From Paraburkholderia sp. ZP32-5 (GTDB taxonomy: Bacteria; Pseudomonadota; Gammaproteobacteria; Burkholderiales; Burkholderiaceae), in NCBI RefSeq assembly GCF_021390495.1, contig NZ_JAJEJP010000002.1:2790001-2854000 (forward strand): a stretch of 64,000 nt of DNA, in the 5' to 3' direction. The translations under genes and the position numbers were made by a program. The notes under the pieces are model-generated. The model was given only the letters and a program-made list of their open reading frames with translations. It was not told where the DNA came from and made no database searches. Shown here piece after piece: positions 1-64,000 of the stretch; the stretch's first letter is position 1, and each line of letters starts with the position of its first letter.

Positions 1-154
1 TTTGTACACCGGGTCGCGGGGCGTTCGCAACCGGGAATTTGTACTGGATGGTTCATATGCTGAATCGCAGGTCGATCGCGCGCATGGGGTCTGCTCGCCG
101 CCCGCTGGCTTTCTGAGCCGCCGCGACTGCCCGATTCGATCGCGCGGCGCGCTG

Positions 155-1192
155 CTACAGCTGTGTGTCCGCGCGACTTTGCCCCGATCGCTGCCCACGC
201 CTTTTCGCGGTCTTGCGGCCGGTTTTCCCGGCGCCGTTGTCCGCGTCCTTACCCGACGCCGCGGCCATCCTGTCGCGCGCAACCTCGCGCACCGCGTCGA
301 TAAACGCCCGCCCGACCGCCGACGGCTGCGTATCCGAGCGGCGGATCAGGCCAACCGGCTCGCCGGTGCCCGCGGCCGGCAGCGGCAAGCGCACCAACAT
401 GCCGTGCGCGAGTTCGTATTCGACCGCGCTGCGCGGCACGAACCACACCGCGCCGTTTTCGAGCGCCAGCGCACGCCCCGTCGATACCGACAGCACCTCG
501 ACGAATGCCGACAACGGCGGCACGCCCCACGCGCCCAGCAGACTTTCCGCCGACTGGCGGATCAGCGTGCCGAACGGCGGCAGCACGATCGGGAATTCTT
601 CCAGCGAGGTAGCCGGCAAGCCCGGCCCTTGCGCGAGCGGATGCCCGGCCCGCACGACCGCGATCAGCGGCTCGGTAAACAATTGCTCGAAGCTCAGACC
701 GACCATCCGCTCGGGGTCCGCGAGGCGGCCGATCGCAAACTCGATCGTGCCTGCCTTCAGGCGTTCGAGCAGTTCCGGATTCGCGCCGGTCGCAAGCCGC
801 ACGATCACGCGCGGCCAATGCGCGGCGAACTGCCTGAGCACCGGCGGTACCAGTACCGCCGCGACGGTCGGCAGCACGCCGATTTCGAGCGTCGCCGCGG
901 CCGCGCCCTCCGCCCGCGCGAGCAGATCGACGCCCTGGCGCAGCGCGCTGACGCAGGCGCTCGCGTGCGGCATGAAAAGCTGCCCTTCGCGCGTCGGCAC
1001 CGCGCCGTGACGGCCGCGCTCGAACAGCTTCACGCCCAGAATCGCCTCCAGTTCGGCGACCGTTTTCGACACCGCAGGCTGCGTGATGGACAGACTATCG
1101 GCTGCCCGCTGGACGCTGCCGAACTGCGCGACGGCCAGAAAGCACTGGAGATGACGGAATTTGACGCGGCTATCCGCGAGGCTGCGTTGCAT
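155..1192 (-). CDS. pcaQ: LysR-type regulator PcaQ
   Basis: A 345-residue LysR-family regulator. An N-terminal winged helix-turn-helix (about residues 10-70, with the typical AADSLSITQPAVSKTVAELE stretch) is followed by a type 2 periplasmic-binding effector domain. It is divergent from pcaHG, the usual position of PcaQ, which in known systems activates protocatechuate genes in response to beta-carboxymuconate-type intermediates. The ATG at 1192 is the only good in-frame start, because the codon before KFRHLQCF is GTC. The C-terminus carries a basic Lys/Arg tail of about 30 residues, longer than in most PcaQ proteins. Assignment rests on family and neighbours; the ligand is inferred. Confidence 0.88.
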   Translation of the reverse strand: MQRSLADSRVKFRHLQCFLAVAQFGSVQRAADSLSITQPAVSKTVAELEAILGVKLFERGRHGAVPTREGQLFMPHASACVSALRQGVDLLARAEGAAAATLEIGVLPTVAAVLVPPVLRQFAAHWPRVIVRLATGANPELLERLKAGTIEFAIGRLADPERMVGLSFEQLFTEPLIAVVRAGHPLAQGPGLPATSLEEFPIVLPPFGTLIRQSAESLLGAWGVPPLSAFVEVLSVSTGRALALENGAVWFVPRSAVEYELAHGMLVRLPLPAAGTGEPVGLIRRSDTQPSAVGRAFIDAVREVARDRMAAASGKDADNGAGKTGRKTAKRRGQRSGQSRADTQL

Positions 1193-1205
1193 AACGGCAG
1201 GTTAT
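1191..1205. promoter_or_regulatory. candidate PcaQ operator
   Basis: ATAAC-GGCAG-GTTAT is a perfect 5-bp inverted repeat in the pcaQ/pcaH divergent region. It resembles the ATAACC...GGTTAA boxes described for PcaQ and has LysR-type T-N11-A spacing. It overlaps the pcaQ start codon, as expected for autoregulation. A further ATAACC lies about 30 bp closer to pcaH. Confidence 0.45.
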
Positions 1206-1303
1206 ACGAAATGGGCGAAAACGTCATTTTGCATAACCGCCGGCGTTGGATAAAGTGCCTGTCATAACATCGCACCTCACGATTCCTCCAACGGAGACAC
1301 TTC

Positions 1304-2008
1304 ATGGAAGACTCTTCCCTCACCCAGCGCGAGTTCGCGTCGCATCCCCAGTACATCTATCCGCCGTACGGTTCGTCGGTCAAACGCGGCCCGACGCGTC
1401 CGCTGATTCCGCTGAAGGAAAAGCTGCGCGACCAGCGCGTGCCGGTCTACGGCACCGAAGACCTCGGCGCGCTCGACCACGATCTGACGCGCAACGCAGC
1501 ACGCAACGGCGAGCCGCTCGGCGAACGCATCATCGTGACCGGTCGCGTGCTCGACGAAGGCGGCCGCCCGGTGCGCAACACGCTGGTCGAAATCTGGCAG
1601 GCCAACGCCGCCGGCCGCTACGTGCACAAAGCCGACCAGCACGACGCGCCGCTCGATCCGAACTTCCTCGGCGCGGGGCGCTGCATCACTGATAGCGACG
1701 GCCGCTACCGCTTTCTGACCATCAAGCCGGGCGCGTATCCGTGGGGCAACCATCCGAACGCATGGCGCCCGCAGCATATCCACTTCTCGCTGTTCGGCGA
1801 CCACTTCGGCTCGCGTCTCGTCACGCAGATGTACTTCCCCGGCGACCCGCTGCTCGCGTTCGACCCGATTTATCAGGGCACACCGGAGCAGGCGCGTGAA
1901 CGCATGGTGTCGAAGTTCTCGCTCGACATCACGGAAGAAGCCTATGCGCTCGGCTACGATTTCGACATCGTGCTGCGCGGCCCGAACGAAACCCCGATGG
2001 AGCGCTAA
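1304..2008 (+). CDS. pcaH: protocatechuate 3,4-dioxygenase beta subunit
   Basis: Iron-bearing beta subunit of the intradiol dioxygenase that opens protocatechuate to 3-carboxy-cis,cis-muconate in the beta-ketoadipate pathway (cytoplasm). At 234 residues it has the usual length. The four Fe(III) ligands can be placed as Y106 (in GRYVHK), Y145 (in GAYPW), and H158 and H160 (in PQHIHFS). A clear GGAG ribosome site precedes the ATG. It is followed after 3 bp by pcaG, so the two subunits are co-translated. The pathway genes pcaB, pcaC and pcaD are not in this window. Confidence 0.96.
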   Translation: MEDSSLTQREFASHPQYIYPPYGSSVKRGPTRPLIPLKEKLRDQRVPVYGTEDLGALDHDLTRNAARNGEPLGERIIVTGRVLDEGGRPVRNTLVEIWQANAAGRYVHKADQHDAPLDPNFLGAGRCITDSDGRYRFLTIKPGAYPWGNHPNAWRPQHIHFSLFGDHFGSRLVTQMYFPGDPLLAFDPIYQGTPEQARERMVSKFSLDITEEAYALGYDFDIVLRGPNETPMER

Positions 2009-2011
2009 GCC

Positions 2012-2599
2012 ATGACGACTCTCAAGCAAACGCCTTCGCAAACCGTTGGCCCGTACTTCGCCTACGGTCTTTGCCCGCAGCAATACGATTTCGACTACAA
2101 GAGCCTGTTCACGCACGTGCTGGCCGACATGGAAGCGGCCGGCGAGCACATCACCATCGTCGGTCAGGTGTTCGACGGCGACGGCAAGGTGGTCGGCGAC
2201 GCGATGGTCGAGATGTCACAGGTGGATTCGAACGGGCACTATCCCGAATCGCGCGAGGAAATCCGGAAGAGCGGCTTTCACGGCTTTGCGCGCGTCGGCA
2301 CGGGCACCGATCCGCAGCAGCGCTTTATCGTCGAGACGGTGAAGCCGGGCCGCGCGAATCCCGGCGAAGCGCCGCATATCAACGTGATCCTGACGATGCG
2401 CGGCATGCTGCTGCACACGTTCACGCGCATTTACTTCGATGACGAAGCGCAGGCAAACGAAAGCGACGCAGTGCTGGCAGCGGTGCCGGCCGAGCGCCGC
2501 GGCACGCTGATCGCGCGTCGGGCTCCGGGTGCGGCCAATGTGTATCGCTTCGATATCCACATGCAAGGCGACAAGGAAACCGTGTTTTTCGATCTGTGA
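2012..2599 (+). CDS. pcaG: protocatechuate 3,4-dioxygenase alpha subunit
   Basis: The 195-residue alpha subunit pairs with PcaH to form the (alpha-beta)n oligomer. The N-terminal TPSQTVGPYFAYGL is the hallmark of PcaG and shapes the substrate pocket. As expected for the structural subunit, it shares the intradiol dioxygenase fold but lacks the full tyrosine/histidine iron set. It sits 3 bp after the pcaH stop. The transcript probably ends at the hairpin at 2704-2728. Confidence 0.96.
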   Translation: MTTLKQTPSQTVGPYFAYGLCPQQYDFDYKSLFTHVLADMEAAGEHITIVGQVFDGDGKVVGDAMVEMSQVDSNGHYPESREEIRKSGFHGFARVGTGTDPQQRFIVETVKPGRANPGEAPHINVILTMRGMLLHTFTRIYFDDEAQANESDAVLAAVPAERRGTLIARRAPGAANVYRFDIHMQGDKETVFFDL

Positions 2600-2703
2600 G
2601 CCAGCGTGGTCAAGCGTTTTTCGGCACTTTCATGAAGCTTTCACACAGACCGCGCATGATCCGTCAAGCGACTGGATCGCGAAACTCCATGCAGTAAAGT
2701 TCA

Positions 2704-2728
2704 GCCCGCCTTGCGCGGGCTTTTTTTT
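2704..2728 (+). terminator. Rho-independent terminator after pcaHG
   Basis: GCCCGC-CTTGC-GCGGGC stem followed by eight T residues. The T run overlaps the TAA stop of the convergent gntR gene, so the two genes are packed end to end. Confidence 0.88.
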
Positions 2729-3437
2729 ATGGTGTCCGCTGCCCGCCGGTCAGCACCCGTTCCAGCGACATCTTCAGGTGACGCTGCATGGTCGCCTGCG
2801 CCTGAATGGCGTCGTGCGCTTCCAGCGCTTCGAGAATCACGCGATGTTCGTCCGGAACCGCGCCCCACGTGGTCTCGTTTTCGAAATGGCCGCGCAGCTT
2901 TTCCGACAGCGGACTATGACGCGCATCGAACAGTGAACTGACGGTGCGTACCAGCACTTCGTTGCCGGACATCTGCGCGATCGCGACATGGAAGGCGCGG
3001 TCGGACGCGACCGGAATTCGCCCTGCTTCGACCTCGCGCTGCATCTCGTTGTAGATCTCGCGCAGAACCTTCAGATCCTTTGCCTTGCAAAACGGCGCGA
3101 CGCTCGCGGCAATCGAGCCCTCGATCACGCAGCGCGCGCCCATGATGTCAAGCAGGCTGTCGCCGAGTTCGGCTTGTGACAGCGCCGCATCGCCTTGCGC
3201 GTGCGCGCTTGCGCACAGATACACGCCCGAGCCCATGCGGATTTCGACGAGCCCCTCCAGTTCGAGCGCGACCAGCGCCTCGCGCACCGACGGCCGCGAC
3301 ACACCGAGCGTTTCGGCCAGCGCGCGCTCCGGCGGCAAGCGGCCATTCGGCGCGAAATCGGGCTGTGCGATCAGCTCACGCAATTTCTCCGCGATCTGCA
3401 GATAAAGGCGGCGAGAGTCGGCGGGTTTGACTGACAC
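2727..3437 (-). CDS. FadR-subfamily GntR regulator of the sugar-acid operon
   Basis: GntR winged-helix domain (LYLQIAEKLRELI and SVREALVALELEGLVEIR) with a C-terminal all-helical FCD ligand domain, 236 residues from the chosen start. I chose the GTG at 3437 because AGGA lies 7 nt upstream and the domain begins right after it. A longer frame begins with TTG at 3515 but has no ribosome site. The gene is divergent from the sugar-acid operon starting at 3699. Two palindromes of the type bound by FadR-like proteins lie between them, so it probably represses that operon, with a hexonate or keto-acid as inducer (inference). Confidence 0.85.
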   Translation of the reverse strand: MSVKPADSRRLYLQIAEKLRELIAQPDFAPNGRLPPERALAETLGVSRPSVREALVALELEGLVEIRMGSGVYLCASAHAQGDAALSQAELGDSLLDIMGARCVIEGSIAASVAPFCKAKDLKVLREIYNEMQREVEAGRIPVASDRAFHVAIAQMSGNEVLVRTVSSLFDARHSPLSEKLRGHFENETTWGAVPDEHRVILEALEAHDAIQAQATMQRHLKMSLERVLTGGQRTP

Positions 3438-3559
3438 GAACGTTTCCTGGCGAGGGGGCTTCGACAAGCCCAGTGGGCGACTGCCGGATTGTAGATCGAA
3501 GCGCCCAGCCCGCAAACAGCGGCTCCGGGCGTCTGCGGGGTTTCCCGAAGTCCGTCAGA

Positions 3560-3617
3560 ATTGGCTTGACCAATATACGAGATCAATTTAATTTCGCCAA
3601 TCTGGTAAGGCCAGATT
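3560..3617. promoter_or_regulatory. two palindromic GntR/FadR-type operators
   Basis: Two perfect inverted repeats, ATTGG-CTTGA-CCAAT (3560-3574) and AATCTGG-TAAGG-CCAGATT (3599-3617), share the core TGG-N5-CCA. Their centres are 41 bp apart, close to four helical turns. They lie in the divergent region between the GntR gene and the dehydrogenase operon. Confidence 0.65.
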
Positions 3618-3698
3618 ACGCAACGCATGCAGTTAGGCGATGCCCGTCTGAGCCGCTTCGATCCCCGTCTCCGCTTCCCGTATTCGATCCATTACCTG

Positions 3699-4721
3699 AT
3701 GAAGACCGTTATTTGCGAACAACCCGGCAAGCTGGCCGTCACCGAGCGCGCAATCCCGAACACCGGTCCTGACGACGTGCTGATCCGCATCAAGCGGGTC
3801 GGCGTTTGCGGCACCGACCTTCATATCTTCACCGGCAATCAGCCTTTTCTTGCGTATCCGCGTGTGATGGGCCACGAGCTGGCCGGCATCGTCGAATCGG
3901 CACCGGCCGACGCGCACGTGAAAGCGGGCGACCAGGTGTATGTGATGCCTTATCTGTCGTGCGGTCGCTGCATTGCGTGCCGCGCGGGCAAGGGCAATTG
4001 CTGCGTGAACATTCGCGTGCTCGGCGTGCATACGGACGGCGGCATGGCCGAATACCTGGCGGTACCGCGCGACTTCGTATTCAGTGCCGCCGGCGTCACG
4101 CTCGATCAGGCCGCGATGATCGAATTCCTCGCGATCGGCGCACACGCTGTCGCTCGCGCCGACGTGCAGGCTGCTCAGCGCGTGCTGGTGGTCGGCGCCG
4201 GTCCGATCGGCATGGCCGCGGTGATCTTCGCGAAGCTGCGCGGCGCCCAGGTCAGCGTGCTCGATGGCCGCGCCGACCGGCTGGCGGTGTGCACCGACGC
4301 GTTGCACGCGGATCACACCGTGCGCCTCGACACCACCGACGCGGCAACTGATGCGGCCCAGCTCGCCGCGCTGACCGACAACGAATTCTTCGACGTGGTG
4401 TTCGATGCGACCGGCAACATCAAGGCGATGGAGCGCGGCCTGCAGTTCGTCGCGCACGGCGGCAAGTACGTGCTGATCTCGATCGTCAACGACCGGATTT
4501 CGTTTGCCGATCCGGAATTCCACAAGCGCGAAACGACGCTGTTGGCGAGCCGCAACGCCACGGTCGCCGACTTCGAAACGGTGCTCGACGCGATGCGCGC
4601 GGGGAAGATTCCGACCGCCGCGCTGAACACCCATGTGCTCGAACTCGGCAATCTGCCCGCCGATTTTCCGCGACTGCTCGATCCCAACGCCGGCGTCATC
4701 AAGGCGCTGGTCGCGTGCTGA
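3699..4721 (+). CDS. zinc-dependent L-galactonate/L-gulonate 5-dehydrogenase-like enzyme
   Basis: Medium-chain zinc dehydrogenase of 340 residues. Catalytic zinc ligands are C37 and H59-E60 (GHE). A structural zinc site is formed by the cluster SCGRCIACRAGKGNCC. The nucleotide-binding GAGPIG motif sits mid-protein. Its relatives include LgoD (YjjN) and RspB/GulD, which oxidise C5 of L-galactonate or L-gulonate to D-tagaturonate or D-fructuronate. The altronate-dehydratase-like gene downstream favours L-galactonate. The ATG at 3699 begins the conserved MKTVICEQPG; the frame is open further upstream but without similarity. First gene of the operon. Confidence 0.8.
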   Translation: MKTVICEQPGKLAVTERAIPNTGPDDVLIRIKRVGVCGTDLHIFTGNQPFLAYPRVMGHELAGIVESAPADAHVKAGDQVYVMPYLSCGRCIACRAGKGNCCVNIRVLGVHTDGGMAEYLAVPRDFVFSAAGVTLDQAAMIEFLAIGAHAVARADVQAAQRVLVVGAGPIGMAAVIFAKLRGAQVSVLDGRADRLAVCTDALHADHTVRLDTTDAATDAAQLAALTDNEFFDVVFDATGNIKAMERGLQFVAHGGKYVLISIVNDRISFADPEFHKRETTLLASRNATVADFETVLDAMRAGKIPTAALNTHVLELGNLPADFPRLLDPNAGVIKALVAC

Positions 4722-4738
4722 GCAAGGAGTCACGAACC

Positions 4739-5875
4739 ATGGGCAACCCGATCCTTCAATTCGGCACGAGCCGCTTTCTGCAGGCGCACGCCGATCTGTT
4801 CATCTCGGAAGCGCTCGAAGCGGGCCGCGCGCTCGGCCGCGTCACCGTCGTGCAGACCACGGCCAATCCCGAGAGCCTCGCGCGCATCGACGCGCTGCGT
4901 GAGCGCGGGCATTACGACGTGCGCATTCGCGGCGTGCGCCGCGCAGCGGTGATCGATACGACGACGCGATGCGATTCGATCAGCGAAGCACTGAATGCCA
5001 ATACGGACTGGCCGGTGGTCGTCGAACGCTTTGCGCGCGATGCGCGTGTGGTGATTTCGAACACCGGCGACCGCGGCTACGAGTGCTTCGCCGAAGACAC
5101 CGCCGAACTGCTGAGTGACAGCGATAACAACAGCGCCCGCGTGCCGCGCGGCTTCGCGGCAAAACTCGTGGTGCTCCTTCATGCCCGTTTCAACGCGGGC
5201 GCCGAACCGCTGACGCTGCTGCCGTGCGAGCTGGTGACAAGCAATGGAGATACGTTGCGCGCACTCGTCGCGAATCTTGCGCGCGATTGGGGAACCGGTT
5301 CCAGCTTCATCCGCTATATCGAGCACACGTGCATCTGGGTGAATTCGCTGGTGGATCGCATCGTGTCCGAGCCGATCCGGCCGATCGGCGCCTGCGCCGA
5401 ACCCTACGCGCTGTGGGGGATCGAGCGGCGTGCCGGCATGGTGCTGCCGTGCGAGCACGAAGCGATGATCGTCACCGACGACCTGCCGCACTACGAGCGT
5501 CTGAAGCTGCTGTTGCTCAATCTGGGCCACACGTGGCTCGCCGAGCGCTGGCAGGCCGACGCGCGCGCCGCCGACGAAAACGTGCTTCACGCGATGCGCG
5601 ACCCGCTGCTGCGCGCCGATCTCGAATCGCTGTGGCGCGACGAGGTGCTGCCGGTCTTCGACGCGCTCGGCCAAGGCAACGGCGCGCGCGAGTATCTGGA
5701 CGACGTGCGCGAGCGCTTCGAAAACCCGTTTCTCGATCACCGTCTGTCCGATATCGCCCGCAATCACGAGCAGAAAAAGCAGCGGCGTTTTCAGCCGGTG
5801 ATCGAACTGGCGCGCGGACTCGGGCTCGGCATCGAGCAGCCGCGTCTGCGAGCCGCGCTCGCCGCGTGCGCATAA
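4739..5875 (+). CDS. mannitol dehydrogenase family oxidoreductase, UxaB/tagaturonate reductase-like
   Basis: A 378-residue member of the polyol/mannitol dehydrogenase family that includes UxaB (D-tagaturonate to D-altronate) and UxuB (D-fructuronate to D-mannonate). It opens with LQFGTSRFLQAHADLF, the family's Rossmann start, and has the later IEHTCIWVNSLVDRIV signature. It is shorter than E. coli UxaB (about 480 residues), as in many proteobacterial homologues. The ATG at 4739 has AAGGAG 9 nt upstream, inside the end of the previous gene. The neighbouring altronate dehydratase makes tagaturonate reductase the more likely activity. Confidence 0.82.
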   Translation: MGNPILQFGTSRFLQAHADLFISEALEAGRALGRVTVVQTTANPESLARIDALRERGHYDVRIRGVRRAAVIDTTTRCDSISEALNANTDWPVVVERFARDARVVISNTGDRGYECFAEDTAELLSDSDNNSARVPRGFAAKLVVLLHARFNAGAEPLTLLPCELVTSNGDTLRALVANLARDWGTGSSFIRYIEHTCIWVNSLVDRIVSEPIRPIGACAEPYALWGIERRAGMVLPCEHEAMIVTDDLPHYERLKLLLLNLGHTWLAERWQADARAADENVLHAMRDPLLRADLESLWRDEVLPVFDALGQGNGAREYLDDVRERFENPFLDHRLSDIARNHEQKKQRRFQPVIELARGLGLGIEQPRLRAALAACA

Positions 5876-5987
5876 GCAATAGCAGTCGATAGCAGTTGCC
5901 TTCGGGCCACGCCAGAGTCCGCCTGACAGGCATCGTGGCGGACGAGTCATTAAACACAATAGATGCCCGTATCGGAGGAGACAGTTG

Positions 5988-7277
5988 ATGAGAAAAATGC
6001 GTTGGGTGGTGATCCTGCTGTGCTTTCTGGCCATCGCCGTGAACTACATCGATCGCGCGAATCTCGCGGTCGCCGCACCTGAAATCGAAAAAGCGCTCGG
6101 CATCGGACCCGCCGAGATGGGCTTCATCCTGAGCGGCTTCTTCTGGACCTATGCGTTGATGCAGATGCCGTTCGGCTGGTTCGTCGATCGCGTCGGCGCG
6201 CGCATTGCGTTGCCGCTGGCGGTCGGCTGGTGGTCGGTGTTTACGGCCGCAACCGCGCTGACGAGCAGTGTCGCCGGCATGTTCGGCTGCCGCTTGCTGC
6301 TGGGCGTCGGCGAGGCGGGTGCCTATCCGTCGTGTACGAAGCTCGTGAGCCAATGGTTCCGGCCCCAGGAACGCGCGATCGCGACGAGCATCTTCGATAG
6401 CGGCTCGCGGGTCGGCTCCGCGCTGTCGATTCCGGTGGTCGCGCTGATCATCGGCACGCTTGGCTGGAAAGCGGCGTTCATCCTGACCGGCCTGCTCGGC
6501 GCGGTATGGATCGCCGGCTGGTTCGTGATCTACCGCAGCCCCGCGCACGCCGATATGAGCGGCGCGGAAGACGCTGCGCCGGTGGTTCAAAACACCGACC
6601 ATGAACACAGCAAAGTGACGTGGGCGTCGCTGTTTCGCCACCGCACGCTGTGGGGCATGATGCTCGGCTTCTTCTGCCTGAACTTCGTGATCTATTTCTT
6701 CATCACGTGGTTCCCGAGCTATCTGGTGCAGACGCGCGGCTTCTCGCTGAAATCGCTCGGCACGCTCGGCATGATTCCGGCTTTGATCGCGATTCCCGGC
6801 GGCTGGCTCGGCGGCTATGTGTCGGATGCGCTATTCCGGCGCGGTTGGAGTCTGACCGCGGCGCGCAAGACCTGCATGGTTGGCGGCATGCTGTTGTCGT
6901 CGGTGATCACGCTGTCGGCGTTCACGTCGAATACTTATCTGATGCTCGCGTTCTTCGGCATCGCGTACGGCAGTCTCGCGTTCGCCGCGGCCAGCATCTG
7001 GTCGCTGCCCTGCGACGTCGCGCCGACGCCGCGCCATGTCGCGTCGATCGGCGGCATCCAGAATTTCGCGTCCAACCTGGCCGGTATCGTGATCACGACG
7101 TTCACCGGCGTAATGGTCGCGATGACCAAGGGTTCGTTCACGATTCCGCTGGTCGTCGCCGGAGGCTTCTGCTTTCTCGGCGCATTCAGCTATCTTGTGA
7201 TCGTCGGCCGCATCGAGCCGCTGTCGCTCGAAGCGGAAAGCCCGAGCGTGCCTGGCGGCGCGGGCTCCACCATCTGA
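5988..7277 (+). CDS. MFS sugar-acid transporter (anion:cation symporter family)
   Basis: About 12 predicted membrane segments. The N-terminal NYIDRANLAVAAPEIEKALG motif is typical of hexuronate, glucarate and galactonate carriers (ExuT/GudP/DgoT/LgoT group). Inner-membrane importer of the acid catabolised by the flanking enzymes; the substrate is inferred from context. A strong GGAGGAG ends 7 nt before the ATG at 5988, which I prefer to the overlapping TTG at 5985. It lies 112 bp after the reductase gene, the largest gap in the operon apart from the one before the last gene. Confidence 0.85.
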   Translation: MRKMRWVVILLCFLAIAVNYIDRANLAVAAPEIEKALGIGPAEMGFILSGFFWTYALMQMPFGWFVDRVGARIALPLAVGWWSVFTAATALTSSVAGMFGCRLLLGVGEAGAYPSCTKLVSQWFRPQERAIATSIFDSGSRVGSALSIPVVALIIGTLGWKAAFILTGLLGAVWIAGWFVIYRSPAHADMSGAEDAAPVVQNTDHEHSKVTWASLFRHRTLWGMMLGFFCLNFVIYFFITWFPSYLVQTRGFSLKSLGTLGMIPALIAIPGGWLGGYVSDALFRRGWSLTAARKTCMVGGMLLSSVITLSAFTSNTYLMLAFFGIAYGSLAFAAASIWSLPCDVAPTPRHVASIGGIQNFASNLAGIVITTFTGVMVAMTKGSFTIPLVVAGGFCFLGAFSYLVIVGRIEPLSLEAESPSVPGGAGSTI

Positions 7278-7310
7278 TCCAACGCTTCATCCCGTTTTCG
7301 AGGCCTTGTC

Positions 7311-8858
7311 ATGTCGACTCAAACTAGCGCCGCGCCCGTGGTGATCCGCCTGCATCCCGGCGACGATGTGATCATCGCGACCCGGCAGCTTCTGCCGGGC
7401 ACGCGCATCGACGCGGAACAACTCGTCGTCAGCGGTCTGATTCCGCCCGGGCATAAGGTGGCGACGCGCGACATCGCGAAGGGCGAGCCGGTCAAGCGCT
7501 ATAACCAGATCATCGGCGTCGCGCGCGAAGCGATCAAACGTGGCCAGCATGTCCACGTTCACAACCTCGGGATGTCCGAGTTCTCGCGTGAGCATGCGTT
7601 CGGCGTCGATACGCATCCGACCGCTTACGTCGACGAACCCGCGTATTTCATGGGGATTCGCCGCGACGACGGACGGATCGCCACGCGCAATTACATCAGC
7701 GTGCTGACCAGCGTGAACTGTTCGGCCACGGTCGCGCGGGCCATCGCCGATCACTTCAGGCGCGACGTACATCCCGAGGCGCTGGCGGATTTTCCGAATG
7801 TGGACGGCGTCGTTGCGCTGACGCACGGGCTCGGTTGCGGGATCGACACGCAGGGCGAAGGGATCGCAATTTTGCGCCGCACGCTGGCGGGTTACGCGGT
7901 GCATCCGAACTTCGCGTCGGTGCTGTTCGTCGGGCTCGGCTGCGAGACCAACCAGATCGACGGCGTGCTCGAAGCAGGCGGACTGAACCGCAACAGCGCG
8001 AAGCTGCGCAGCTTTACGATCCAGGATAGCGGCGGCACGCGCAAGACGATCGAGCGCGGCATCGCGATGGTGCAGGAGATGCTCGCCGATGCGAACCGCG
8101 TCGAGCGTGTGCCGGTGCCGGCCTCGCATCTGTGCGTCGGCTTGCAATGCGGCGGTTCGGACGGCTATTCGGGCATTTCCGCGAATCCCGCGCTGGGCTC
8201 GGCGGTCGACCGGCTGGTGCGGCATGGCGGCACCGCGATTCTGTCGGAGACGCCGGAGATCTATGGCGCCGAGCATCTGCTGACGCGTCGCGCGGCCAGC
8301 CAGGCGGTCGGCGACAAACTGCTCGCGCGGATCGCGTGGTGGCAGGACTACTGCGAACGCAATGGCGGCGCGCTCGATAACAATCCGTCCGCGGGCAACA
8401 AGGCGGGCGGCCTGACGACCATCCTCGAAAAATCGCTCGGCGCGGTGGCCAAGGGAGGCACGACGAATCTGGTGGAGGTCTACGAATACGCGCAGCCGAT
8501 CGATGCTAAGGGCTTCGTGTTCATGGACTCGCCGGGGTACGACCCGGTGTCGGCGACGGGCCAGGTCGCATCGGGCGCCAATCTGATCTGCTTCACGACC
8601 GGGCGCGGTTCCGCGTATGGCTGCGCGCCGTCACCGTCGCTGAAGCTGGCCACCAACACCGCGTTGTGGGAGCGCCAGGAAGAAGACATCGATCTGAATT
8701 GCGGCGGCATCGTCGACGGCACGGCCAGTATCGATCAGCTCGGCGAAGCGATCTTCCGGATGATGCTCGACTGCGCATCCGGCACGCGTACGAAGAGCGA
8801 GCTGCATGGCTATGGACAGAGCGAATTCGTGCCGTGGCAGGTCGGCGTGGTGACCTGA
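7311..8858 (+). CDS. uxaA: altronate dehydratase family protein (UxaA-like)
   Basis: A 515-residue full-length UxaA/GarD-family dehydratase, with an N-terminal SAF-like domain (residues about 10-90) joined to the large C-terminal dehydratase domain. Recognisable stretches include RRDDGRIATRNYI, NPSAGNKAGGLTTI and FTTGRGSAYGCAPSPSLK. Members dehydrate D-altronate or galactarate to 2-keto-3-deoxy acids using iron. Coming after a UxaB-like reductase, D-altronate to 2-keto-3-deoxy-D-gluconate is the likely step. No KDG kinase or aldolase is present here, so the pathway must finish elsewhere. Confidence 0.88.
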   Translation: MSTQTSAAPVVIRLHPGDDVIIATRQLLPGTRIDAEQLVVSGLIPPGHKVATRDIAKGEPVKRYNQIIGVAREAIKRGQHVHVHNLGMSEFSREHAFGVDTHPTAYVDEPAYFMGIRRDDGRIATRNYISVLTSVNCSATVARAIADHFRRDVHPEALADFPNVDGVVALTHGLGCGIDTQGEGIAILRRTLAGYAVHPNFASVLFVGLGCETNQIDGVLEAGGLNRNSAKLRSFTIQDSGGTRKTIERGIAMVQEMLADANRVERVPVPASHLCVGLQCGGSDGYSGISANPALGSAVDRLVRHGGTAILSETPEIYGAEHLLTRRAASQAVGDKLLARIAWWQDYCERNGGALDNNPSAGNKAGGLTTILEKSLGAVAKGGTTNLVEVYEYAQPIDAKGFVFMDSPGYDPVSATGQVASGANLICFTTGRGSAYGCAPSPSLKLATNTALWERQEEDIDLNCGGIVDGTASIDQLGEAIFRMMLDCASGTRTKSELHGYGQSEFVPWQVGVVT

Positions 8859-8953
8859 CTGAAGTGACCTAACTCAGGCAACGCACGCCGCCGACATAGG
8901 TTGTGGCCGCAACCCACCTGAATACACGAATAAACCAGCATAGGAGACTCGAA

Positions 8954-10189
8954 TTGAAACGCCGCCTTTATTCGGGCCGCGACGTGAGCCGCGCGCATAG
9001 CATCGACGATCTGCGCGCAATGGCACGCAGGCGGCTGCCGAACTTCTGTTTCGAGTACATCGAAGGCGGCTCCGAGGACGAGGCAACGCTGCGGCGTAAT
9101 CGCGACGTGTTCGGCGAAATCGCCTTTCTGCCTCGCACTCTGGTGAACGTCGAGCAGCGCAACCAGAGCCGGATGTTGTTGGGGCAGCGCAGCGCGTCGC
9201 CTTTCATGATCGGCCCGACCGGCTATAGCGGGTTGATGTTTCGCGAGGGCGACGTCAAGCTCGCCAGCGCCGCGGCGGCGGCCGGCATTCCGTTCGTGCT
9301 GAGCAACGTGTCGACGGTCGCGCTGGAAGACGTCGTGCGGCGCGCGGGCGGCCGCGTATGGATGCAGGTCTATATGTACCGCACGCGTGAATTCCTCGCA
9401 CAGCTTGCGCAACGCGCGAAGGCCGCCGGCATCGAAGCGCTGGTCGTGACGACGGACAGCGCGGTGTTCGGCAAGCGCGAATGGGATCTGCGCAACTACA
9501 TCAAGCCGTTGATGCTCGACTGGCGCAACAAATTCGACGTACTACGGCATCCGCGCTGGATGTCCAATGTATTGTGGCCGAGCGGGATGCCTCGCTTCGC
9601 CAATCTGGGCGACCTGTTGCCGCCCGGGCAGAACAGCGTGAAGGGCGCGACGATCACGTTGGGCCAGCAACTGGACCCTTCGCTGTCGTGGGACGATATC
9701 CGCTGGCTGCGCGACCTGTGGCCGAACAAGCTGATCGTCAAAGGCGTGCTCGGCGCGCCGGATGCGTTGAAGGCGGTGGAAGCCGGTGTGGACGGCATCG
9801 TGCTGTCGAACCACGGCGGCCGGCAACTCGATGGCGCGGTGTCCGCGATGGATGTGCTGCCCGAAGTCGTCGACCACGTCGGCGGCAAGCTGTGCGTGAT
9901 GCTCGACGGTGGCTTTCGCCGTGGTTCCGACATTCTGAAGGCGGTGGCCTTGGGCGCCGATGCGGTGCTGCTCGGCCGCGCGACGACCTATGGTCTTAGC
10001 GCCGGCGGCCAGCCGGGCGCCGAGCGGGCGATTCAGATTCTGAAAACAGAGGTGGATCGAGCGCTGGGTTTGCTCGGTTGCAGCGATATTTCCGCGCTTG
10101 ATCGCAGCTATCTGCGCTGGCTGGGGCGACACGTCGCGCCATCGCATGCGGACGCGCAAGCCGCGCACGAGCCACGTTCGTTCGTGTAA
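8954..10189 (+). CDS. FMN-dependent alpha-hydroxy-acid dehydrogenase (LldD/mandelate dehydrogenase family)
   Basis: A 411-residue TIM-barrel flavoprotein of the L-lactate dehydrogenase / glycolate oxidase / mandelate dehydrogenase family. The catalytic SNHGGRQLDG loop (active-site His) and the FMN phosphate stretch DGGFRRGSDILKAVALGADAV are present. I place the start at the TTG of 8954 because GGAGA lies just upstream and the family's KRRLYSGRDVSRAHSIDDLR begins there; an ATG 17 codons earlier has no ribosome site. It follows uxaA by 95 bp in the same orientation. Whether it oxidises lactate, glycolate or the hexonate itself cannot be read from sequence. Confidence 0.82.
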   Translation: MKRRLYSGRDVSRAHSIDDLRAMARRRLPNFCFEYIEGGSEDEATLRRNRDVFGEIAFLPRTLVNVEQRNQSRMLLGQRSASPFMIGPTGYSGLMFREGDVKLASAAAAAGIPFVLSNVSTVALEDVVRRAGGRVWMQVYMYRTREFLAQLAQRAKAAGIEALVVTTDSAVFGKREWDLRNYIKPLMLDWRNKFDVLRHPRWMSNVLWPSGMPRFANLGDLLPPGQNSVKGATITLGQQLDPSLSWDDIRWLRDLWPNKLIVKGVLGAPDALKAVEAGVDGIVLSNHGGRQLDGAVSAMDVLPEVVDHVGGKLCVMLDGGFRRGSDILKAVALGADAVLLGRATTYGLSAGGQPGAERAIQILKTEVDRALGLLGCSDISALDRSYLRWLGRHVAPSHADAQAAHEPRSFV

Positions 10190-10207
10190 CGCAACCAGAA
10201 ACCAGAA

Positions 10208-10474
10208 CTAGCAGCGGAAATGATCGATGCTCTGTCCGGCGTTGATCGCGCGCGCGAGCCAGGCCGGCTTATCGCCGTAGCCATCCCACGTATTGCCAAA
10301 GGCGTCGCGGTACATGACCGCGCGCACCGCGTTCGCATCGGCTTCGAGCGATTCGGCGAGCGCTTCGATCGTAATGCCGTAGTCGTCCATGCGGCCGCGG
10401 ATCCATACGATCATGCGCTCGCGCACATTCTCATCGTATTCGAACAGCCGTTGTTGTCCTTGTCGCTCTTTCAT
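10208..10474 (-). CDS. small H-NS-like (BpH3-type C-terminal domain) protein
   Basis: An 88-residue protein whose C-terminal half (YRDAFGNTWDGYGDKPAWLARAIN) matches the layout of the Burkholderia H-NS DNA-binding domain, usually YRxPxGxTWSGRGRxPxWL. The AT-hook-like core is degenerate: the expected basic GRGR/GQGR is GYGD here. The N-terminal half is helical and charged (residues 10-45), consistent with an oligomerisation or partner-binding segment. It is convergent with the FMN dehydrogenase gene. It may be a DNA-binding-impaired H-NS modulator; this is inference. Confidence 0.55.
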   Translation of the reverse strand: MKERQGQQRLFEYDENVRERMIVWIRGRMDDYGITIEALAESLEADANAVRAVMYRDAFGNTWDGYGDKPAWLARAINAGQSIDHFRC

Positions 10475-10632
10475 AACGTAGGGGTATCGCAGCCGGTACT
10501 GGCGTTAGACAAACAGGGATTTCGCAAAACGACGCGAAGCCGATGCGTAATTCAGAGAGAGCGGAGGCAATCCGAATGCACGGCATCGCTCTCGATGCGC
10601 ACCAGCCGCACCGGGAAATCATGCCTGTTAAA

Positions 10633-10662
10633 TCCTGAATTAAAGCGTCCTGAATTAAAGCG
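10633..10662. repeat. 15-bp perfect tandem duplication
   Basis: TCCTGAATTAAAGCG occurs twice in direct succession in the 487-bp gap between the H-NS-like gene and lysE. A third, imperfect CCTGA follows. Apart from this the gap holds no gene I can support. Confidence 0.9.
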
Positions 10663-10961
10663 CCCTGAGCGGGGCGCCAGAATCAGGCGAATTCGCCAGC
10701 AAACCGTTCGAATTGCGCCCGTGCCTCGCCTCATCGTTCCGAGGGAGCTTCAGCGTATGGACGGGCATTCTAGCACTCAAATTCTTCCGTCCGCAGCAAC
10801 GGATTTTTTCAAATAGCACTTATTGCGAGGGGCCTACGACTTTTCAGTATTCGTGGCTTCGGCGGTGCGATTGGCGGACAATGCGATACTTCATCAGAAG
10901 ATCCGCCAACGGCCCGTCAGTCGATATCTGATCGGCGGCCGCCCCTCCAGGAGACCCGATA

Positions 10962-11597
10962 ATGCCCGCCTCAACCGCCATTCTCACGATCCTCGCCGCG
11001 CTTTTGCTGGGCGCGATGAGTCCAGGACCGAGCTTCGTGATCGTCGCGCGCAACGCGATCGGCCTGTCGCGCGGCGACGGTCTCGCGACGGCGCTCGGCA
11101 TGGGCATCGGCGGCGTGTTCTTTAGCGGCATCGCGCTGCTCGGCCTCTATACGCTGCTCGCGACGGTCGAATGGCTGTATGTCGGCCTGAAAGTGGCCGG
11201 GGGCATCTACCTCGTTTATCTCGCGTCGAAGATCTGGCGCGGCGCCGCAAAGCCGCTCGCGTTCAACGCGGAACAGACCGGCGGCGGCAATCCGCGCAAA
11301 TCGTTCTGGATCGGCCTGAGCACGCAGCTCAGCAATCCGAAAACGGCCGTCTATTACGGCAGTATTTTCGCCGCGCTGCTGCCGCAGCATCCGCCGGTGT
11401 GGTGCTACTTCGCGCTGCCGCCGGCGATCTTCGCGATCGAAGCGGGCTGGTACACGATCGTTGCGCTGTGCTTTTCGAGCAAACGTCCGCGCGAAGTCTA
11501 TCTGCGCTGGAAGGCGTGGATCGACCGGATCGCCGCGAGCGCGGTGACCGCGCTCGGCTTGCGACTGATTCTGAATGCGCACAAGGTCGGGATCTAA
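10962..11597 (+). CDS. LysE/RhtB family amino-acid exporter
   Basis: A 211-residue inner-membrane protein with five to six hydrophobic segments. The N-terminal family signature is SPGPSFVIVARNAIGLSRGDGL, preceded by a hydrophobic helix. LysE/RhtB proteins export amino acids such as lysine, homoserine or threonine. The exact substrate is unknown and no linked regulator is present. CCAGGAGAC lies just before the ATG. It is convergent with the acyl-CoA ligase gene across a short gap containing a GTGCGTGC-type simple repeat. Confidence 0.88.
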   Translation: MPASTAILTILAALLLGAMSPGPSFVIVARNAIGLSRGDGLATALGMGIGGVFFSGIALLGLYTLLATVEWLYVGLKVAGGIYLVYLASKIWRGAAKPLAFNAEQTGGGNPRKSFWIGLSTQLSNPKTAVYYGSIFAALLPQHPPVWCYFALPPAIFAIEAGWYTIVALCFSSKRPREVYLRWKAWIDRIAASAVTALGLRLILNAHKVGI

Positions 11598-11672
11598 CCG
11601 AACCGCGTGCGTGCTTGGGTGCGTGCGTGGGTACGCTCATGCTTGCGCCTCGTTCGCGCCGGGCGGTGCGCG

Positions 11673-13307
11673 CTAACCGTTCTGCTCCGCCTTGATGCGC
11701 GCCCGCAATTCGAACTTCTGGATCTTTCCGGTCGAGGTTTTCGGCAATTCGCCAAAGCGCACTGCCTTCGGCAATTTATAGCCAGCAAGAAATAGCCGGC
11801 AGTGCGCGATGATTTCCTCCTCGGTCGCCTGCGCGCCCTCCTTCAGCTCGATGAACGCGCACGGCACCTCGCCCCACTTCGGGTCGGCCATCGCGACCAC
11901 CGCCGCGACCGACACCGCCGGATGCCGGTACAGCGTGTCCTCGACCTCGATGCTCGAGATATTCTCGCCGCCCGAAATGATGATGTCCTTGCTGCGGTCA
12001 CGAATGCGGATATAGCCATCGGCCGTGCGCACGCCTAGATCGCCGGTATGGAACCAGCCGCCGCGGAAAGCCGCCTCCGTCGCGCGCCCGTTCTTCAGGT
12101 AGCCCTTCATGCAGATATTGCCGCGAAACATGATCTCGCCGAGCGTCGTGCCGTCGTCCGGCACCGGCGCGAGCGTATCCGGATCGAGCACCGCGACCGC
12201 CGCCTGCAGGTGATAACGCACGCCCTGCCGCGCGGTCAGATCGGCGCGGGCGTCGTCGTCGAGCGCGTCCCATGCGTCCTGTTTCGCGCAGACGGCCGCC
12301 GGCCCGTAGGTTTCGGTCAGCCCGTACACGTGCGTCAGATCGAAGCCGATCTCCTTCATCTTCGCGATCACCGCGGGCGGCGGCGCCGCGCCCGCGACCA
12401 TCGTCGACACGCGATGCGTAATGCCCTCGCGCCATTCGGCCGGCGCATTCGCGAGCGCGTTCTGCACGATCGGCGCGCCGCAATAGTGCGTAATGCGCTC
12501 GCGGCGAATCAGGTCGAACACGGTCCTCGCGTCGAATTTGCGCAGGCAGACGTTCACGCCTGCGCGCGCGGCCACGGTCCATGGAAAGCACCAGCCGTTG
12601 CAGTGGAACATCGGCAGCGTCCACAGGTAGACCGCATGCTTCGGCATGTCCCATTCGAGAATATTGCTGAGGGCGTTCAGATACGCGCCGCGGTGATGGT
12701 AGACCACGCCTTTCGGATCGCCGGTTGTGCCGGACGTGTAGTTGAGCGCGATCGCATCCCATTCGTCCGCCGGCTGCGTCCATTCGAAGGCTGGGTCGCC
12801 GCGTTGCAGGAACTGCTCGTAATCGGTCGCGCGGATGAATTGCGCGGCATCGGCGGGCCCCGCGTCGGCCACGCTGATGATGCGCAGGTCCGCGAATTCG
12901 AGCGCCGCGCGATGCGCGAACTCGCCGTATTCGGTATCGACGATCAGCGCCTTCGCCTCGCCGTGGCGCAGCATGAACAGCAGTGACGCGATGTCGAGCC
13001 GGGTATTCAGCGTATTCAGTACGGCGCCGGCCATCGGCACGCCGAAGTGCGCCTCGACTATCGCCGGGATATTGGGCAGCAGAACGGCGACCGTATCGCC
13101 GCGACCGATACCGGCGTCGCGCAGCGCGCTCGCGAGCCGCCGCGCGCGTTCGTCGGTCTCGCGCCAAGTGCGGCGAATCGCTCCGTGCACGACCGCGAGC
13201 CGATCGCCGTACACCTGCGCGGCGCGCACGAGGAAGTCGACCGGCGTCAACGGGACATAGTTGGCCTCGCGCCGCTCGAGACCTTCGTCGAACATGTGCA
13301 GTGTCAT
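11673..13307 (-). CDS. acyl-CoA synthetase (AMP-forming, medium-chain/DmdB-like)
   Basis: A 544-residue adenylate-forming ligase. Motif A5 YTSGTTGDPKG binds ATP; motifs HVYGLTETYGP and GWFHTGDLGV follow. The C-terminal catalytic lysine is in KTSTGKIQKFELR. The protein resembles the 3-methylmercaptopropionyl-CoA / medium-chain fatty acid ligase group rather than acetyl-CoA synthetase. The start at 13307 (MTLHMFDEGL) has AGGAG 8 nt upstream; the frame is open to 13451 but without similarity. No linked beta-oxidation genes, so the physiological acid is unknown. Confidence 0.85.
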   Translation of the reverse strand: MTLHMFDEGLERREANYVPLTPVDFLVRAAQVYGDRLAVVHGAIRRTWRETDERARRLASALRDAGIGRGDTVAVLLPNIPAIVEAHFGVPMAGAVLNTLNTRLDIASLLFMLRHGEAKALIVDTEYGEFAHRAALEFADLRIISVADAGPADAAQFIRATDYEQFLQRGDPAFEWTQPADEWDAIALNYTSGTTGDPKGVVYHHRGAYLNALSNILEWDMPKHAVYLWTLPMFHCNGWCFPWTVAARAGVNVCLRKFDARTVFDLIRRERITHYCGAPIVQNALANAPAEWREGITHRVSTMVAGAAPPPAVIAKMKEIGFDLTHVYGLTETYGPAAVCAKQDAWDALDDDARADLTARQGVRYHLQAAVAVLDPDTLAPVPDDGTTLGEIMFRGNICMKGYLKNGRATEAAFRGGWFHTGDLGVRTADGYIRIRDRSKDIIISGGENISSIEVEDTLYRHPAVSVAAVVAMADPKWGEVPCAFIELKEGAQATEEEIIAHCRLFLAGYKLPKAVRFGELPKTSTGKIQKFELRARIKAEQNG

Positions 13308-13754
13308 TGCGTCGTCTCCTGAGGCGCGGGCCGCGCCGATGATTTTTCTGGGTCGTTCTGGGTTGTTCTCTGATTCGAAGCCGTTCTGACGGGAAGCCTG
13401 ACCATTGTCGTCGTGAACCGGCTGGCTTTCAAATGACAGAGTAGAGCGCATTGCGCACCCGGGCCAGGTCCGAATGGGTGGGGCCGGAATGGCTTCTGGG
13501 CCTTCTATCGCTTGGGAAGCGTTGGGAGTCGTCTAGCGCCAGCGCTGCTGGAGGGCGACGCGTGGTTCGCGTGCCGCAATGAATGGACCACCTGATTATC
13601 GAATCGAAGTGCTCGATTTCGAGCGTCTGTCCGTGCGCGCTCGGGCGGAAACGGGGTTGGTAGCGTCGTGTGGGTTAGGCCCGACGCGATCGGAGAAAGC
13701 CGCCGTGCAGGTGATCCGACGAACAGCTTGGTATGGATAGCCCGCAGCTTTGCG
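13308..13754. other. gene-free interval
   Basis: About 450 bp upstream of the acyl-CoA ligase and downstream of the transposase-like gene. I see no convincing ORF, RNA or repeat. It must contain the ligase promoter, but no clear -35/-10 pair stands out. Confidence 0.5.
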
Positions 13755-14135
13755 TTACGACGCCACCGAATCGCCGATAACCCTGCTCACGCGCACACCG
13801 CCCTTGCGCGTCGCGCGCGTTTCGAGAGCCTCATCGGACTTGAACAGCGCGAGCAGGATCGCGGTCAGCACGCCCGACTTCTTCCAGCGCAGATAGTAGC
13901 GATGCGCGGTCTGATACGGCACGTAGTGATCGGGCATCGCGCTCCACGGCGCGCGCGTGTGCAGCACCCACATCACACTGTCGAGTACCCGGCGAATATC
14001 GATCGGCGGACGCCCGCGGCGCGGTCCGTCATTCAGCGTTTCAGGCAGCAGCGGCGCGATACGTTGCCATTGGTCATCGGTTAATTCCTCGATGACCGGC
14101 CGGGTCGTGATGGATTCGGAGGAAAGGATGTTCAT
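13755..14135 (-). CDS. solitary IS5-type transposase N-terminal (DUF4096-like) protein
   Basis: 126 residues containing the domain found at the start of IS5-group transposases (LTDDQWQRIAPLLPE, then GRPPIDIRRVLDSVMWVL and APWSAMP). The catalytic DDE half is absent downstream on either strand, and I see no terminal inverted repeats. The end (TRKGGVRVSRVIGDSVAS) is not transposase-like. It is therefore either a remnant or a retained stand-alone protein; similar solitary genes occur in Burkholderiales. Unlikely to be mobile on its own. Confidence 0.7.
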   Translation of the reverse strand: MNILSSESITTRPVIEELTDDQWQRIAPLLPETLNDGPRRGRPPIDIRRVLDSVMWVLHTRAPWSAMPDHYVPYQTAHRYYLRWKKSGVLTAILLALFKSDEALETRATRKGGVRVSRVIGDSVAS

Positions 14136-14481
14136 GCAAAAAGCGCTACGCGCAAAACACGCGCTCGCGTCGCCGACGAAATAGTGTTTATAAAGACAAT
14201 TAACCCGAGACTACTCGAAGCGAGCCTGGGAAAAGGTCAATTCTTGTCAGCGAAGCATGATCAATTGTTAAACCCACGATAGGGCAACGTGGGTTTCGAC
14301 AAGGTGTCGGGCGCGGCATCGGTGACTCACCGGGCCGCCGGGCCGCGACAATCAGACCGGCGTTGCACTCGGTCCGTGGGCGATTTTCCGAATCGTTATC
14401 GCGAAGCGCAGATCTGATATGGACTCCACGGGCGACTTCGCTTCGCACGCCGCTTTGTCTCGCGTAGTTTGCCGCGCGCAT

Positions 14482-14512
14482 AAAAAAAGGTGCCGCGAAC
14501 GGCACCTTTTTT
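14482..14512. terminator. bidirectional terminator downstream of the porin gene
   Basis: GGTGCC-GCGAAC-GGCACC stem flanked by an A run on one side and TTTTTT on the other, 26 bp past the porin stop on the minus strand. The rest of the 14136-14537 interval shows no gene. Confidence 0.85.
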
Positions 14513-14537
14513 GTCCTGCAGAGGCTTCTGCTGAAGC

Positions 14538-15680
14538 TTAGAAGCGGTGACGCAGACCAACCGTAGCAGCAGTCTGGTTCTTCGACGACGAGGTCGGAAC
14601 CGTGTTGTCGCCGCTGTAGATCGAAGCCACGCCGCCGTCGCCCATTGCGTGCTGATACACGACTTGAGCGTAGACGTCGGTGCGACGCGACAGCGAGTAG
14701 TCAGCCTGTGCGCCGATCTGGTGGTAACGGGTCTTCATGTCGTTACCGTCAGCGTTGACGCCGTAGCCGCGTGCGTCGGTGAACGTGTACGCGATGCCCA
14801 GGCCGAGAGCCGGAGTCAGGTTGTACTTGCCGTTGATTTCGTAGTTGTTGGTGTGGCCTTGACGCTGACCCGGTGCTGCGCCAACCAGGTTGTCGACGCG
14901 CGATTGCGTCCATGCCACGCCGACCAGCGCCGGGCCGAAGCCGTACGAAGCGCCTGCGCCGAATTGACGCTGACGGAAGTCGCCGGTCAGCACGCCCGAC
15001 GTGTTCGCCAGAACGCCGTCCGATGCGCCGCTAGCATTGGCAGCCGGGTTGTTCTGCTGGGCGTAGGCAGCACCGAGGTGCAGGCCTTGCCACTGGTATG
15101 CAGCGCCCAGGCTGTACTGGCGGTTGTTGGCGAAGCCACCAGCCTGGTTCGAGAAGCCGTACGTGCCGCCGAACGTGAAGCCAGCATAGTTAGCGCTCGA
15201 GTACTTGATCGAGTTGTTAACCGACAGACCGCCGTTGGTGTTCAGGTTGTCGTTGTTGAACGGGTGCGCGAAGTACGTGCCGCCCCAGCTGCCCGTTGCG
15301 GTCAGCGGTGCGAGGTAGTCCTGCGATGCGTCGTACTGGCGACCCAGCGTGACCGTACCGAATTGCGCGCTCGACAGGCCGACGAATGCCTGGCGATTGA
15401 ACATGCCGTTGTTGTTGGCGAACTTGCCGTTGTTGATGTTGAAGCCGCTTTCCAACGTGAAGATTGCCTTCAGGCCGTTGCCGAGATCTTCCGAGCCACG
15501 CAGGCCGAACATGCTCTGGTTGATGCCGCCGCTGCCTGCTGCCCACTTGGAGTTGTGGTCAACGTTGCTCGTGTACGTCAGGCCCGCGTCCAGCAGACCA
15601 TACAGGGTCACGCTGCTTTGTGCGTGAGCGACGGAAGCGAACGATGCGGCAGCCGCGACGACGATGAGACTCTTTTTCAT
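14538..15680 (-). CDS. Gram-negative trimeric porin (OmpC/Omp38 type)
   Basis: A 380-residue outer-membrane porin with a cleavable signal peptide (MKKSLIVVAAAASFASVAHA, cleavage before QSSVTLYG) and a C-terminal aromatic beta-signal ending in LRHRF. It has alternating beta-strand patterns and the FGLRGSEDLGNGLKAIFTLE stretch typical of Burkholderia general-diffusion porins. The start at 15680 is set by the signal peptide; upstream in-frame sequence is not conserved. A long AT-rich leader region precedes it. Probably a general porin for small hydrophilic solutes. Confidence 0.93.
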   Translation of the reverse strand: MKKSLIVVAAAASFASVAHAQSSVTLYGLLDAGLTYTSNVDHNSKWAAGSGGINQSMFGLRGSEDLGNGLKAIFTLESGFNINNGKFANNNGMFNRQAFVGLSSAQFGTVTLGRQYDASQDYLAPLTATGSWGGTYFAHPFNNDNLNTNGGLSVNNSIKYSSANYAGFTFGGTYGFSNQAGGFANNRQYSLGAAYQWQGLHLGAAYAQQNNPAANASGASDGVLANTSGVLTGDFRQRQFGAGASYGFGPALVGVAWTQSRVDNLVGAAPGQRQGHTNNYEINGKYNLTPALGLGIAYTFTDARGYGVNADGNDMKTRYHQIGAQADYSLSRRTDVYAQVVYQHAMGDGGVASIYSGDNTVPTSSSKNQTAATVGLRHRF

Positions 15681-15879
15681 GGGAACTCCAATTCGAAAAA
15701 TTTTTAGGGAAGCGGGACCTGCGTCGACAGTCGATGCTTCGCATGCGCTGCCGCCCCGCTGACCGAACCGGTTGGATCGGCCACCCTTGAAACGAAGCGT
15801 GAGTGTAGGGGGACACCCTGATACGGGGCGCCGGCAGATCACACAACAGGATTTTTCGAATTTCGCAACAATCTGCGAG

Positions 15880-16300
15880 GAGATGCCCCTAAGTGGTTGT
15901 TTTTCCGACATTTATTGCAAGATCACGCGGGCGATTGCAACCGCGAATTAAATGAAATTTGCAATCTCTCAATATTTAAAGTTGCGCGTTTGCAACAGCA
16001 TTTTCATAACGCAGACGTAATCGGGACGGATCAATTAGCAAATGAAAGCGAGCAACTTTTAGAAATAAAGCGATTGATGGCATGCCCTTACAGATTGATT
16101 CAATTTATTTTCACATTGCCGGGGAACTTAATAAAATTCGTTCTGTCCTTTCTGCTGTCTGCATCGGGACCGTGCTTTCAACGCGAAATTAATTCCTGTG
16201 GAAATTACGCTACCTATTCGCGCAATTGCTATCACGCTTTTCGCTCGACAGCCCGCTCAGGCTCACAGGTCAACGCTCCCGCCTGCTATTAATCGAAATC
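15880..16300. other. AT-rich non-coding stretch upstream of the porin
   Basis: This segment is visibly richer in A/T than the surrounding DNA (for example GAATTAAATGAAATTTGCAA and several AATAAA/TTTATT tracts). A 131-codon open frame on the plus strand has a TTG start, no ribosome site and no recognisable similarity. The region may be a regulatory or H-NS-bound stretch, or foreign DNA. No function can be assigned. Confidence 0.5.
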
Positions 16301-16312
16301 GAGTCGTCAATA

Positions 16313-16338
16313 AAAAGCCGCCCTATCGGCGGCCTTTC
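16313..16338 (-). terminator. Rho-independent terminator, leftward
   Basis: GCCGCC-CTATC-GGCGGC stem. Read leftward it is followed by TTTTTA, so it best serves minus-strand transcripts such as the two small ORFs at 16568-17121. Confidence 0.7.
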
Positions 16339-16567
16339 TGATTTCCTTTCGACTTACACACGCGCCAATCCTTTATGAGATACCTGCGTGCGCGAAGAAG
16401 CCTTCAGCGCGGGCGTTGCCCGGAGGTGAATTGCGGCGCCGGCCGCCGCGTGACAAAACCCGCGCTGAAAGCGGATGGCATACAGCAATAAAGCCTTCCG
16501 TATTTATTTAACGGCCCGGCTCGCAGATTTTTTACGCGGAGTTTCCCTGATTCCGGCGGATTCCGGC

Positions 16568-16741
16568 TTATGGCGAGGGCCGCGAGCGTCTGAGCGCCTC
16601 TTCGTCCTCGGGAGACGAGCCCGGTGCGAGCGGGTCGCTTTCGGGCGGCGTGTCCGGCAACGGGCGCGGCTGCTCGCCGGGTTCGTCGAGCGGCTGATTG
16701 GCGGGGTCGGCGATCGGGTCGATGGTCGGATCGGTTTGCAT
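16568..16741 (-). CDS. small acidic proline-rich hypothetical protein
   Basis: A 57-residue ORF beginning MQTDPTIDPIADPANQ, very rich in Pro, Asp and Glu and without hydrophobic segments, so probably disordered. The first 11 nt of the coding sequence are identical to those of the ORF starting at 17121, which also encodes MQTD. The leftward terminator at 16313-16338 lies downstream. The ribosome site is weak. I do not recognise a family. Confidence 0.4.
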   Translation of the reverse strand: MQTDPTIDPIADPANQPLDEPGEQPRPLPDTPPESDPLAPGSSPEDEEALRRSRPSP

Positions 16742-16920
16742 GGCGATGTCCAGATGAATGGGAAGGTCTCCCACCATTGGATCCGCGCAACGGCTATTCC
16801 CGTATGTTGATCGCCAAATACACATAGCCGCAGGCGCACACGCTAGCCACGCTGCGCATCATGCGAAACCGATTGTAGAAATTGCGTGGCGTCGAAACGA
16901 AACTTGCAACGCTCGATGCC

Positions 16921-17121
16921 TCAATATCGATCGAACGTCGGCGCATCGTCGGGCGATGCCGTCAGGAACGCCTCCAGCCCGAACAACCACGCAAAACAGA
17001 ACACCACGCGCGCCAGCGCTCGTACCGGCGGTCGCCGCGCATCGTCGTCGGCGTCATCGAGAGGCGCGCCCGGCAACCCTTGAGGTTGGGCAAATTCGGC
17101 GGCGGTGCGGTCGGTTTGCAT
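16921..17121 (-). CDS. small hypothetical protein with one membrane segment
   Basis: A 66-residue ORF starting MQTDRTAAEFAQPQ. An acidic stretch (DDADDDARR) is followed by a hydrophobic segment (RVVFCFAWLFGLEAFL, about residues 36-51) and a polar tail. Its first 11 coding nucleotides match the small ORF to its left, suggesting the two share ancestry or are a diverged pair. The in-frame extension to 17178 looks non-coding. No known family recognised. Confidence 0.42.
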   Translation of the reverse strand: MQTDRTAAEFAQPQGLPGAPLDDADDDARRPPVRALARVVFCFAWLFGLEAFLTASPDDAPTFDRY

Positions 17122-17424
17122 GATGGTTCTCGTTATTAATATGGTGTGGGAGCCGACCTGTCGCAAACGACATGCCACTGTCGCGGCACGAATCCGTACC
17201 GCCTGGAAACGAGGCTACCGCCACCTCCCTATCTGCTCTGTACGCTGACCCGCCAAGCAAGGCGGCTAACGGACAACTCGCGGATCGGGCTCGATCTCCG
17301 CCACCGTCGTTGAGGTCGCGTTTTCCGAAGTCGTCCCAAATCCCGCAACCCCGCTAACCCCGACGAATTGCGCATCGCACATGCAAGCGCTGCTCGCGCC
17401 TACGCTCTCCGCTCGCATTCACGC

Positions 17425-17454
17425 TTGTTATTTTCGCTAGATCTCTAATATAAT
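17425..17454 (+). promoter_or_regulatory. ophA2B promoter with embedded operator
   Basis: TTGTTA (17425-17430), 18-bp spacer, TATAAT (17449-17454) form a near-consensus sigma70 promoter 47 bp before ophA2. The spacer contains GCTAGATCTCTAAT (17436-17449), the reverse complement of the box found in the ophD and ophA1 promoters. A bound protein there would block RNA polymerase, as expected for a MarR-type repressor. Confidence 0.75.
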
Positions 17455-17500
17455 CGGTCATCACTTATTGACGATGGCGACGGATCGCCGGGAGACGAAC

Positions 17501-18835
17501 ATGCTGACCCACGAAGAAAACGAGCTGCTGTGCCGCATCGAAGGCGATGCCCCGATGGGACAGCTGATGCGCCGCCACTGGACACCGGTGTGTCTGATCG
17601 AGGAAGTGAGCGAACCGGACGGCGCGCCCGTGAAGGCACGCGTATTCGGCGAGGACCTGGTCGTGTTTCGTGATACCGAGGGCCGCGTCGGCGTGATGGA
17701 CGAATACTGTCCGCATCGCCGCGCGTCGCTGGTTTATGGCCGCAACGAAGATCAGGGACTGCGCTGCCTGTATCACGGCTGGAAGTTCGACGTGCAAGGC
17801 AATGTGGTCGAGATGGTGTCCGAGCCCGCCTCGAGCTGCATGACCGACAAGGTCAAGCACAAGGCCTTTGCGACACACGAATGGGGCGGCATGGTGTGGG
17901 CGTACATGGGTCCGCAGGACGCGGTGGTGCCCGAGTTCACGCCGCCCGCCTGGGCACCGACCGCGGATACCCGCGTGAGCATCGCGAAGGCGCTTCTGCC
18001 GTGCAACTGGGCGCAGATCCTCGAAGGCGCGATCGATTCGGCGCACAGCTCGAGCCTGCATTCATCGGACTTCGTGCCGGCGCGGGTCGGCGGCGCCGAA
18101 GCCACCTCGAAGAACTGGCTGCGCCCGTCCACCGATAAAGCGCCGCGTCTGCAGGTCGAGCGCACCGGCTACGGCTTCCGTTACGCAGCGCTGCGCCGGC
18201 CGATCTTCAATGCAACCACGCACGATTACGTGCGCTCCACCGTGTTCGTTGCACCGGCAACCGTACTGATTCCGCCGAACAATCTGTACAACGTCGCGAA
18301 CATCAACGTGCCGATGGACGACACCAACACGGCGTTCTACTTCATCGCATGGGGCGATGCGGAAACCACGCCGGAAACCGAAACGTGGCGCAAGTTCCTG
18401 CGTCAGCAGGTCGGCATCGATCTCGACGAGCGCTATCGTCCGCTGCGCAATCACGAAAACCGCTTCTGGCAGGACCGATCGGCGATGAAGGCCGGCAACT
18501 TCACCGGCATCACCGGCTTTCCGAATCAGGACATCGCGATGTGGGTGACGATGGGCCCGATCGCGAATCGCTCCGACGAGCGTCTTGGCGCGAGCGATCT
18601 CGCGATCGTCGAATTCCGCCGCCGCATGCTCGATGCACTCGCCGAATTCCAGCACGACGACGAAGCGATCGGCACCGGCTCGAAGGCCATTCCGCCGGAA
18701 GTGTGCTCGTATCAGTCGGTCGTGCCGAAGGAAATCGACTGGCGCACGTACGCGGTACGGTATGTCAGCGCGAAGCATCCGGAGCCCGAAGGTCAGCCGT
18801 CCGTGCTCGCGACCGACTACCAGGTCTCGCAATAA
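17501..18835 (+). CDS. ophA2: phthalate 4,5-dioxygenase, oxygenase component
   Basis: A 444-residue Rieske non-haem iron oxygenase. The Rieske cluster ligands are C70, H72, C89 and H92 (CPHRR...CLYHGW). The mononuclear iron site is D179, H182 and H187 ([11 protein letters not shown]). With the reductase encoded at 24607 it hydroxylates phthalate to the cis-4,5-dihydrodiol. The N-terminus [20 protein letters not shown] is close to known Burkholderia OphA2. The ATG at 17501 has GGAGA 5 nt upstream. It is followed by ophB after 14 bp, forming the ophA2B unit. Confidence 0.93.
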
Positions 18836-18849
18836 CGGGAGGCACGGCC

Positions 18850-20025
18850 ATGGAACAGCGCCGCTTGCGCATCGGAGTAGCGGGACTGGGGCGAGCGTTC
18901 TCGCTGATGCTGCCGACCTTCCTGCGCGACCCCAGAATCGAACTCGTCGCCGCCTGCGATCCGCGCGAAGAAGCGCGCCGGCAGTTCGCGGCCGATTTCA
19001 ACGCGCGCACCTATACGGACGTGCCGGACCTCGCCGACGATCCCGACGTGGACGTGATCTACATTGCGAGTCCGCATCAGTTTCATGCACGGCACACGGA
19101 GATCGCCGCGGCGAAAGGTAAGCACGTGCTGGTCGAAAAGCCGATGGCGCTCGGTGCGGCCGACTGCGATCGCATGATCGCCGCGTGCCGCGCGGCGAAC
19201 GTGCATCTGATCGTCGGCCATTGCCATAGCTTCGATACGCCTTACCTGCGCACGCGTGAACTGATCGCCGCCGGCGACTTCGGCGCGGTGAAGATGATTC
19301 AGGCGGTCAATTACACCGACTACCTGTACCGTCCGCGCCGCCCGGAAGAACTGATGACCGCCGAAGGCGGCGGCGCGGTGTTCAGCCAGGCCGCGCATCA
19401 GGTCGATATCGTGCGTCTGCTTGCGGGTTCGCGCGCGGTCCGGTTGCGCGCGAGCGTCGGCCGCTGGGATCCGTCGCGGCCGACCGAAGGCGCCTATTCC
19501 GCGCTGATCTGGTTTGAAAACGGCGCGTATGCTTCGCTGTCGTACAACGGCTATGGCCACTTCAATAGCGACGAGTGGACCGGCTGGATCGGCGAGATGG
19601 GCGACCGCGCGAACCCCGACGCGTATGGCAGCGCGCGCCGCCGTCTAGCGACGCTCGGCTCGTCGGATGACGAAGCAAAGCTGAAGGCGGCGGGCACCTA
19701 TGGCGGCTCGGCATACAAACCGTCGGCGTCCACTGAGCAGGAACCCGCGCGGCTGCATCAGCATTTCGGTCCGGTGATCGTGTCGTGCGAGCGCGCGGAC
19801 GTGCGGCCGCTGCCCGACTCGATCGTCGTGTACGGCGATGAACGGCGCGACACGCTGCCGCTTGCGCCCCCTGCCGTGCCGCGCGCCGAGGTGATCGACG
19901 AGCTGTATGGCGCCGTTGTCGAAGGACGACCCGCGCTTCACGATGGACAATGGGCGAAGGGCACGCTGGAGATTTGCCTTGCGATCCTGAAGTCGAGCGA
20001 TACCGGTGCCGACGTGTCGCTGTGA
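18850..20025 (+). CDS. ophB: phthalate 4,5-cis-dihydrodiol dehydrogenase
   Basis: A 391-residue Gfo/Idh/MocA oxidoreductase: an N-terminal Rossmann fold with GVAGLGRAF, the [12 protein letters not shown] lysine motif, and a C-terminal alpha/beta substrate domain. In phthalate pathways this unusual family (OphB/Pht4), rather than an SDR, re-aromatises the cis-4,5-dihydrodiol to 4,5-dihydroxyphthalate using NAD. GGGAGG precedes the ATG at 18850, 14 bp after ophA2. The hairpin at 20042-20069 ends the transcript. Confidence 0.9.
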
Positions 20026-20041
20026 AACCGGCTGCCGAATG

Positions 20042-20069
20042 AAAAAGCCCTCGCTTGCGAGGGCTTTTT
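20042..20069. terminator. terminator between ophB and marR
   Basis: GCCCTCGC-TT-GCGAGGGC stem with AAAAA before and TTTTT after, so it works in both directions. It lies 16 bp after ophB and 19 bp past the convergent marR stop. Confidence 0.9.
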
Positions 20070-20088
20070 CGTGTGCGCGCCGGTTGCA

Positions 20089-20679
20089 TCAACCGTTCTC
20101 GTACTCCTCGCCGCGCGACGCAATCAGGTTGCCCACTTCACGGGTCGATGGCATCCGGTGCGCCGGGTCGTCCGATTCGGCTTCGTCACGCGCCATGTTC
20201 TCGATGATCGTCAGCAGCACTTTACGCGCGACGTTGATCTCGGTTGCTTTCAATCCGCCGACACTTATTTCGTTGACCTCTTCCGCGAGCGGGACGAGCT
20301 TGTTCCTGAGGCTACGGCCACGTGGCGTCAGATAAACGTGGGTGTTCTTGCGGTTGCCGGGCGCATACCGGCGCTCGACGTAACCGAGCTTTTCCATCGC
20401 CGATACCGCACTGAAGGTGGTGGGGGTCGTCGTGCCGGTTTCATCGCTGAGTTCTTTCTGGGTCAGGCCGTCGGCTTCCCACAGCACCCGCAGATAGGCC
20501 CAGTGGCCGAACGACACTTCATGTTGCGCGAGACGCATCTGCAAACCGCGAATCATCGCGCGCGCGGCATCTTTTACCAGGTGGGCAAGACGATCGTCCG
20601 GCACCGCGTCGCGCCAATGCCGCAGGATCGGATCCGCGTTGGGAGTTCCGGCTTTGCCTGAAGAACGTGCTGCTGCCAT
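20089..20679 (-). CDS. MarR-family regulator, probable phthalate-gene repressor
   Basis: A 196-residue MarR protein with a winged helix around residues 55-125 (LTQKELSDETGTTTPTTFSAVSAMEKLGYVERR) and flanking dimerisation helices. MarR proteins bind quasi-palindromes as dimers and release on binding phenolic or aromatic acids. Its location between ophB and the ophDC-porin unit, and the repeated boxes in the three oph promoters, make it the likely phthalate-responsive repressor (inference). The ATG at 20679 has AAAAAGGT upstream; an in-frame extension to 20739 is less likely. Confidence 0.83.
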   Translation of the reverse strand: MAAARSSGKAGTPNADPILRHWRDAVPDDRLAHLVKDAARAMIRGLQMRLAQHEVSFGHWAYLRVLWEADGLTQKELSDETGTTTPTTFSAVSAMEKLGYVERRYAPGNRKNTHVYLTPRGRSLRNKLVPLAEEVNEISVGGLKATEINVARKVLLTIIENMARDEAESDDPAHRMPSTREVGNLIASRGEEYENG

Positions 20680-20736
20680 ACCTTTTTCGCCGCCATGATG
20701 TCCGAAGTGATGACAATCATATCGCTTTACCCGGGC

Positions 20737-20774
20737 CATGAGCCACTAGCCGGCGACGTGACCAGTGGCTCATG
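20737..20774. repeat. 11-bp inverted repeat between porin and marR
   Basis: CATGAGCCACT and AGTGGCTCATG form a perfect 11-bp stem with a 16-nt loop. It lies 14 bp past the porin stop and about 58 bp upstream of marR. There is no T run on either side, so it could be a processed transcript end or a marR regulatory site. Confidence 0.65.
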
Positions 20775-20787
20775 CGTGGCAGGCCGA

Positions 20788-21858
20788 TCAGAAGGTATGG
20801 CGGATGCCGAGCGTGACGCCCGCCTGGTTCATGCCCGGTTCGATATCAACGCCGGTGCCGCGTACGCCGACATTGGACCATGAACGATTCGACACATAGG
20901 CGCCTTCCGCGTATAGGTCCGTGGCTTTCGACAACGCGTAGTCGACCAGCACCACGCCCATCGTCGGACCGCCATGCGGATCGCGAAACTGCGTGTGATA
21001 AACGCTCGCGGAAATGGACAGCGGCGCGCTCACATGCCAGACCGCCCCGCCCCAGTAGAGCAGCGAACTCGGCGGCACATCCGTATTGCGCGTATTGAGC
21101 CAGCGCAGTCCCGCCAGAGCCTTGACCGGCCCGATCTCGTACGACAGACCAAGCAACGCGCGCTGCTGCGCATTGCTCTGCGTCGCAATCGAGGTGCCCT
21201 GCAACTGATCGTAAGTCAGGCCGATACTGAACGGTCCGCGATCGTATAGAACCGCCGCGCTCATCTCGCGGCCGACCTTCGACGCACCGGGCACGTTCGC
21301 GCCGTTCGGGATCGTCGAATCGAAGCCACTGCTGTACAACGCCGCGAACGTCACATCGCCGATCTGCACACCATAGCGCGCCGAATTGTCCGCGCGGTTG
21401 ACGAACTGGCTATCCATGCTCTGCGCGGAATAGCTCGGGTTGAAGGTCAGCGGATCGTATTTGTACATCAGTTCGTACAGCAGATTCTGATGACGTCCGA
21501 GCGTGAGCGTGCCGTATGGCGTTGCGATACCCACGAAGGCCTTGCGGCCGAACAACCGTCCGCTCTGCCCGAGCGTACCGTTATTGACGTTGAAGCCGCC
21601 TTCGAGTGTGAACACCGCGCGATAACCGCCGCCAAGATCCTCCGAGCCTTTCAGCCCCCAGCGCGAGCCGGCCAGATTGCCGGACTGTTGCCGAATCACC
21701 GAACCTGTCTGCTTGCCCTGGGGCACCCGATTCACGTACTCGATACCGGCATCGACGATGCCGTATAACGTGACCGAACTCTGCGCATGAGCCGCGCCGC
21801 AGCCGAGCGCCAACACCGCACCGCAAGCGTGCGGGAATAGATGTCTCTTCCTTTTCAT
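20788..21858 (-). CDS. outer-membrane porin of the phthalate cluster
   Basis: A 356-residue Gram-negative porin with a signal peptide (residues 1-25, ending GAAHA before QSSVTLYG) and a C-terminal strand ending LGIRHTF. It shares the GSEDLGGGYRAVFTLEGGFNVNNG stretch with the porin at 14538 but is clearly divergent. It lies 100 bp downstream of ophC in the same direction, and no separate operator box of the oph type is seen before it, so it may be co-transcribed and serve phthalate entry across the outer membrane (inference). Confidence 0.88.
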   Translation of the reverse strand: MKRKRHLFPHACGAVLALGCGAAHAQSSVTLYGIVDAGIEYVNRVPQGKQTGSVIRQQSGNLAGSRWGLKGSEDLGGGYRAVFTLEGGFNVNNGTLGQSGRLFGRKAFVGIATPYGTLTLGRHQNLLYELMYKYDPLTFNPSYSAQSMDSQFVNRADNSARYGVQIGDVTFAALYSSGFDSTIPNGANVPGASKVGREMSAAVLYDRGPFSIGLTYDQLQGTSIATQSNAQQRALLGLSYEIGPVKALAGLRWLNTRNTDVPPSSLLYWGGAVWHVSAPLSISASVYHTQFRDPHGGPTMGVVLVDYALSKATDLYAEGAYVSNRSWSNVGVRGTGVDIEPGMNQAGVTLGIRHTF

Positions 21859-21958
21859 GTCTCTTTTGAAGCCCTTTTTATATTGAACACGGCAATCCGC
21901 CAGGCGACGGCAGGTCGCCCGGACAACACGCAGAGGCCGCGAACGGCCGCCGCGCGAA

Positions 21959-22951
21959 TCAGATCTTGAAGCTCTCGAGGCTCGCGGGATGGAACAGTTC
22001 GGCGGCCTGCAAGCGCCGGCTCGACAGTCCCTCCGCGTAGTGTTGGGCGAGGAAGCGGTCGATCACTTCCTCATTGGCGGCGAAACCGTACGACCAGAAG
22101 TCGTTGCCCATCAGACGCCGTGCATTGCGCAACTGGTCTTCGATAAATGGCAGCGTCACCTTGGTCGCCGACGTGTCGCTCAAGCGGGCGAGCGCCACGG
22201 CCTTCGATTGTTCGAATGCCTTCGTAATCGCGCCGGGTAGCCACGGATGCTGCTCGGCCAGAGTCTTGCGGATCCCGAGTGTGTGCATGATCGGAAACAG
22301 CTTTCTGCGCTGATACCATTCGGCCGCACTCTTTTGCGGGTCGTCGAACAGGTACTTGACGTGCGGATGTCCGCGATCGAAACAGGACGGCGCACGCGGT
22401 CCGATAACGCCATCGATCTCGCCCGCGGCCAGCAGGTTCGAAATGGTTTGCCCTTCCGGCGCGTTTTCCAGCACCACACCTTCGGGCAGCTTCAGCGCGA
22501 TTTTTTCCACCCGCGTCGGATCTTCATAGCCGCCGCGCACCCAGCGAATGTCCGAGGCTTTCACGCCATACTCTTCTTCGAGAAAGAGTCGCACCCATAC
22601 GTTGGCGGTGAGCTGATACTCGGGCACGCCGATTCGCTTGCCTTTCAGATCTTCGGGCCGGTCGATACCGCGATCGGCACGCACGTAGATCGAGCTATGC
22701 CGGAATGCACGCGACGGGAAAACCGGCACGGCGATATACGGCGACGTGCCCGCCGCTGTCTTCACCGAATAGCTGCTCAGCGAAAGCTCGCAAATGTCGT
22801 AGTCCGCGTGACGAAACGCGCGAAAGAAGATCTCTTCGGGATCCTGCAGCATGAACACGGGATCCACGCCATCGATCTGCACATCCCCATCGATCAGCGG
22901 GCGCATGCGATCGTAGTTGCCCACCGCGATCGAAAGTTGAAGCTTGCTCAT
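21959..22951 (-). CDS. ophC: 4,5-dihydroxyphthalate decarboxylase
   Basis: A 330-residue protein matching OphC/Pht5 (LQLSIAVGNYDRMRPLIDGD at the start), which removes one carboxylate from 4,5-dihydroxyphthalate to give protocatechuate. It has a periplasmic-binding-protein-like fold but no signal peptide, so it acts in the cytoplasm. Conserved segments include GKRIGVPEYQLTANVWVRLFLEE. The ATG at 22951 has AGGAACAGGA immediately upstream; the open frame reaches 22999 into the spacer. It follows ophD by 44 bp. Confidence 0.9.
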   Translation of the reverse strand: MSKLQLSIAVGNYDRMRPLIDGDVQIDGVDPVFMLQDPEEIFFRAFRHADYDICELSLSSYSVKTAAGTSPYIAVPVFPSRAFRHSSIYVRADRGIDRPEDLKGKRIGVPEYQLTANVWVRLFLEEEYGVKASDIRWVRGGYEDPTRVEKIALKLPEGVVLENAPEGQTISNLLAAGEIDGVIGPRAPSCFDRGHPHVKYLFDDPQKSAAEWYQRRKLFPIMHTLGIRKTLAEQHPWLPGAITKAFEQSKAVALARLSDTSATKVTLPFIEDQLRNARRLMGNDFWSYGFAANEEVIDRFLAQHYAEGLSSRRLQAAELFHPASLESFKI

Positions 22952-22995
22952 TCCTGTTCCTGTCTGATTGTCGAAATTCTGTTCGGCACGCACCA

Positions 22996-24342
22996 TCACG
23001 TATTGGATTGCGGCGTCCGGTTCTCACGCGGAACACCGAAAAACACCGCAATGCCGCCGATAAAAACCAACGCGGCGACCAGCAGGATGCCCGCCGAGAA
23101 GCTGCCGCTGACGCTCTTGACCCAGCCGAGCACGATCGGTGCGAAGAACGCGCCCACCTGTCCGAGACTGCTGATAACGCCGATGCCGCCGGCGGCTGCT
23201 TCGCCCTTGAGGTACGTCGGCGGAATGGTCCAGATGATTGCGGCCGCCGCGAAATAGCTGACCGACACGAGGCTCAGGCACGCGATTGCGGCCAGCCAGT
23301 TGTGAGTGAGAATCGTCAGCAGAACGGCGCCGCTTGCGCCGGCGGTCGTCGACAGCACGAAATGCCAGCGGCGTTCGAGCCGCAAGTCGGAGCTACGTGC
23401 AATCAGCAGCATCGCAATCGCGCCGACGATATAAGGCAGCGCCGACAACATGCCAATCTGCAGCAAGTTGGACACCCCTGCCTGCTTGATGATGGTCGGC
23501 GTCCAGTAGTTGAGAATCGTGCCGCAGATAGGTACCGTCGCCCAGCCGGCGGCAATCACGTACACGCGTGGATCGCGCAGCGCGGTCAACAGACGGCTCG
23601 GTGCATCGTGCGGCTTCTGACGGTTTTCCTCTTCGAGTGCGTCCACGACGATGCGCTTCTGTTCATCGGTAAGCCACGCCGCGTCTTTGGGCTTATCGGT
23701 CAGATAGAAGAAAGCGACGACACCGGCAATGATCGCGGGCAGGCCTTCGAGAAAGAACAGCCACTGCCAGTTGCGAAAGCCCCAGACGTCCATGAAGTTC
23801 TGCAGGATGAATCCCGACAGTGGGCCGCCGATGATGCCCGCCGCCGCAATCGCAAGCAGAAACCGCGAGGTTATACGCGCACGGCGTTTCGCCGGATACC
23901 AGTACGACAGGTACAGGATGATCCCCGGCCAGAATCCCGCCTCCGCCGCGCCGAGCAGCGTGCGCGCGAGATAGAACTGCCACGGCGCCGTCATGAAGGC
24001 CATCGCCGTCGAAATCGCGCCCCACAGCACCATGATTCGCGTCACCGTTTTGCGTGCGCCGATGCGTCTGAGCAGCAACGTGCTCGGCACTTCGAGCAGG
24101 ATGTAGCCGATAAAAAACAGACTCACGCCAAGGCCATACGCGGCGTCGCTCAAGCCAAGGTCATGCTTCAGCTGCAACTGCGCGAAGCTGACGTTGACGC
24201 GATCGAGGTAGTTCAGTACCCAGCAAAAGAACAGGAAGGTCATCAACCTGAGCGTGACCTTGCGATACGTCCCCTCCACGACTGCCGAATCCGCTATGGG
24301 AAGACCGGATGTCTCCCCGTAGCGCAACGCTGAATCTGCCAT
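22996..24342 (-). CDS. ophD: MFS phthalate transporter
   Basis: A 448-residue major facilitator with 12 predicted helices and the anion:cation symporter motif [20 protein letters not shown]. Helix 2-3 contains [20 protein letters not shown]. In Burkholderia phthalate clusters this position is held by OphD, the phthalate permease. The ATG at 24342 is chosen because GGAGAGA lies just upstream; the frame is open to 24621 through the promoter region, which cannot be coding. First gene of the leftward ophD-ophC unit. Confidence 0.88.
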
Positions 24343-24428
24343 TTCCAAGTCTCTCCGTGTTTCGCTGATGTTGTGGCTGAGAACAAACAGGCTTGCTCGT
24401 CCGACGATATTTGCCTTGTCTGTACGCC

Positions 24429-24458
24429 ATATAATTAGACATCTAGCAATTAGCGTAA
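24429..24458 (-). promoter_or_regulatory. ophDC promoter with embedded operator
   Basis: On the minus strand: TTACGC (24453-24458), 18-bp spacer, TTATAT (24429-24434). The spacer contains ATTGCTAGATGTCTAAT (plus-strand box ATTAGACATCTAGCAAT at 24434-24450). It is the same box, in the same position relative to the promoter, as at ophA2B. Confidence 0.7.
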
Positions 24459-24528
24459 GGGGCGTTGATGACGCTGGCAAGTGCGGGTTTATACCGACGA
24501 CCCCAAAACTCGCTCCTGACATAGACAC

Positions 24529-24557
24529 TTGCATTATTAGATATCTAGCAATATGAT
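24529..24557 (+). promoter_or_regulatory. ophA1 promoter with embedded operator
   Basis: TTGCAT (24529-24534), 17-bp spacer, TATGAT (24552-24557), about 50 bp before ophA1. The box ATTAGATATCTAGCAAT (24536-24552) fills the spacer. It differs from the ophD box at one position and lies 102 bp from it. Confidence 0.72.
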
Positions 24558-24606
24558 TCGTCACACTGAGGCCGAACGAAACTGGATCGAGTGAAGGGAG
24601 ACGGGT

Positions 24607-25569
24607 ATGGACACCCAGCAAGACGGTTTTCTGCGTCTGAAGATTGCGGAAAAGGAAAAGATTGCGCGCGATATCTGGCGCTTCGAGCTAACCGACCCGC
24701 AAGGTGGGCCGTTGCCGCCGTTCGAAGCAGGTTCGAACCTGACCGTCGTGGTGCCCAATGGAGCACGTCGCAGCTATTCGCTGTGCAATGACTCGGAAGA
24801 ACGCGATCGTTATGTGATCGCCGTGAAACGCGACGAAAACGGACGCGGTGGCTCGAAAAGCCTTGTCGACGAAACGAACCAGGGCGATACGATTCTCGTG
24901 TCGACGCCGCGAAACGAATTCCCGCTCGACGAGCGCGCGAAGTCGTTCGTGCTTATCGCGGGCGGCATTGGGATCACGCCGATGCTATCGATGGCGCGGC
25001 AATTGAAAGCGGAAGGACTGCGGCAATTCAAGCTGTACTACCTCGCCCGCGACCCGGAGGGCACCGCGTTTCTCGACGAACTCAGCAGCAGCGAATGGCG
25101 CTCTTCGGTGACGATTCACCACGACTTCGGCGACCCGGCGAAATCGTATGATTTCTGGAGCCTGTTCGAACGGCCGAAGCAGGCGCACGTCTATTGCTGC
25201 GGACCGCAGGCGTTGATGGACACTGTGCGCGACATGACCGGCCACTGGCCGTCGGGTACCGTTCACTTCGAGAGCTTCGGCGCAAGCAACGCGGATGCGC
25301 GGGACAACACGCCATTCACGGTTCGGCTGCAGCGCAGCGGCACGTCTTTCGACATTCCCGCCGACCGTTCGATTCTCGATGTGCTGCGCGCCGCGAACGT
25401 GCGCGTGCCGAGTTCGTGCGAAAGCGGTACGTGCGGATCATGCCGCACGGGGCTGTGTTCGGGAGAAGCCGATCATCGCGATCTCGTGCTGCGCGATGAC
25501 GAGAAGTCCGCGCAGATCATGGTCTGTGTATCGCGCGCGCGATCGGAAGAACTTGTGCTGGATCTTTGA
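24607..25569 (+). CDS. ophA1: phthalate dioxygenase reductase
   Basis: A 320-residue FMN/NADH/[2Fe-2S] reductase of the phthalate dioxygenase reductase type, which passes electrons from NADH to OphA2. The order is an FMN-binding barrel (RRSYSLCN), an NADH-binding domain ([29 protein letters not shown]) and a C-terminal plant-type ferredoxin (C-x4-C-x2-C in [10 protein letters not shown], last Cys near VCVSRA). Sequence and length match the structurally characterised Burkholderia PDR closely. It is transcribed alone, divergent from ophD, and separated from its oxygenase gene by 6 kb. Confidence 0.95.
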
Positions 25570-25586
25570 TCGCAGTTCACAAACGC

Positions 25587-25622
25587 GCACGCGGCGCAAT
25601 AAACGGAATGCGCCGCGTGTGC
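25587..25622. terminator. hairpin between ophA1 and the GNAT gene
   Basis: ACGCGGCGCA (25589-25598) pairs perfectly with TGCGCCGCGT (25609-25618). A strong GC hairpin between two convergent genes, without a T run. Confidence 0.6.
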
Positions 25623-25628
25623 TCCACG

Positions 25629-26339
25629 CTACGCGCGTTGAAGTCCCATCAGATGCAACTCGCGGCGCACGACAAAGCCCATTGCGCGGTAGAGCGCCAG
25701 CGCACCGTGATTCGATGCGAGCACGTGCAGGAATGGCGTCTCGCCGCGCGCGCAGATTGCAGTAATCAGCCGCTTCATCAGGCCACCGGCGAGTCCTTGC
25801 CCGCGAAAAGCCGGGTCCACGCAGACTGCGCTGACTTCGGTGTAACCGTCGATCTTCATGCGCTCGCCCGCCATCGCGGCCAGCTTTCCGTCCTGGCGCG
25901 TGCCGATATAGTCGCCGAGTTCGATGGTGCGCGGGCCGAAAGGTCCCGGCTGCGTTGCCGCGGTGAGCGCAAGCATATCGGGTACGTCGCGCTCGTCGAG
26001 ATTCACGTATTGCACGTCCGTCGACGGAGCGGGGTCGCCTTGCCAGACCATCTGCAGCAGCGATGCTCGCCGGGTGACGGAGAACCTGGCATCCGGCTCG
26101 ATTTCGTTGACGGTCGCCAACGTCAAGGGACCATGCTCGTCGATCAGTTCGCGCAACGCATCGAACGATGCCGCACTCGAATCGATCATCGCGGTAAAAG
26201 GCGCGACCGACGACGCGAACCGCAGTGCCCGATCGTTCCCCACCGCGAAGCGACCTTGCCTGCCGGTGAGTGCGTTCCAGATAACGTTGTCTAGCGAGTC
26301 CGCGCCGACAGCTTCATTCGTGACTTCCATCTCAGACAT
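25629..26339 (-). CDS. GNAT-family N-acetyltransferase
   Basis: A 236-residue acetyltransferase. The C-terminal GNAT domain carries the acetyl-CoA pyrophosphate loop VCVDPAFRGQGLAGGLM and the following helix, then ASNHGALALYRAMGF. The N-terminal 100 residues are a second, degenerate domain, as in FR47-like proteins. The substrate is unknown. The ATG at 26339 has AAGGGG upstream. It lies next to, but is not obviously part of, the phthalate module. Confidence 0.8.
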   Translation of the reverse strand: MSEMEVTNEAVGADSLDNVIWNALTGRQGRFAVGNDRALRFASSVAPFTAMIDSSAASFDALRELIDEHGPLTLATVNEIEPDARFSVTRRASLLQMVWQGDPAPSTDVQYVNLDERDVPDMLALTAATQPGPFGPRTIELGDYIGTRQDGKLAAMAGERMKIDGYTEVSAVCVDPAFRGQGLAGGLMKRLITAICARGETPFLHVLASNHGALALYRAMGFVVRRELHLMGLQRA

Positions 26340-26428
26340 GATTGCCCCTTGCATTCAACGTATGGCCAACGCATCGCGATGGCCGGGAATGCTGTGCAGT
26401 CTAGTCGCAACGGGGTCCACTGCCTATA

Positions 26429-26461
26429 GTCACAAATGACATTTTTGGCATCATTTGCGAC
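26429..26461. promoter_or_regulatory. inverted repeat upstream of the GNAT gene
   Basis: GTCACAAATGA (26429-26439) and TCATTTGCGAC (26451-26461) form an 11-bp inverted repeat with one mismatch, about 90 bp before the GNAT start. Suggestive of an operator; no regulator is assigned. The remainder of 26340-26583 is empty. Confidence 0.4.
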
Positions 26462-26583
26462 GACATAAGGAAGTTCGTGCTGACGCTGAACGGCGTGGTC
26501 GATCGTGAGCGTCATCGTACCGGAAGCCGGCGGAAATGCTTGTGCTTGCATACATAGCACACCGCCGGCCCGAATGCTTGCTG

Positions 26584-27450
26584 CTACACCGAACGGTTGA
26601 CCAGCGCGTCGAGTACCGTGTCCAGTTCAGTCGTCCCTCGGACGATTTCATCGTCGGGTCGTTCGAAGCTGATCCAACCTTCGTTGAAGCCGTCGAGCAT
26701 GCGCATTCTCGGCAGCGGATGCTTCATGCCCTGCGACAGAAATAGCGACTCCCAATCCTGCCGGTTCACCGCTTCGGCACGCACGGGTCGACCCAGCACG
26801 CGAGCAAACGCGTCGGCAATATCGTTGGGACTCACGCGACGCGGACCTTCCAGCTCAACGATGCGCACACCGCTCCACGTTTGCTGAAGCAGCGTCGCGG
26901 CGACACGGCCGATGTCGTCGGTTGCGACCATCGGCACGGGTCGATCGAGCGGCTGCAAATAGCTGGCGATGACGCCATCGTCGCGTGCCGACGCGACGTC
27001 CCACGCGGCGTTTTCCATGAACCAGCCGGCGCGCAGAAACGTGATGGGTACTGGCAGCGTGCTCAGCTCCTGTTGCATCAACGTGTGCTGCGTAAGCAGA
27101 TTGCTCTCGTGCGCCTGCGCGCCGATAGTCGACAGACAAACAACCTTCGCGGGGCGCGCCTTCCTGATTGCCGCGGATACGGCATCGATCACCACGCGAG
27201 CCTCCGGAAAATCGGGCGCCGGATCGAACACAGGCGGCAACACGATGAACACGCCCGTTGCGCCGCTAAACGCATCGGCAAGCGCGGCTTCGTCATCCAT
27301 GCGCGCCGTCGCCAATTGACACCCTTGCGCGACCCATGATGCCGCGCGCTCGGCATTGCGAGCCACTGCTCGCACCGGCTGCCCGGATGCCAGCAGTTCA
27401 CGCGCGAGTGCGCCCCCTACCTGACCGGTGATTCCTGTGATTGCGTACAC
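26584..27450 (-). CDS. NmrA-like NAD(P)-binding oxidoreductase
   Basis: A 288-residue atypical short-chain dehydrogenase of the NmrA/QorB group. The N-terminal TGITGQVGGALARELLASG binds NAD(P). The Tyr-x3-Lys catalytic pair of classical SDRs is not evident, as in NmrA-like redox sensors and quinone-reductase-like members. It is divergent from a LysR gene at 27674, a common pairing in which the regulator controls the oxidoreductase. Physiological substrate unknown. Confidence 0.8.
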   Translation of the reverse strand: MYAITGITGQVGGALARELLASGQPVRAVARNAERAASWVAQGCQLATARMDDEAALADAFSGATGVFIVLPPVFDPAPDFPEARVVIDAVSAAIRKARPAKVVCLSTIGAQAHESNLLTQHTLMQQELSTLPVPITFLRAGWFMENAAWDVASARDDGVIASYLQPLDRPVPMVATDDIGRVAATLLQQTWSGVRIVELEGPRRVSPNDIADAFARVLGRPVRAEAVNRQDWESLFLSQGMKHPLPRMRMLDGFNEGWISFERPDDEIVRGTTELDTVLDALVNRSV

Positions 27451-27673
27451 TTCGATACCCTCCTTAAGCGATGAAATTCACGGACGGCGTCAACATGGCA
27501 ACGCATTGCGAGCGTTCGGTCACGCCGCCAGCGAGCAATGCATTTGCCTCGGTCCGTTTCGGTGATACGCATTCTGGGCGAATCGCGATCGAAACTAAAT
27601 GTCGTACGTGGCACTAGATAAGTGACATCGAGTCACGAATAGGAGATGATCGCCAGCAGCAGGCGCAACCGGA

Positions 27674-28651
27674 ATGACGACAGTGAAAACAAAGCTCGAA
27701 AATGTGTCCAGCGGGATTAGCGTGTTTGCCGCGGTTGTCGATGCCGGGACTTTTGCCGCCGCGGCCGACGTGGTCGGCATGTCGCCACCGGGTGTGAGCC
27801 GCGCGATTGCGAGGCTGGAGAAGAGGCTTGCGATCCGGCTGTTCAATCGCACGACGCGGTCGATCTCGTTGACCGAAGAGGGGCGCCGCTTCTATGAGCA
27901 GGTGATTCCCCACCTCGCGGGGCTCGAAGAAGCCGCCGCGGCGGCATCCGGCAGCATGTCGAAGGTGCGAGGAAAACTCCGCGTCAATCTCGATCCAGTC
28001 TGCTATCGGGCGATTCTCGGCGCGCAACTCGATAAGTTCATGGACGCGTATCCCGATCTGCAGATCGACTTTATCGCCAGGGATCGGCTGGACGATCTTG
28101 TTACCGAAGGCTTCGATGTCGCGCTTCGGTTCGGCAGGCCCCGAACCTCGACGCTCGTCGCGAGGAAGCTGCTCGACACCGCGGTGGTGACGGTCGCGGC
28201 GCCCGCGTATCTCGCCCGCCGAGGGCGCCCGATGCGGCCGGAAGATCTCGGAGGGCCCACACATCGATGCCTCGAATTTCGCGACCCGGAAACGGGCAAG
28301 CCATTCCCGTGGGAATTTCATCGCAAGCGCAAACAGATCGTGGTCACAACGAACGGGCGGCTGACGGTCAATGATCCCGGTGCGTTGCTCGACGCGTGCC
28401 TGGCCGGATCAGGCATTGCGCAGATGCTTCTGCTCGGTGCCGAGCACCTGATTGCCGAAGGCCGCTTGACCAATCTCTTTCCGGATTGGCCGGACGAACG
28501 CTTTCCGCTCTATGTCTACTATCCGTCGCGGCACTACATTCCCGCGAAAACGCGTGCGTTTCTCGATTTCGTCGTGGGATGGGCGAGCGGGAATCTTGAA
28601 TCGAAGCGCGGACCCGCGCCATTGAAAAAGCCTCGCGGTCAACCCGCCTGA
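27674..28651 (+). CDS. LysR-family transcriptional regulator
   Basis: A 325-residue LysR protein of the group that typically controls divergent oxidoreductase genes. HTH residues 18-75 include FAAAADVVGMSPPGVSRAIARLEKRL; the effector-binding domain follows from about residue 95. The intergenic region contains GTGAC-ATCGA-GTCAC (27622-27636), a candidate half-site pair, though it is close to this gene's own start. The 3' end overlaps the convergent iclR gene by 13 bp. Confidence 0.85.
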   Translation: MTTVKTKLENVSSGISVFAAVVDAGTFAAAADVVGMSPPGVSRAIARLEKRLAIRLFNRTTRSISLTEEGRRFYEQVIPHLAGLEEAAAAASGSMSKVRGKLRVNLDPVCYRAILGAQLDKFMDAYPDLQIDFIARDRLDDLVTEGFDVALRFGRPRTSTLVARKLLDTAVVTVAAPAYLARRGRPMRPEDLGGPTHRCLEFRDPETGKPFPWEFHRKRKQIVVTTNGRLTVNDPGALLDACLAGSGIAQMLLLGAEHLIAEGRLTNLFPDWPDERFPLYVYYPSRHYIPAKTRAFLDFVVGWASGNLESKRGPAPLKKPRGQPA

Positions 28652-29514
28652 TCGACGCGCCTGCGTGTCGAGATAGCCGACGCCGTCGAGATCACGAGAT
28701 CCGCAAAGCGTTTTTCATCCCGATCGGCCTGCCAGCGCGAGCGCGCGACCGCAATGTTGACCGCGCCGATGCCACGGCCGTGCGCATTGGTGACCGCGGC
28801 CGCAGTCGAAATATCCGCGACGAAGTATTCGTCTTCGGTGTGCGCATAGCCCTGCTTGCGGATCTGCACGAGCCGCTCCTTGATCTTGCGCGGCTGATAC
28901 ACAGTGGACGATGTGAAGGCAACGAGATTCGAGCGCGACAGGATGTCGTCCACTTCGCCGTCCTGCAGCGTGGCGAGAATCGCGAGACCGGGCGCGGTGC
29001 AATACGCCGGCAGGCGCGAACCAGTGATCACGTGCGCATTGAAAACGTTGCGGCTGACGATGCGAAGCACGAACACGATGTCGGTATCGTCGAGCACCGT
29101 CAGGTTGGTCGCCTCTTCGGTTTCCGAGCCGAGCTGCTGCAGATACGGCGTAGCACGGCTCACCAGTTCGTTCGAAGTCAGATAGTGGTACGTGAAGTCG
29201 ACCAGCTTCGGCGACAATTCGTATTTGCGGCTATCCGGATCCTTGAACAGATAACCGAGCGCCGCGAGCGTGAACGTGAAGCGCTGCGTCGCGCTCGTGT
29301 CGAAGCCCGTCAATGCGGCGATCTCGGAGAGCGACAGTTGCCGCTTGCTGCCGTCGAACGCGGTCAGCACCTTCATCGCCTTTTCGACGGACTGCACGTA
29401 AAGCGACGACTCGGTCGGGTCGGCCACCTTCTTCTCGCCTCGCGCGGCGGTCGAAGTACGTTTGCGAGCGGCCTTGGGCTGGGTAGGATTCACGATCGGT
29501 AACCGGCGTTGCAT
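28639..29514 (-). CDS. IclR-family regulator of the CoA-ligase/ABC operon
   Basis: A 291-residue IclR protein with a basic, disordered N-terminus of about 35 residues, a winged HTH (LSLSEIAALTGFDTSATQRFTFTLAALGYL) and a GAF-like effector domain (LPAYCTAPGLAILA). It lies directly downstream of the CoA ligase gene in the same orientation, but the 75-bp gap holds its own inverted repeat. The start at 29514 is an ATG; an upstream TTG at 29559 lies inside the repeat. It probably controls the operon at 29590-35966 with an aromatic or aliphatic acid as ligand (inference). Confidence 0.85.
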   Translation of the reverse strand: MQRRLPIVNPTQPKAARKRTSTAARGEKKVADPTESSLYVQSVEKAMKVLTAFDGSKRQLSLSEIAALTGFDTSATQRFTFTLAALGYLFKDPDSRKYELSPKLVDFTYHYLTSNELVSRATPYLQQLGSETEEATNLTVLDDTDIVFVLRIVSRNVFNAHVITGSRLPAYCTAPGLAILATLQDGEVDDILSRSNLVAFTSSTVYQPRKIKERLVQIRKQGYAHTEDEYFVADISTAAAVTNAHGRGIGAVNIAVARSRWQADRDEKRFADLVISTASAISTRRRVDQAG

Positions 29515-29524
29515 GACGCGCCCA

Positions 29525-29563
29525 TTATCGCATACCGCTATTGCCCTATCTAATCGCAATAGC
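29525..29563. promoter_or_regulatory. candidate IclR operator at iclR
   Basis: GCTATTGC (29537-29544) and GCAATAGC (29556-29563) form a perfect 8-bp inverted repeat, preceded by TTATCGCATA (29525-29534). TTATCGCATA followed by GCAATAG occurs again just upstream of the first gene of the operon (35970-35986), supporting autoregulation plus operon control. Confidence 0.6.
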
Positions 29564-29589
29564 TGCGTTAATCACCCATCTGCCGTGCG

Positions 29590-31122
29590 TCAATGCCGCA
29601 GACGGTCCCACGCGTCGCCCACGTCGCGCGACAGCAAATGCTTGCGAATGCGTTCGCTCGCGGTCAGTTCGAACTGCGCGACCGCGCGGTAGTAACGTGG
29701 CAACTGGAAACTCGCGAGGCGTTCGCTGGCCCATGCGTGCAGTGCTTCCCATGACACCGGGTCGTCCTTGAACTGCACGTTCAGCAGAACGTCCTGCTCG
29801 CCGACGGACGACGCGACACCGATCGCCGCGCTCGCCCGCACCGCGGGATGCGCCGCAAAAATGCGCTCGATCTCCCACGCCGATACGTTCTCGCCGCGCA
29901 CGCGCATGCTGTCGGTACGACGGCCGATGAAGAACAGATCACCGTCCGCATCGCGCCGCGCGTGATCGCCGGTGTACAGCTTGCCGCCGCGCAGCGCGCT
30001 TTGCGTCGCTTCGTCGTTCTTCAGATACATCGGCAGCAGTGCGCCCTCCACCTTGCTCGTCAGCACGATTTCGCCCGGCTCACCGATGCCGACCTCGCGT
30101 CCGTGTTCGTCGAGCAGTTCGAGTTCCAGCCATGGCAGCACCCGACCAATCGAGCCCGGCTTGCCGGTCGTATTGAGCGTCGCGAAGCTCGAACATTCGG
30201 TCATGCCGTAGCATTCGCGCAATTGCACGTGAAAGCGTCGTTCAATCGCATGCCACGCCGATGCGGCAACGCCCGCGCCCCACGCGACACGCAACGTGTG
30301 ATCGCTCGGCTCGGTGCCCGGCGGCTGCTGCATCAGGATATCGAGCACACCGCCAAGGTAATGCAACTGGGTCGCACCCGCGCGCTTCACTTGCGGCCAG
30401 AATTGCGACGCAGAGAAACGCGGCACGACATGCAGGCTCACCGGCATCAGGAACGGCAGCAGCAACATTTGCGCGCCACCGATATGGCAGAGCGGTTCCC
30501 ACATAAAGAGCCGATCGCGGTCGCGCACGTCCGCAACGCGCAACGCGGCCTCGCTGGCAATGCGCATCATCCGGTGCGTAAACACGACGCCCTTGGGAGC
30601 ACCTGTCGTGCCGGACGTGTAGATGATGCACAGAGGATCGTGGACGCCGATCGCGGGCGTAACGAGAGTGTCTTGCCGTGCGCCAGATTCGAACGACGGC
30701 AAGCGCACGCGCGTTGCACCGGCGCAGTCGATGTTTGCGCTGACTGCGTCGAATTCGTCGTCGATCACGAACAGCTTCGGCTCCGCATGTTGCAGCACGT
30801 ATTCGAGCCCCGCCGCGCGCAGCCGCGTATTGACCGGCACCCACACGATGCCGCTCAATATCAGCGCGTAAATAAGGTGGATATGCTCGACACTGTTGCC
30901 GAGCATCACCGCGACGCGATCGCCTTGCGCGAGGCCCTGCTCGCGAAACCACGCCTGCCACTGCGCGATATGCGCGAGTGCCTCGCCGCAGGTGATCGCG
31001 CGGTCGTCGAATTGAAGAAAGGCGCGTGCAGGATCGGCAGTCAGAGCCGCCGCGAGCAGCGGCACGCAGTCGAGTTCGTCGTCGGGATGACGATGCGGAA
31101 AATAATTCGGATACCGGTGCAT
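29590..31122 (-). CDS. AMP-forming acyl-CoA ligase (CaiC-like)
   Basis: A 510-residue adenylate-forming ligase. The ATP motif is YTSGTTGAPKG, followed by ECYGMTECSSF and LYTGDHARRDADGDLFFIGR. The C-terminal RIRKHLL supplies the catalytic lysine. Closest in style to crotonobetaine/carnitine-CoA ligase and related carboxylate ligases. It is the last gene of a leftward operon with a crotonase and a dedicated ABC importer, so it probably activates the imported acid before hydration of its CoA ester. The acid itself is not identifiable. Confidence 0.83.
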   Translation of the reverse strand: MHRYPNYFPHRHPDDELDCVPLLAAALTADPARAFLQFDDRAITCGEALAHIAQWQAWFREQGLAQGDRVAVMLGNSVEHIHLIYALILSGIVWVPVNTRLRAAGLEYVLQHAEPKLFVIDDEFDAVSANIDCAGATRVRLPSFESGARQDTLVTPAIGVHDPLCIIYTSGTTGAPKGVVFTHRMMRIASEAALRVADVRDRDRLFMWEPLCHIGGAQMLLLPFLMPVSLHVVPRFSASQFWPQVKRAGATQLHYLGGVLDILMQQPPGTEPSDHTLRVAWGAGVAASAWHAIERRFHVQLRECYGMTECSSFATLNTTGKPGSIGRVLPWLELELLDEHGREVGIGEPGEIVLTSKVEGALLPMYLKNDEATQSALRGGKLYTGDHARRDADGDLFFIGRRTDSMRVRGENVSAWEIERIFAAHPAVRASAAIGVASSVGEQDVLLNVQFKDDPVSWEALHAWASERLASFQLPRYYRAVAQFELTASERIRKHLLSRDVGDAWDRLRH

Positions 31123-31159
31123 GTCTTGTCGTTCTGAAAACTGAATATCGAATAGTTCG

Positions 31160-32941
31160 TCAGCGCGCGCGGCGCTTGATCCACGAGGACACCGCGATCA
31201 CCAGCGCGATCAGCACGACGAGCGTGGTGGAAACCGCGGCGAGCGTCGGCGTGATAGCGAGCTGGATGTCGTCCCACATCTGCTTGGGCAGCGTCGTGTT
31301 GATGCCGCCGCTCACGAAGATCGCGATCGTCAGATCGTCGAACGACACGAGGAAAGCGAACAGGAACGCCGCCGTCACGCTGGCCATCAATAGCGGCAGC
31401 ACGACGGTGCGAATGCGCTGCCACGGCGATGCGCCCATCACACGCGCGGCATCGTCGAGTCGCCAGTCGAACCGCCGGAAGCCTGCAGCGAGCGTGACGA
31501 CCACATAAGGAATCGCCAGCACCGTATGGCCGATGATCAGACCGGTGTTCGTACCCGTCAGGCCGAAGCGGCTCAGCAGATACAGGAGCCCCACTGCGAC
31601 CACGATGCGCGGCACGATCAGCGGCGCGACGAGCAGCGCGAACAGCGGCTTGGTCGCGCGCTGTGGCATGCGGGTCATTGCCAGCGTCGCGCCGAAGCCG
31701 AGTGCGAGCGACAGCACGGCGGTGCCGAAGCCCACTTCGAACGAGCGGATCGTTGCGCTCTGCCACACCGGCGAGCCGAGGAACGTACCGAACCAGCGCA
31801 GACTGAAAAGCTTCGGCGGAAACGCAATGAAATCGCTCTTCGTGAACGCGTACGGAATCACCGACAGCACCGGCACCACCAGCACGATCAGGATCGCCAT
31901 CGTGAACAGGCCAAGCGGGCTGAACACGCGCACACCGTCGTATTGCGGTTGCAATCCGCCGCGCCGCCGCACGAGTGGCGCGCACAGGCGGCCCGCCGCG
32001 ATCAGCAACGCGAGCCTGAACCCCTGTGCGCGTGAGCCGCGCTGCTTGTCGCTCACTTCACCGGTCAGCGACGTGAGCCCGACCACGCGGTCGTAGACGA
32101 AGAAGATCGCGATCGAGCAGACCAGCAGCACAGTCGAAAGCGCGCCCGCGAAGTGCATGTCGAACAGTTCGAGCACCGACGAAATCACCAGTTGCGCGAT
32201 CATCGTTTCGCGCGGAGAGCCGAGCAACGACGGCACGATAAAGAAGCCGAGACTGGAGATGAACACCAGCAGCCCCGCCGCCGCCACGCCCGGCGAAGAC
32301 AACGGCAGAAAAACCGTGAAGAAGCTCGTGCTGCGCTCGGCGCCGAGCGTCTCCGCAGCCTGTGCGAGCCGATCGTCGATGCCGCGCATCACCGGCAGCA
32401 TCGTCATCACCGCGAGGGGCAGCATCGAATGCACCATGCCGATCAGTACACCGGTCAGTGACGGAATCGTGCCCGTGGTTTCGTGGACGAGACCGAGTGC
32501 GAGCGCAATCGTCGACAGCACGCCTGTTTTCGACAGCAGCAGCATCCATGCGTAGGTCTTGACGAGGTAACTGGTCCAGAACGGCAGCATGATCCACAGC
32601 AGCCAGCGTTCGCGCACGCGCTCCGACACGCGGCTCAACAGATACGCAACCGGATAACCGAGCACGATCGAAAACGCGGCCGTGATGAACGAGATCGCGA
32701 ACGTGATCCACAAGACCTTGGCGTAGACCGGCGTGCGCGCAATGCGAGCGAACTGCGCGAGGCCGAACGTGCCGTCGCCCGATACGAGCCCGCCTTGCAG
32801 AATCTCGCCGACCGGTACGATGAAAAACACCAGCAGGAACAGCAGTGTCGGCAAGACCGGCAGGATCCGTAGCGACGCGGCAAGCCATGCGCCGCGGCGG
32901 CGCGACGCATCGGCCGGATGCACGCGTAAAGCGAGAGTCAT
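31160..32941 (-). CDS. fused ABC transporter permease (PotB-PotC type)
   Basis: A 593-residue inner-membrane protein containing two complete permease units, each normally a separate polypeptide of about 280 residues. The first EAA loop is near residues 195-217 (AAETLGAERSTSFFTVFLPL), the second near 498-519 (AARVMGASPWQRIRTVVLPL). A hydrophilic linker of about 45 residues (290-335) joins them. Each unit has about six membrane segments. The ATG at 32941 has AGGAT upstream. It works with the ATPase and binding protein encoded just before it. I see no stop or frameshift at the junction. Confidence 0.9.
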   Translation of the reverse strand: MTLALRVHPADASRRRGAWLAASLRILPVLPTLLFLLVFFIVPVGEILQGGLVSGDGTFGLAQFARIARTPVYAKVLWITFAISFITAAFSIVLGYPVAYLLSRVSERVRERWLLWIMLPFWTSYLVKTYAWMLLLSKTGVLSTIALALGLVHETTGTIPSLTGVLIGMVHSMLPLAVMTMLPVMRGIDDRLAQAAETLGAERSTSFFTVFLPLSSPGVAAAGLLVFISSLGFFIVPSLLGSPRETMIAQLVISSVLELFDMHFAGALSTVLLVCSIAIFFVYDRVVGLTSLTGEVSDKQRGSRAQGFRLALLIAAGRLCAPLVRRRGGLQPQYDGVRVFSPLGLFTMAILIVLVVPVLSVIPYAFTKSDFIAFPPKLFSLRWFGTFLGSPVWQSATIRSFEVGFGTAVLSLALGFGATLAMTRMPQRATKPLFALLVAPLIVPRIVVAVGLLYLLSRFGLTGTNTGLIIGHTVLAIPYVVVTLAAGFRRFDWRLDDAARVMGASPWQRIRTVVLPLLMASVTAAFLFAFLVSFDDLTIAIFVSGGINTTLPKQMWDDIQLAITPTLAAVSTTLVVLIALVIAVSSWIKRRAR

Positions 32942-32978
32942 GAAAGATCCTTGGTGGCGAAGGCGCGTCAAGCGGGTA

Positions 32979-34040
32979 TCAGGCGTATAGCAGCGTGGTG
33001 CGATACGGGTCCCATGTGAGACCGACCGTTGCGCCGACGCGCGGACTCAGCGTGCGTGCGCATCGCGCGGTCAGTTCGCTGCCGTCGGGCAGCGACAGTT
33101 GCACGTGCGTATCGCTGCCGAAAAACACCACATCGTCGATACGACCATCGACAAAGCCGCGGCTCGGCTCGACCAGTTCCAGCGCCTCGGGACGCACCAG
33201 CAACGTATGACGCGCGGACGGCGTAGGCCTCGCCGTGCGCGGCAATGGAATGCGCGCGCCCGCTGCCAGCAGGATCGGTTCGGCGCCGGCATCCGGGCCA
33301 TCGGCGAGCGCGCCTTCCAGCAGATTCGAGTGACCGATGAAGCTGGCCGCGAAACGCGTGGCGGGCCGGTCGTACAGGTCCGCCGGTGTGCCGATCTGTT
33401 CGATCTTCGCGTTGTTCATCAGGCAGATGCGATCGGACAGCGTCAGCGCCTCATCCTGATCGTGGGTGACGTAGACGAAGGTCGCGCCCAATTCCTTGTG
33501 CAGACGACGGATCTCGGACTGCATGTGCTCGCGCAACTTCTTGTCGAGCGCGCCGAGCGGCTCATCGAGCAGGATCACGGAAGGCCGGTACGCGAAACAG
33601 CGCGCGAGCGCGATGCGCTGCTGCTGGCCGCCGGAGAGTTCCTTCGGAAAGCGCTTGCCGAACTCGCTCATGCGTACCATCGCGAGCGCGCCGTCGACTG
33701 CCTGACGCACTTCGTCGCGCGGCTTGCCGCGCATGCGCAGGCCGTACGCGACGTTGTCCCACACGCTCATATGCGGAAAAAGCGCGTAGCTCTGGAACAC
33801 CATGCCGATGCCGCGCTTACCTGGTTCGACGTGCGTGACATCGCGCCCGTCGATCTCGATGCGGCCCGAGCTCGGTGCGACGAGCCCCGAGATCATTTGC
33901 AGCAGCGTCGTCTTGCCCGATCCCGACGGTCCCAGCAGCGTCAGGAACTCGCCGGCCTGCACGCTGAGATCGGTCGGCTCCAGCGCGACGGTTTCGCCGT
34001 AACGCTTGCCGAGCCCGATCGCTTCCAGTTTTGCGGTCAT
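32979..34040 (-). CDS. ABC transporter ATP-binding protein (PotA-like)
   Basis: A 353-residue ATPase: Walker A LLGPSGSGKTTLL, Q-loop VFQSYALFPH, signature LSGGQQQRIALAR, Walker B VILLDEPLGALD, H-loop VTHD. A C-terminal TOBE domain (from about residue 280) is present, as in spermidine/putrescine and Fe/molybdate-type importers. It lies 37 bp upstream of the fused permease gene. Confidence 0.93.
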   Translation of the reverse strand: MTAKLEAIGLGKRYGETVALEPTDLSVQAGEFLTLLGPSGSGKTTLLQMISGLVAPSSGRIEIDGRDVTHVEPGKRGIGMVFQSYALFPHMSVWDNVAYGLRMRGKPRDEVRQAVDGALAMVRMSEFGKRFPKELSGGQQQRIALARCFAYRPSVILLDEPLGALDKKLREHMQSEIRRLHKELGATFVYVTHDQDEALTLSDRICLMNNAKIEQIGTPADLYDRPATRFAASFIGHSNLLEGALADGPDAGAEPILLAAGARIPLPRTARPTPSARHTLLVRPEALELVEPSRGFVDGRIDDVVFFGSDTHVQLSLPDGSELTARCARTLSPRVGATVGLTWDPYRTTLLYA

Positions 34041-34063
34041 GACAATGCCTCGCGTTCAGTGCG

Positions 34064-35125
34064 TCACGAAATGATCCACGAGTTGAAGCGCTCGGTGACC
34101 TTCTGACGGTTTGCCTGCCACCACTCCGGGCTCGGCAGCTTCATCGTCTTGATGTTGTCGGGCGCGGTCGGCAACAGCGGTGCGCGCTGCGCGGGAATCG
34201 ATTCGAACGACTTGCGATTGGTCGGGCCATACGCGAGCGTCTGCGTGAGCACCGCCTGGCGTTTGGCATCCGCGCAAAAGCGCACGAACTGTTTGGCCAT
34301 TTCAGCGCGCGGCGTGCCCTTCGGAATACCCCATCCTTCGATCGAATAAAGACCCTGATTCCAGACGATCGTCACGGGCGCGCCCGCGTCTTTCGCCGAC
34401 TGCGCGCGACCGTTCCACAGCGAGATCATGTCGACGTCGCCGCTCTGGATCGCTTGCATCGACTGTGCGCCGGAGGTCCACCAGATCGCGATGTGCGGCT
34501 TGATCTTGTCGAGACTCTTGAAAGCACGATCGACGTCGAGCGGATAGAGCTTGTCGAGCGGCACCCCGTCCGCGAGCAGCGCCTGTTCGAGCGTATCGAG
34601 CGGGCTGCGGCGCAGGCATCGGCGGCCGGGAAATTTCTTCACGTCCCAGAAGTCCGCCCACGACTTCGGGCCGTTGTCCTTGAACTTGTCGGCGCGATAC
34701 GCGAGTACCGTCGAATACACATCGACGCCAAGCCAGTCCGCCGTGATCGCCTCGGGCATCACGTCCGGAAAGTCCGAGGCCTTCAGGCCGATCGGTTCCA
34801 TCAGACCTTTTGCTTCGAGATACGGAATATCGGCGGATAGCGTCAGCGTGGTCACGTCCCACACGTAGTTCTTCGTCTTCACCATCGCTTCGAATTGCGC
34901 GACCGGCTGCGACTCCCGCGCCACGCTCACGACCTTGATGCCGGTCGCCTTTTCGAACGGATCGTAGAACGCCTCGCGATAAGCAGTGGTGTATGGACCG
35001 CCCGGATCGGATACGACGATCTGTTTGTCGTCGGCGTGCACCAGCGCCGGCATCACGCCGGCAAGCGCGACTGCGCCCGCGCCTTGCAATACCCGGCGCC
35101 GCTTTTCGTTGAAGTTCTGCGTCAT
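34064..35125 (-). CDS. ABC transporter substrate-binding protein (PotD-like), Tat-exported
   Basis: A 353-residue periplasmic binding protein. The N-terminus KRRRVLQGAGAVALAGVMPALVHA looks like a twin-arginine signal with cleavage near residue 31. The mature protein follows the spermidine/putrescine-binding fold (VVSDPGGPYTTAYREAFYDPFEKATGIKV). The polyamine-binding acidic residues cannot be confirmed by eye, and the operon's CoA ligase argues for a carboxylic acid or betaine ligand instead. An unusual GRRCLRRSP segment near residue 168 replaces the more typical G-x-R-alpha motif. Confidence 0.87.
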   Translation of the reverse strand: MTQNFNEKRRRVLQGAGAVALAGVMPALVHADDKQIVVSDPGGPYTTAYREAFYDPFEKATGIKVVSVARESQPVAQFEAMVKTKNYVWDVTTLTLSADIPYLEAKGLMEPIGLKASDFPDVMPEAITADWLGVDVYSTVLAYRADKFKDNGPKSWADFWDVKKFPGRRCLRRSPLDTLEQALLADGVPLDKLYPLDVDRAFKSLDKIKPHIAIWWTSGAQSMQAIQSGDVDMISLWNGRAQSAKDAGAPVTIVWNQGLYSIEGWGIPKGTPRAEMAKQFVRFCADAKRQAVLTQTLAYGPTNRKSFESIPAQRAPLLPTAPDNIKTMKLPSPEWWQANRQKVTERFNSWIIS

Positions 35126-35204
35126 GGCTATGGTCTCCCGCTCGCTAGCTAGGTCTGTGAAATCGTGCGTGGTGGTGCGTGGTGTGGTGGATGCGCGTGT
35201 CGTG

Positions 35205-35966
35205 TTACTTCGCGCGCTTGCGGAAGAACTCTTCCATCATGCGAGCGGGCTCGCCCGAGTCGTAAGCCTCGCGCTGGATGCGGATGCCCGCTTCGATACA
35301 GTCCTGGAAACCCGCTTCGGTCATTTCGCGGAAGCGCTGCTTGTCCAGACGCATCGCGACCGGCGGCTTCGCGGCAAGCTCGGTGGCAATCTCCAGTGCC
35401 TTGTCGAACACCTTCTCTTGCGCGACGAGGTGATGAATGAGGCCGATCTGCCTGCACTCTTCCGCGTCCATCAGGCGGCCGGTCAGCGTCAGTTCGATGG
35501 TGCGCGACATGCCGAGCATCGTGTTCATGATCCACGGGCCCGTGGTACTGGCGATGCCCGCGTTGATCTCCGGCTGCCCCATGCGCACGCCCGGATGACC
35601 GACGCGGATGTCGCCCAGCAGCGCGACCTGAAATGCCGAGCCCGCGGCCGTGCCGTTGAGCGCCATCACCAGCGGCTTCTTCAGGCCGCGCAACACCGCG
35701 TAGTAGCGCTGCCATTCCTTGACCCATTCCACCGCGCGCGCGCCGTCGAAATCGTGCGCCTCGGACAGATCCTGCCCTGCCGAGAACGCGCGATCTCCGG
35801 CGCCCGTCATGATGATCGCGGCGATATCGTCATCGCCATCGAAGCGTTCGAGCGCTTCGATGATCGCGTTGCGCATCGGCGTGGTCCACGCGTTCAGCTT
35901 GTCGGGACGATTCAGCGTGATGACCGCCACGCGGCCATGTTGGGACAACAGGATGTCTTCACTCAT
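35205..35966 (-). CDS. enoyl-CoA hydratase/isomerase (crotonase) family protein
   Basis: A 253-residue crotonase. The oxyanion-hole segment FSAGQDLSEAHD and the second GTAAGSAFQVALLGDIRVG are present. The usual second catalytic glutamate region reads MGQPEINAGIAS, with a Glu in place. First gene of the leftward ligase/ABC operon; an 80-bp gap separates it from the binding-protein gene. Its start is preceded by the box shared with the iclR promoter. It probably hydrates or isomerises the CoA ester made by the ligase at 29590. Confidence 0.87.
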   Translation of the reverse strand: MSEDILLSQHGRVAVITLNRPDKLNAWTTPMRNAIIEALERFDGDDDIAAIIMTGAGDRAFSAGQDLSEAHDFDGARAVEWVKEWQRYYAVLRGLKKPLVMALNGTAAGSAFQVALLGDIRVGHPGVRMGQPEINAGIASTTGPWIMNTMLGMSRTIELTLTGRLMDAEECRQIGLIHHLVAQEKVFDKALEIATELAAKPPVAMRLDKQRFREMTEAGFQDCIEAGIRIQREAYDSGEPARMMEEFFRKRAK

Positions 35967-35969
35967 CTT

Positions 35970-35986
35970 TTATCGCATAGCAATAG
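35970..35986. promoter_or_regulatory. candidate IclR operator at the crotonase operon
   Basis: TTATCGCATAGCAATAG immediately upstream of the crotonase start. It combines the two elements (TTATCGCATA and GCAATAG) also found upstream of iclR. Its closeness to the start codon suggests repression or a short leader. Confidence 0.5.
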
Positions 35987-36507
35987 TTAGTAGGTGTATT
36001 TCAATATATGCCGATCAAAAAGACGACGCAAGTAGCAATCCGCCTCATGCGTGATGCTTTTTATGGCGGCGTTTACCCTGGTCGGCAGCTAGCGAACGGG
36101 GAGTTGTGGAGGACGCGGGTGTGGTTGCCCGGCGTGGCAAAAATGGGGAGGTTGGACGCAGAAGAAGGCGCGGCGAAGCGAGCGCGCGATGGAGTCGCCG
36201 GTCGAATTCGGTGCGGCACGTGTGACGCGTAGGAGGCGACGACGCGCGAATGCGCGAATGTCGCGGCGGGGCAGCGACTTTATGCGAGCAACAGGCTGCA
36301 GTTAGCTGAGCACGAGACCGGGATAAGCACTGCCCTATCCCGTGAAAAAGGATTCGCGGCGGTCGGGCGAGTGCCCGAACATGATACGGAGGGCTCGCTA
36401 TGCGCGCGTACCCAGGCTCTCGAGCGGCAGCTTCGACAGAGGTGGCATCCGCGAGCAGACAGATGCCATGTCGACCCGCCTCGCCAAAGCGAGGCGGCTA
36501 TCCGCGC
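35987..36507. other. gene-free interval
   Basis: About 520 bp between the crotonase operon start and the end of the racemase-like gene. A 74-codon plus-strand frame at 36008 lacks a ribosome site and similarity. No RNA or repeat stands out. The crotonase promoter must lie at its left edge. Confidence 0.5.
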
Positions 36508-37257
36508 CTATCTTGCCGAAGATAGCAATCGCCCGATCCCGCTCTCCAACAACCCCGCGTTCGGCTTGGCCGGCGGCTTCGCGAAACTGCCGGCCGTTGG
36601 CCGGATCGGCTTCAGCCTGGCGAGCGTCTCGGCCTGGCACACCGCGCTCGACACGCCATCGACGACCGGCACCGACAGTTCGCCCGCCACTTCGCGCGCA
36701 AGCCCCGCGAGCGGCGCGCCCGCGAGAATCAGCACGTCCGCGCCGTCCTGCTCGACCGCCTCGCGGCTCAGTTCGACGAGCCGCGCGCCGTGATCCCGCT
36801 GCACCGTCGACGGATCGCGCAGCGGGCGGTCCAGATGGCGGATGCCCGAGAGCCGGCCGAGCATGCCGTAGCGAGCGATGCATTCGCGATACCAGGCCGT
36901 GATGCGCCGCGAAATCGCGATGATGCAGATACGCTGGCCCATCTGCGCGGCGGTCATCAGCGCGGCCTCGGTCATGCCGACCACCGGCACGTCGAGCACC
37001 TCGCGCAGCTCCAGCAGCCCCGGATCGCCGAATGCCGCCACCACTAGCGCGTCGTAGCTGCCATACCGCTCGCCCGCGATGGTGGCGGTCGCATGCGCGC
37101 CGAGCAGCGCCTCGAAACGCGTCTCGATGTACGCGACGCCGCTCGCCGCGGTCGCCATCTCGATGTGCGTGTCGGCGTGCGCGACCCGGCGCGCCTCGGT
37201 TTCGATCAGCTCGGTGACGCCCGGCGTGATGTTCGGATTGACGATCAGCAGATTCAT
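36508..37257 (-). CDS. Asp/Glu/hydantoin racemase superfamily protein lacking both catalytic cysteines
   Basis: A 249-residue protein with the hydantoin-racemase layout: LLIVNPNI at the N-terminus, AFGDPGLLELRE in the middle and LAGAPLAGLAREVAGELSVPVVDGV late. In hydantoin racemases a Cys precedes FGDPG, and a second Cys lies in a GCAGM-type motif. Here these positions are A75 and G180. Two-base racemisation is therefore unlikely, and the protein may be a lyase, an isomerase of another kind, or a binding protein. It follows gntR by 13 bp. The ATG at 37257 is well placed. Confidence 0.78.
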   Translation of the reverse strand: MNLLIVNPNITPGVTELIETEARRVAHADTHIEMATAASGVAYIETRFEALLGAHATATIAGERYGSYDALVVAAFGDPGLLELREVLDVPVVGMTEAALMTAAQMGQRICIIAISRRITAWYRECIARYGMLGRLSGIRHLDRPLRDPSTVQRDHGARLVELSREAVEQDGADVLILAGAPLAGLAREVAGELSVPVVDGVSSAVCQAETLARLKPIRPTAGSFAKPPAKPNAGLLESGIGRLLSSAR

Positions 37258-37270
37258 GGCGAGTCCGTAA

Positions 37271-37999
37271 TTAGCCGAAGATTGCGGACAGATCGACTTC
37301 CGCGTCTTCGGGCAGCGATAGATCAAGCGTCGCTTCGATATGGTCGAGATGACCGACGGCCGCGGCGATCGCCCCTTCCAGATCGCCCTTCTGCATCAGT
37401 TCGATGATCTCGGTGTGCTCGTGATTTGGACATGCGGGCACGTTCGGCGAATCGAACAGCAGGATGATCAGGCACGTCAGCGACGCCAGTTCGCGCATCA
37501 GTCTCGTGAGCGGCGGGCTCGCCACCATTTCCGCGATCAGCAGATGAAACTCTCCCGACAGCCGGATCACCGCATGCTTGTCGCCCTTGTCGCGCGCCGC
37601 GCGTTCTTTCGCGACGTGTGCGTGCAGGCGGAGGAAATCGTCGGGATTGGCGCGTTCGACCAGCGTGCGGATCAGCGCCGGCTCCAGAATGCGACGCGCC
37701 TGGAAAATGTGCCGCGCGTCCTGCACCGACGGACTCGCGATGAACGCGCCGCGGTTCGGAATGGTCGTGACGATACCTTCGTGCGTGAGCCGCGCGAGCA
37801 CCTTGCGGATGCGCGTGCGATTGGTCCTGAACACGCTGGCGAGCTTTTCTTCGACGAGCCTGGTTCCCGGAATCAACCGGTGCTCCATGACGGCGGTCAG
37901 GATGCGCTCGTAAATCGGATCGGCGTGATCGTCGACGCCGAGGATCTGTCGGGTACTGCGCGTCCTGCGCACTCGCGGGGTCTCTTTCTCGGTCAACAC
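37271..37999 (-). CDS. GntR-family regulator of the cyclic-amide-type cluster
   Basis: GntR winged helix (YERILTAVMEHRLIPGTRL, TRIRKVLARLTHEGIVTTIPNRGAF) plus FCD effector domain, 242 residues from the chosen GTG. AAGGA lies 8 nt before this GTG. The longer reading from a TTG at 38032 has no ribosome site and would overlap an inverted repeat. It is divergent from the ABC/enzyme operon at 38343. TTGTCACAA boxes occur on both sides of the intergenic region, so it probably regulates both units. Confidence 0.83.
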   Translation of the reverse strand: MLTEKETPRVRRTRSTRQILGVDDHADPIYERILTAVMEHRLIPGTRLVEEKLASVFRTNRTRIRKVLARLTHEGIVTTIPNRGAFIASPSVQDARHIFQARRILEPALIRTLVERANPDDFLRLHAHVAKERAARDKGDKHAVIRLSGEFHLLIAEMVASPPLTRLMRELASLTCLIILLFDSPNVPACPNHEHTEIIELMQKGDLEGAIAAAVGHLDHIEATLDLSLPEDAEVDLSAIFG

Positions 38000-38021
38000 G
38001 CTCGATGTCCTTGCTACTTCA

Positions 38022-38060
38022 TTTTGTGTCAATGTGATTCTAGATTGTCACAACACAAAA
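38022..38060. promoter_or_regulatory. candidate GntR operator near gntR
   Basis: TTTTGTGT (38022-38029) and ACACAAAA (38053-38060) form an 8-bp inverted repeat. TTGTCACAA (38045-38053) lies within it and recurs twice in the operon promoter at 38298-38327. Confidence 0.55.
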
Positions 38061-38297
38061 CGGAACTTCTGAATTTGCACCACCGATGTTCGCGAGCACC
38101 ACCGCAGCGCGGCTTCGCTCGGTAAACGCACGAGATGAGTGCCGCGGTCGCCAGCGTCCGTCATCCAGTGCGGTCCATCGAGCGTTTGCCCGCCTGCCGC
38201 GCACCTTGCCGCAAGGCATTCGTCATCGGCGTTCACGCCTTCCCAAGCAGGAAGGCCGGCTATCGAGATCCATCTATTGGCACAGCAGTTGCTTTAT

Positions 38298-38327
38298 TTG
38301 TCACAAATTCAAATTATTTTGTGACAA
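38298..38327. promoter_or_regulatory. candidate GntR operator pair at the ABC/enzyme operon
   Basis: TTGTCACAAA (38298-38307) and TTTGTGACAA (38318-38327) are a perfect 10-bp inverted repeat with centres 20 bp apart (two helical turns). It ends 15 bp before the binding-protein start codon. Each arm contains the TTGTCACAA element also found near gntR. The region from 38061 to 38297 shows no gene. Confidence 0.65.
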
Positions 38328-38342
38328 TACGGAGCTTCTTCG

Positions 38343-39383
38343 ATGCAATTTGTCCGCCTGTCTCTCGCCACCCTGAAGCGCGCCGCCCGCACGCTCGTCG
38401 CGCCCATCATGGTGGCCGCCGCGTTCTTGCCTGTCGCCGCTCACGCCAGGGACGCCGAACCCGTCAAGCTCGGCTATGCAAAATGCGCGCACTGCACGCC
38501 ATTGTCGCTAACGCCGCAGTACGCCACCGGCGTCAAGCTCTCGGCGATATCGTTCAACACCGGCAACGACGTGCTGACCGCGCTGCTGTCCAAAAGTATC
38601 GACGTCGCGCAGGTCACCTACCTACACTACGTGACCGCGCTCGACAAAGGCTTCAAGGTGGTCGCTGTCTCCGGCCAGATCAACGGCGGCTCGCAGATCC
38701 TGATCGCCAACGATCTGCCGGTGCAGCCCGGCGACTGGGACGGCCTGAAGAAGCTGATCATGCAGTACAAAAAGGACGGCAAGCCGTTCCGCGTCGCCGC
38801 TTCGCGCGGCAACGCGCAGGATATTCACATGCGCGGCGCGTTCCTCACGCACGGCATCGACATCAACAAGGACGTGCAGTTCGTCAACATCCCGAACCCG
38901 TCCGATCACGTGCAGGCGCTGCGCCGCGGCGAGGTCGAACTGATCACCTCCGTTGAGCCGTTCGCCACGCAGATCCGCGACGTGAAGGCCGCGAAGTTCT
39001 TCGCGTTCCCGTACGACCAGGCCGCCGGCAAGCTGACCAACCTGATCGTCACGCGGCCGGATGTGATCGAGGACAATCCGCAGGGCGTGCTCGAAACGGT
39101 GCGCGCGATCGTCAAGGTCGATGATCTGATGGCGTCGAACAAGCCGCTGTTCATCGACACGATCCAGAAGGTGACGGGCCTCGACAGGACCATCGCCGCG
39201 GGCGCCGTCGACAACCTCGATCCGGACTACAGGATGTACCGTACTTCGGCGGTCGCGATCGCGAAGATGATGCACGACCTGAAGTACGTGAACTCGGATG
39301 TCAGCGATGCGGTGCAGAAGAATCTCGACTACAGCTTCCTCGAGAAAGTGACCGGCAAGCCGAAGACGCAACTGGGCTACTGA
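38343..39383 (+). CDS. NitT/TauT-type ABC substrate-binding protein
   Basis: A 346-residue periplasmic binding protein with a signal peptide (residues 1-36, ending VAAHARDA) and the NMT1/SsuA-like fold (SFNTGNDVLTALLSKSIDVAQVTYLHY). The family imports nitrate, taurine, sulfonates, pyrimidines such as the ThiY substrate, and other small ring compounds. The mature N-terminus has a C48-A-H-C51 motif not usual in the family, possibly a disulfide or metal site. First gene of the operon; a GGAG lies before the ATG. Ligand unknown. Confidence 0.85.
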   Translation: MQFVRLSLATLKRAARTLVAPIMVAAAFLPVAAHARDAEPVKLGYAKCAHCTPLSLTPQYATGVKLSAISFNTGNDVLTALLSKSIDVAQVTYLHYVTALDKGFKVVAVSGQINGGSQILIANDLPVQPGDWDGLKKLIMQYKKDGKPFRVAASRGNAQDIHMRGAFLTHGIDINKDVQFVNIPNPSDHVQALRRGEVELITSVEPFATQIRDVKAAKFFAFPYDQAAGKLTNLIVTRPDVIEDNPQGVLETVRAIVKVDDLMASNKPLFIDTIQKVTGLDRTIAAGAVDNLDPDYRMYRTSAVAIAKMMHDLKYVNSDVSDAVQKNLDYSFLEKVTGKPKTQLGY

Positions 39384-39395
39384 CAGGAAATCGCA

Positions 39396-40217
39396 ATGGC
39401 ATCCCTGTCCTCGTCACGTCTTTACCGGCGCATCGAGCGCGGCATCGTGCCGGTGCTGCTGCTTGCCGGCTGGGAAGCGTTCTCGCGCTCCGGCATCCTG
39501 CCGGCGGCGCTGCTGCCCGCGCCGTCGCAGGTGCTGATCGCGTGGGCCGACTGGATCTTCTCCACCGACGGCAACACGCAGACCTACTCCGGCCACTGGC
39601 TCTTCGACATCGCCGCGAGTGCGGGCCGCGTGTTCGCGGGTTTCGGCATCGCCACCGTGCTGGGCGTGGCGATCGGCATGGCGATCGGCTGGTCGCGCGC
39701 GGTCGAATCGCTGGTCGAGCCGACCTTGCAGACGCTGCGCCCGATCCCGCCGGTGTCGTGGATCCCGCTCGCGATCATCTGGTTCGGCATCGCCAACAAA
39801 CCGGCGATTTTTCTCGTGTTCATGGGCTCGTTCTTTCCAGTCCTGCTGTCCACCATCCACGGCGTGAAAACCTGCGACCGCAATCTGCTGCGCGCGGGTG
39901 CGATGACCGGCGGCACGCCCAGCATGTTGTTGCGGCACATCGTGTTTCCGGCCGCGCTGCCGAGCATCTTCTCCGGCCTGCGTATCGCGATCGGTTCGGC
40001 GTGGATGCTGACCGTGACCGCCGAAATGGTGGCGGTGAAGAGCGGCGTCGGCTACGTGCTGTGGGATTCGTATTACTTCCTGCGTTACGACATCGTGATC
40101 GCGTCGATGGTCAGCATCGGGCTGCTCGGCTACGTCAGCGACTGGGCGATCAAGCAGATCGCTGCCCGCGCGCTGCGCTGGCAGCACGGTTCCACCTTGC
40201 AGGCACGCGGAGGTTAG
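39396..40217 (+). CDS. NitT/TauT-type ABC permease
   Basis: A 273-residue inner-membrane permease with six predicted helices. The cytoplasmic loop [38 protein letters not shown] is the EAA motif of the SsuC/TauC/ThiX group. It lies 12 bp after the binding-protein gene and 4 bp before the ATPase gene. Confidence 0.92.
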
Positions 40218-40221
40218 GCAC

Positions 40222-40992
40222 ATGGCACTCATTACCGTCGACGGCGTGTCGCGCACGTTCGAAGACAGCAAACGCAAGCAGACCGTGATTGCGCTCGACA
40301 ACGTGAGCCTGAAGGTCGAGCGCAACGAATTCTTGTGCCTGCTCGGCCCGAGCGGCTGCGGCAAGTCGACCCTACTGAATTTGATCGCCGGCTTCGACAA
40401 GCCGTCGTCGGGCACCGTCAGCGTCGGCGGATCGGTGGTCACGCAGCCGGGCGCCGATCGCGGCGTCGTGTTCCAGCAGGCCAACCTGATGCCTTGGCTG
40501 CCGGTCTGGGAAAACGTCGCGTTCCATCTGAAGATGCGCGGCGTCGCGAAAGCGGAGCGGCGCGAGCGCGCGCAACGCTACATCGCGATGGTCGGGCTGA
40601 AGGGCTTCGAAAATCACTTTCCGAGCGAACTGTCCGGCGGTATGAACCAGCGCGTCGGCATCGCGCGGGCGCTCCTGATGAATCCCGAAGTGATCCTGAT
40701 GGACGAGCCGTTCGGCGCGCTCGACGAGCAGACGAAGATGGACATGCACGCCGAGCTGATCCGCATCTGGCGCGAGAGCCGCAGCACGATCGTGTTCGTC
40801 ACGCACGGCATCGACGAATCGCTTGCGCTGGGCACGCACGTCGCGGTGATGTCGGCGCGGCCGGGACGCATCCGCGAACTGATCCCCATTGAACTCGACC
40901 GCCCGCGCGATCCGACCGGCGCCGCCTTCAACGATTACAAGCGCCACATCCTGTCGCTGCTGCGCCCGGAAACGGTCACGGAGACGGCCTGA
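40222..40992 (+). CDS. NitT/TauT-type ABC ATPase
   Basis: A 256-residue ATPase: Walker [15 protein letters not shown]-loop [10 protein letters not shown], signature [13 protein letters not shown], Walker [17 protein letters not shown]-loop VTHGIDE, the last with the Gly common to the SsuB/TauB group. It completes the importer. Its TGA stop is 1 bp before the ATG of the epimerase-like gene, so the importer and enzymes are translationally linked. Confidence 0.93.
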
Positions 40993-40993
40993 C

Positions 40994-41974
40994 ATGACGG
41001 TGTTCATCACGGGCAGCAGCGGTTTCGTCGGCCTCGCGCTGACCGAGCATCTGCTCGCGCGCGGCGACACGGTGATCGGCTTCGATCGCCATCCGCCGCG
41101 CGAATCCGCCTGCCGCGCATTCGCCGCGCTGCCGGGCCGCTTCGTGCCGCTGACCGGCGACGTCCGCGACGCCGACGCGCTCGAAGCGGCGATGCGCGCG
41201 CACCGGCCGTCGCGGCTCGTCACGCTCGCGGCAATCACCGCCGACGCGCAGCGCGAGCGCGCCATGCCGCAGACGATCTTCGAAGTCAACGTGGGCGGCG
41301 TGCTGGCTGCGCTGCACGCCGCGTCGCGCAGCGGCGGCATCGGCCGCGTGGTGCACATCAGTTCCGGCTCGGTCTACGGCGAAAGCGGCCGCGACCATGC
41401 GCGTCGGCTCGTCGAAGAAATCACGCCGCTCGCGCCCGAGGGCCTGTACGGCATATCCAAGCGCGCCGCCGAAGACGCCGCCCGGCGGATCGCCGGGCTT
41501 TACGGTCTGCCGCTGACCATCGGCCGGCTCGGCACCTGTTTCGGTCCGTGGGAAGCGGACAGCGGCGTGCGCGACACGTTGAGCGCGCCCTTGCAGGTGC
41601 TCGAATGCACGCGCCGTGGCGACACCGCGATCCTGCCGCGCGCGCACCGCCGCGACTGGCTGTACGTGCGCGACGCCGCCGCGGCGATCGTCGCGCTGCT
41701 CGATACGCCGGCGCTCGCGCACGACCTGTACAACCTCGCGGCCGGTTTCGCATGGAGCGTCGTTGACTGGTGCGAGCGGCTCGCCGCGCGCGATCCGCGT
41801 ATCGCGTGGCGCATCGCGTCACCGGACGACACGCCGAACATCGACTACTACGCACCGTACGATCGCGCGCCGATGGACATCGCACGCCTCGTCGCTGATA
41901 CGCCCTTCGTGCCGCACTTCGATCTCGCGCACGCCGAAGCCGATTTCCACCGCTGGCTCGATACCCCGACATGA
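40994..41974 (+). CDS. NAD-dependent epimerase/dehydratase family protein
   Basis: A 326-residue extended short-chain dehydrogenase. GSSGFVGLALTEHLLARG binds NAD, VVHISSGSVYGE holds the Ser, and YGISK supplies the Tyr/Lys pair. Related enzymes include nucleotide-sugar epimerases and acid dehydrogenases such as D-erythronate dehydrogenase. The absence of sugar-nucleotide genes here favours a small-molecule dehydrogenase (inference). The ATG at 40994 is one base after the ATPase stop, and the 3' end overlaps the SDR gene by 4 bp. Confidence 0.8.
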   Translation: MTVFITGSSGFVGLALTEHLLARGDTVIGFDRHPPRESACRAFAALPGRFVPLTGDVRDADALEAAMRAHRPSRLVTLAAITADAQRERAMPQTIFEVNVGGVLAALHAASRSGGIGRVVHISSGSVYGESGRDHARRLVEEITPLAPEGLYGISKRAAEDAARRIAGLYGLPLTIGRLGTCFGPWEADSGVRDTLSAPLQVLECTRRGDTAILPRAHRRDWLYVRDAAAAIVALLDTPALAHDLYNLAAGFAWSVVDWCERLAARDPRIAWRIASPDDTPNIDYYAPYDRAPMDIARLVADTPFVPHFDLAHAEADFHRWLDTPT

Positions 41975-42777
41975 CGACGACGCCCGCTCCCTACTCCGCC
42001 GCGAGCCTCGCGATGGACGGCAAGGTCTGCATCGTGACCGGCGCCGCCTCCGGCATCGGCCGCGCAATCGCGCGCCAGCTCGCGGCCAACGGCGCGCGCG
42101 TGGTGATCGCCGACGTGACCGACACGGTCATCGAAGGCGGCGAACCGACCGCCACGCTGATCGAACGCGACGGCGGCCACGCGTACGCGATCGCCACCGA
42201 TGTCAGCGACACCGCGCAGGTGGACGCGCTGATCGCGCGGACGGTCGAGCGTTTCGGGCATCTCGACGTACTGGTCAACAACGCCTGCATCCGCCACGCG
42301 CGGCCCCTGCTCGATCTCGACGAAGCCGACTGGCAACGCGTGATCGACGTGAATCTGGGCGGCGTGTATCGATGCTGCCGCGCAGCCGTGCGCCAGATGA
42401 TCGCGCAGCCGGACATCGGCGGCGTGCGCGGACGCATCGTCAATCTGTCGTCGCAGCACGGCATGATCGCCGCGCCAGGCGATCTCGCGTACGGCGCCAG
42501 CAAGGCCGCCATCGATTACCTGACGCGACAGATCGCCACCGACTATGCGCCGCAAGGCATCGTCTGCAACGCGGTCGCGCCGGGCAAGATCCAGACCGGC
42601 GCGGGCGGCCGCGCGCTCGATCCGGACGTGCTCGAGCGCGCCACGCGCCGCACGCCGTGGCCGCGTCTCGGCGACCCCGACGACGTCGCGCGCGCGGTGC
42701 TGTTTCTCGCCAGCGACCTCTCGACCTTCACCACCGGCGCCACGCTGATGGTCGACGGCGGCTGGATGGCCGCATGA
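41971..42777 (+). CDS. short-chain dehydrogenase/reductase
   Basis: A 268-residue classical SDR: TGAASGIGRAIARQLAANGA for the cofactor, NNACIRHARP, catalytic Ser in IVNLSSQHG, YGASK for Tyr/Lys, and the C-terminal FTTGATLMVDGGW. It would oxidise or reduce an alcohol/ketone intermediate of the pathway. Start and stop overlap its neighbours by 4 bp each (ATGA). Confidence 0.88.
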   Translation: MTTTPAPYSAASLAMDGKVCIVTGAASGIGRAIARQLAANGARVVIADVTDTVIEGGEPTATLIERDGGHAYAIATDVSDTAQVDALIARTVERFGHLDVLVNNACIRHARPLLDLDEADWQRVIDVNLGGVYRCCRAAVRQMIAQPDIGGVRGRIVNLSSQHGMIAAPGDLAYGASKAAIDYLTRQIATDYAPQGIVCNAVAPGKIQTGAGGRALDPDVLERATRRTPWPRLGDPDDVARAVLFLASDLSTFTTGATLMVDGGWMAA

Positions 42778-44165
42778 CGCCGACGCAAGCCCCACCCCCG
42801 CTCGATCTGCTGATCACCGACGCGACGCTCGTCGACGCGGACGGCGTGGCCCGGCAGGCGGCGCTCGGCATTCGCGGACCGCGGATCGCCTGGCTGGGCG
42901 AATCGTCGCAACAGGCAGCGCCGTTGCCGACAGCGGCGCGCGTGCTGTCGCTGCCCGACCGCGTGATCGTCCCTGGCTTCGTCAATGCGCACTATCACGC
43001 GGGCCTCAATTTCGCGCGCGGCGTCGCGCCCGATTGCGGCTTCGCGCCGTCGTATACGCCGGGGCTGCCGCAGGCGTCGTGGCTCGAACCGGACGAAGCG
43101 TGGGCGCTGTCGCGGCTCGGTGCGCTCGAAGCGCTGCGCGCGGGCTGCACGACGCTCGTCGACAGCTTCGTGCACGCCGAATCGACGATCGAAGGCATCG
43201 CGCAAACCGGGGTGCGCGTGTTCGCGAGTCAGCGTCTGGCCGACGTCGATTTCGCGTCCGTGCTCGCGGGCGAGCGCCGCTTCGATCGCGCGCGCGGCGA
43301 GCGCCAGCTGGAACGCGCCGACGCGTTTGTGGCGCGCTGGGCCGGTCGCGCGAACGGCCGCATCCAGGCGCATCTGACCGCGCACGCGCCCGACACCTGC
43401 TCCGCCGATCTGCTGAAGGACATCGGCGCGCTCGCCTGTCGTCTGAACCTGCCGGTCAGCACGCATCTCGCGCAGAGCGCCGACGAAGTCGCATGGGTGC
43501 GCGCCACGCATGGCCGCTCGCCGGTCGAACTGCTCGACGACGTCGGTTTGCTCGACGCGCGGCTCCTCGCCGGCCACTGCATCCACGTCGACGACGGCGA
43601 CATCGGGCGCCTCGGCAGAAGCGGCGCGCACGTCGTGCATATTCCGCTCGGCAACGCGATGTCCGGCCGCATTGCGCCGACCCGCCGCCTTGCCGACGCG
43701 GGCGCGCCGCTCAGCCTCGCCACCGACACGATGCACGGCGACATGCTCGAAGCAATGCGCTGGGCGCTGGCAATGGGCCGGCTGCAAAGCGGCGCCATCG
43801 ATCCCGCCTGGCAGCCGCGCGACGTGCTGGCGATGGCGACGCGCAACGGTGCCGACGCGCTCGGCTGGGGCGCGCGCCTCGGCCGTCTCGCCGTCGGGCA
43901 ACTCGCCGATCTCACGATCGTCGATACGCGCCGCCCGCACCTGACACCCTGCATCGACGCCGCCGCCCTGCTCGTGCACAACGCGAGCGGCGCGGACGTC
44001 GAAAGCGTGATCGTTGACGGCCGCTTCGTGATCGAAGCGGGCCGCGCGATCTGCGTCGACGAACACGCGATCCGCACCGAAGCCGAGCGCGTCTGCCGAG
44101 CCGTCTGGCGGCGCTGTCCGCAGCCGCTGCGCGCCTATCCACCCGTTTCTTCCAACCGACCATGA
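42774..44165 (+). CDS. amidohydrolase of the deaminase/chlorohydrolase (TrzA/SsnA) group
   Basis: A 463-residue metal-dependent hydrolase. The HxH metal pair is H73/H75 (VNAHYHAGLNF). Later ligands are in STHLAQSADEV, LAGHCIHVDDGDI and LATDTMHGDM (Asp). The C-terminal composite barrel ends with the family's LADLTIVDTRRPH and VIVDGRFVIEAGR. Relatives deaminate or dehalogenate N-heterocycles (guanine, 8-oxoguanine, cytosine, triazines). The real start is the ATG at 42774; the same frame is open far upstream inside the SDR and epimerase genes but is not coding there. Confidence 0.85.
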   Translation: MTPTQAPPPLDLLITDATLVDADGVARQAALGIRGPRIAWLGESSQQAAPLPTAARVLSLPDRVIVPGFVNAHYHAGLNFARGVAPDCGFAPSYTPGLPQASWLEPDEAWALSRLGALEALRAGCTTLVDSFVHAESTIEGIAQTGVRVFASQRLADVDFASVLAGERRFDRARGERQLERADAFVARWAGRANGRIQAHLTAHAPDTCSADLLKDIGALACRLNLPVSTHLAQSADEVAWVRATHGRSPVELLDDVGLLDARLLAGHCIHVDDGDIGRLGRSGAHVVHIPLGNAMSGRIAPTRRLADAGAPLSLATDTMHGDMLEAMRWALAMGRLQSGAIDPAWQPRDVLAMATRNGADALGWGARLGRLAVGQLADLTIVDTRRPHLTPCIDAAALLVHNASGADVESVIVDGRFVIEAGRAICVDEHAIRTEAERVCRAVWRRCPQPLRAYPPVSSNRP

Positions 44166-44887
44166 GCCGACGTCTGCGCCTTGGCGTTCTCACGCCATCC
44201 TCCAATACTTCGCTCGAACCGCTCACGCAGCGGCTCGTCGCGGGACTGCCGGAAGTCAGCGTGCATTTCGCACGCTTCTCCGTCACGCAGATCGCGCTCA
44301 GCGCCGACGCGCTCGGCCAGTTCCAGAGCGATCGCATTCTCGCCGCCGCGCGGCTGCTCGCCGATGCGCACGTCGACATCATCGGCTGGAGCGGCACCGC
44401 CGCGGGCTGGCTCGGCTTCGATCAGGACGTCGCGCTGTGCGAAGCGATCACCGGCGCGACCGGCGTGCCCGCGAGCACCTCGGTGCTGGCGCTCAATCGC
44501 GCGCTCGATGCGTACGGCGTGCGCCGTCTCGGGCTGGTGTCGCCGTATCTCGACGACGTGCAGTGCAGGATCGTCGACAACTACGCGGCGCTCGGCATCG
44601 ACGCGTCGTGCGAAAGCCATCTCGGCATTCAGGAGAATTTCGCCTTCGCGCTCGTCGACGAAGCGACGCTCGACCGCCAGGTGGCCGAGGTGGCGGTGGC
44701 GGGCGCGCAGGCGATCGCGACCTACTGCACCAATCTGTATGCCGCGCATCGCGTCGCGCATTGGGAACAGCAGCACGGCGTGCCGGTGTTCGACACGGTG
44801 ACGACCGTGGTGTGGGACATGTTGCGCCGTCTTGGCGTGGATACCCGCCGCATCGACGGCTGGGGCCGACTTCTGCAGGAAATCTGA
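44162..44887 (+). CDS. arylmalonate decarboxylase / maleate isomerase family protein
   Basis: A 241-residue member of the Asp/Glu racemase superfamily. Aligned by eye with arylmalonate decarboxylase, G78 (WSGTA) matches the Gly74 of that enzyme and C189 (ATYCTN) matches its single catalytic Cys188. Maleate isomerases and racemases have a second Cys at the first position, which is absent here. This points to decarboxylation of a malonate-like acid, or to a EutA-like role, rather than isomerisation (inference). It overlaps the amidohydrolase gene by 4 bp and is 1 bp from the dihydropyrimidinase gene. Confidence 0.75.
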   Translation: MSRRLRLGVLTPSSNTSLEPLTQRLVAGLPEVSVHFARFSVTQIALSADALGQFQSDRILAAARLLADAHVDIIGWSGTAAGWLGFDQDVALCEAITGATGVPASTSVLALNRALDAYGVRRLGLVSPYLDDVQCRIVDNYAALGIDASCESHLGIQENFAFALVDEATLDRQVAEVAVAGAQAIATYCTNLYAAHRVAHWEQQHGVPVFDTVTTVVWDMLRRLGVDTRRIDGWGRLLQEI

Positions 44888-44888
44888 T

Positions 44889-46328
44889 ATGCCGCACTTC
44901 GACACCGTCATCCGCAACGCGCGCGTCGTCACCGCCGCGGACATCTTCACCAGCGACATCGGCATTCGCGACGGACGCATCGTCGCGCTCGGTCTCGATC
45001 TCGACGCGGGCGCGCGCGAGATCGACGCGGCTGGACGCCACGTGACGCCGGGCGGCGTGGACAGCCACGTGCACTTCGACCAGCCGACCGGCGACGGCTC
45101 CATCATGGCCGACGACTTCCTGTCCGGCACGACCTCGGCGGCCTGCGGCGGCACCACCACGGTGATTCCGTTCGCGTGCCAGCAAAAGGGCCACACGTTG
45201 CGCGAAGCGATCGACGATTATCATCGGCGCGCGGGTAACAAGCCGGTGATCGACTACGCGTTCCATCTGATCGTCACCGACCCGACGCCGCAGATCCTGA
45301 AGGAGGAACTGCCCGCGCTGATTGCGGAGGGCTATACGTCGTTCAAGATCTACATGACGTACGACGCGCTGAAGCTCTCCGATCGCGAGATTCTCGATAC
45401 GCTGCTGGTGGCGCGCAACGAAGGCGCGATGGTGATGATCCACGCGGAAAACGCCGACTGCATCGCATGGCTGACCGAAAAGCTGCTCGAAGCGGGCCAC
45501 ACCGCGCCGCGCTATCACGCGACGTCACGGCCGATGCTGGTCGAGCGCGAAGCGACGCATCGCGCGATTTCGCTTGCCGAAGTGGTCGACGTGCCAATTC
45601 TGATCGTGCACGTATCCGGCCGCGAAGCGGTCGAGCAGATTCGCTGGGCACAGAGCCACGGTCTGAAGGTGTACGGCGAAACCTGTCCGCAATATCTGTT
45701 TCTGACCGCCGATTCGCTCGGTTGCGACGACAGCTTCGAAGGCGCGAAATGCATCTGTAGTCCGCCGCCGCGCGACAAGGCCAATCAGCAGGTGATCTGG
45801 GACGGACTCGAGAACGGCTCGTTCGAAGTGTTTTCGTCGGACCATGCGCCGTTCCGTTTCGATGGTCCGGACGGCAAGAAAGTGCATGGCGAAAACGTGT
45901 CCTTCGATCAGATCGCCAACGGCATTCCGGGCGTCGAGACGCGCATGGCGCTACTGTGGTCCGAAGGCGTGCGGCGCGGGCGCATCACGCCGCAGAGCTT
46001 CGTCGCGCTGACTTCGACGAATGCGGCCAGGCTATACGGACTGTATCCGCGCAAAGGCAGCATTGCGATCGGCGCGGATGCGGATCTGGTGATCTGGGAC
46101 GAGAGCGGTGAAGTCGAGATTACCAATGCGAAGTTGCATCACAACGTCGATTACACGCCGTACGAAGGCATGCGCGTAAGCGCCTGGCCAGCGCTGACGA
46201 TGTCGCGCGGTGACGTCGTGTGGGACGGCCAGACTCCTTGTGGCAAGGCAGGACGCGGCGAGTTTTTGCCGTGCGCGCGGCCGGAGCCAGCCAGACCGCG
46301 CCGGCGCAAGACGCTGCTTCCGATCTGA
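44889..46328 (+). CDS. dihydropyrimidinase/hydantoinase
   Basis: A 479-residue cyclic amidohydrolase. Two-metal site: H60 and H62 (SHVHFDQP), carboxylated K153 (SFKIYMTYD), H185 (IHAEN), H241 (IVHVSG) and D318 (SSDHAPF). The SPPPRDKANQ loop is typical of dihydropyrimidinases and D-hydantoinases. It opens five- or six-membered cyclic ureides or imides. No beta-ureidopropionase or carbamoylase is nearby, so the ring-opened product must be handled elsewhere or by the unusual neighbours. Last gene of the operon. Confidence 0.9.
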   Translation: MPHFDTVIRNARVVTAADIFTSDIGIRDGRIVALGLDLDAGAREIDAAGRHVTPGGVDSHVHFDQPTGDGSIMADDFLSGTTSAACGGTTTVIPFACQQKGHTLREAIDDYHRRAGNKPVIDYAFHLIVTDPTPQILKEELPALIAEGYTSFKIYMTYDALKLSDREILDTLLVARNEGAMVMIHAENADCIAWLTEKLLEAGHTAPRYHATSRPMLVEREATHRAISLAEVVDVPILIVHVSGREAVEQIRWAQSHGLKVYGETCPQYLFLTADSLGCDDSFEGAKCICSPPPRDKANQQVIWDGLENGSFEVFSSDHAPFRFDGPDGKKVHGENVSFDQIANGIPGVETRMALLWSEGVRRGRITPQSFVALTSTNAARLYGLYPRKGSIAIGADADLVIWDESGEVEITNAKLHHNVDYTPYEGMRVSAWPALTMSRGDVVWDGQTPCGKAGRGEFLPCARPEPARPRRRKTLLPI

Positions 46329-46489
46329 AATAGCGTTGCAGTTGGGTAGACCCCGGACGCAAGCGGCTTTTTTTTAAATTATCGGAGAGGGGCGTGGGGA
46401 TATCCGTTGCCGGAAAAGGCGGCATACCCCAAAAAAAGCTTCCCAACGAAACTGTGGAACTCAACAGGGGAAGTTGACGGAATAACGAA

Positions 46490-46577
46490 TGGTGGGCCGG
46501 GTGGGGTTCGAACCCACGATGTCCTTTCGGAGGTGGATTATGAGTCCACTGCCTGCAACCAACACGGCGTCCAGCCC
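46490..46577 (-). tRNA. class II-shaped tRNA-like gene with CAU anticodon
   Basis: 88 nt with encoded CCA. The 7-bp acceptor pairs GGGCTGG with CCGGCCC (one G-U). The anticodon arm is GTGGA-CTCATAA-TCCAC (anticodon CAU), and the T arm is GTGGG-TTCGAAC-CCCAC. A 15-nt variable region contains a TCC-GAAA-GGA mini-hairpin, as in Leu/Ser/Tyr tRNAs, whereas CAU tRNAs (Met, Ile2) are class I. Position 8 is A and position 14 is T, the reverse of the invariant U8-A14. Annotation programs may call it tRNA-Met or tRNA-Ile2. It follows rpoD, separated by two hairpins. Confidence 0.8.
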
Positions 46578-46584
46578 AGAGAAG

Positions 46585-46612
46585 AAAAAGACCCGGTCGT
46601 AAAGGCCGGGCC
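46585..46612 (-). terminator. terminator just upstream of the tRNA-like gene
   Basis: Read leftward: GGCCCGGCC, loop TTTAC, GACCGGGTC, then TTTTTC. The stem has one wobble and one mismatch. It ends only 8 nt before the tRNA-like 5' end, so it could instead act in processing. Confidence 0.6.
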
Positions 46613-46641
46613 ATTTCGTCGATTGGCCGACATACTACACG

Positions 46642-46695
46642 AAAAAGGGGCCTTCGCAACCGCTTCGCTCATGCGAAACGACCGGAAGGCCCCTT
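46642..46695 (-). terminator. terminator downstream of rpoD
   Basis: AAGGGGCCTTC and GAAGGCCCCTT form a perfect 11-bp stem around a 29-nt loop, followed leftward by a T run. It lies 39 bp past the rpoD stop. Confidence 0.75.
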
Positions 46696-46733
46696 CAATT
46701 CACATCAGTGCCGGCTATAGGCGCCGGCCGCGA

Positions 46734-49124
46734 TCAATTCCCTTCGAGGAACGACTTCAGCTTGTCCGAACGGCTCGGATGACGCAGCTTGCGCAGCGCC
46801 TTCGCCTCGATCTGACGGATCCGCTCACGCGTCACGTCGAACTGCTTGCCGACTTCTTCGAGCGTGTGATCGGTGCTCATCTCGATACCGAAGCGCATGC
46901 GCAATACCTTCGCCTCACGCGGCGTCAACGAGTCGAGCACGTCTTTCACGACATCGCGCATGCTCGCGTGCAACGCGGCATCCGCCGGCGCGACCGTGTT
47001 CGTATCTTCGATGAAGTCACCCAGATGCGAATCGTCGTCGTCGCCGATCGGCGTTTCCATCGAGATCGGTTCCTTCGCGATCTTCATGATCTTGCGGATC
47101 TTGTCTTCCGGCATTTCCATCTTCTCGGCCAGCGTTGCCGGATCCGGCTCAAGACCGGTTTCCTGCAGAATCTGGCGCGAGATGCGGTTCATCTTGTTGA
47201 TCGTTTCGATCATGTGAACCGGAATCCGGATCGTGCGAGCTTGGTCGGCGATCGAACGCGTAATGGCCTGGCGAATCCACCACGTCGCATACGTGGAGAA
47301 CTTGTAGCCGCGACGATATTCGAATTTGTCCACCGCCTTCATCAGGCCGATATTGCCTTCCTGAATCAGGTCGAGGAACTGCAGACCACGGTTCGTGTAC
47401 TTCTTCGCGATCGAGATCACCAGACGCAGGTTCGCCTCGGTCATTTCACGCTTCGCCTGACGCGCCTTCAGTTCGCCGGCCGCCATCTGACGGTTGGTTT
47501 CCTTCAGGTCCTTCAGCGGCAGCACGACACGCGCCTGCAGATCGAGCAGACGTTGCTGCTGTTCGCGGATCGCCGGAATGTTGCGCGTGAGGATCGCGCT
47601 ATACGCGTGACCTTCGGCGACGATCTTGTCGGCCCATTCCAGATCCGTTTCGCTGCCCGGGAAACGCGCGATGAACTCCGCACGCGGCATGCCGCACTTG
47701 TCGACCACCGTATGCAGGATCTGCCGCTCGACCTGACGCACTTCATCCACCTGCGCGCGCAGCGTGTCGCACAAACGCTCGACCGTACGCGCGGTGAAGC
47801 GGATCGTCATCAGTTCGTTCTGGATCGTTTCCTGCGCCTTCAGGTACGACTTGGACTTGTAGCCTTCCTTCTCGAACGCGCGACGCATCTTGTCGAACCA
47901 TTCGCTGATCAACGCGAACTTTTCGAGCGACGCGCGGCGCAGTGCTTCGAGCTGCGCGGCGTTGGCCGTGGCTTGCGCCGTGCCGTCGTCTTCTTCCTCG
48001 TCCTCTTCGTCCTCTTCCTCGGTTTCCTCATCCTCGCTTTCGATCGCTTCCGCTTCCTGCGCGGAGAAACCGTCAGCATCTTCCGCGTCGGCGTCGATCA
48101 GGCCATCGACGAGTTCGTCGATGCGCACTTCGTCGTTGGCGACGCGCTCGGCCATCGCGAGGATGTCGGCGATCGTGGTCGGGCAGGCCGAGATAGCCAT
48201 CACCATGTGCTTGAGGCCGTCTTCGATCCGCTTCGCGATTTCGATTTCGCCTTCGCGCGTGAGCAGTTCGACCGTGCCCATTTCGCGCATGTACATGCGG
48301 ACCGGGTCGGTCGTGCGGCCGAATTCGGAATCGACGGTGGACAGCGCGACTTCCGCCTCCTCTTCGACTTCGTCGTCCGACGAAGCCGCGGGTGCGTTGT
48401 CGTTGAGCAGCAGCGTTTCAGCGTCCGGGGCCTGTTCGTAGACCGCGACGCCCATGTCGTTGAACGTGCTGATGATGCCTTCGATCGCCTCGGTCTCGGT
48501 GAAGTTGTCCGGCAGGTGATCGTTGATTTCAGCGTAGGTGAGGAAGCCGCGCTCCTTGCCGAGCTTGATCAGCGCGCGCAGTTTCGAGCGGCGCTCCTCG
48601 AGTTCCTCGACCGTGCCCGGCTGTGACGACGCAAACGCATCTTTCAGCAGCGCTTTTTCCTTTGCACGACGGTCGCGAGCCTTGACCTTCTCCACCTTGC
48701 CCGGTGCGGCGGCAGCGGTTTCTTCGGTCTGGGTTGCTTCGTCATCGACGGGTACTTCATTCAGCTTTTTCGTCATGGAGTTCGCCGTACCGGCTGTAGT
48801 CTCGACTTCCGGCTGTTGGACAACAGCCGGTTGAGCCGTGGATACTGAAGTCACGCGCGCCGCCGCATCGTCCTCGACGGTAGCCGCTTCCCTTGCGCTT
48901 CTGACACCTGACCGCTTCGCTGCCGGCGGTGCTACAGCTTTCGCCGCCCGGACCGGAGCCGCATGCGCGGCCGCGGTAGTCGACGACTTCTTCCCCGCAG
49001 CCGGCGCGACACTGACGGCAGACGTTTTCCTGGCGGATGCAGTCAGCTTGGCTTCGGTAACTTTTCCGGTGCGCTCTTTCGCGCGTGAGCCTGTTGTCTG
49101 ATTTCCGCCTGTCGTCTTTGCCAT
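46734..49124 (-). CDS. rpoD: RNA polymerase primary sigma factor RpoD
   Basis: A 796-residue sigma70. Region 1.1 is preceded by about 110 residues of Lys/Ala/Thr-rich, low-complexity sequence. Region 1.2 follows ([12 protein letters not shown]), then the non-conserved insert with a very acidic run near residues 350-380, then region 2 ([58 protein letters not shown]). Region 3 and the region 4 HTH ([27 protein letters not shown]) complete it. Longer than E. coli RpoD (613 residues), as usual in Burkholderia. It lies 91 bp after dnaG in the macromolecular synthesis operon. Confidence 0.98.
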
Positions 49125-49215
49125 CGCATCGCCTTTTCGCCTTTGCTAGGAAAACCCTTGAAAAAACAAACCGCTAGAAACTTTCAATTATAGCACCGGG
49201 GGTTCCAGCCCCCCG

Positions 49216-51093
49216 TTACAGCCCGAGCTGACGCTTCATCTCGGCACGCTTGCGGTTGAGGTCCGAAAACTCGGCAAATTCTTCCGGCGTGTGCCTCGAC
49301 TGCCTCGAAAGCTGTTCGAGTCGGTCGCAATAAGCGTCGTACCGCATCTTCAGGATCGCGGCTTTCAATTCCTCGCCGACAATCCGCTCCTGCTCGCGCC
49401 GTTCCTCGATGACGGCCGTATCCTGCGGGTCTTTCAGCAGCAAATCCCGGACGTTTTCATCATAGTCTAGAATTTTGCGAAAGATTTCCTCGAAAGTTGG
49501 GGCGTTCGCACCATTTCGCAAGAGATCGGACAACAGCTGAAACTCCGCCGAATCGCCCAGCGCGCGCGCATGCGTCGTCACTTCGGCGAACAATTCCGCG
49601 TGCCGGGTCACGCTGACCAACGCCTCTTCAGCCTCCTCGTCGAGCATCGCGACCGTGCGCGGATGCATCACCAGATTGCGCAGCGTCTTTTCCTCGATCC
49701 CGGTCACACTGCGGCGGTCCTTACGGGCTGGCGCCCCGCGGGCCGCCGCCGCGATCCGCGCATCGACCTCGCACAGCGCCGCGACTTCGTCGAACGGCAC
49801 GTCGAGCCGGTCCGAGAACATATGCATGATCTGCGCGCGCAACGCGTTGGCCGGCAGCGCCTGCAGCAGCGGCTTCGCGTCGAACAGTGCGCGGGCCTTG
49901 CCTTCCGGCTGATCCAGCTCCTTGCCAGTCAGCACCTCGTTGAGCATGAACTGCGACAGCGGCATCGCGCGTTCGACCTGCTCGGCGAACGCCTCGGTGC
50001 CGAATTCGCGCACGTAGCTGTCCGGATCGTGCTCGGACGGCAGGAACAGGAAGCGAATCGTGCGATTGTCGGCGGCGTGCGGCAGACAGGCGTCGAGCGC
50101 GCGGCGCGCGGCGCGACGGCCGGCCGAATCGCCATCGAAACTGAAGATGACCGTGTCGGTCTGGCGCATCAGTTTCTGCACATGAATCGGCGTGCATGCG
50201 GTGCCGAGCGTCGCGACCGCGTTCTGAAAGCCCAGTTGGGCCAGCGCGACCACGTCCATATAACCTTCGACGACCAGCACATAGTGCTGCTCGCGGATCG
50301 CGAGACGCGCTTCGAACAGCCCGTACAGCTCGCTGCCTTTGTTAAATAGAGGTGTTTCGGGCGAATTCAAATATTTGGGCTCGCCGCTGTCGAGTACCCG
50401 CCCGCCGAAGCCGATCACCTGTCCCTTTACATTGCGGATCGGGAACATGATCCGCTCGCGAAAGCGGTCGTAGCGGCGGTTCTGCCCCTGCGCATCGGAC
50501 TTTTCGCTGACGATCACGAGACCGGCTTCGACCAGCGCGTCATCGCGGTAGTTCGGGAACGCTGTCTCAAGGTTCTGCCAGCCGTCCGGCGCATAGCCGA
50601 GGCCGAAGCGCGCGGCGATTTCGCCGGTCAGGCCGCGCTTTTTAAGGTATTGGATCGCGCCCTGCGCGCCGCGCAACTGCTTGCGGTAGTAGTCGCAGGC
50701 GGTCTGCATCACATCGGAGAGCGCGGTGGTAACGGCCTTGGACGCCGCCGGCGCATAGCCGCCGGAACCGCCGCCGCCCGCGCCACCATAGCCGGGCGAA
50801 GGCTCGTGCGGCACGGTCAGGCCAACCGATTGCGCGAGCTCGTTGACCGCCTCGGGAAATGACGCGCCCACGTGCTCCATCAGGAAGCCGATGGCCGTGC
50901 CATGGGCGCCGCAGCCGAAGCAATGGTAGAACTGCTTGGTCGGGCTAACCGTGAACGACGGGCTCTTCTCGTTGTGAAACGGACAAAGCCCCATGAAGTT
51001 CGCGCCGCCCTTTTTCAGCTGCACATACCGTCCGACCACGTCGACGATATCGACGCGGTTGAGCAGATCCTGCAGGAATGACGGTGGGATCAC
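49216..51093 (-). CDS. dnaG: DNA primase
   Basis: A 625-residue primase. The N-terminal zinc-binding domain has C37, H40, C58 and C61 (CPFH...CFGC). The TOPRIM catalytic core includes VVEGYMDVVALAQLG and SFDGDSAGRRAA. A C-terminal DnaB-binding domain follows, with a short glycine-rich linker (PGYGGAGGGGSGGYA) after the zinc domain. Synthesises RNA primers at the replication fork. Second-to-last protein of the rpsU-yqeY-dnaG-rpoD operon. Confidence 0.97.
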   Translation of the reverse strand: MIPPSFLQDLLNRVDIVDVVGRYVQLKKGGANFMGLCPFHNEKSPSFTVSPTKQFYHCFGCGAHGTAIGFLMEHVGASFPEAVNELAQSVGLTVPHEPSPGYGGAGGGGSGGYAPAASKAVTTALSDVMQTACDYYRKQLRGAQGAIQYLKKRGLTGEIAARFGLGYAPDGWQNLETAFPNYRDDALVEAGLVIVSEKSDAQGQNRRYDRFRERIMFPIRNVKGQVIGFGGRVLDSGEPKYLNSPETPLFNKGSELYGLFEARLAIREQHYVLVVEGYMDVVALAQLGFQNAVATLGTACTPIHVQKLMRQTDTVIFSFDGDSAGRRAARRALDACLPHAADNRTIRFLFLPSEHDPDSYVREFGTEAFAEQVERAMPLSQFMLNEVLTGKELDQPEGKARALFDAKPLLQALPANALRAQIMHMFSDRLDVPFDEVAALCEVDARIAAAARGAPARKDRRSVTGIEEKTLRNLVMHPRTVAMLDEEAEEALVSVTRHAELFAEVTTHARALGDSAEFQLLSDLLRNGANAPTFEEIFRKILDYDENVRDLLLKDPQDTAVIEERREQERIVGEELKAAILKMRYDAYCDRLEQLSRQSRHTPEEFAEFSDLNRKRAEMKRQLGL

Positions 51094-51216
51094 AGTAAAT
51101 AACGCTGCCAGGAAAGCTTCAAAATCCAGGCCCGGAATCCGGGCACCACTCCGCGACCGCGCGCCACGCCCGCGTTCGATCAGCGAGGCGCGCGCGGCGC
51201 GGACAACCAGACGGCG

Positions 51217-51666
51217 TTACTTCGTGAGCGCAGCCTTGACCTGAGCCGAGACCGCGGTCATGTCGGCCCGGCCGGCGAGCTTCGGCTTGAGCACGCCCAT
51301 CACCTTGCCCATGTCCTGCGGGCCGGCGGCGCCGGTTTGCGCGACGGCCGCCTGCACTTCGGCGACGATTTCCGCTTCCGACATCTGTTCGGGCATGTAG
51401 GTGGACAGGATGGCCAGTTCGGCCTTTTCCTTGTCGGCCAGATCGGTACGGCCGGCGGCCTCGAACTGGCTGATCGAATCCTTGCGCTGCTTGATCATCT
51501 TGTCGACGACGGCGGTCACGGCGGCGTCGTCGAGCGTGACGCGCTCATCGACTTCGCGTTGCTTGATCGCGGCGAGCAGCAGGCGGATCGTGCCGAGACG
51601 CTCGGTCTCGCGCGCCCGCATGGCAGCTTTCATATCGTCGTTGATCCGGTCCTTGAGACTCATCAC
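51217..51666 (-). CDS. yqeY: GatB/YqeY domain protein
   Basis: A 149-residue YqeY-family protein (LKDRINDDMKAAMRARETERLGTIRLLLAAIKQREVD). The domain is shared with the tail of GatB in the glutamyl-tRNA amidotransferase, but its separate role is not known. It sits between rpsU and dnaG, the standard location in Burkholderiales. Confidence 0.93.
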   Translation of the reverse strand: MMSLKDRINDDMKAAMRARETERLGTIRLLLAAIKQREVDERVTLDDAAVTAVVDKMIKQRKDSISQFEAAGRTDLADKEKAELAILSTYMPEQMSEAEIVAEVQAAVAQTGAAGPQDMGKVMGVLKPKLAGRADMTAVSAQVKAALTK

Positions 51667-51736
51667 TCACCTGAATTGCGTTGAAAGTTGAAAACCGGCT
51701 GGATCGATGGCGGCGCTACCGCGACATCAACACGAA

Positions 51737-51766
51737 CACCCGCTTGGGACGTTTTCCTCAAGCGGG
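51737..51766. promoter_or_regulatory. hairpin between rpsU and yqeY
   Basis: ACCCGCTTG and CAAGCGGGT form a perfect 9-bp stem with a 12-nt loop but no leftward T run. A second small palindrome (GGCCCGATGGGCC, 51804-51816) lies nearby. Possibly a partial terminator or processing site that sets the high rpsU to low dnaG expression ratio. Confidence 0.5.
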
Positions 51767-51901
51767 TTGGCACAATATATGTATTGGATGCGACCCTGCC
51801 GGCTGGCCCGATGGGCCGGGTTTTCCGTGATGACACCGGTCGTGCCACCATCGGCCTCGATATTGCCGCGTCGTCGAAGCGAGATCACGGCAACGTCAGA
51901 A

Positions 51902-52114
51902 TCAGTAGAACTTTTTCGGCAGCATCTGGCCACGCAGACGCTTGAAATGACGCTTCACCGCCGCTGCTTTCTTGCGCTTGCGTTCGGCTGTGGGTTTTTC
52001 GTAAAACTCGCGAGCGCGAAGTTCCGTCAGCAAACCGTTTTTCTCCATCGTGCGCTTGAAACGGCGCATGGCGACTTCGAACGGCTCATTGTCTTTTACG
52101 CGGATGGTCGTCAT
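51902..52114 (-). CDS. rpsU: 30S ribosomal protein S21
   Basis: A 70-residue, very basic protein matching S21 ([40 protein letters not shown]). It binds the 30S platform near the 16S 3' end and helps select mRNAs. First gene of the macromolecular synthesis operon. Confidence 0.97.
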
Positions 52115-52182
52115 TTTTCAATAACGGAACTTTGTAAAGGTTGATGAGTATAGCAGAGCTTTCTCACAAAGCTACCGCGCCG

Positions 52183-53400
52183 TCAAGCCCCCCGCGCATA
52201 CTCCGCGGCGGCCTCGCCAGCCGCGACACCGGAGGCCCAAGCCCACTGAAAATTGTAGCCGCCGAGCCAGCCGGTCACGTCCACCGCCTCGCCGATGAAA
52301 TAGAGGCCCGGAACGCGCTCGCTCATCATCGTCGACGACGACAGACCGCGCGTGTCGACGCCGCCGCGCGTCACTTCGGCCTTGCGATAGCCCTCGGTGC
52401 CGTTCGGGGTGAGCGTCCAGCGCGACAATGCCTCACCGATGCGCCGCAGCGCCTTGTCCGGCAGATCGGCCATGCGGGCGTCGGCAGCTACCTGGTGGGT
52501 GTCGAGCCACGCATGCGCGAGCCGCTGCGGCACCCATTCGGACAGCAGGTTGGCAATCTGCCGTTTCGTGCCGCTTTTGGCGTCGATCAGCGCGGACGCG
52601 GCATCGCGCTCCGGCAGCAGATTGATGTGGATCGGCTCACCGGGCTGCCAATAACTCGAGATCTGCAGGACGCCCGGGCCCGACAGGCCGCGGTGCGTGA
52701 GCAGCAGATCCTCGGTGAATTCGGCGCCGGTCTTTTTGTTGCCGGTCGCAAGCTGCACCTCGAGCGACACGCCGGACAGAGCCGCGAACGGCTCCCAGTC
52801 CGCCGGCGCGAAGGTCAGCGGCACCAGCGCGGGGCGGGTGTCGATCAGTTTGTGGCCGAACTGCTTGGCGAGCCGGTACGCGAAATCGGTCGCGCCGATC
52901 TTCGGGATCGACAGGCCGCCTGTTGCGATCACCAGCGCGCGTGCGGAGATCGTCCCCGCCGACGTGCCGAGCATGAACTGGCCCTGTCCGTCGTGGCGCA
53001 CTTCGTCGACGGCCAGCGGCGTACGCCATGCGACACCGCCGACGTCGCATTCGTTCTTCAACACGTCGATGACCGCATCGCTCGACTGATCGCAGAACAG
53101 TTGCCCCTTGTGCTTCTCATGCCAGGTCACGCGATAGCGCTTCAGCAGCGCCATAAAGTCGCGCGGCGTGTAGCGCGCCAGCGCCGAACGGCAGAAATGC
53201 GGATTCGCCGACAGATAATTGGCCGGCCCCGCGTACAGATTCGTGAAGTTGCAGCGCCCGCCGCCGGAGATGCGGATTTTCTCCGCGAGACGCTGCGAGT
53301 GGTCGATCAACGCCACGCGCCGGCCCAGTTGCCCGGCCACGGACGCGCACATCATGCCGGCCGCGCCCGCGCCGATCACCACGATATCGAAGGATTCCAT
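52183..53400 (-). CDS. BaiN/RdsA-family FAD oxidoreductase (HI0933/YhiN-like)
   Basis: A 405-residue flavoprotein. The N-terminal FAD motif is [21 protein letters not shown], followed by the family-specific [15 protein letters not shown]. The C-terminal end GAGAAG-like [21 protein letters not shown] completes the FAD site. Members are poorly characterised NAD(P)/FAD enzymes. It is convergent with nothing and divergent from tsaD. Confidence 0.9.
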
Positions 53401-53521
53401 GGGGCCGCATTGTACCCGCGGGACTTGCGGCGTCTGCGGCCCTAAGCCCGCGCTGCTATACTTTTGGGCTTACCTTTCACTTTCCGGCGCGCGTCCGTGC
53501 GCCCGCTCAAAGCGATTCATC

Positions 53522-54550
53522 ATGCTCGTTCTCGGCATCGAAAGCTCCTGTGACGAAACCGGTCTCGCGCTCTACGACACGGAGCGCGGTCTGCTCGCGC
53601 ACGCATTGCATTCGCAGATTGCGATGCACCGCGAGTATGGCGGCGTCGTGCCGGAGCTTGCGTCGCGTGACCATATCCGCCGCGCGCTGCCGTTGCTCGA
53701 AGAGGTGATGGAACGCGCCAAGGTGGCGCGAAGCGACATCGACGCGATCGCCTACACGCAAGGGCCGGGGCTCGCGGGCGCGCTGCTCGTCGGCGCGAGC
53801 ATCGCCAATTCGCTGGCGATGGCGTGGGACAAGCCAACCGTCGGCATCCATCATCTCGAGGGGCATCTGCTGTCGCCGCTGCTGGTCGATGAGCCGCCGC
53901 CGTTCCCATTCGTCGCACTGCTGGTGTCGGGCGGCCATACGCAGTTGATGCGCGTAACCGACGTCGGCGTCTACGAGACGCTCGGCGAAACGCTCGACGA
54001 CGCCGCCGGCGAAGCGTTCGACAAAACCGCCAAGTTGCTCGGTCTCGGCTATCCGGGCGGCCCCGAAGTCTCGCGCATGGCCGAATTCGGCACGCCCGGC
54101 GCGGTCGTGCTGCCGCGTCCGATGCTCCATTCGGGCGACCTCGATTTCAGTTTCAGCGGCCTGAAGACCGCCGTCCTCACGCATGCGAACAAGCTCGGCG
54201 GCGCGAATATCTGCGAGCAGGCGAAAGCCGATCTCGCGCGCGGGTTCGTCGATGCCGCAGTCGAAGTGCTGGCGGCGAAGTCGCTCGCGGCGCTCAAGCG
54301 CACGAAGCTGAACCGGCTCGTGGTAGCGGGGGGTGTCGGCGCAAACCGGCAGTTGCGCGAAGCGCTGTCGGCCGCCGCGCAAAAGCGCAACTTCTATGTG
54401 CACTACCCGGACCTGTCGCTATGCACGGACAACGGCGCGATGATCGCGCTAGCCGGCGCCTTGCGCTTGCAGCGCTGGCCCGAGCAGGCCGGCAACGACT
54501 ACGCGTTCACCGTGAAGCCGCGCTGGGATCTAACCTCGCTCGCGCACTGA
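53522..54550 (+). CDS. tsaD: tRNA N6-threonylcarbamoyladenosine transferase
   Basis: A 342-residue TsaD (Gcp/Kae1). With TsaB/TsaE it moves the threonylcarbamoyl group to A37 of ANN-decoding tRNAs. The N-terminal [15 protein letters not shown] and metal-binding H111 and H115 (HHLEGH) are present, as is the ASKH-fold [10 protein letters not shown]. The start at 53522 begins the conserved MLVLGIESS; the open frame upstream overlaps the divergent baiN-like gene. TATACT at 53457 may be its -10 box. Confidence 0.96.
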
Positions 54551-54579
54551 ATCGATTCGAGCCGTGGCGCCAGCCCAAT

Positions 54580-54610
54580 AAAAAAGCCGCTTATCAAAGC
54601 GGCTTTTTTT
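54580..54610. terminator. bidirectional terminator between tsaD and folE2
   Basis: GCCGCTT-ATCA-AAGCGGC stem with an A run before and TTTTTTT after. It lies between the convergent tsaD and folE2 genes and can serve both. Confidence 0.9.
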
Positions 54611-54658
54611 ATGCATCGATGCGCTCGCAGCGAAGCGGCGCATGCGTCCAGCCAATTC

Positions 54659-55465
54659 TCAGTTCACCCGCTTATCCCGCTCGATCACCGCATACGCGCT
54701 GTGATTGTGAATCGACTCGAAGTTCTCGGCCTCGAGCACATACGCGACGATGCGCTGATCCGCATTCAGACGCTGCGCGACGTCACGCACGAGGTCTTCG
54801 ACGAACTTCGGATTCTCATACGCACGCTCGGTGACGAACTTCTCGTCCGGGCGCTTGAGCAGGCCCCACAGTTCGCACGACGCCTCTTCCTCGGCGATGC
54901 GCACCAGCTCTTCCACTGCAACGTCGCCGTTGAACTCAGCGTCGATCGTGACATGCGAGCGTTGATTGTGCGCGCCGTACTGCGAGATTTTCTTCGAGCA
55001 CGGGCACAGGCTCGTGACCGGCACCAGCACTTTCAGGAACAGCCGCGTAGCGCCGTTGCGCGTGTCGCCCGTCAGCGTGACTTCGTAGTCGAGCAGGCTT
55101 TGCACGCCCGATACCGGCGCGGTCTTGTTCACGAAGTACGGAAATGAAACCTCGATGCGGCCCGCCTCGGCCTCGAGCTTTTCGAGCATCGTCGCGAGCA
55201 TCGCGCGGAACGCTGCTGCGTCGAGCGGTGCCTTGTTCTCTTCGAGCAGCGCGACGAAACGCGACATATGCGTGCCCTTCTGATCAGCCGGCAGATGCAC
55301 GTCGAGATTCCATGTACCGACCGTCGGCTGCACGTCACCGGCTTGCGTACGCACCGTCAGCGGATGGCGCACACCCTTCACGCCAACCCGTTGAATCGGG
55401 ATCTGGCGCGTGTCGGGCGTACTCTGCACGTCGGGCATCACAAAGGCGGGGTTCATCTGATTCAT
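54659..55465 (-). CDS. folE2: GTP cyclohydrolase FolE2 (type IB)
   Basis: A 268-residue FolE2, the zinc-independent GTP cyclohydrolase that makes 7,8-dihydroneopterin triphosphate for folate and queuosine. The key active-site stretch [20 protein letters not shown] holds C154/C156 and the conserved His. The ATG at 55465 has AAAGGA upstream; the frame is open to 55801 but without similarity. Last gene of the xseB-ispA-dxs-folE2 run, 236 bp after dxs, so it may also have its own promoter. Confidence 0.95.
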
Positions 55466-55701
55466 CTTTTTGTCCTTTCTGGAAAACGCCGGGCCACCCC
55501 AAGGGTTCGCTGCATCGGGGACTGCCGCGCAACGACAGATTCGAGGCGCCCAGCGGCCGTGCGGATCAGCGCGCGCAACGGCGAACGCCGGCTCCTGCCG
55601 GCGTTGGGTGACGGGCTGCAACGCCCGTCGATTCAAACTGGAAATTACCGGAACCGCCGTCGCATGACGACGGCATCGAGCGGTACGACAGCGACAGCGC
55701 T

Positions 55702-57609
55702 TTACGCGACGCGCTTCACCGACGATTGACCGCCGACCGCGCCGCTCGTAAGGAAGCGTTCGCGGATCGACCGGGCGATACCCGCGGCGTCGAGACCACA
55801 CGCGGCGAGCAGCTTGGCCGGGTCCCCATGATCGATGAACCGGTCAGGGAGGCCCAATTGTAGTACGGGTCGCATAACCCCACTCTCGAGCAGGGCTTCG
55901 ACGCAGGCCGAACCCGCGCCACCCATGATGCAACCTTCCTCGACAGTGACGATTGCATCGTGCGTTTCAGCCAGCCGGCGCACGAGTTCGGTGTCGAGCG
56001 GCTTCACGAAGCGCATGTTGGCGACCGTCGCATCGAGTTGCTCGGCTGCGGCGAGCGACGGCGCGACCATCGTGCCGAACGCGAGAATCGCGATGCGCTT
56101 GCCGGCAGGCGCCGAGGTTTCCCGACGCACTTCGCCCTTGCCGATCGGCAGTGCGGCCATCTGCTTGACCGTTGCAACGCCGGTGCCTGCGCCACGCGGA
56201 TAGCGCACCGCTGTCGGGTTCGGCTGCTGCAATGCGGTGTACAGCATCTGCCGGCACTCGTTTTCGTCCGACGGCGCCATCACGGTCATGTTCGGGATGC
56301 AGCGCATGAACGCGAGGTCGTATGCGCCCGCGTGCGTTGCGCCGTCAGCGCCGACGAGGCCCGCGCGGTCGATTGCGAACACCACCGGCAGATTTTGCAG
56401 CGCGACGTCGTGGATCAATTGATCGTACGCGCGTTGCAGGAAGGTCGAGTAGATCGCGACGACCGGCTTCATGCCGTCAGCGGCGAGACCGCCGGCGAAC
56501 GTCACCGCATGCTGCTCGGCGATACCGACATCGAAATAGCGGTCCGGGAAGCGCTTTTCGAACTCGACGAGGCCCGAGCCTTCGCGCATAGCCGGCGTAA
56601 TGCCGACTACCCGCGAATCGAGTTCGGCGGCATCGCACAGCCATTCGCCGAATACCTGCGTGTAGGTCTTCTTCGACGGCGTCGCGGCCGGCTTGATGCC
56701 TTCGGCCGGATTGAACTTGCCCGGACCGTGATACAGCACCGGGTCGGCCTCGGCCAGCTTGTAGCCCTGACCTTTCTTCGTGACGACGTGCAGGAATTGC
56801 GGACCGCGCAGTTCCTTGATGTTCTGCAGCGTCGGGATCAGCGAGTCGAGATCGTGACCGTCGATCGGGCCGATGTAGTTGAAGCCGAACTCCTCGAACA
56901 GCGTAGCCGGCACGATCATGCCCTTCGCGTGCTCTTCGAGCTTGCGCGCGAGATCGAGCACCGGCGGCGCGACGCGCAGCACGCGTTCGACGCCGGCACG
57001 CGCGGCCGCGTAGAAACGGCCCGACATCAGGCGCGCGAGATGGCGATTCAGCGCGCCGACCGGCGGCGAGATCGACATGTCGTTGTCGTTGAGGATCACG
57101 AGCAGCGGCACGTCGTCTTCGACGCCCGCGTTGTTCATGGCCTCGAAGGCCATACCGGCCGTCATCGCGCCGTCGCCGATCACGGCGATGCCCATGCGGT
57201 TGTCACCCTGCAGCTTGCTCGCGACCGCCATGCCGAGCGCAGCCGAAATCGACGTGCTCGAGTGCGCGGTGCCGAACGTGTCGTATTCCGATTCGTCGCG
57301 TTTCGGGAAGCCCGAGATGCCGCCCAGTTGACGCAGCGTGTGCATCTGGTCGCGGCGGCCCGTCAGGATCTTGTGCGGATAGGTTTGATGGCCGACGTCC
57401 CAGACGATCCGGTCGTGCGGCGTGTCGAACACATAATGCAGAGCAATGGTCAACTCGACCGTGCCGAGGTTGGACGAAAGATGGCCACCCGTCTGCGATA
57501 CGCTGTCGAGCACAAAAGCGCGCAACTCGTCGGCAAGCGGTTGCAATTGGCGGCGATCGAGGCGGCGCAGGGCTGCCGGGTCGTCGATGGTTTTCAGCAA
57601 GTCGTACAT
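55702..57609 (-). CDS. dxs: 1-deoxy-D-xylulose-5-phosphate synthase
   Basis: A 635-residue thiamine diphosphate enzyme that joins pyruvate and glyceraldehyde 3-phosphate in the first step of the MEP isoprenoid pathway. The N-terminus includes [39 protein letters not shown] is the ThDP motif, and [18 protein letters not shown] holds the catalytic Glu. The start at 57609 ([11 protein letters not shown]) has GGAACG upstream. It lies 87 bp after ispA. Confidence 0.97.
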
Positions 57610-57696
57610 CGTCGTTCCATTGTAGGAAAACTTACGCGCCCGCACTTCATACATGCACCCCGGGGATGGAGGGTGCGCGGCGGCGGGCTTTCGCGT

Positions 57697-58578
57697 TCAG
57701 CTGACCCGGTTCACCACCAGGTCGGCCAGTTCGGCAAGACGCTGCGCGCGCGCGCCGAACGGCGCGAGCGCGGCGTGAGCGTCGCTGCGCAGTTGCGCCG
57801 CGAGAGCGCGCGACGCGTCGAGCCCGATAATCGACACGTAGGTCGGCTTGCCGTCCTTCGCGTCCTTGCCGGCGGTCTTGCCGAGCGTCGCGGAATCGGT
57901 CGTGACATCGAGAATGTCGTCGACGACCTGGAACGCGAGGCCGATCGCGGCGGCGTAGGCGTCGAGCGAGCGCATCGCATCGGCGCTCGGCGCCTCACCA
58001 GCCAGCGCGCCCATGCGCACCGCCGCGCGCAGCAATGCGCCGGTCTTCATACGATGCATGGTTTCGAGCTGCGCACGCGTGAGCGTATGGCCAACGCTGG
58101 CAAGATCGATCGCCTGGCCCCCGCACATGCCGATCGAACCGCTCGCGAGCGCCAGTTCGCGCACCAGCGACGCCTGCTGCTGCGCCGCCAAAACATCAGA
58201 GGTGAGCACGACGAATGCCTGCGATTGCAGCGCGTCGCCGACCAGCAGCGCGGTCGCTTCGTCATACTTGACGTGGACCGTGGGCTTGCCGCGGCGCAGT
58301 TCGTCGTCGTCCATGCACGGCATGTCATCGTGGACCAGCGAGTACACGTGGATCATTTCCAATGCCGCCGACGCCGCGTCGATGCATTCGGCGCGCGCGC
58401 CGGTCAGTTCGCCGGCCGCGTGGCACAGCAGCGGCCGCACGCGCTTGCCGCCGCCAAGCACCGCGTAGCGCATCGCCTGATGCAGCGTGCCGGGTTCGGT
58501 CGCCTCAGCGGGCAGATAGTGATCGAGCGCCGTTTCGACGCGTTCGAGCACCGAGCGCATCCATTGTTCGAATGTCAT
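57697..58578 (-). CDS. ispA: farnesyl diphosphate synthase
   Basis: A 293-residue trans-prenyltransferase that makes geranyl and farnesyl diphosphate. The first aspartate-rich motif is LVHDDMPCMDDDELRRG, the second VVDDILD. GGKRVRPLLCHAAGEL binds the pyrophosphate. It overlaps xseB by 4 bp (ATGA) and precedes dxs. Confidence 0.96.
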   Translation of the reverse strand: MTFEQWMRSVLERVETALDHYLPAEATEPGTLHQAMRYAVLGGGKRVRPLLCHAAGELTGARAECIDAASAALEMIHVYSLVHDDMPCMDDDELRRGKPTVHVKYDEATALLVGDALQSQAFVVLTSDVLAAQQQASLVRELALASGSIGMCGGQAIDLASVGHTLTRAQLETMHRMKTGALLRAAVRMGALAGEAPSADAMRSLDAYAAAIGLAFQVVDDILDVTTDSATLGKTAGKDAKDGKPTYVSIIGLDASRALAAQLRSDAHAALAPFGARAQRLAELADLVVNRVS

Positions 58579-58895
58579 AGATCGTCGTCCCCGCTTTCAG
58601 TAGCGGCTGTGCCTGCGGTATTCATGGGCAGAGGCTTGAGCGTCTCGCCATCGAGTATGCGCACCTGCTGCTCGACCTTCTCGAGCTGCTGTTGACAGAA
58701 TGCGACAAGCGCCGCTCCGCGGCGATACGCAGCCAACGATTCCTCGAGGCTCAAGCTACCGCCTTCCATGCGCGCGACGAGTTCTTCGAGTTCCGCCTGC
58801 GCGGCCTCGTAGTTCTCGGGCAGCGGCGCGATATCACCGCCTTCGGCTGGCGCGGCGGCGATACCGGCGGTATCTTTCGATGCAGTCTTCGCCAT
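58575..58895 (-). CDS. xseB: exodeoxyribonuclease VII small subunit
   Basis: A 106-residue XseB. The conserved helical core is residues 25-85 (NYEAAQAELEELVARMEGGSLSLEESLAAYRRGAALVAFCQQQLEKVEQQV). It carries N- and C-terminal extensions relative to the usual 80 residues. It binds XseA, which is not in this window. The start at 58895 (MAKTASKD) fits best. First gene of the isoprenoid run. Confidence 0.94.
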   Translation of the reverse strand: MAKTASKDTAGIAAAPAEGGDIAPLPENYEAAQAELEELVARMEGGSLSLEESLAAYRRGAALVAFCQQQLEKVEQQVRILDGETLKPLPMNTAGTAATESGDDDL

Positions 58896-59215
58896 GAATA
58901 GTCGCAAAATTAAAACAAGTCGGACATTCTACGGCAAAAGCGCCGTTTCCGACCCGCTTGCCAGCCTGCGCGGCGGCGCCCCACTTCGGTTCGACCTCGC
59001 CTTCAGCCCGCTTTTTCGCTGCTTCGACCCCGAAGTCTCGCAGAAAAAAGCGGCTAGGTCTGCGGCGAAAATGCCGAACTTTCCTGGCATTTTTAACCCA
59101 AATCAGATACTTAAGTGCCCCAGCAGAGGGGAAACGGGTATAATCGCCGGTTCCCTAAATCGAATCTTCGATGGTTGGGTTGTTCACTGCTTTCACGTCT
59201 TCATCGGGAGTGGGA

Positions 59216-60322
59216 ATGTCCAATCTGAGCAATGCATTGCAGTTGCGGTCTGTTCACAGCCAGCTGCCAGTCACGGCTTACTTTGACGAAGCGCTTCTTA
59301 CGCGCGAAATCGACACCCTTTTCAAGAAAGGTCCTCGCTACATCGGTCACGATCTGATGGTGCCCGAAGCGGGGGATTATTTTGCCTTGCCCAGCGAACG
59401 CGAGGGGCGGGTGCTCGTTCGTAACCAGCAATCGGAAGTCCAGCTGCTGTCGAACGTGTGCCGCCACCGGCAAGCCATCATGCTCAACGGCCGCGGTCAG
59501 ACACAAAACATCGTCTGTCCGCTGCATCGCTGGACGTACGATCTGAAGGGCGAGCTGCTCGGCGCACCCCATTTCGCCGACAACCCGTGCCTGAACCTCG
59601 GCGCAACGCCGCTGCAGAACTGGCAGGGGCTGTTGTTCGAAGCACAGGGACGCAACGTCGCGAAAGATCTCGCCCGTCTCGGCCCGAGCCGGCATTTCGA
59701 CTTCTCGGGCTTCATGTTCGATCACGTCGAAGTCCACGAGTGCAACTACAACTGGAAGACCTTCATCGAGGTCTATCTGGAGGACTATCACGTCGCGCCG
59801 TTCCATCCGGGCCTCGGCAGCTTCGTCAATTGCGACGACCTGACGTGGGAGTTCGGCAACTGGTACAGCGTGCAGACGGTCGGCGTGCACAAGGCGCTCG
59901 AGCAGCCCGGCAGCCCGACCTATCGCAAGTGGCACGATGAAGTGCTGCGCTTCCGCGATGGCAATCCGCCCGAATTCGGCGCGATCTGGATGGTGTACTA
60001 CCCCGGCATCATGATCGAGTGGTATCCGCACGTGCTGGTCGTGTCGTGGCTGATCCCGCGCGGGCCGCAGAAAACCACCAATGTCGTGGAGTTCTATTAC
60101 CCCGAGGAAATCGCGCTGTTCGAACGCGACTTCGTCGAAGCCGAGCGCGCCGCCTATATGGAAACGGCCCGCGAAGACGACGAGATCGCCGAGCGCATGG
60201 ACGCCGGGCGGCGCGCACTGATGGAGCGCGGCGAGTCGCAGGTCGGCCCGTATCAGAGCCCGATGGAAGACGGCATGCAACACTTCCACGAGTTTCTACG
60301 GCGCGAACTCGGCAAGATCTGA
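59216..60322 (+). CDS. orphan Rieske non-haem iron oxygenase
   Basis: A 368-residue ring-hydroxylating-type oxygenase. Rieske ligands are C82, H84, C101 and H104 (CRHR...CPLHRW). The mononuclear iron site is in LEDYHVAPFHP (H192, H197), with Glu/Asp just before. It resembles the choline-monooxygenase/alpha-subunit group. No reductase or ferredoxin gene is near, so electrons come from elsewhere, and the substrate is unknown. The ATG at 59216 follows GGGAG; TATAAT at 59139-59144 is a likely -10. Divergent from xseB, in a core housekeeping setting. Confidence 0.85.
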   Translation: MSNLSNALQLRSVHSQLPVTAYFDEALLTREIDTLFKKGPRYIGHDLMVPEAGDYFALPSEREGRVLVRNQQSEVQLLSNVCRHRQAIMLNGRGQTQNIVCPLHRWTYDLKGELLGAPHFADNPCLNLGATPLQNWQGLLFEAQGRNVAKDLARLGPSRHFDFSGFMFDHVEVHECNYNWKTFIEVYLEDYHVAPFHPGLGSFVNCDDLTWEFGNWYSVQTVGVHKALEQPGSPTYRKWHDEVLRFRDGNPPEFGAIWMVYYPGIMIEWYPHVLVVSWLIPRGPQKTTNVVEFYYPEEIALFERDFVEAERAAYMETAREDDEIAERMDAGRRALMERGESQVGPYQSPMEDGMQHFHEFLRRELGKI

Positions 60323-60355
60323 GTCACCGCGATCGCCACATGTACCAACGCAAAG

Positions 60356-60380
60356 AGACGGGCTTCGGCCCGTCTTTTTT
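60356..60380 (+). terminator. terminator after the orphan Rieske gene
   Basis: AGACGGGC-TTCG-GCCCGTCT stem with a stable tetraloop, followed by TTTTT. Confidence 0.93.
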
Positions 60381-60468
60381 GTTTAGACTACCGAGATAGA
60401 CCGGCCACTTATCCGCGCGCTGGAGAGCGTGCAGCCGGAGCCGTCATCGCCCGCATCGAGGAGTCACC

Positions 60469-61338
60469 ATGCCCCACACTCACTACACCACCCTGATCTC
60501 CGCGACCAATCTCGCGGAGCGGCTCACGGCCGCGCCGGCCAGCGTGTTCGTCATCGACTGCCGGTTCGATCTCGCCGATACCGACGCGGGCGAGAAAGCC
60601 TATCTGGCCGGCCATCTGCCCGGTGCGCACTATCTGCATCTCGACCGCGATCTATCCGGGCCGAAGGATGGCTCGAACGGCCGCCATCCACTACCGGATC
60701 GCGCACGGCTCGTCGAGACGCTCGAGTCGCGCGGCCTCAAGCAAGGCCAGCAGGTCGTCGCGTATGACGCGCAAGGCGGCATGTACGCGGCGCGCGTCTG
60801 GTGGCTGCTGCGCTGGCTTGGACACGATGCGGTCGCGCTGCTCGATGGCGGACTGCAGGCGTGGGAAGCCGCCGGCAAACCACTGACCCAGGACGCCCCC
60901 GCGCAAAACACAGGCGACTTCAGCGCAGGCGCGCCGCTCGCCGTCACCGTCGATGCGCAGACGGTCGAACGCAATCTCGGCTCGAAGGAGCGCGTCGTGG
61001 TCGATGCGCGCGCGGCCGATCGCTATCGCGGCGAAAACGAGACGCTCGATCGCGTCGGCGGCCACATCCCGGGCGCGCTCAACCGCTTCTTCAAGGACAA
61101 CCTCACCGCCGATGGCCGCTTCAAGCCCGCGCATACGCTGCGCGAGGAATTCCACGCGCTGCTCGGCGATACGCCACCGGAACACGTGGTGCTGCAATGC
61201 GGCTCCGGCGTGACGGCCTGCGTGAATTCGCTGGCGATGGAGATCGCCGGCCTGCACGGCTCAGCGTTGTACTCGGGATCGTGGAGCGAATGGAGTGCCG
61301 ATCCGAAGCGCCCGATCGCGACAGGACCGAATCCTTGA
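60469..61338 (+). CDS. thiosulfate/3-mercaptopyruvate sulfurtransferase
   Basis: A 289-residue two-domain rhodanese. The N-terminal inactive domain is about residues 10-140 and the C-terminal catalytic domain about 165-285. The active-site loop VVLQCGSGVTACVN carries the persulfide Cys. CGSGVTA is the 3-mercaptopyruvate-preferring type rather than the CRKG of thiosulfate rhodaneses, so SseA-like activity is favoured. GAGGAG-like sequence precedes the ATG. Monocistronic between two terminators. Confidence 0.92.
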   Translation: MPHTHYTTLISATNLAERLTAAPASVFVIDCRFDLADTDAGEKAYLAGHLPGAHYLHLDRDLSGPKDGSNGRHPLPDRARLVETLESRGLKQGQQVVAYDAQGGMYAARVWWLLRWLGHDAVALLDGGLQAWEAAGKPLTQDAPAQNTGDFSAGAPLAVTVDAQTVERNLGSKERVVVDARAADRYRGENETLDRVGGHIPGALNRFFKDNLTADGRFKPAHTLREEFHALLGDTPPEHVVLQCGSGVTACVNSLAMEIAGLHGSALYSGSWSEWSADPKRPIATGPNP

Positions 61339-61381
61339 ACCCAAAGCCAACGCCACGGTAAATAGCCGCTGGCAGTCAGAC

Positions 61382-61420
61382 AAAAGGCCGTTGCCGCATC
61401 GAAGCGGCAACGGCCTTTTT
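61382..61420. terminator. strong bidirectional terminator
   Basis: GGCCGTTGCCGC, loop ATCGAA, GCGGCAACGGCC: a perfect 12-bp stem with AAAA before and TTTTT after. It lies between the convergent sulfurtransferase and dienelactone-hydrolase-like genes. Confidence 0.95.
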
Positions 61421-61481
61421 GTCGTCATTCGTCGGATCAACGGGACGCGATGCGACGATCTTGTCGAAGCCTGCGGTCAGC

Positions 61482-62411
61482 TCAGCTCGCGTCGGCGTTC
61501 GCGGCCTTTCGCCGATGCGCGACAGTCGGCGTGCCATCTCCCGCCACCCCATGCTGCTTGAACCACACGAGCGCACGACGCCAGCCGTCCTCCGCGTCGG
61601 CCTTCCGGTAGCTCGGCCGGTAGTCGGCGAAAAACGCGTGACCCGCGTCGTCGTACACGACGAACTGCGAGCCGCGTCCCGCCTGCGGACCTTGCGCAAT
61701 CGCCTGCTTCATCTGCTCGAGCGTGTCCTGCGGAATGCTCTGATCCTGGCGCCCGTATAGACCCAGCACCGGCGCATGCAGATCCGCGACACGGTCGAGC
61801 GGGTTGGCCGGCATCCTCGCATTCTTCGCGCCGGTCACGCGTCCATACCAGGCGACGCCCGCCTTCACGCGCGGATTGTGCTCCGCATACAGCCACGCAA
61901 TGCGCCCGCCCCAGCAGAAGCCGTTCACGCCAAGCCGGTTCAGATCGCCGCCGTTCTCGCCAGCCCATGCGGCGGCCGCGTCGAGGTCCGCCATCACCTG
62001 CGCGTCGGGCACCTTGCTAACCAGTTGCTCATTCAACTGCTGCATGCTCGTATAGACGGTCGGATCACCCTCGCGCTCGTACAGATTCGGCGCAATCGCC
62101 AGGTAGCCCTGCTTCGCGAAACGCCGGCAAACGTCGGCGATATGCTCATGCACGCCGAAAATCTCATGCACGACGAGGATTACCGGTAGATGCGTCTTGC
62201 CTTTGGGCTGCGCGCGATAGGCCGGCACCAGTGTGTCGCCGGAGTGAAACGCGACTTCGCCGGCTTCGAGGCCGTCGCTGTCGGTATGAACGGTTTGCGC
62301 CGAGACCGGCAGCACGGACGCCGCGAAACCGGTGCCGAGCGCTGCCTTGATGAAGGTACGACGGTTGAAGGGAACGTGCGGGACCAGGCTGTCGATTTCG
62401 GGTTTCAGCAT
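61482..62411 (-). CDS. dienelactone hydrolase family protein, Tat-exported
   Basis: A 309-residue alpha/beta hydrolase. A twin-arginine signal (FNRRTFIKAALGTGFAASVLP, residues 15-36) suggests periplasmic export. The DLH catalytic triad is the Cys in VNGFCWGGR, the Asp in YGRQDQSIP and the His in DDAGHAFFAD. The family hydrolyses dienelactone or related esters; exported members have unclear substrates. The start at 62411 begins the signal peptide region; the in-frame extension to 62456 is unlikely. Confidence 0.88.
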   Translation of the reverse strand: MLKPEIDSLVPHVPFNRRTFIKAALGTGFAASVLPVSAQTVHTDSDGLEAGEVAFHSGDTLVPAYRAQPKGKTHLPVILVVHEIFGVHEHIADVCRRFAKQGYLAIAPNLYEREGDPTVYTSMQQLNEQLVSKVPDAQVMADLDAAAAWAGENGGDLNRLGVNGFCWGGRIAWLYAEHNPRVKAGVAWYGRVTGAKNARMPANPLDRVADLHAPVLGLYGRQDQSIPQDTLEQMKQAIAQGPQAGRGSQFVVYDDAGHAFFADYRPSYRKADAEDGWRRALVWFKQHGVAGDGTPTVAHRRKAANADAS

Positions 62412-62502
62412 GCGGCGCTCCTCGGGGATTTGTAGGAGGCAACAGGATACGCCCAAGTGCGCGTCCCGTTGCAGATCCCCTGGAAGGCGGGCAGCGCGCG
62501 CG

Positions 62503-63852
62503 TCAGTGCAGTTTGACGCGCGGCAGCGTGGTGCGCCGCAGCCAGTGCGCGAAGGTATCGAGCACCATGCGCGGATAGCCGTGCAGCGCGGCGACGTGCA
62601 GCCGGTACAGCGACATGTACATGAAGCGCGCGAACAGCCCTTCGATCAGCATGTTGCCGCCGATCACGCCGCCCATCAGATTGCCGACCGCGCTGAAATG
62701 CCCGAGCGACACCAGCGAGCCGAAGTCGCGATACGTGAATTCCGGCAGCGGCTTGTTGTCGAGCCGCGCCGCGATCGCCTTCAGCAGGAAAGTCGCCTGC
62801 TGATGCGCGGCCTGCGCGCGCGGCGGCACGTTGCGCTCATTGCCGGGCCACTCGCACGCGGCGCAGTCGCCGAGCGCGAAGATGTTGTCGTCGACTTCGG
62901 TTTGCAGCGTGCGGCGCACGATCAGCTGGCCGAGCCGGTTGACCGGCAGCCCGTCGAGTTGGCCGAGCACCGCCGGCGCCTTGATGCCCGCTGCCCACAC
63001 GGTCAGATCGGCGCGCACGGTCTTGCCGCTCGCGGTGCGCACGATGCCGGGCGCGACCTCCGCGACTGTCTCGCCGGTCATCAGCTTCACGCCGAGCTTG
63101 ACGAGCAGGTCCGCGGTCGCAGTCGAGACACGCTCCTGCAATGCCGGCAGAATGCGCGGCCCGGCCTCGACCAGCACGATACCGACGTCGTGACGCGGGT
63201 CGAGCTTGTGCAGCCCATACGCGGACAGCACCTGCGCGGTATTGCGCAATTCCGCCGACAGTTCGACCCCGGTCGCGCCGCCGCCGACAATCGCCACCTG
63301 GATGCGCGGCTCGCCCGATGCCGATGCGTCGTGCCCGGATTCGACAGGCTCATGTACCTGGTGCTCGGCGCGCATGCATGCCGCGATCAGGCGTTTGCGG
63401 AAACGCTCAGCCTGGTTGACGGTATCGAGTGCAATGGAGAATTCGGCCGCGCCTTTTACGCCGAAGAAGGCCGTGGTGCTGCCGATCGCGATGACCAGCG
63501 TGTCGTATTCGAGCTGCCGTTCGGGCAGCAGTTCGGCGCCGTCGTCGTCGAGCACGGCACCCAATGTGATGCGCCGGTTCGCGCGATCGAGCCCGGCCAG
63601 TTCGCCCTGCTGAAACTCGAAGCCGTGCCAGCGCGCCTGCGCCGCGTATTCGAGCTCCTGCGTGAACGGGTCCATGCTGCCCGCCGCCACCTCATGCAGC
63701 AGCGGCTTCCAGATATGCGTCGGGTAACGGTCGACCAGTGTGACCTGGGCTTGCACGTCACCATTGCGCCGGCTGGCGCCATAACGATTGCCAAGGCGTG
63801 TCGCCAGTTCCAGCCCGCCCGCACCTCCGCCAACGACGATAAATCGATGCAT
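62503..63852 (-). CDS. ndh: type II NADH:quinone dehydrogenase
   Basis: A 449-residue single-subunit flavoprotein. The FAD motif is IVVGGGAGGLELATRLGNRYG, and the second dinucleotide fold is VAIVGGGATGVELSAELRN for NADH. LGDCAACEWPG closes the FAD site. C-terminal amphipathic helices (YMSLYRLHVAALHGYPRMVLDTFAHWL) would anchor it to the inner membrane. It passes NADH electrons to quinone without proton pumping. The ATG at 63852 fits the family start; nothing further is seen from 63853 to 64000. Confidence 0.92.
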   Translation of the reverse strand: MHRFIVVGGGAGGLELATRLGNRYGASRRNGDVQAQVTLVDRYPTHIWKPLLHEVAAGSMDPFTQELEYAAQARWHGFEFQQGELAGLDRANRRITLGAVLDDDGAELLPERQLEYDTLVIAIGSTTAFFGVKGAAEFSIALDTVNQAERFRKRLIAACMRAEHQVHEPVESGHDASASGEPRIQVAIVGGGATGVELSAELRNTAQVLSAYGLHKLDPRHDVGIVLVEAGPRILPALQERVSTATADLLVKLGVKLMTGETVAEVAPGIVRTASGKTVRADLTVWAAGIKAPAVLGQLDGLPVNRLGQLIVRRTLQTEVDDNIFALGDCAACEWPGNERNVPPRAQAAHQQATFLLKAIAARLDNKPLPEFTYRDFGSLVSLGHFSAVGNLMGGVIGGNMLIEGLFARFMYMSLYRLHVAALHGYPRMVLDTFAHWLRRTTLPRVKLH

Positions 63853-64000
63853 TGAACTTCTCCGTGTTAGCCGATGAATTATGCGTCGCGACGCTGCGCA
63901 TCAATGCGCCGTCCGAAACGATTGTCCTCGACCCACACGGGTTGTCACAAGTCATCAAAACAGATGTGTGACATGCGCACGACGTTATCGCGCGCGTGTC

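Follow-up and report, generated by a model that had tools for sequence, protein, structure and literature searches.

The locus raises the question of which pathway could join a hydantoinase to a relative of arylmalonate decarboxylase (AMDase), an enzyme class whose natural substrate is stated as unknown (PMC4996985). The source of the operon is a soil-type bacterium, and the ten genes in question span positions 36508-46328 of the window, which here denotes the whole stretch of 64,000 nucleotides that was analysed.

Gene Content and Organization

The gene families named in an earlier note on this DNA were all confirmed from the open reading frames, the DNA and the Pfam/NCBIfam models, as listed in Table 1. 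The tight coupling claimed there holds for the enzyme genes, which are connected by 1-bp gaps (ATPase-epimerase and amd-dhp) or 4-bp ATGA overlaps (epimerase/SDR, SDR/amidohydrolase and amidohydrolase/amd). Among the importer genes, the SBP-permease and permease-ATPase gaps are 12 and 4 bp.

Table 1. Features of the operon and its borders (window positions).
Feature	Positions	Strand	Evidence
Asp/Glu/hydantoin-racemase family protein (rac)	36508..37257	-	PF01177 4e-39
GntR-family regulator, FCD subfamily	37271..38032	-	PF00392, PF07729
Putative operator TTGTCACAA, gntR side	38045..38053	.	motif
Paired putative operators TTGTCACAA-N12-TTGTGACAA, ahead of importer genes	38298..38327	.	motif
NitT/TauT-type (NMT1_2) solute-binding protein (SBP)	38343..39383	+	PF13379 1e-20
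ABC permease	39396..40217	+	PF00528
ABC ATPase, nitrate/taurine type	40222..40992	+	PF00005
Extended SDR (NAD epimerase/dehydratase family), accessory	40994..41974	+	PF01370 3e-41; GSSGFVG, YGISK
Classical SDR dehydrogenase, accessory	41971..42777	+	PF13561 3e-68; YGASK
TRZ/ATZ/SsnA-group amidohydrolase (amh), Gln234 for catalytic Glu, accessory	42774..44165	+	PF01979 5e-50
AMDase-like protein (amd), AMDase/maleate-isomerase family	44162..44887	+	PF17645 3e-19
D-hydantoinase/dihydropyrimidinase (dhp), full metal-ligand set	44889..46328	+	TIGR02033, PRK13404
tRNA-Met at border of operon-bearing island	46490..46577	-

All three components of a NitT/TauT-family importer (SBP, permease and ATPase) were recognised side by side by the Pfam/NCBIfam models. 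No PDB sequence matches the SBP at E<=0.01, and the top NCBIfam models of the ATPase (SaoA, TauB and NtrCD) each score under their own cut-off. The gap between gntR and the SBP gene contains a conserved motif, TTGTSACAA, with 31 sites in 17 such gaps versus a mean of 0.08 in shuffled sequences, and the paired sites ahead of the importer genes are unique in the 9.09-Mb genome (exact match, spacing 5-25). The motif and the SBP are direct handles for finding the substrate.

The operon lies inside an island of approximately 29 kb beside tRNA-Met/rpoD that also holds phthalate-type genes, and relatives lack the island at that site. No second exact copy of at least 16 bp of the tRNA 3'-end stretch is present elsewhere in the window.

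Recurrence of the Gene Set

dhp is found in 59 of 79 amd loci and rac in 54, versus neither gene in the 19 loci of distant amd paralogues that served as controls, and thus their co-occurrence with amd is not due to chance (Fisher p of about 8e-10 for dhp, which is optimistic because the loci are related). The dhp gene adjoins amd in 52 of the 59 loci that hold both, and type A copies, in which gntR faces the NitT/TauT importer, amd and dhp, are spread over the Beta-, Gamma- and Alphaproteobacteria. Pairwise distances among the amd copies correlate with those among the dhp copies, with an r of 0.88 (n = 60) and a value of 0.93 in 17 type A sets, to both of which shared ancestry contributes; 0 of 2000 permutations reached the correlation. 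The earlier view of the locus as one catabolic unit is supported by the shared motif in the divergent promoter, the conserved order and the sporadic presence.

The amd-dhp pair is not obligatory, since 20 of the 79 amd loci lack dhp (a few are truncated by contig ends) and locus L177 holds dhp and this importer without amd. UbiD/Amidohydro_2 genes are carried by 14 of these 20 dhp-less loci. In four of the five family loci found through the SBP, rac is missing and gntR, the three importer genes, amd and dhp are present; the fifth has dhp and no amd. The epimerase, SDR and amidohydrolase are accessory members of the set, and the side-chain oxidation by two dehydrogenases suggested earlier is therefore not supported as a mandatory step. 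The set of Paraburkholderia xenovorans LB400 (L018), for example, lacks both the epimerase and the SDR.

Other neighboring genes give clues to the substrate that are not consistent. Glycerate kinase and transketolase genes lie beside two Azospirillum copies and not beside three A. brasilense-group copies, uraH/uraD lie near one Defluviimonas copy, RidA and DUF3830 genes are neighbors in Rhizobium, and a 3-hydroxyisobutyrate-dehydrogenase-like gene is a neighbor in Klebsiella. Beta-lactamase-family genes are present in 16 of the 79 amd loci.

Active-Site Residues of the Enzymes

D-hydantoinases and dihydropyrimidinases have the metal ligands HxH, Lys, His, His and Asp, together with a Tyr and an Asn for the substrate. 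The corresponding residues of Dhp (H60, H62, K153, H185, H241, D318, Y158 and N344) are conserved in all 65 cluster copies, and the protein scores 548 bits with TIGR02033 (cut-off 393) and 815 bits with PRK13404 (cut-off 647). At the residue level, Dhp is predicted to be a canonical hydantoinase, which supports the ring opening proposed in the earlier note.

The AMDase active centre was taken as Gly74 with Cys188 and a dioxyanion hole of T75, S76, Y126 and G189. In the alignment, Amd, with the key residues N15, G78, T79, A80, Y129, N159 and C189, keeps the equivalents of G74, T75, Y126 and C188; at the S76 position the window protein has Ala80 and 97 of the 120 distinct homologues have Ser, and the G189 position is Thr. 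The pocket criteria given for AMDase are P14 P15, V156 and M159, together with the sequence motifs surrounding positions 74 and 188 (PMC4996985). In Amd, S13 S14 replace P14 P15, N159 and F162 stand in place of V156 and M159, and the motifs GWSGTAAG and ATYCTNLY replace those of AMDase; around the pocket residues L40, V43 and Y48, the alignment to AMDase-type proteins is ambiguous. Amd scores 73 bits with the NCBIfam AMDase model and 83 bits with EutA, under their curated cut-offs of 225 and 318.

The source databases annotate Amd as a maleate isomerase, and Asn15 and Asn159 match that enzyme in the alignment. However, all 120 distinct Amd homologues have Gly78 in place of the first maleate-isomerase Cys. 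Cys stands at this position in 12 of 17 control paralogues, and the paralogues with it include five that resemble maleate isomerases. Maleate isomerization was set back on the absence of this residue. No characterised member of the Amd subfamily was found. Amd appears to be a hybrid of an AMDase centre (Gly78-Thr79-Ser/Ala80, Tyr129 and Cys189) and two maleate-isomerase Asn residues, which makes the decarboxylation suggested by the earlier AMDase-like label plausible. Because the scores are under the AMDase and EutA cut-offs and Pro14-Pro15, Val156 and Gly189 are missing, its substrate is probably other than an ordinary arylmalonate, and we infer the decarboxylation itself.

Aligned to 3QVJ, which has both catalytic Cys residues, Rac has A75 and G180 in their place. 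These residues are present in 55 of 55 cluster copies, and neither Cys occurs in any of the 121 closest homologues (the window protein and the best 120 of 4597 matches). Rac is thus not expected to be a two-Cys racemase; the description as racemase-like stands for family membership but not for catalysis, and two-Cys racemization was set back. In the amidohydrolase, the metal set H73, H75, H231, H268 and D318 is present in 120 of 120 distinct sequences, and Gln234, three residues past the third His, replaces the catalytic Glu in 119 of them, with Glu in one. Five PDB relatives keep the Glu, as do three further amidohydrolases encoded in related loci. Given this replacement, the deamination step of the earlier note is not supported as a normal deamination, and ordinary deamination was set back. 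Together, these residues make decarboxylation by Amd plausible, and racemization by Rac and ordinary deamination by the amidohydrolase doubtful. The usual labels of the latter two are probably wrong, since the residues on which the family names rest are missing. The database products "racemase", "maleate isomerase" and "deaminase" all lack the residues implied by their names, and pathways assigned automatically to this unit are therefore likely to be wrong.

Proposed Pathway and Alternatives

The reading that we tentatively favor is that the operon, under the control of the GntR-FCD regulator, serves the catabolism of a cyclic ureide or imide that is imported, probably as an anion, and would be opened by the hydantoinase and then decarboxylated by Amd. 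The ABC importer would take up the ring compound, and Dhp is predicted to hydrolyse the ring amide. Because dhp and amd are a recurrent pair, the opened carbonyl most likely adjoins a carbon already carrying a carboxylate, and ring opening would yield a gem-dicarboxylate; candidate rings are 5-carboxy-(dihydro)pyrimidines and 5-carboxyhydantoins, or others that give a malonate on opening. Amd would release one carboxylate as CO2 in an AMDase-type, cofactor-free reaction with Cys189 as the proton donor. The epimerase and SDR probably serve a broader range of precursors, of which they would oxidise a side chain, and the Gln-containing amidohydrolase, which is accompanied by an amidase-signature enzyme in several relatives, probably hydrolyses a C-N bond of either an additional precursor or the released ureide. 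No post-decarboxylation route is complete within the operon. Thiamine-pyrimidine and 5-carboxyuracil routes are guesses as to the substrate and stay so, since the literature match is a paper on fungal thymine 7-hydroxylase.

A hydantoinase with a hydantoin-racemase-family neighbor is the classical hyu arrangement, and the operon could belong to a hydantoin-type amino-acid pathway, in which racemization of a 5-substituted hydantoin is followed by ring opening by the hydantoinase and removal of the carbamoyl group by a carbamoylase encoded elsewhere, with Amd as a second racemase or an accessory protein. We regard this as improbable, given that Rac lacks both catalytic Cys residues in every copy and close homologue compared and Amd lacks the first Cys. 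The earlier statement that there is no carbamoylase is correct for the operon, which also argues against this pathway, but not genome-wide: three TIGR01879-family genes (carbamoylase/allantoate-hydrolase type) are above the cut-off elsewhere, and the amidase-signature enzyme of some homologous clusters may perform the carbamoylase step. Slightly less probable is a cyclic-imide pathway, in which Dhp acts as an imidase on an unsaturated imide and Amd, like maleate isomerase, converts the cis-diacid to a fumarate-type acid. The database name of Amd, its two Asn residues and the placement of hydantoinase and imidase in one cyclic amidohydrolase family in the literature are consistent with this pathway, whereas the invariant Gly in Amd homologues, at a position where the maleate-isomerase-looking control paralogues have Cys, argues against it.

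We give a similarly low probability to a barbiturate-type route. In it, ring opening of a 5-substituted barbiturate or oxidised pyrimidine by Dhp would give a ureidomalonate, from which an amidase would release urea, leaving a substituted malonate for Amd to decarboxylate. In the oxidative pyrimidine route, barbiturase and ureidomalonase produce malonate and urea, but the known barbiturases are of another family, AtzD/Bar (PMC3758960). An amidase-signature enzyme is encoded in 10 of the 79 amd loci, and in three Azospirillum brasilense-group records dhp is followed by a remoter relative (35-36% to that amidase); however, the partner amidase has no close orthologue in this genome (best 35%), and no operon enzyme is known to produce a barbiturate. 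The partner FAH protein likewise has no close orthologue in this genome (best 34%). A loose gene assembly without a single pathway, as the island with its phthalate-type genes might suggest, is very unlikely, since order, coupling, promoter motif and gene co-variation are conserved across three proteobacterial classes.

The hydantoinase-decarboxylase reading can be extended to a natural pathway based on AMDase-type chemistry, in which the hydantoinase makes a malonate from a carboxylated cyclic ureide, the hybrid AMDase/maleate-isomerase-type enzyme decarboxylates it, and the Rac homologue and Gln amidohydrolase are conserved enzymes of undescribed reactions. This extension is possible but rather unlikely.

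Comparison with Known Systems

The hyu gene set consists of a hydantoinase, a hydantoin racemase and an N-carbamoylase. The operon resembles it in that a single unit encodes both a canonical D-hydantoinase and a member of the hydantoin-racemase family, but its Rac lacks both catalytic Cys residues, a carbamoylase is missing, and an AMDase-like protein, an importer, two dehydrogenases and an amidohydrolase are added. The Pyd and allantoin pathways share the dihydropyrimidinase/allantoinase superfamily, whereas the operon has no dihydropyrimidine dehydrogenase, ureidopropionase or allantoate hydrolase. Both were set apart from the locus in the earlier note. PydA/PreA and ureidopropionase are absent from the operon in the Pfam search, PreA-model matches in the genome are below the cut-off, and Dhp, with 263 bits, falls short of the allantoinase model cut-off of 358. 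The oxidative pyrimidine route shares the logic of a cyclic ureide converted to malonate, and some relatives of the operon have amidases; however, the ring opener of the operon is a hydantoinase rather than AtzD/Bar, and the operon itself has no amidase. The note knew of no named pathway with this set, and none assigned to it was found in the open literature searched.

Amd belongs to the same fold family as maleate cis-trans isomerase (NicE, PDB 4FQ7/4FQ5) and shares its second Cys and the two Asn residues (Asn15/Asn159), but has Gly for the first active-site Cys throughout its homologues. In the classification section of the AMDase study, the gene neighbors are TTT, TRAP and ABC transporters and mandelate-racemase-type genes, and the term "dihydropyrimidinase" occurs 0 times in its text (PMC4996985). 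Amd differs from AMDase (EC 4.1.1.76) in lacking Pro14-Pro15, Val156 and Gly189 and in carrying two maleate-isomerase-type Asn residues, and it resembles AMDase in the equivalents of Gly74, Thr75, Tyr126 and Cys188, the absence of a first Cys and, in most homologues (97/120), Ser76. A widespread unit that combines such an AMDase-related single-Cys protein with a hydantoinase offers a concrete, testable setting for AMDase-type chemistry.

Gene content and genomic setting of the operon

The ten genes and the tight coupling described in the earlier note are borne out by the ORFs, the DNA and the family scans: the importer spacings are 12, 4 and 1 bp, followed by three ATGA overlaps and a last gap of 1 bp. 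The G+C content is 0.70 in the 40-44 kb step of the window, compared with 0.60-0.65 in the remaining 4-kb steps. Two more hydantoinase paralogues (55% and 50%) are encoded elsewhere in the genome (9.09 Mb, four contigs), so the dihydropyrimidinase of the operon (dhp) is not its sole hydantoinase. No decarbamoylation step is present in the operon, and a genome scan places three TIGR01879-family genes above the cut-off outside it. The amidase carried by some relatives has no close copy in the ZP32-5 genome.

The tRNA-Met/rpoD site is kept in the genus, as a 321-bp probe matches 58 of 58 genomes, many of them partially. In 8 of 16 relatives, the DNA matching the window at ~10.2-17.2 kb lies no more than 0.9 kb from tRNA-Met, and ~5 and 10 kb intervene in two others (loci L163 and L155, respectively); the block is absent from the stretch retrieved in the other six, one of which is a 1.9-kb contig end. 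Because the block is this close to tRNA-Met in eight relatives, and no operon genes were found at the orthologue level in the stretches (up to 15 kb) retrieved from the 16, the ~29 kb between the block and tRNA-Met is an island in the ZP32-5 genome. From the translations, we take the island to contain also a Rieske-type oxygenase, a Gfo/Idh-type oxidoreductase, a 4,5-dihydroxyphthalate-decarboxylase-like protein, an MFS carrier and a reductase. Together these look like a phthalate set, for which the family scan returns weak names or none.

Coordinates of the window, the island and related features
Feature	Position	Strand	Remark
Window	G000:C2:2790001-2854000		genome:contig handle of ZP32-5
Island	17200-46490		
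Acyl-CoA ligase, polyamine-type ABC importer, enoyl-CoA hydratase	29590-35966		in the island; directed away from the operon
tRNA-Met	46490-46577	-	beside rpoD
DUF3830 gene, locus L106	12031-12450		near amd
DUF3830 gene, locus L103	12073-12480		near amd
Locus L115	G049:C3:3401500-3420500		amd paralogue; genome of the same genus

Recurrence and variants of the unit

A profile of the AMDase/maleate-isomerase-family gene (amd), built from the window protein and 22 of 119 other listed proteins, identifies 79 distinct loci in named genomes among its best 80 matches, which are the closest relatives. In these loci, dhp is present in 59, the racemase-family gene (rac) in 54, an MFS carrier in 41, a FAH-family gene in 25, a NitT/TauT solute-binding protein (SBP) and a beta-lactamase-family gene in 16 each, UbiD in 14, the amidohydrolase in 13, the epimerase and the SDR in 11 each and the amidase in 10, all of which are lower bounds because contig ends cut some loci. 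The amd gene adjoins dhp in 52 of the 59 loci, with centres 1.06-1.15 kb apart, and lies 4-8 kb from it in the other seven. The controls were 19 loci that carry amd paralogues with 24-34% identity (16 from the same genus, including two in ZP32-5, and three from the same order). None of them has dhp or rac, and one has a FAH-family gene; in two of the 19, the amd paralogue itself scored under the detection threshold. DUF3830 genes recur near amd in 7 of the 79 loci from the best 80 matches, and no paper on DUF3830 by name was found in the literature searched. Homologues of amd with ~60% identity occur in filamentous fungi (Emericellopsis, Macrophomina, Aspergillus, Talaromyces and Colletotrichum; P0067, P0068, P0092, P0098 and other protein matches), which suggests transfer from bacteria.

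In type A, rac and gntR face SBP, permease and ATPase genes, optionally the epimerase and SDR and the amidohydrolase, and then amd and dhp. It is found in Paraburkholderia, Cupriavidus gilardii, Stutzerimonas, Pseudomonas, Halotalea, Klebsiella and Acerihabitans, and also on Azospirillum and Methylobacterium nodulans plasmids (amd identity 46-53%). No rac is seen in the Azospirillum stretches read; M. nodulans has dhp, SDR, epimerase, SBP, GntR, permease, ATPase, a short amidohydrolase ORF, amd and rac all together. The epimerase, SDR and amidohydrolase are missing from the unit proper in L018, L023 and L024, with an amidohydrolase/amidase pair ~4 kb beyond the unit in L018; L013, L017 and L025 retain the epimerase and SDR without the amidohydrolase, L070 and L080 lack the epimerase and SDR, and the gene order is altered in L080 and L086. 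Type B (GntR, MFS, amd, dhp, rac) occurs chiefly in Cupriavidus, Ralstonia and Paraburkholderia, and type C (MFS, amd, rac and FAH, with dhp set apart) in Aromatoleum, Azoarcus and one MAG. Type D (14 loci) is a different unit, in which amd of the same subfamily accompanies UbiD and two Amidohydro_2 proteins. Most of these loci also have an NCS2 permease together with an 8-oxoguanine-deaminase-like gene (e.g. L064, L029, L047, L053, L104); in four (L051, L052, L055, L067), a molybdenum hydroxylase replaces both. LysR, UbiX and a CobW-type GTPase are among the annotations of the loci examined, the last two in L104.

The SBP is present in 8 of 150 genomes of the family searched. Six of these loci belong to other genera, and five of the six were retrieved. 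All five contain gntR, SBP, permease, ATPase and dhp; four also have amd and lack rac, and the fifth lacks amd. The importer and dhp are thus the most constant part of the unit, suggesting that the cyclic compound is what the importer takes up.

Co-variation and a putative operator

The pairwise distances of amd are correlated with those of dhp (r 0.877, 60 sets) and of rac (0.708, 55 sets), as are those of dhp with those of rac (0.750, 54 sets), and within the 17 type A sets the values are 0.933, 0.872 and 0.922, respectively; 0 of 2000 permutations matched these correlations, overall or in type A. The correlations are weaker for amd-SBP (0.663, reached by 0 of 2000 permutations) and gntR-SBP (0.477, reached by 29 of 2000). 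Vertical inheritance adds to this co-variation; the distribution is nonetheless sporadic, because 18 of the 58 genomes in the genus, ZP32-5 counted, have amd of the operon subfamily (at least 52% identity), and only two of the eight SBP matches are in the genus.

The motif TTGT(N)ACAA, in which N is C or G at all sites listed, occurs in 31 copies in 17 gntR-SBP gaps, including that of the window; 500 mononucleotide shuffles gave 0.08 copies on average and never more than 2. Its density is 4.6 per kb in the gaps versus 0.09 per kb across whole loci. Three of the four copies in the window fall in the 310-bp gntR-SBP gap, and the genome has a single instance of the paired motif (spacing 5-25). 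The motif is a putative GntR operator.

Active-site residues and proposed route

All expected ligands of dhp are kept in 65 of 65 cluster copies, and two curated models are passed. The rac protein aligns over its full length with the hydantoin/allantoin racemase 3QVJ, with A75 and G180 at the Cys positions in 55 of 55 cluster copies and in 121 of 121 sequences (the window protein and the best 120 of 4597 matches), two sets that overlap and have related members. The first Cys is also absent from the allantoin racemase 5LFD in the alignment printed, where the second is present, which counts against the specificity of this loss. In the TRZ/ATZ/SsnA-group amidohydrolase, the metal ligands are kept in 120 of 120 distinct sequences (the best 120 of 728 matches, the window's own included), and Gln replaces the Glu of the H-x-x-E element in 119 of these, one having Glu, and in 13 of 13 cluster copies. 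Glu occupies this position in the five PDB relatives printed and in three other amidohydrolases of related loci.

The sequence comparisons support a single regulated unit that encodes a competent hydantoinase and a protein with an AMDase-type centre. The importer would take up a cyclic ureide or imide, whose ring would then be opened; because a malonate results when the ring is opened at a carbonyl next to a carboxylated carbon, amd may decarboxylate this product. The dehydrogenases and the amidohydrolase would broaden the precursor range. No assigned pathway for this gene set was found in the open literature searched, which is a limit of that search and not proof that none is published.

Comparison of amd with arylmalonate decarboxylase

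G78, T79 and Y129 of amd, corresponding to G74, T75 and Y126 of AMDase, are present in 120 of 120 distinct homologues, and C189 (AMDase C188) in 119, with one gap. Position 80 (AMDase S76) is Ser in 97 of the 120; the other 23, the window protein among them, have Ala. N15 and N159 align with Asn residues of the maleate isomerase NicE. Twelve of 17 control paralogues have Cys at position 78, and five of the 12 resemble maleate isomerases. The sole other Gly at this position is that of L115, which has the AMDase motifs LMGTSLSF and SCGGL, and Pro-Pro, Val and Gly in place of Ser13-Ser14, Asn159 and Thr190 of amd; this paralogue is probably a true arylmalonate decarboxylase. By the AMDase residue criteria of PMC4996985, amd has the catalytic Gly/Cys pair but differs at the alignable pocket positions, and it is therefore not classed as an AMDase. 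It probably works like one.
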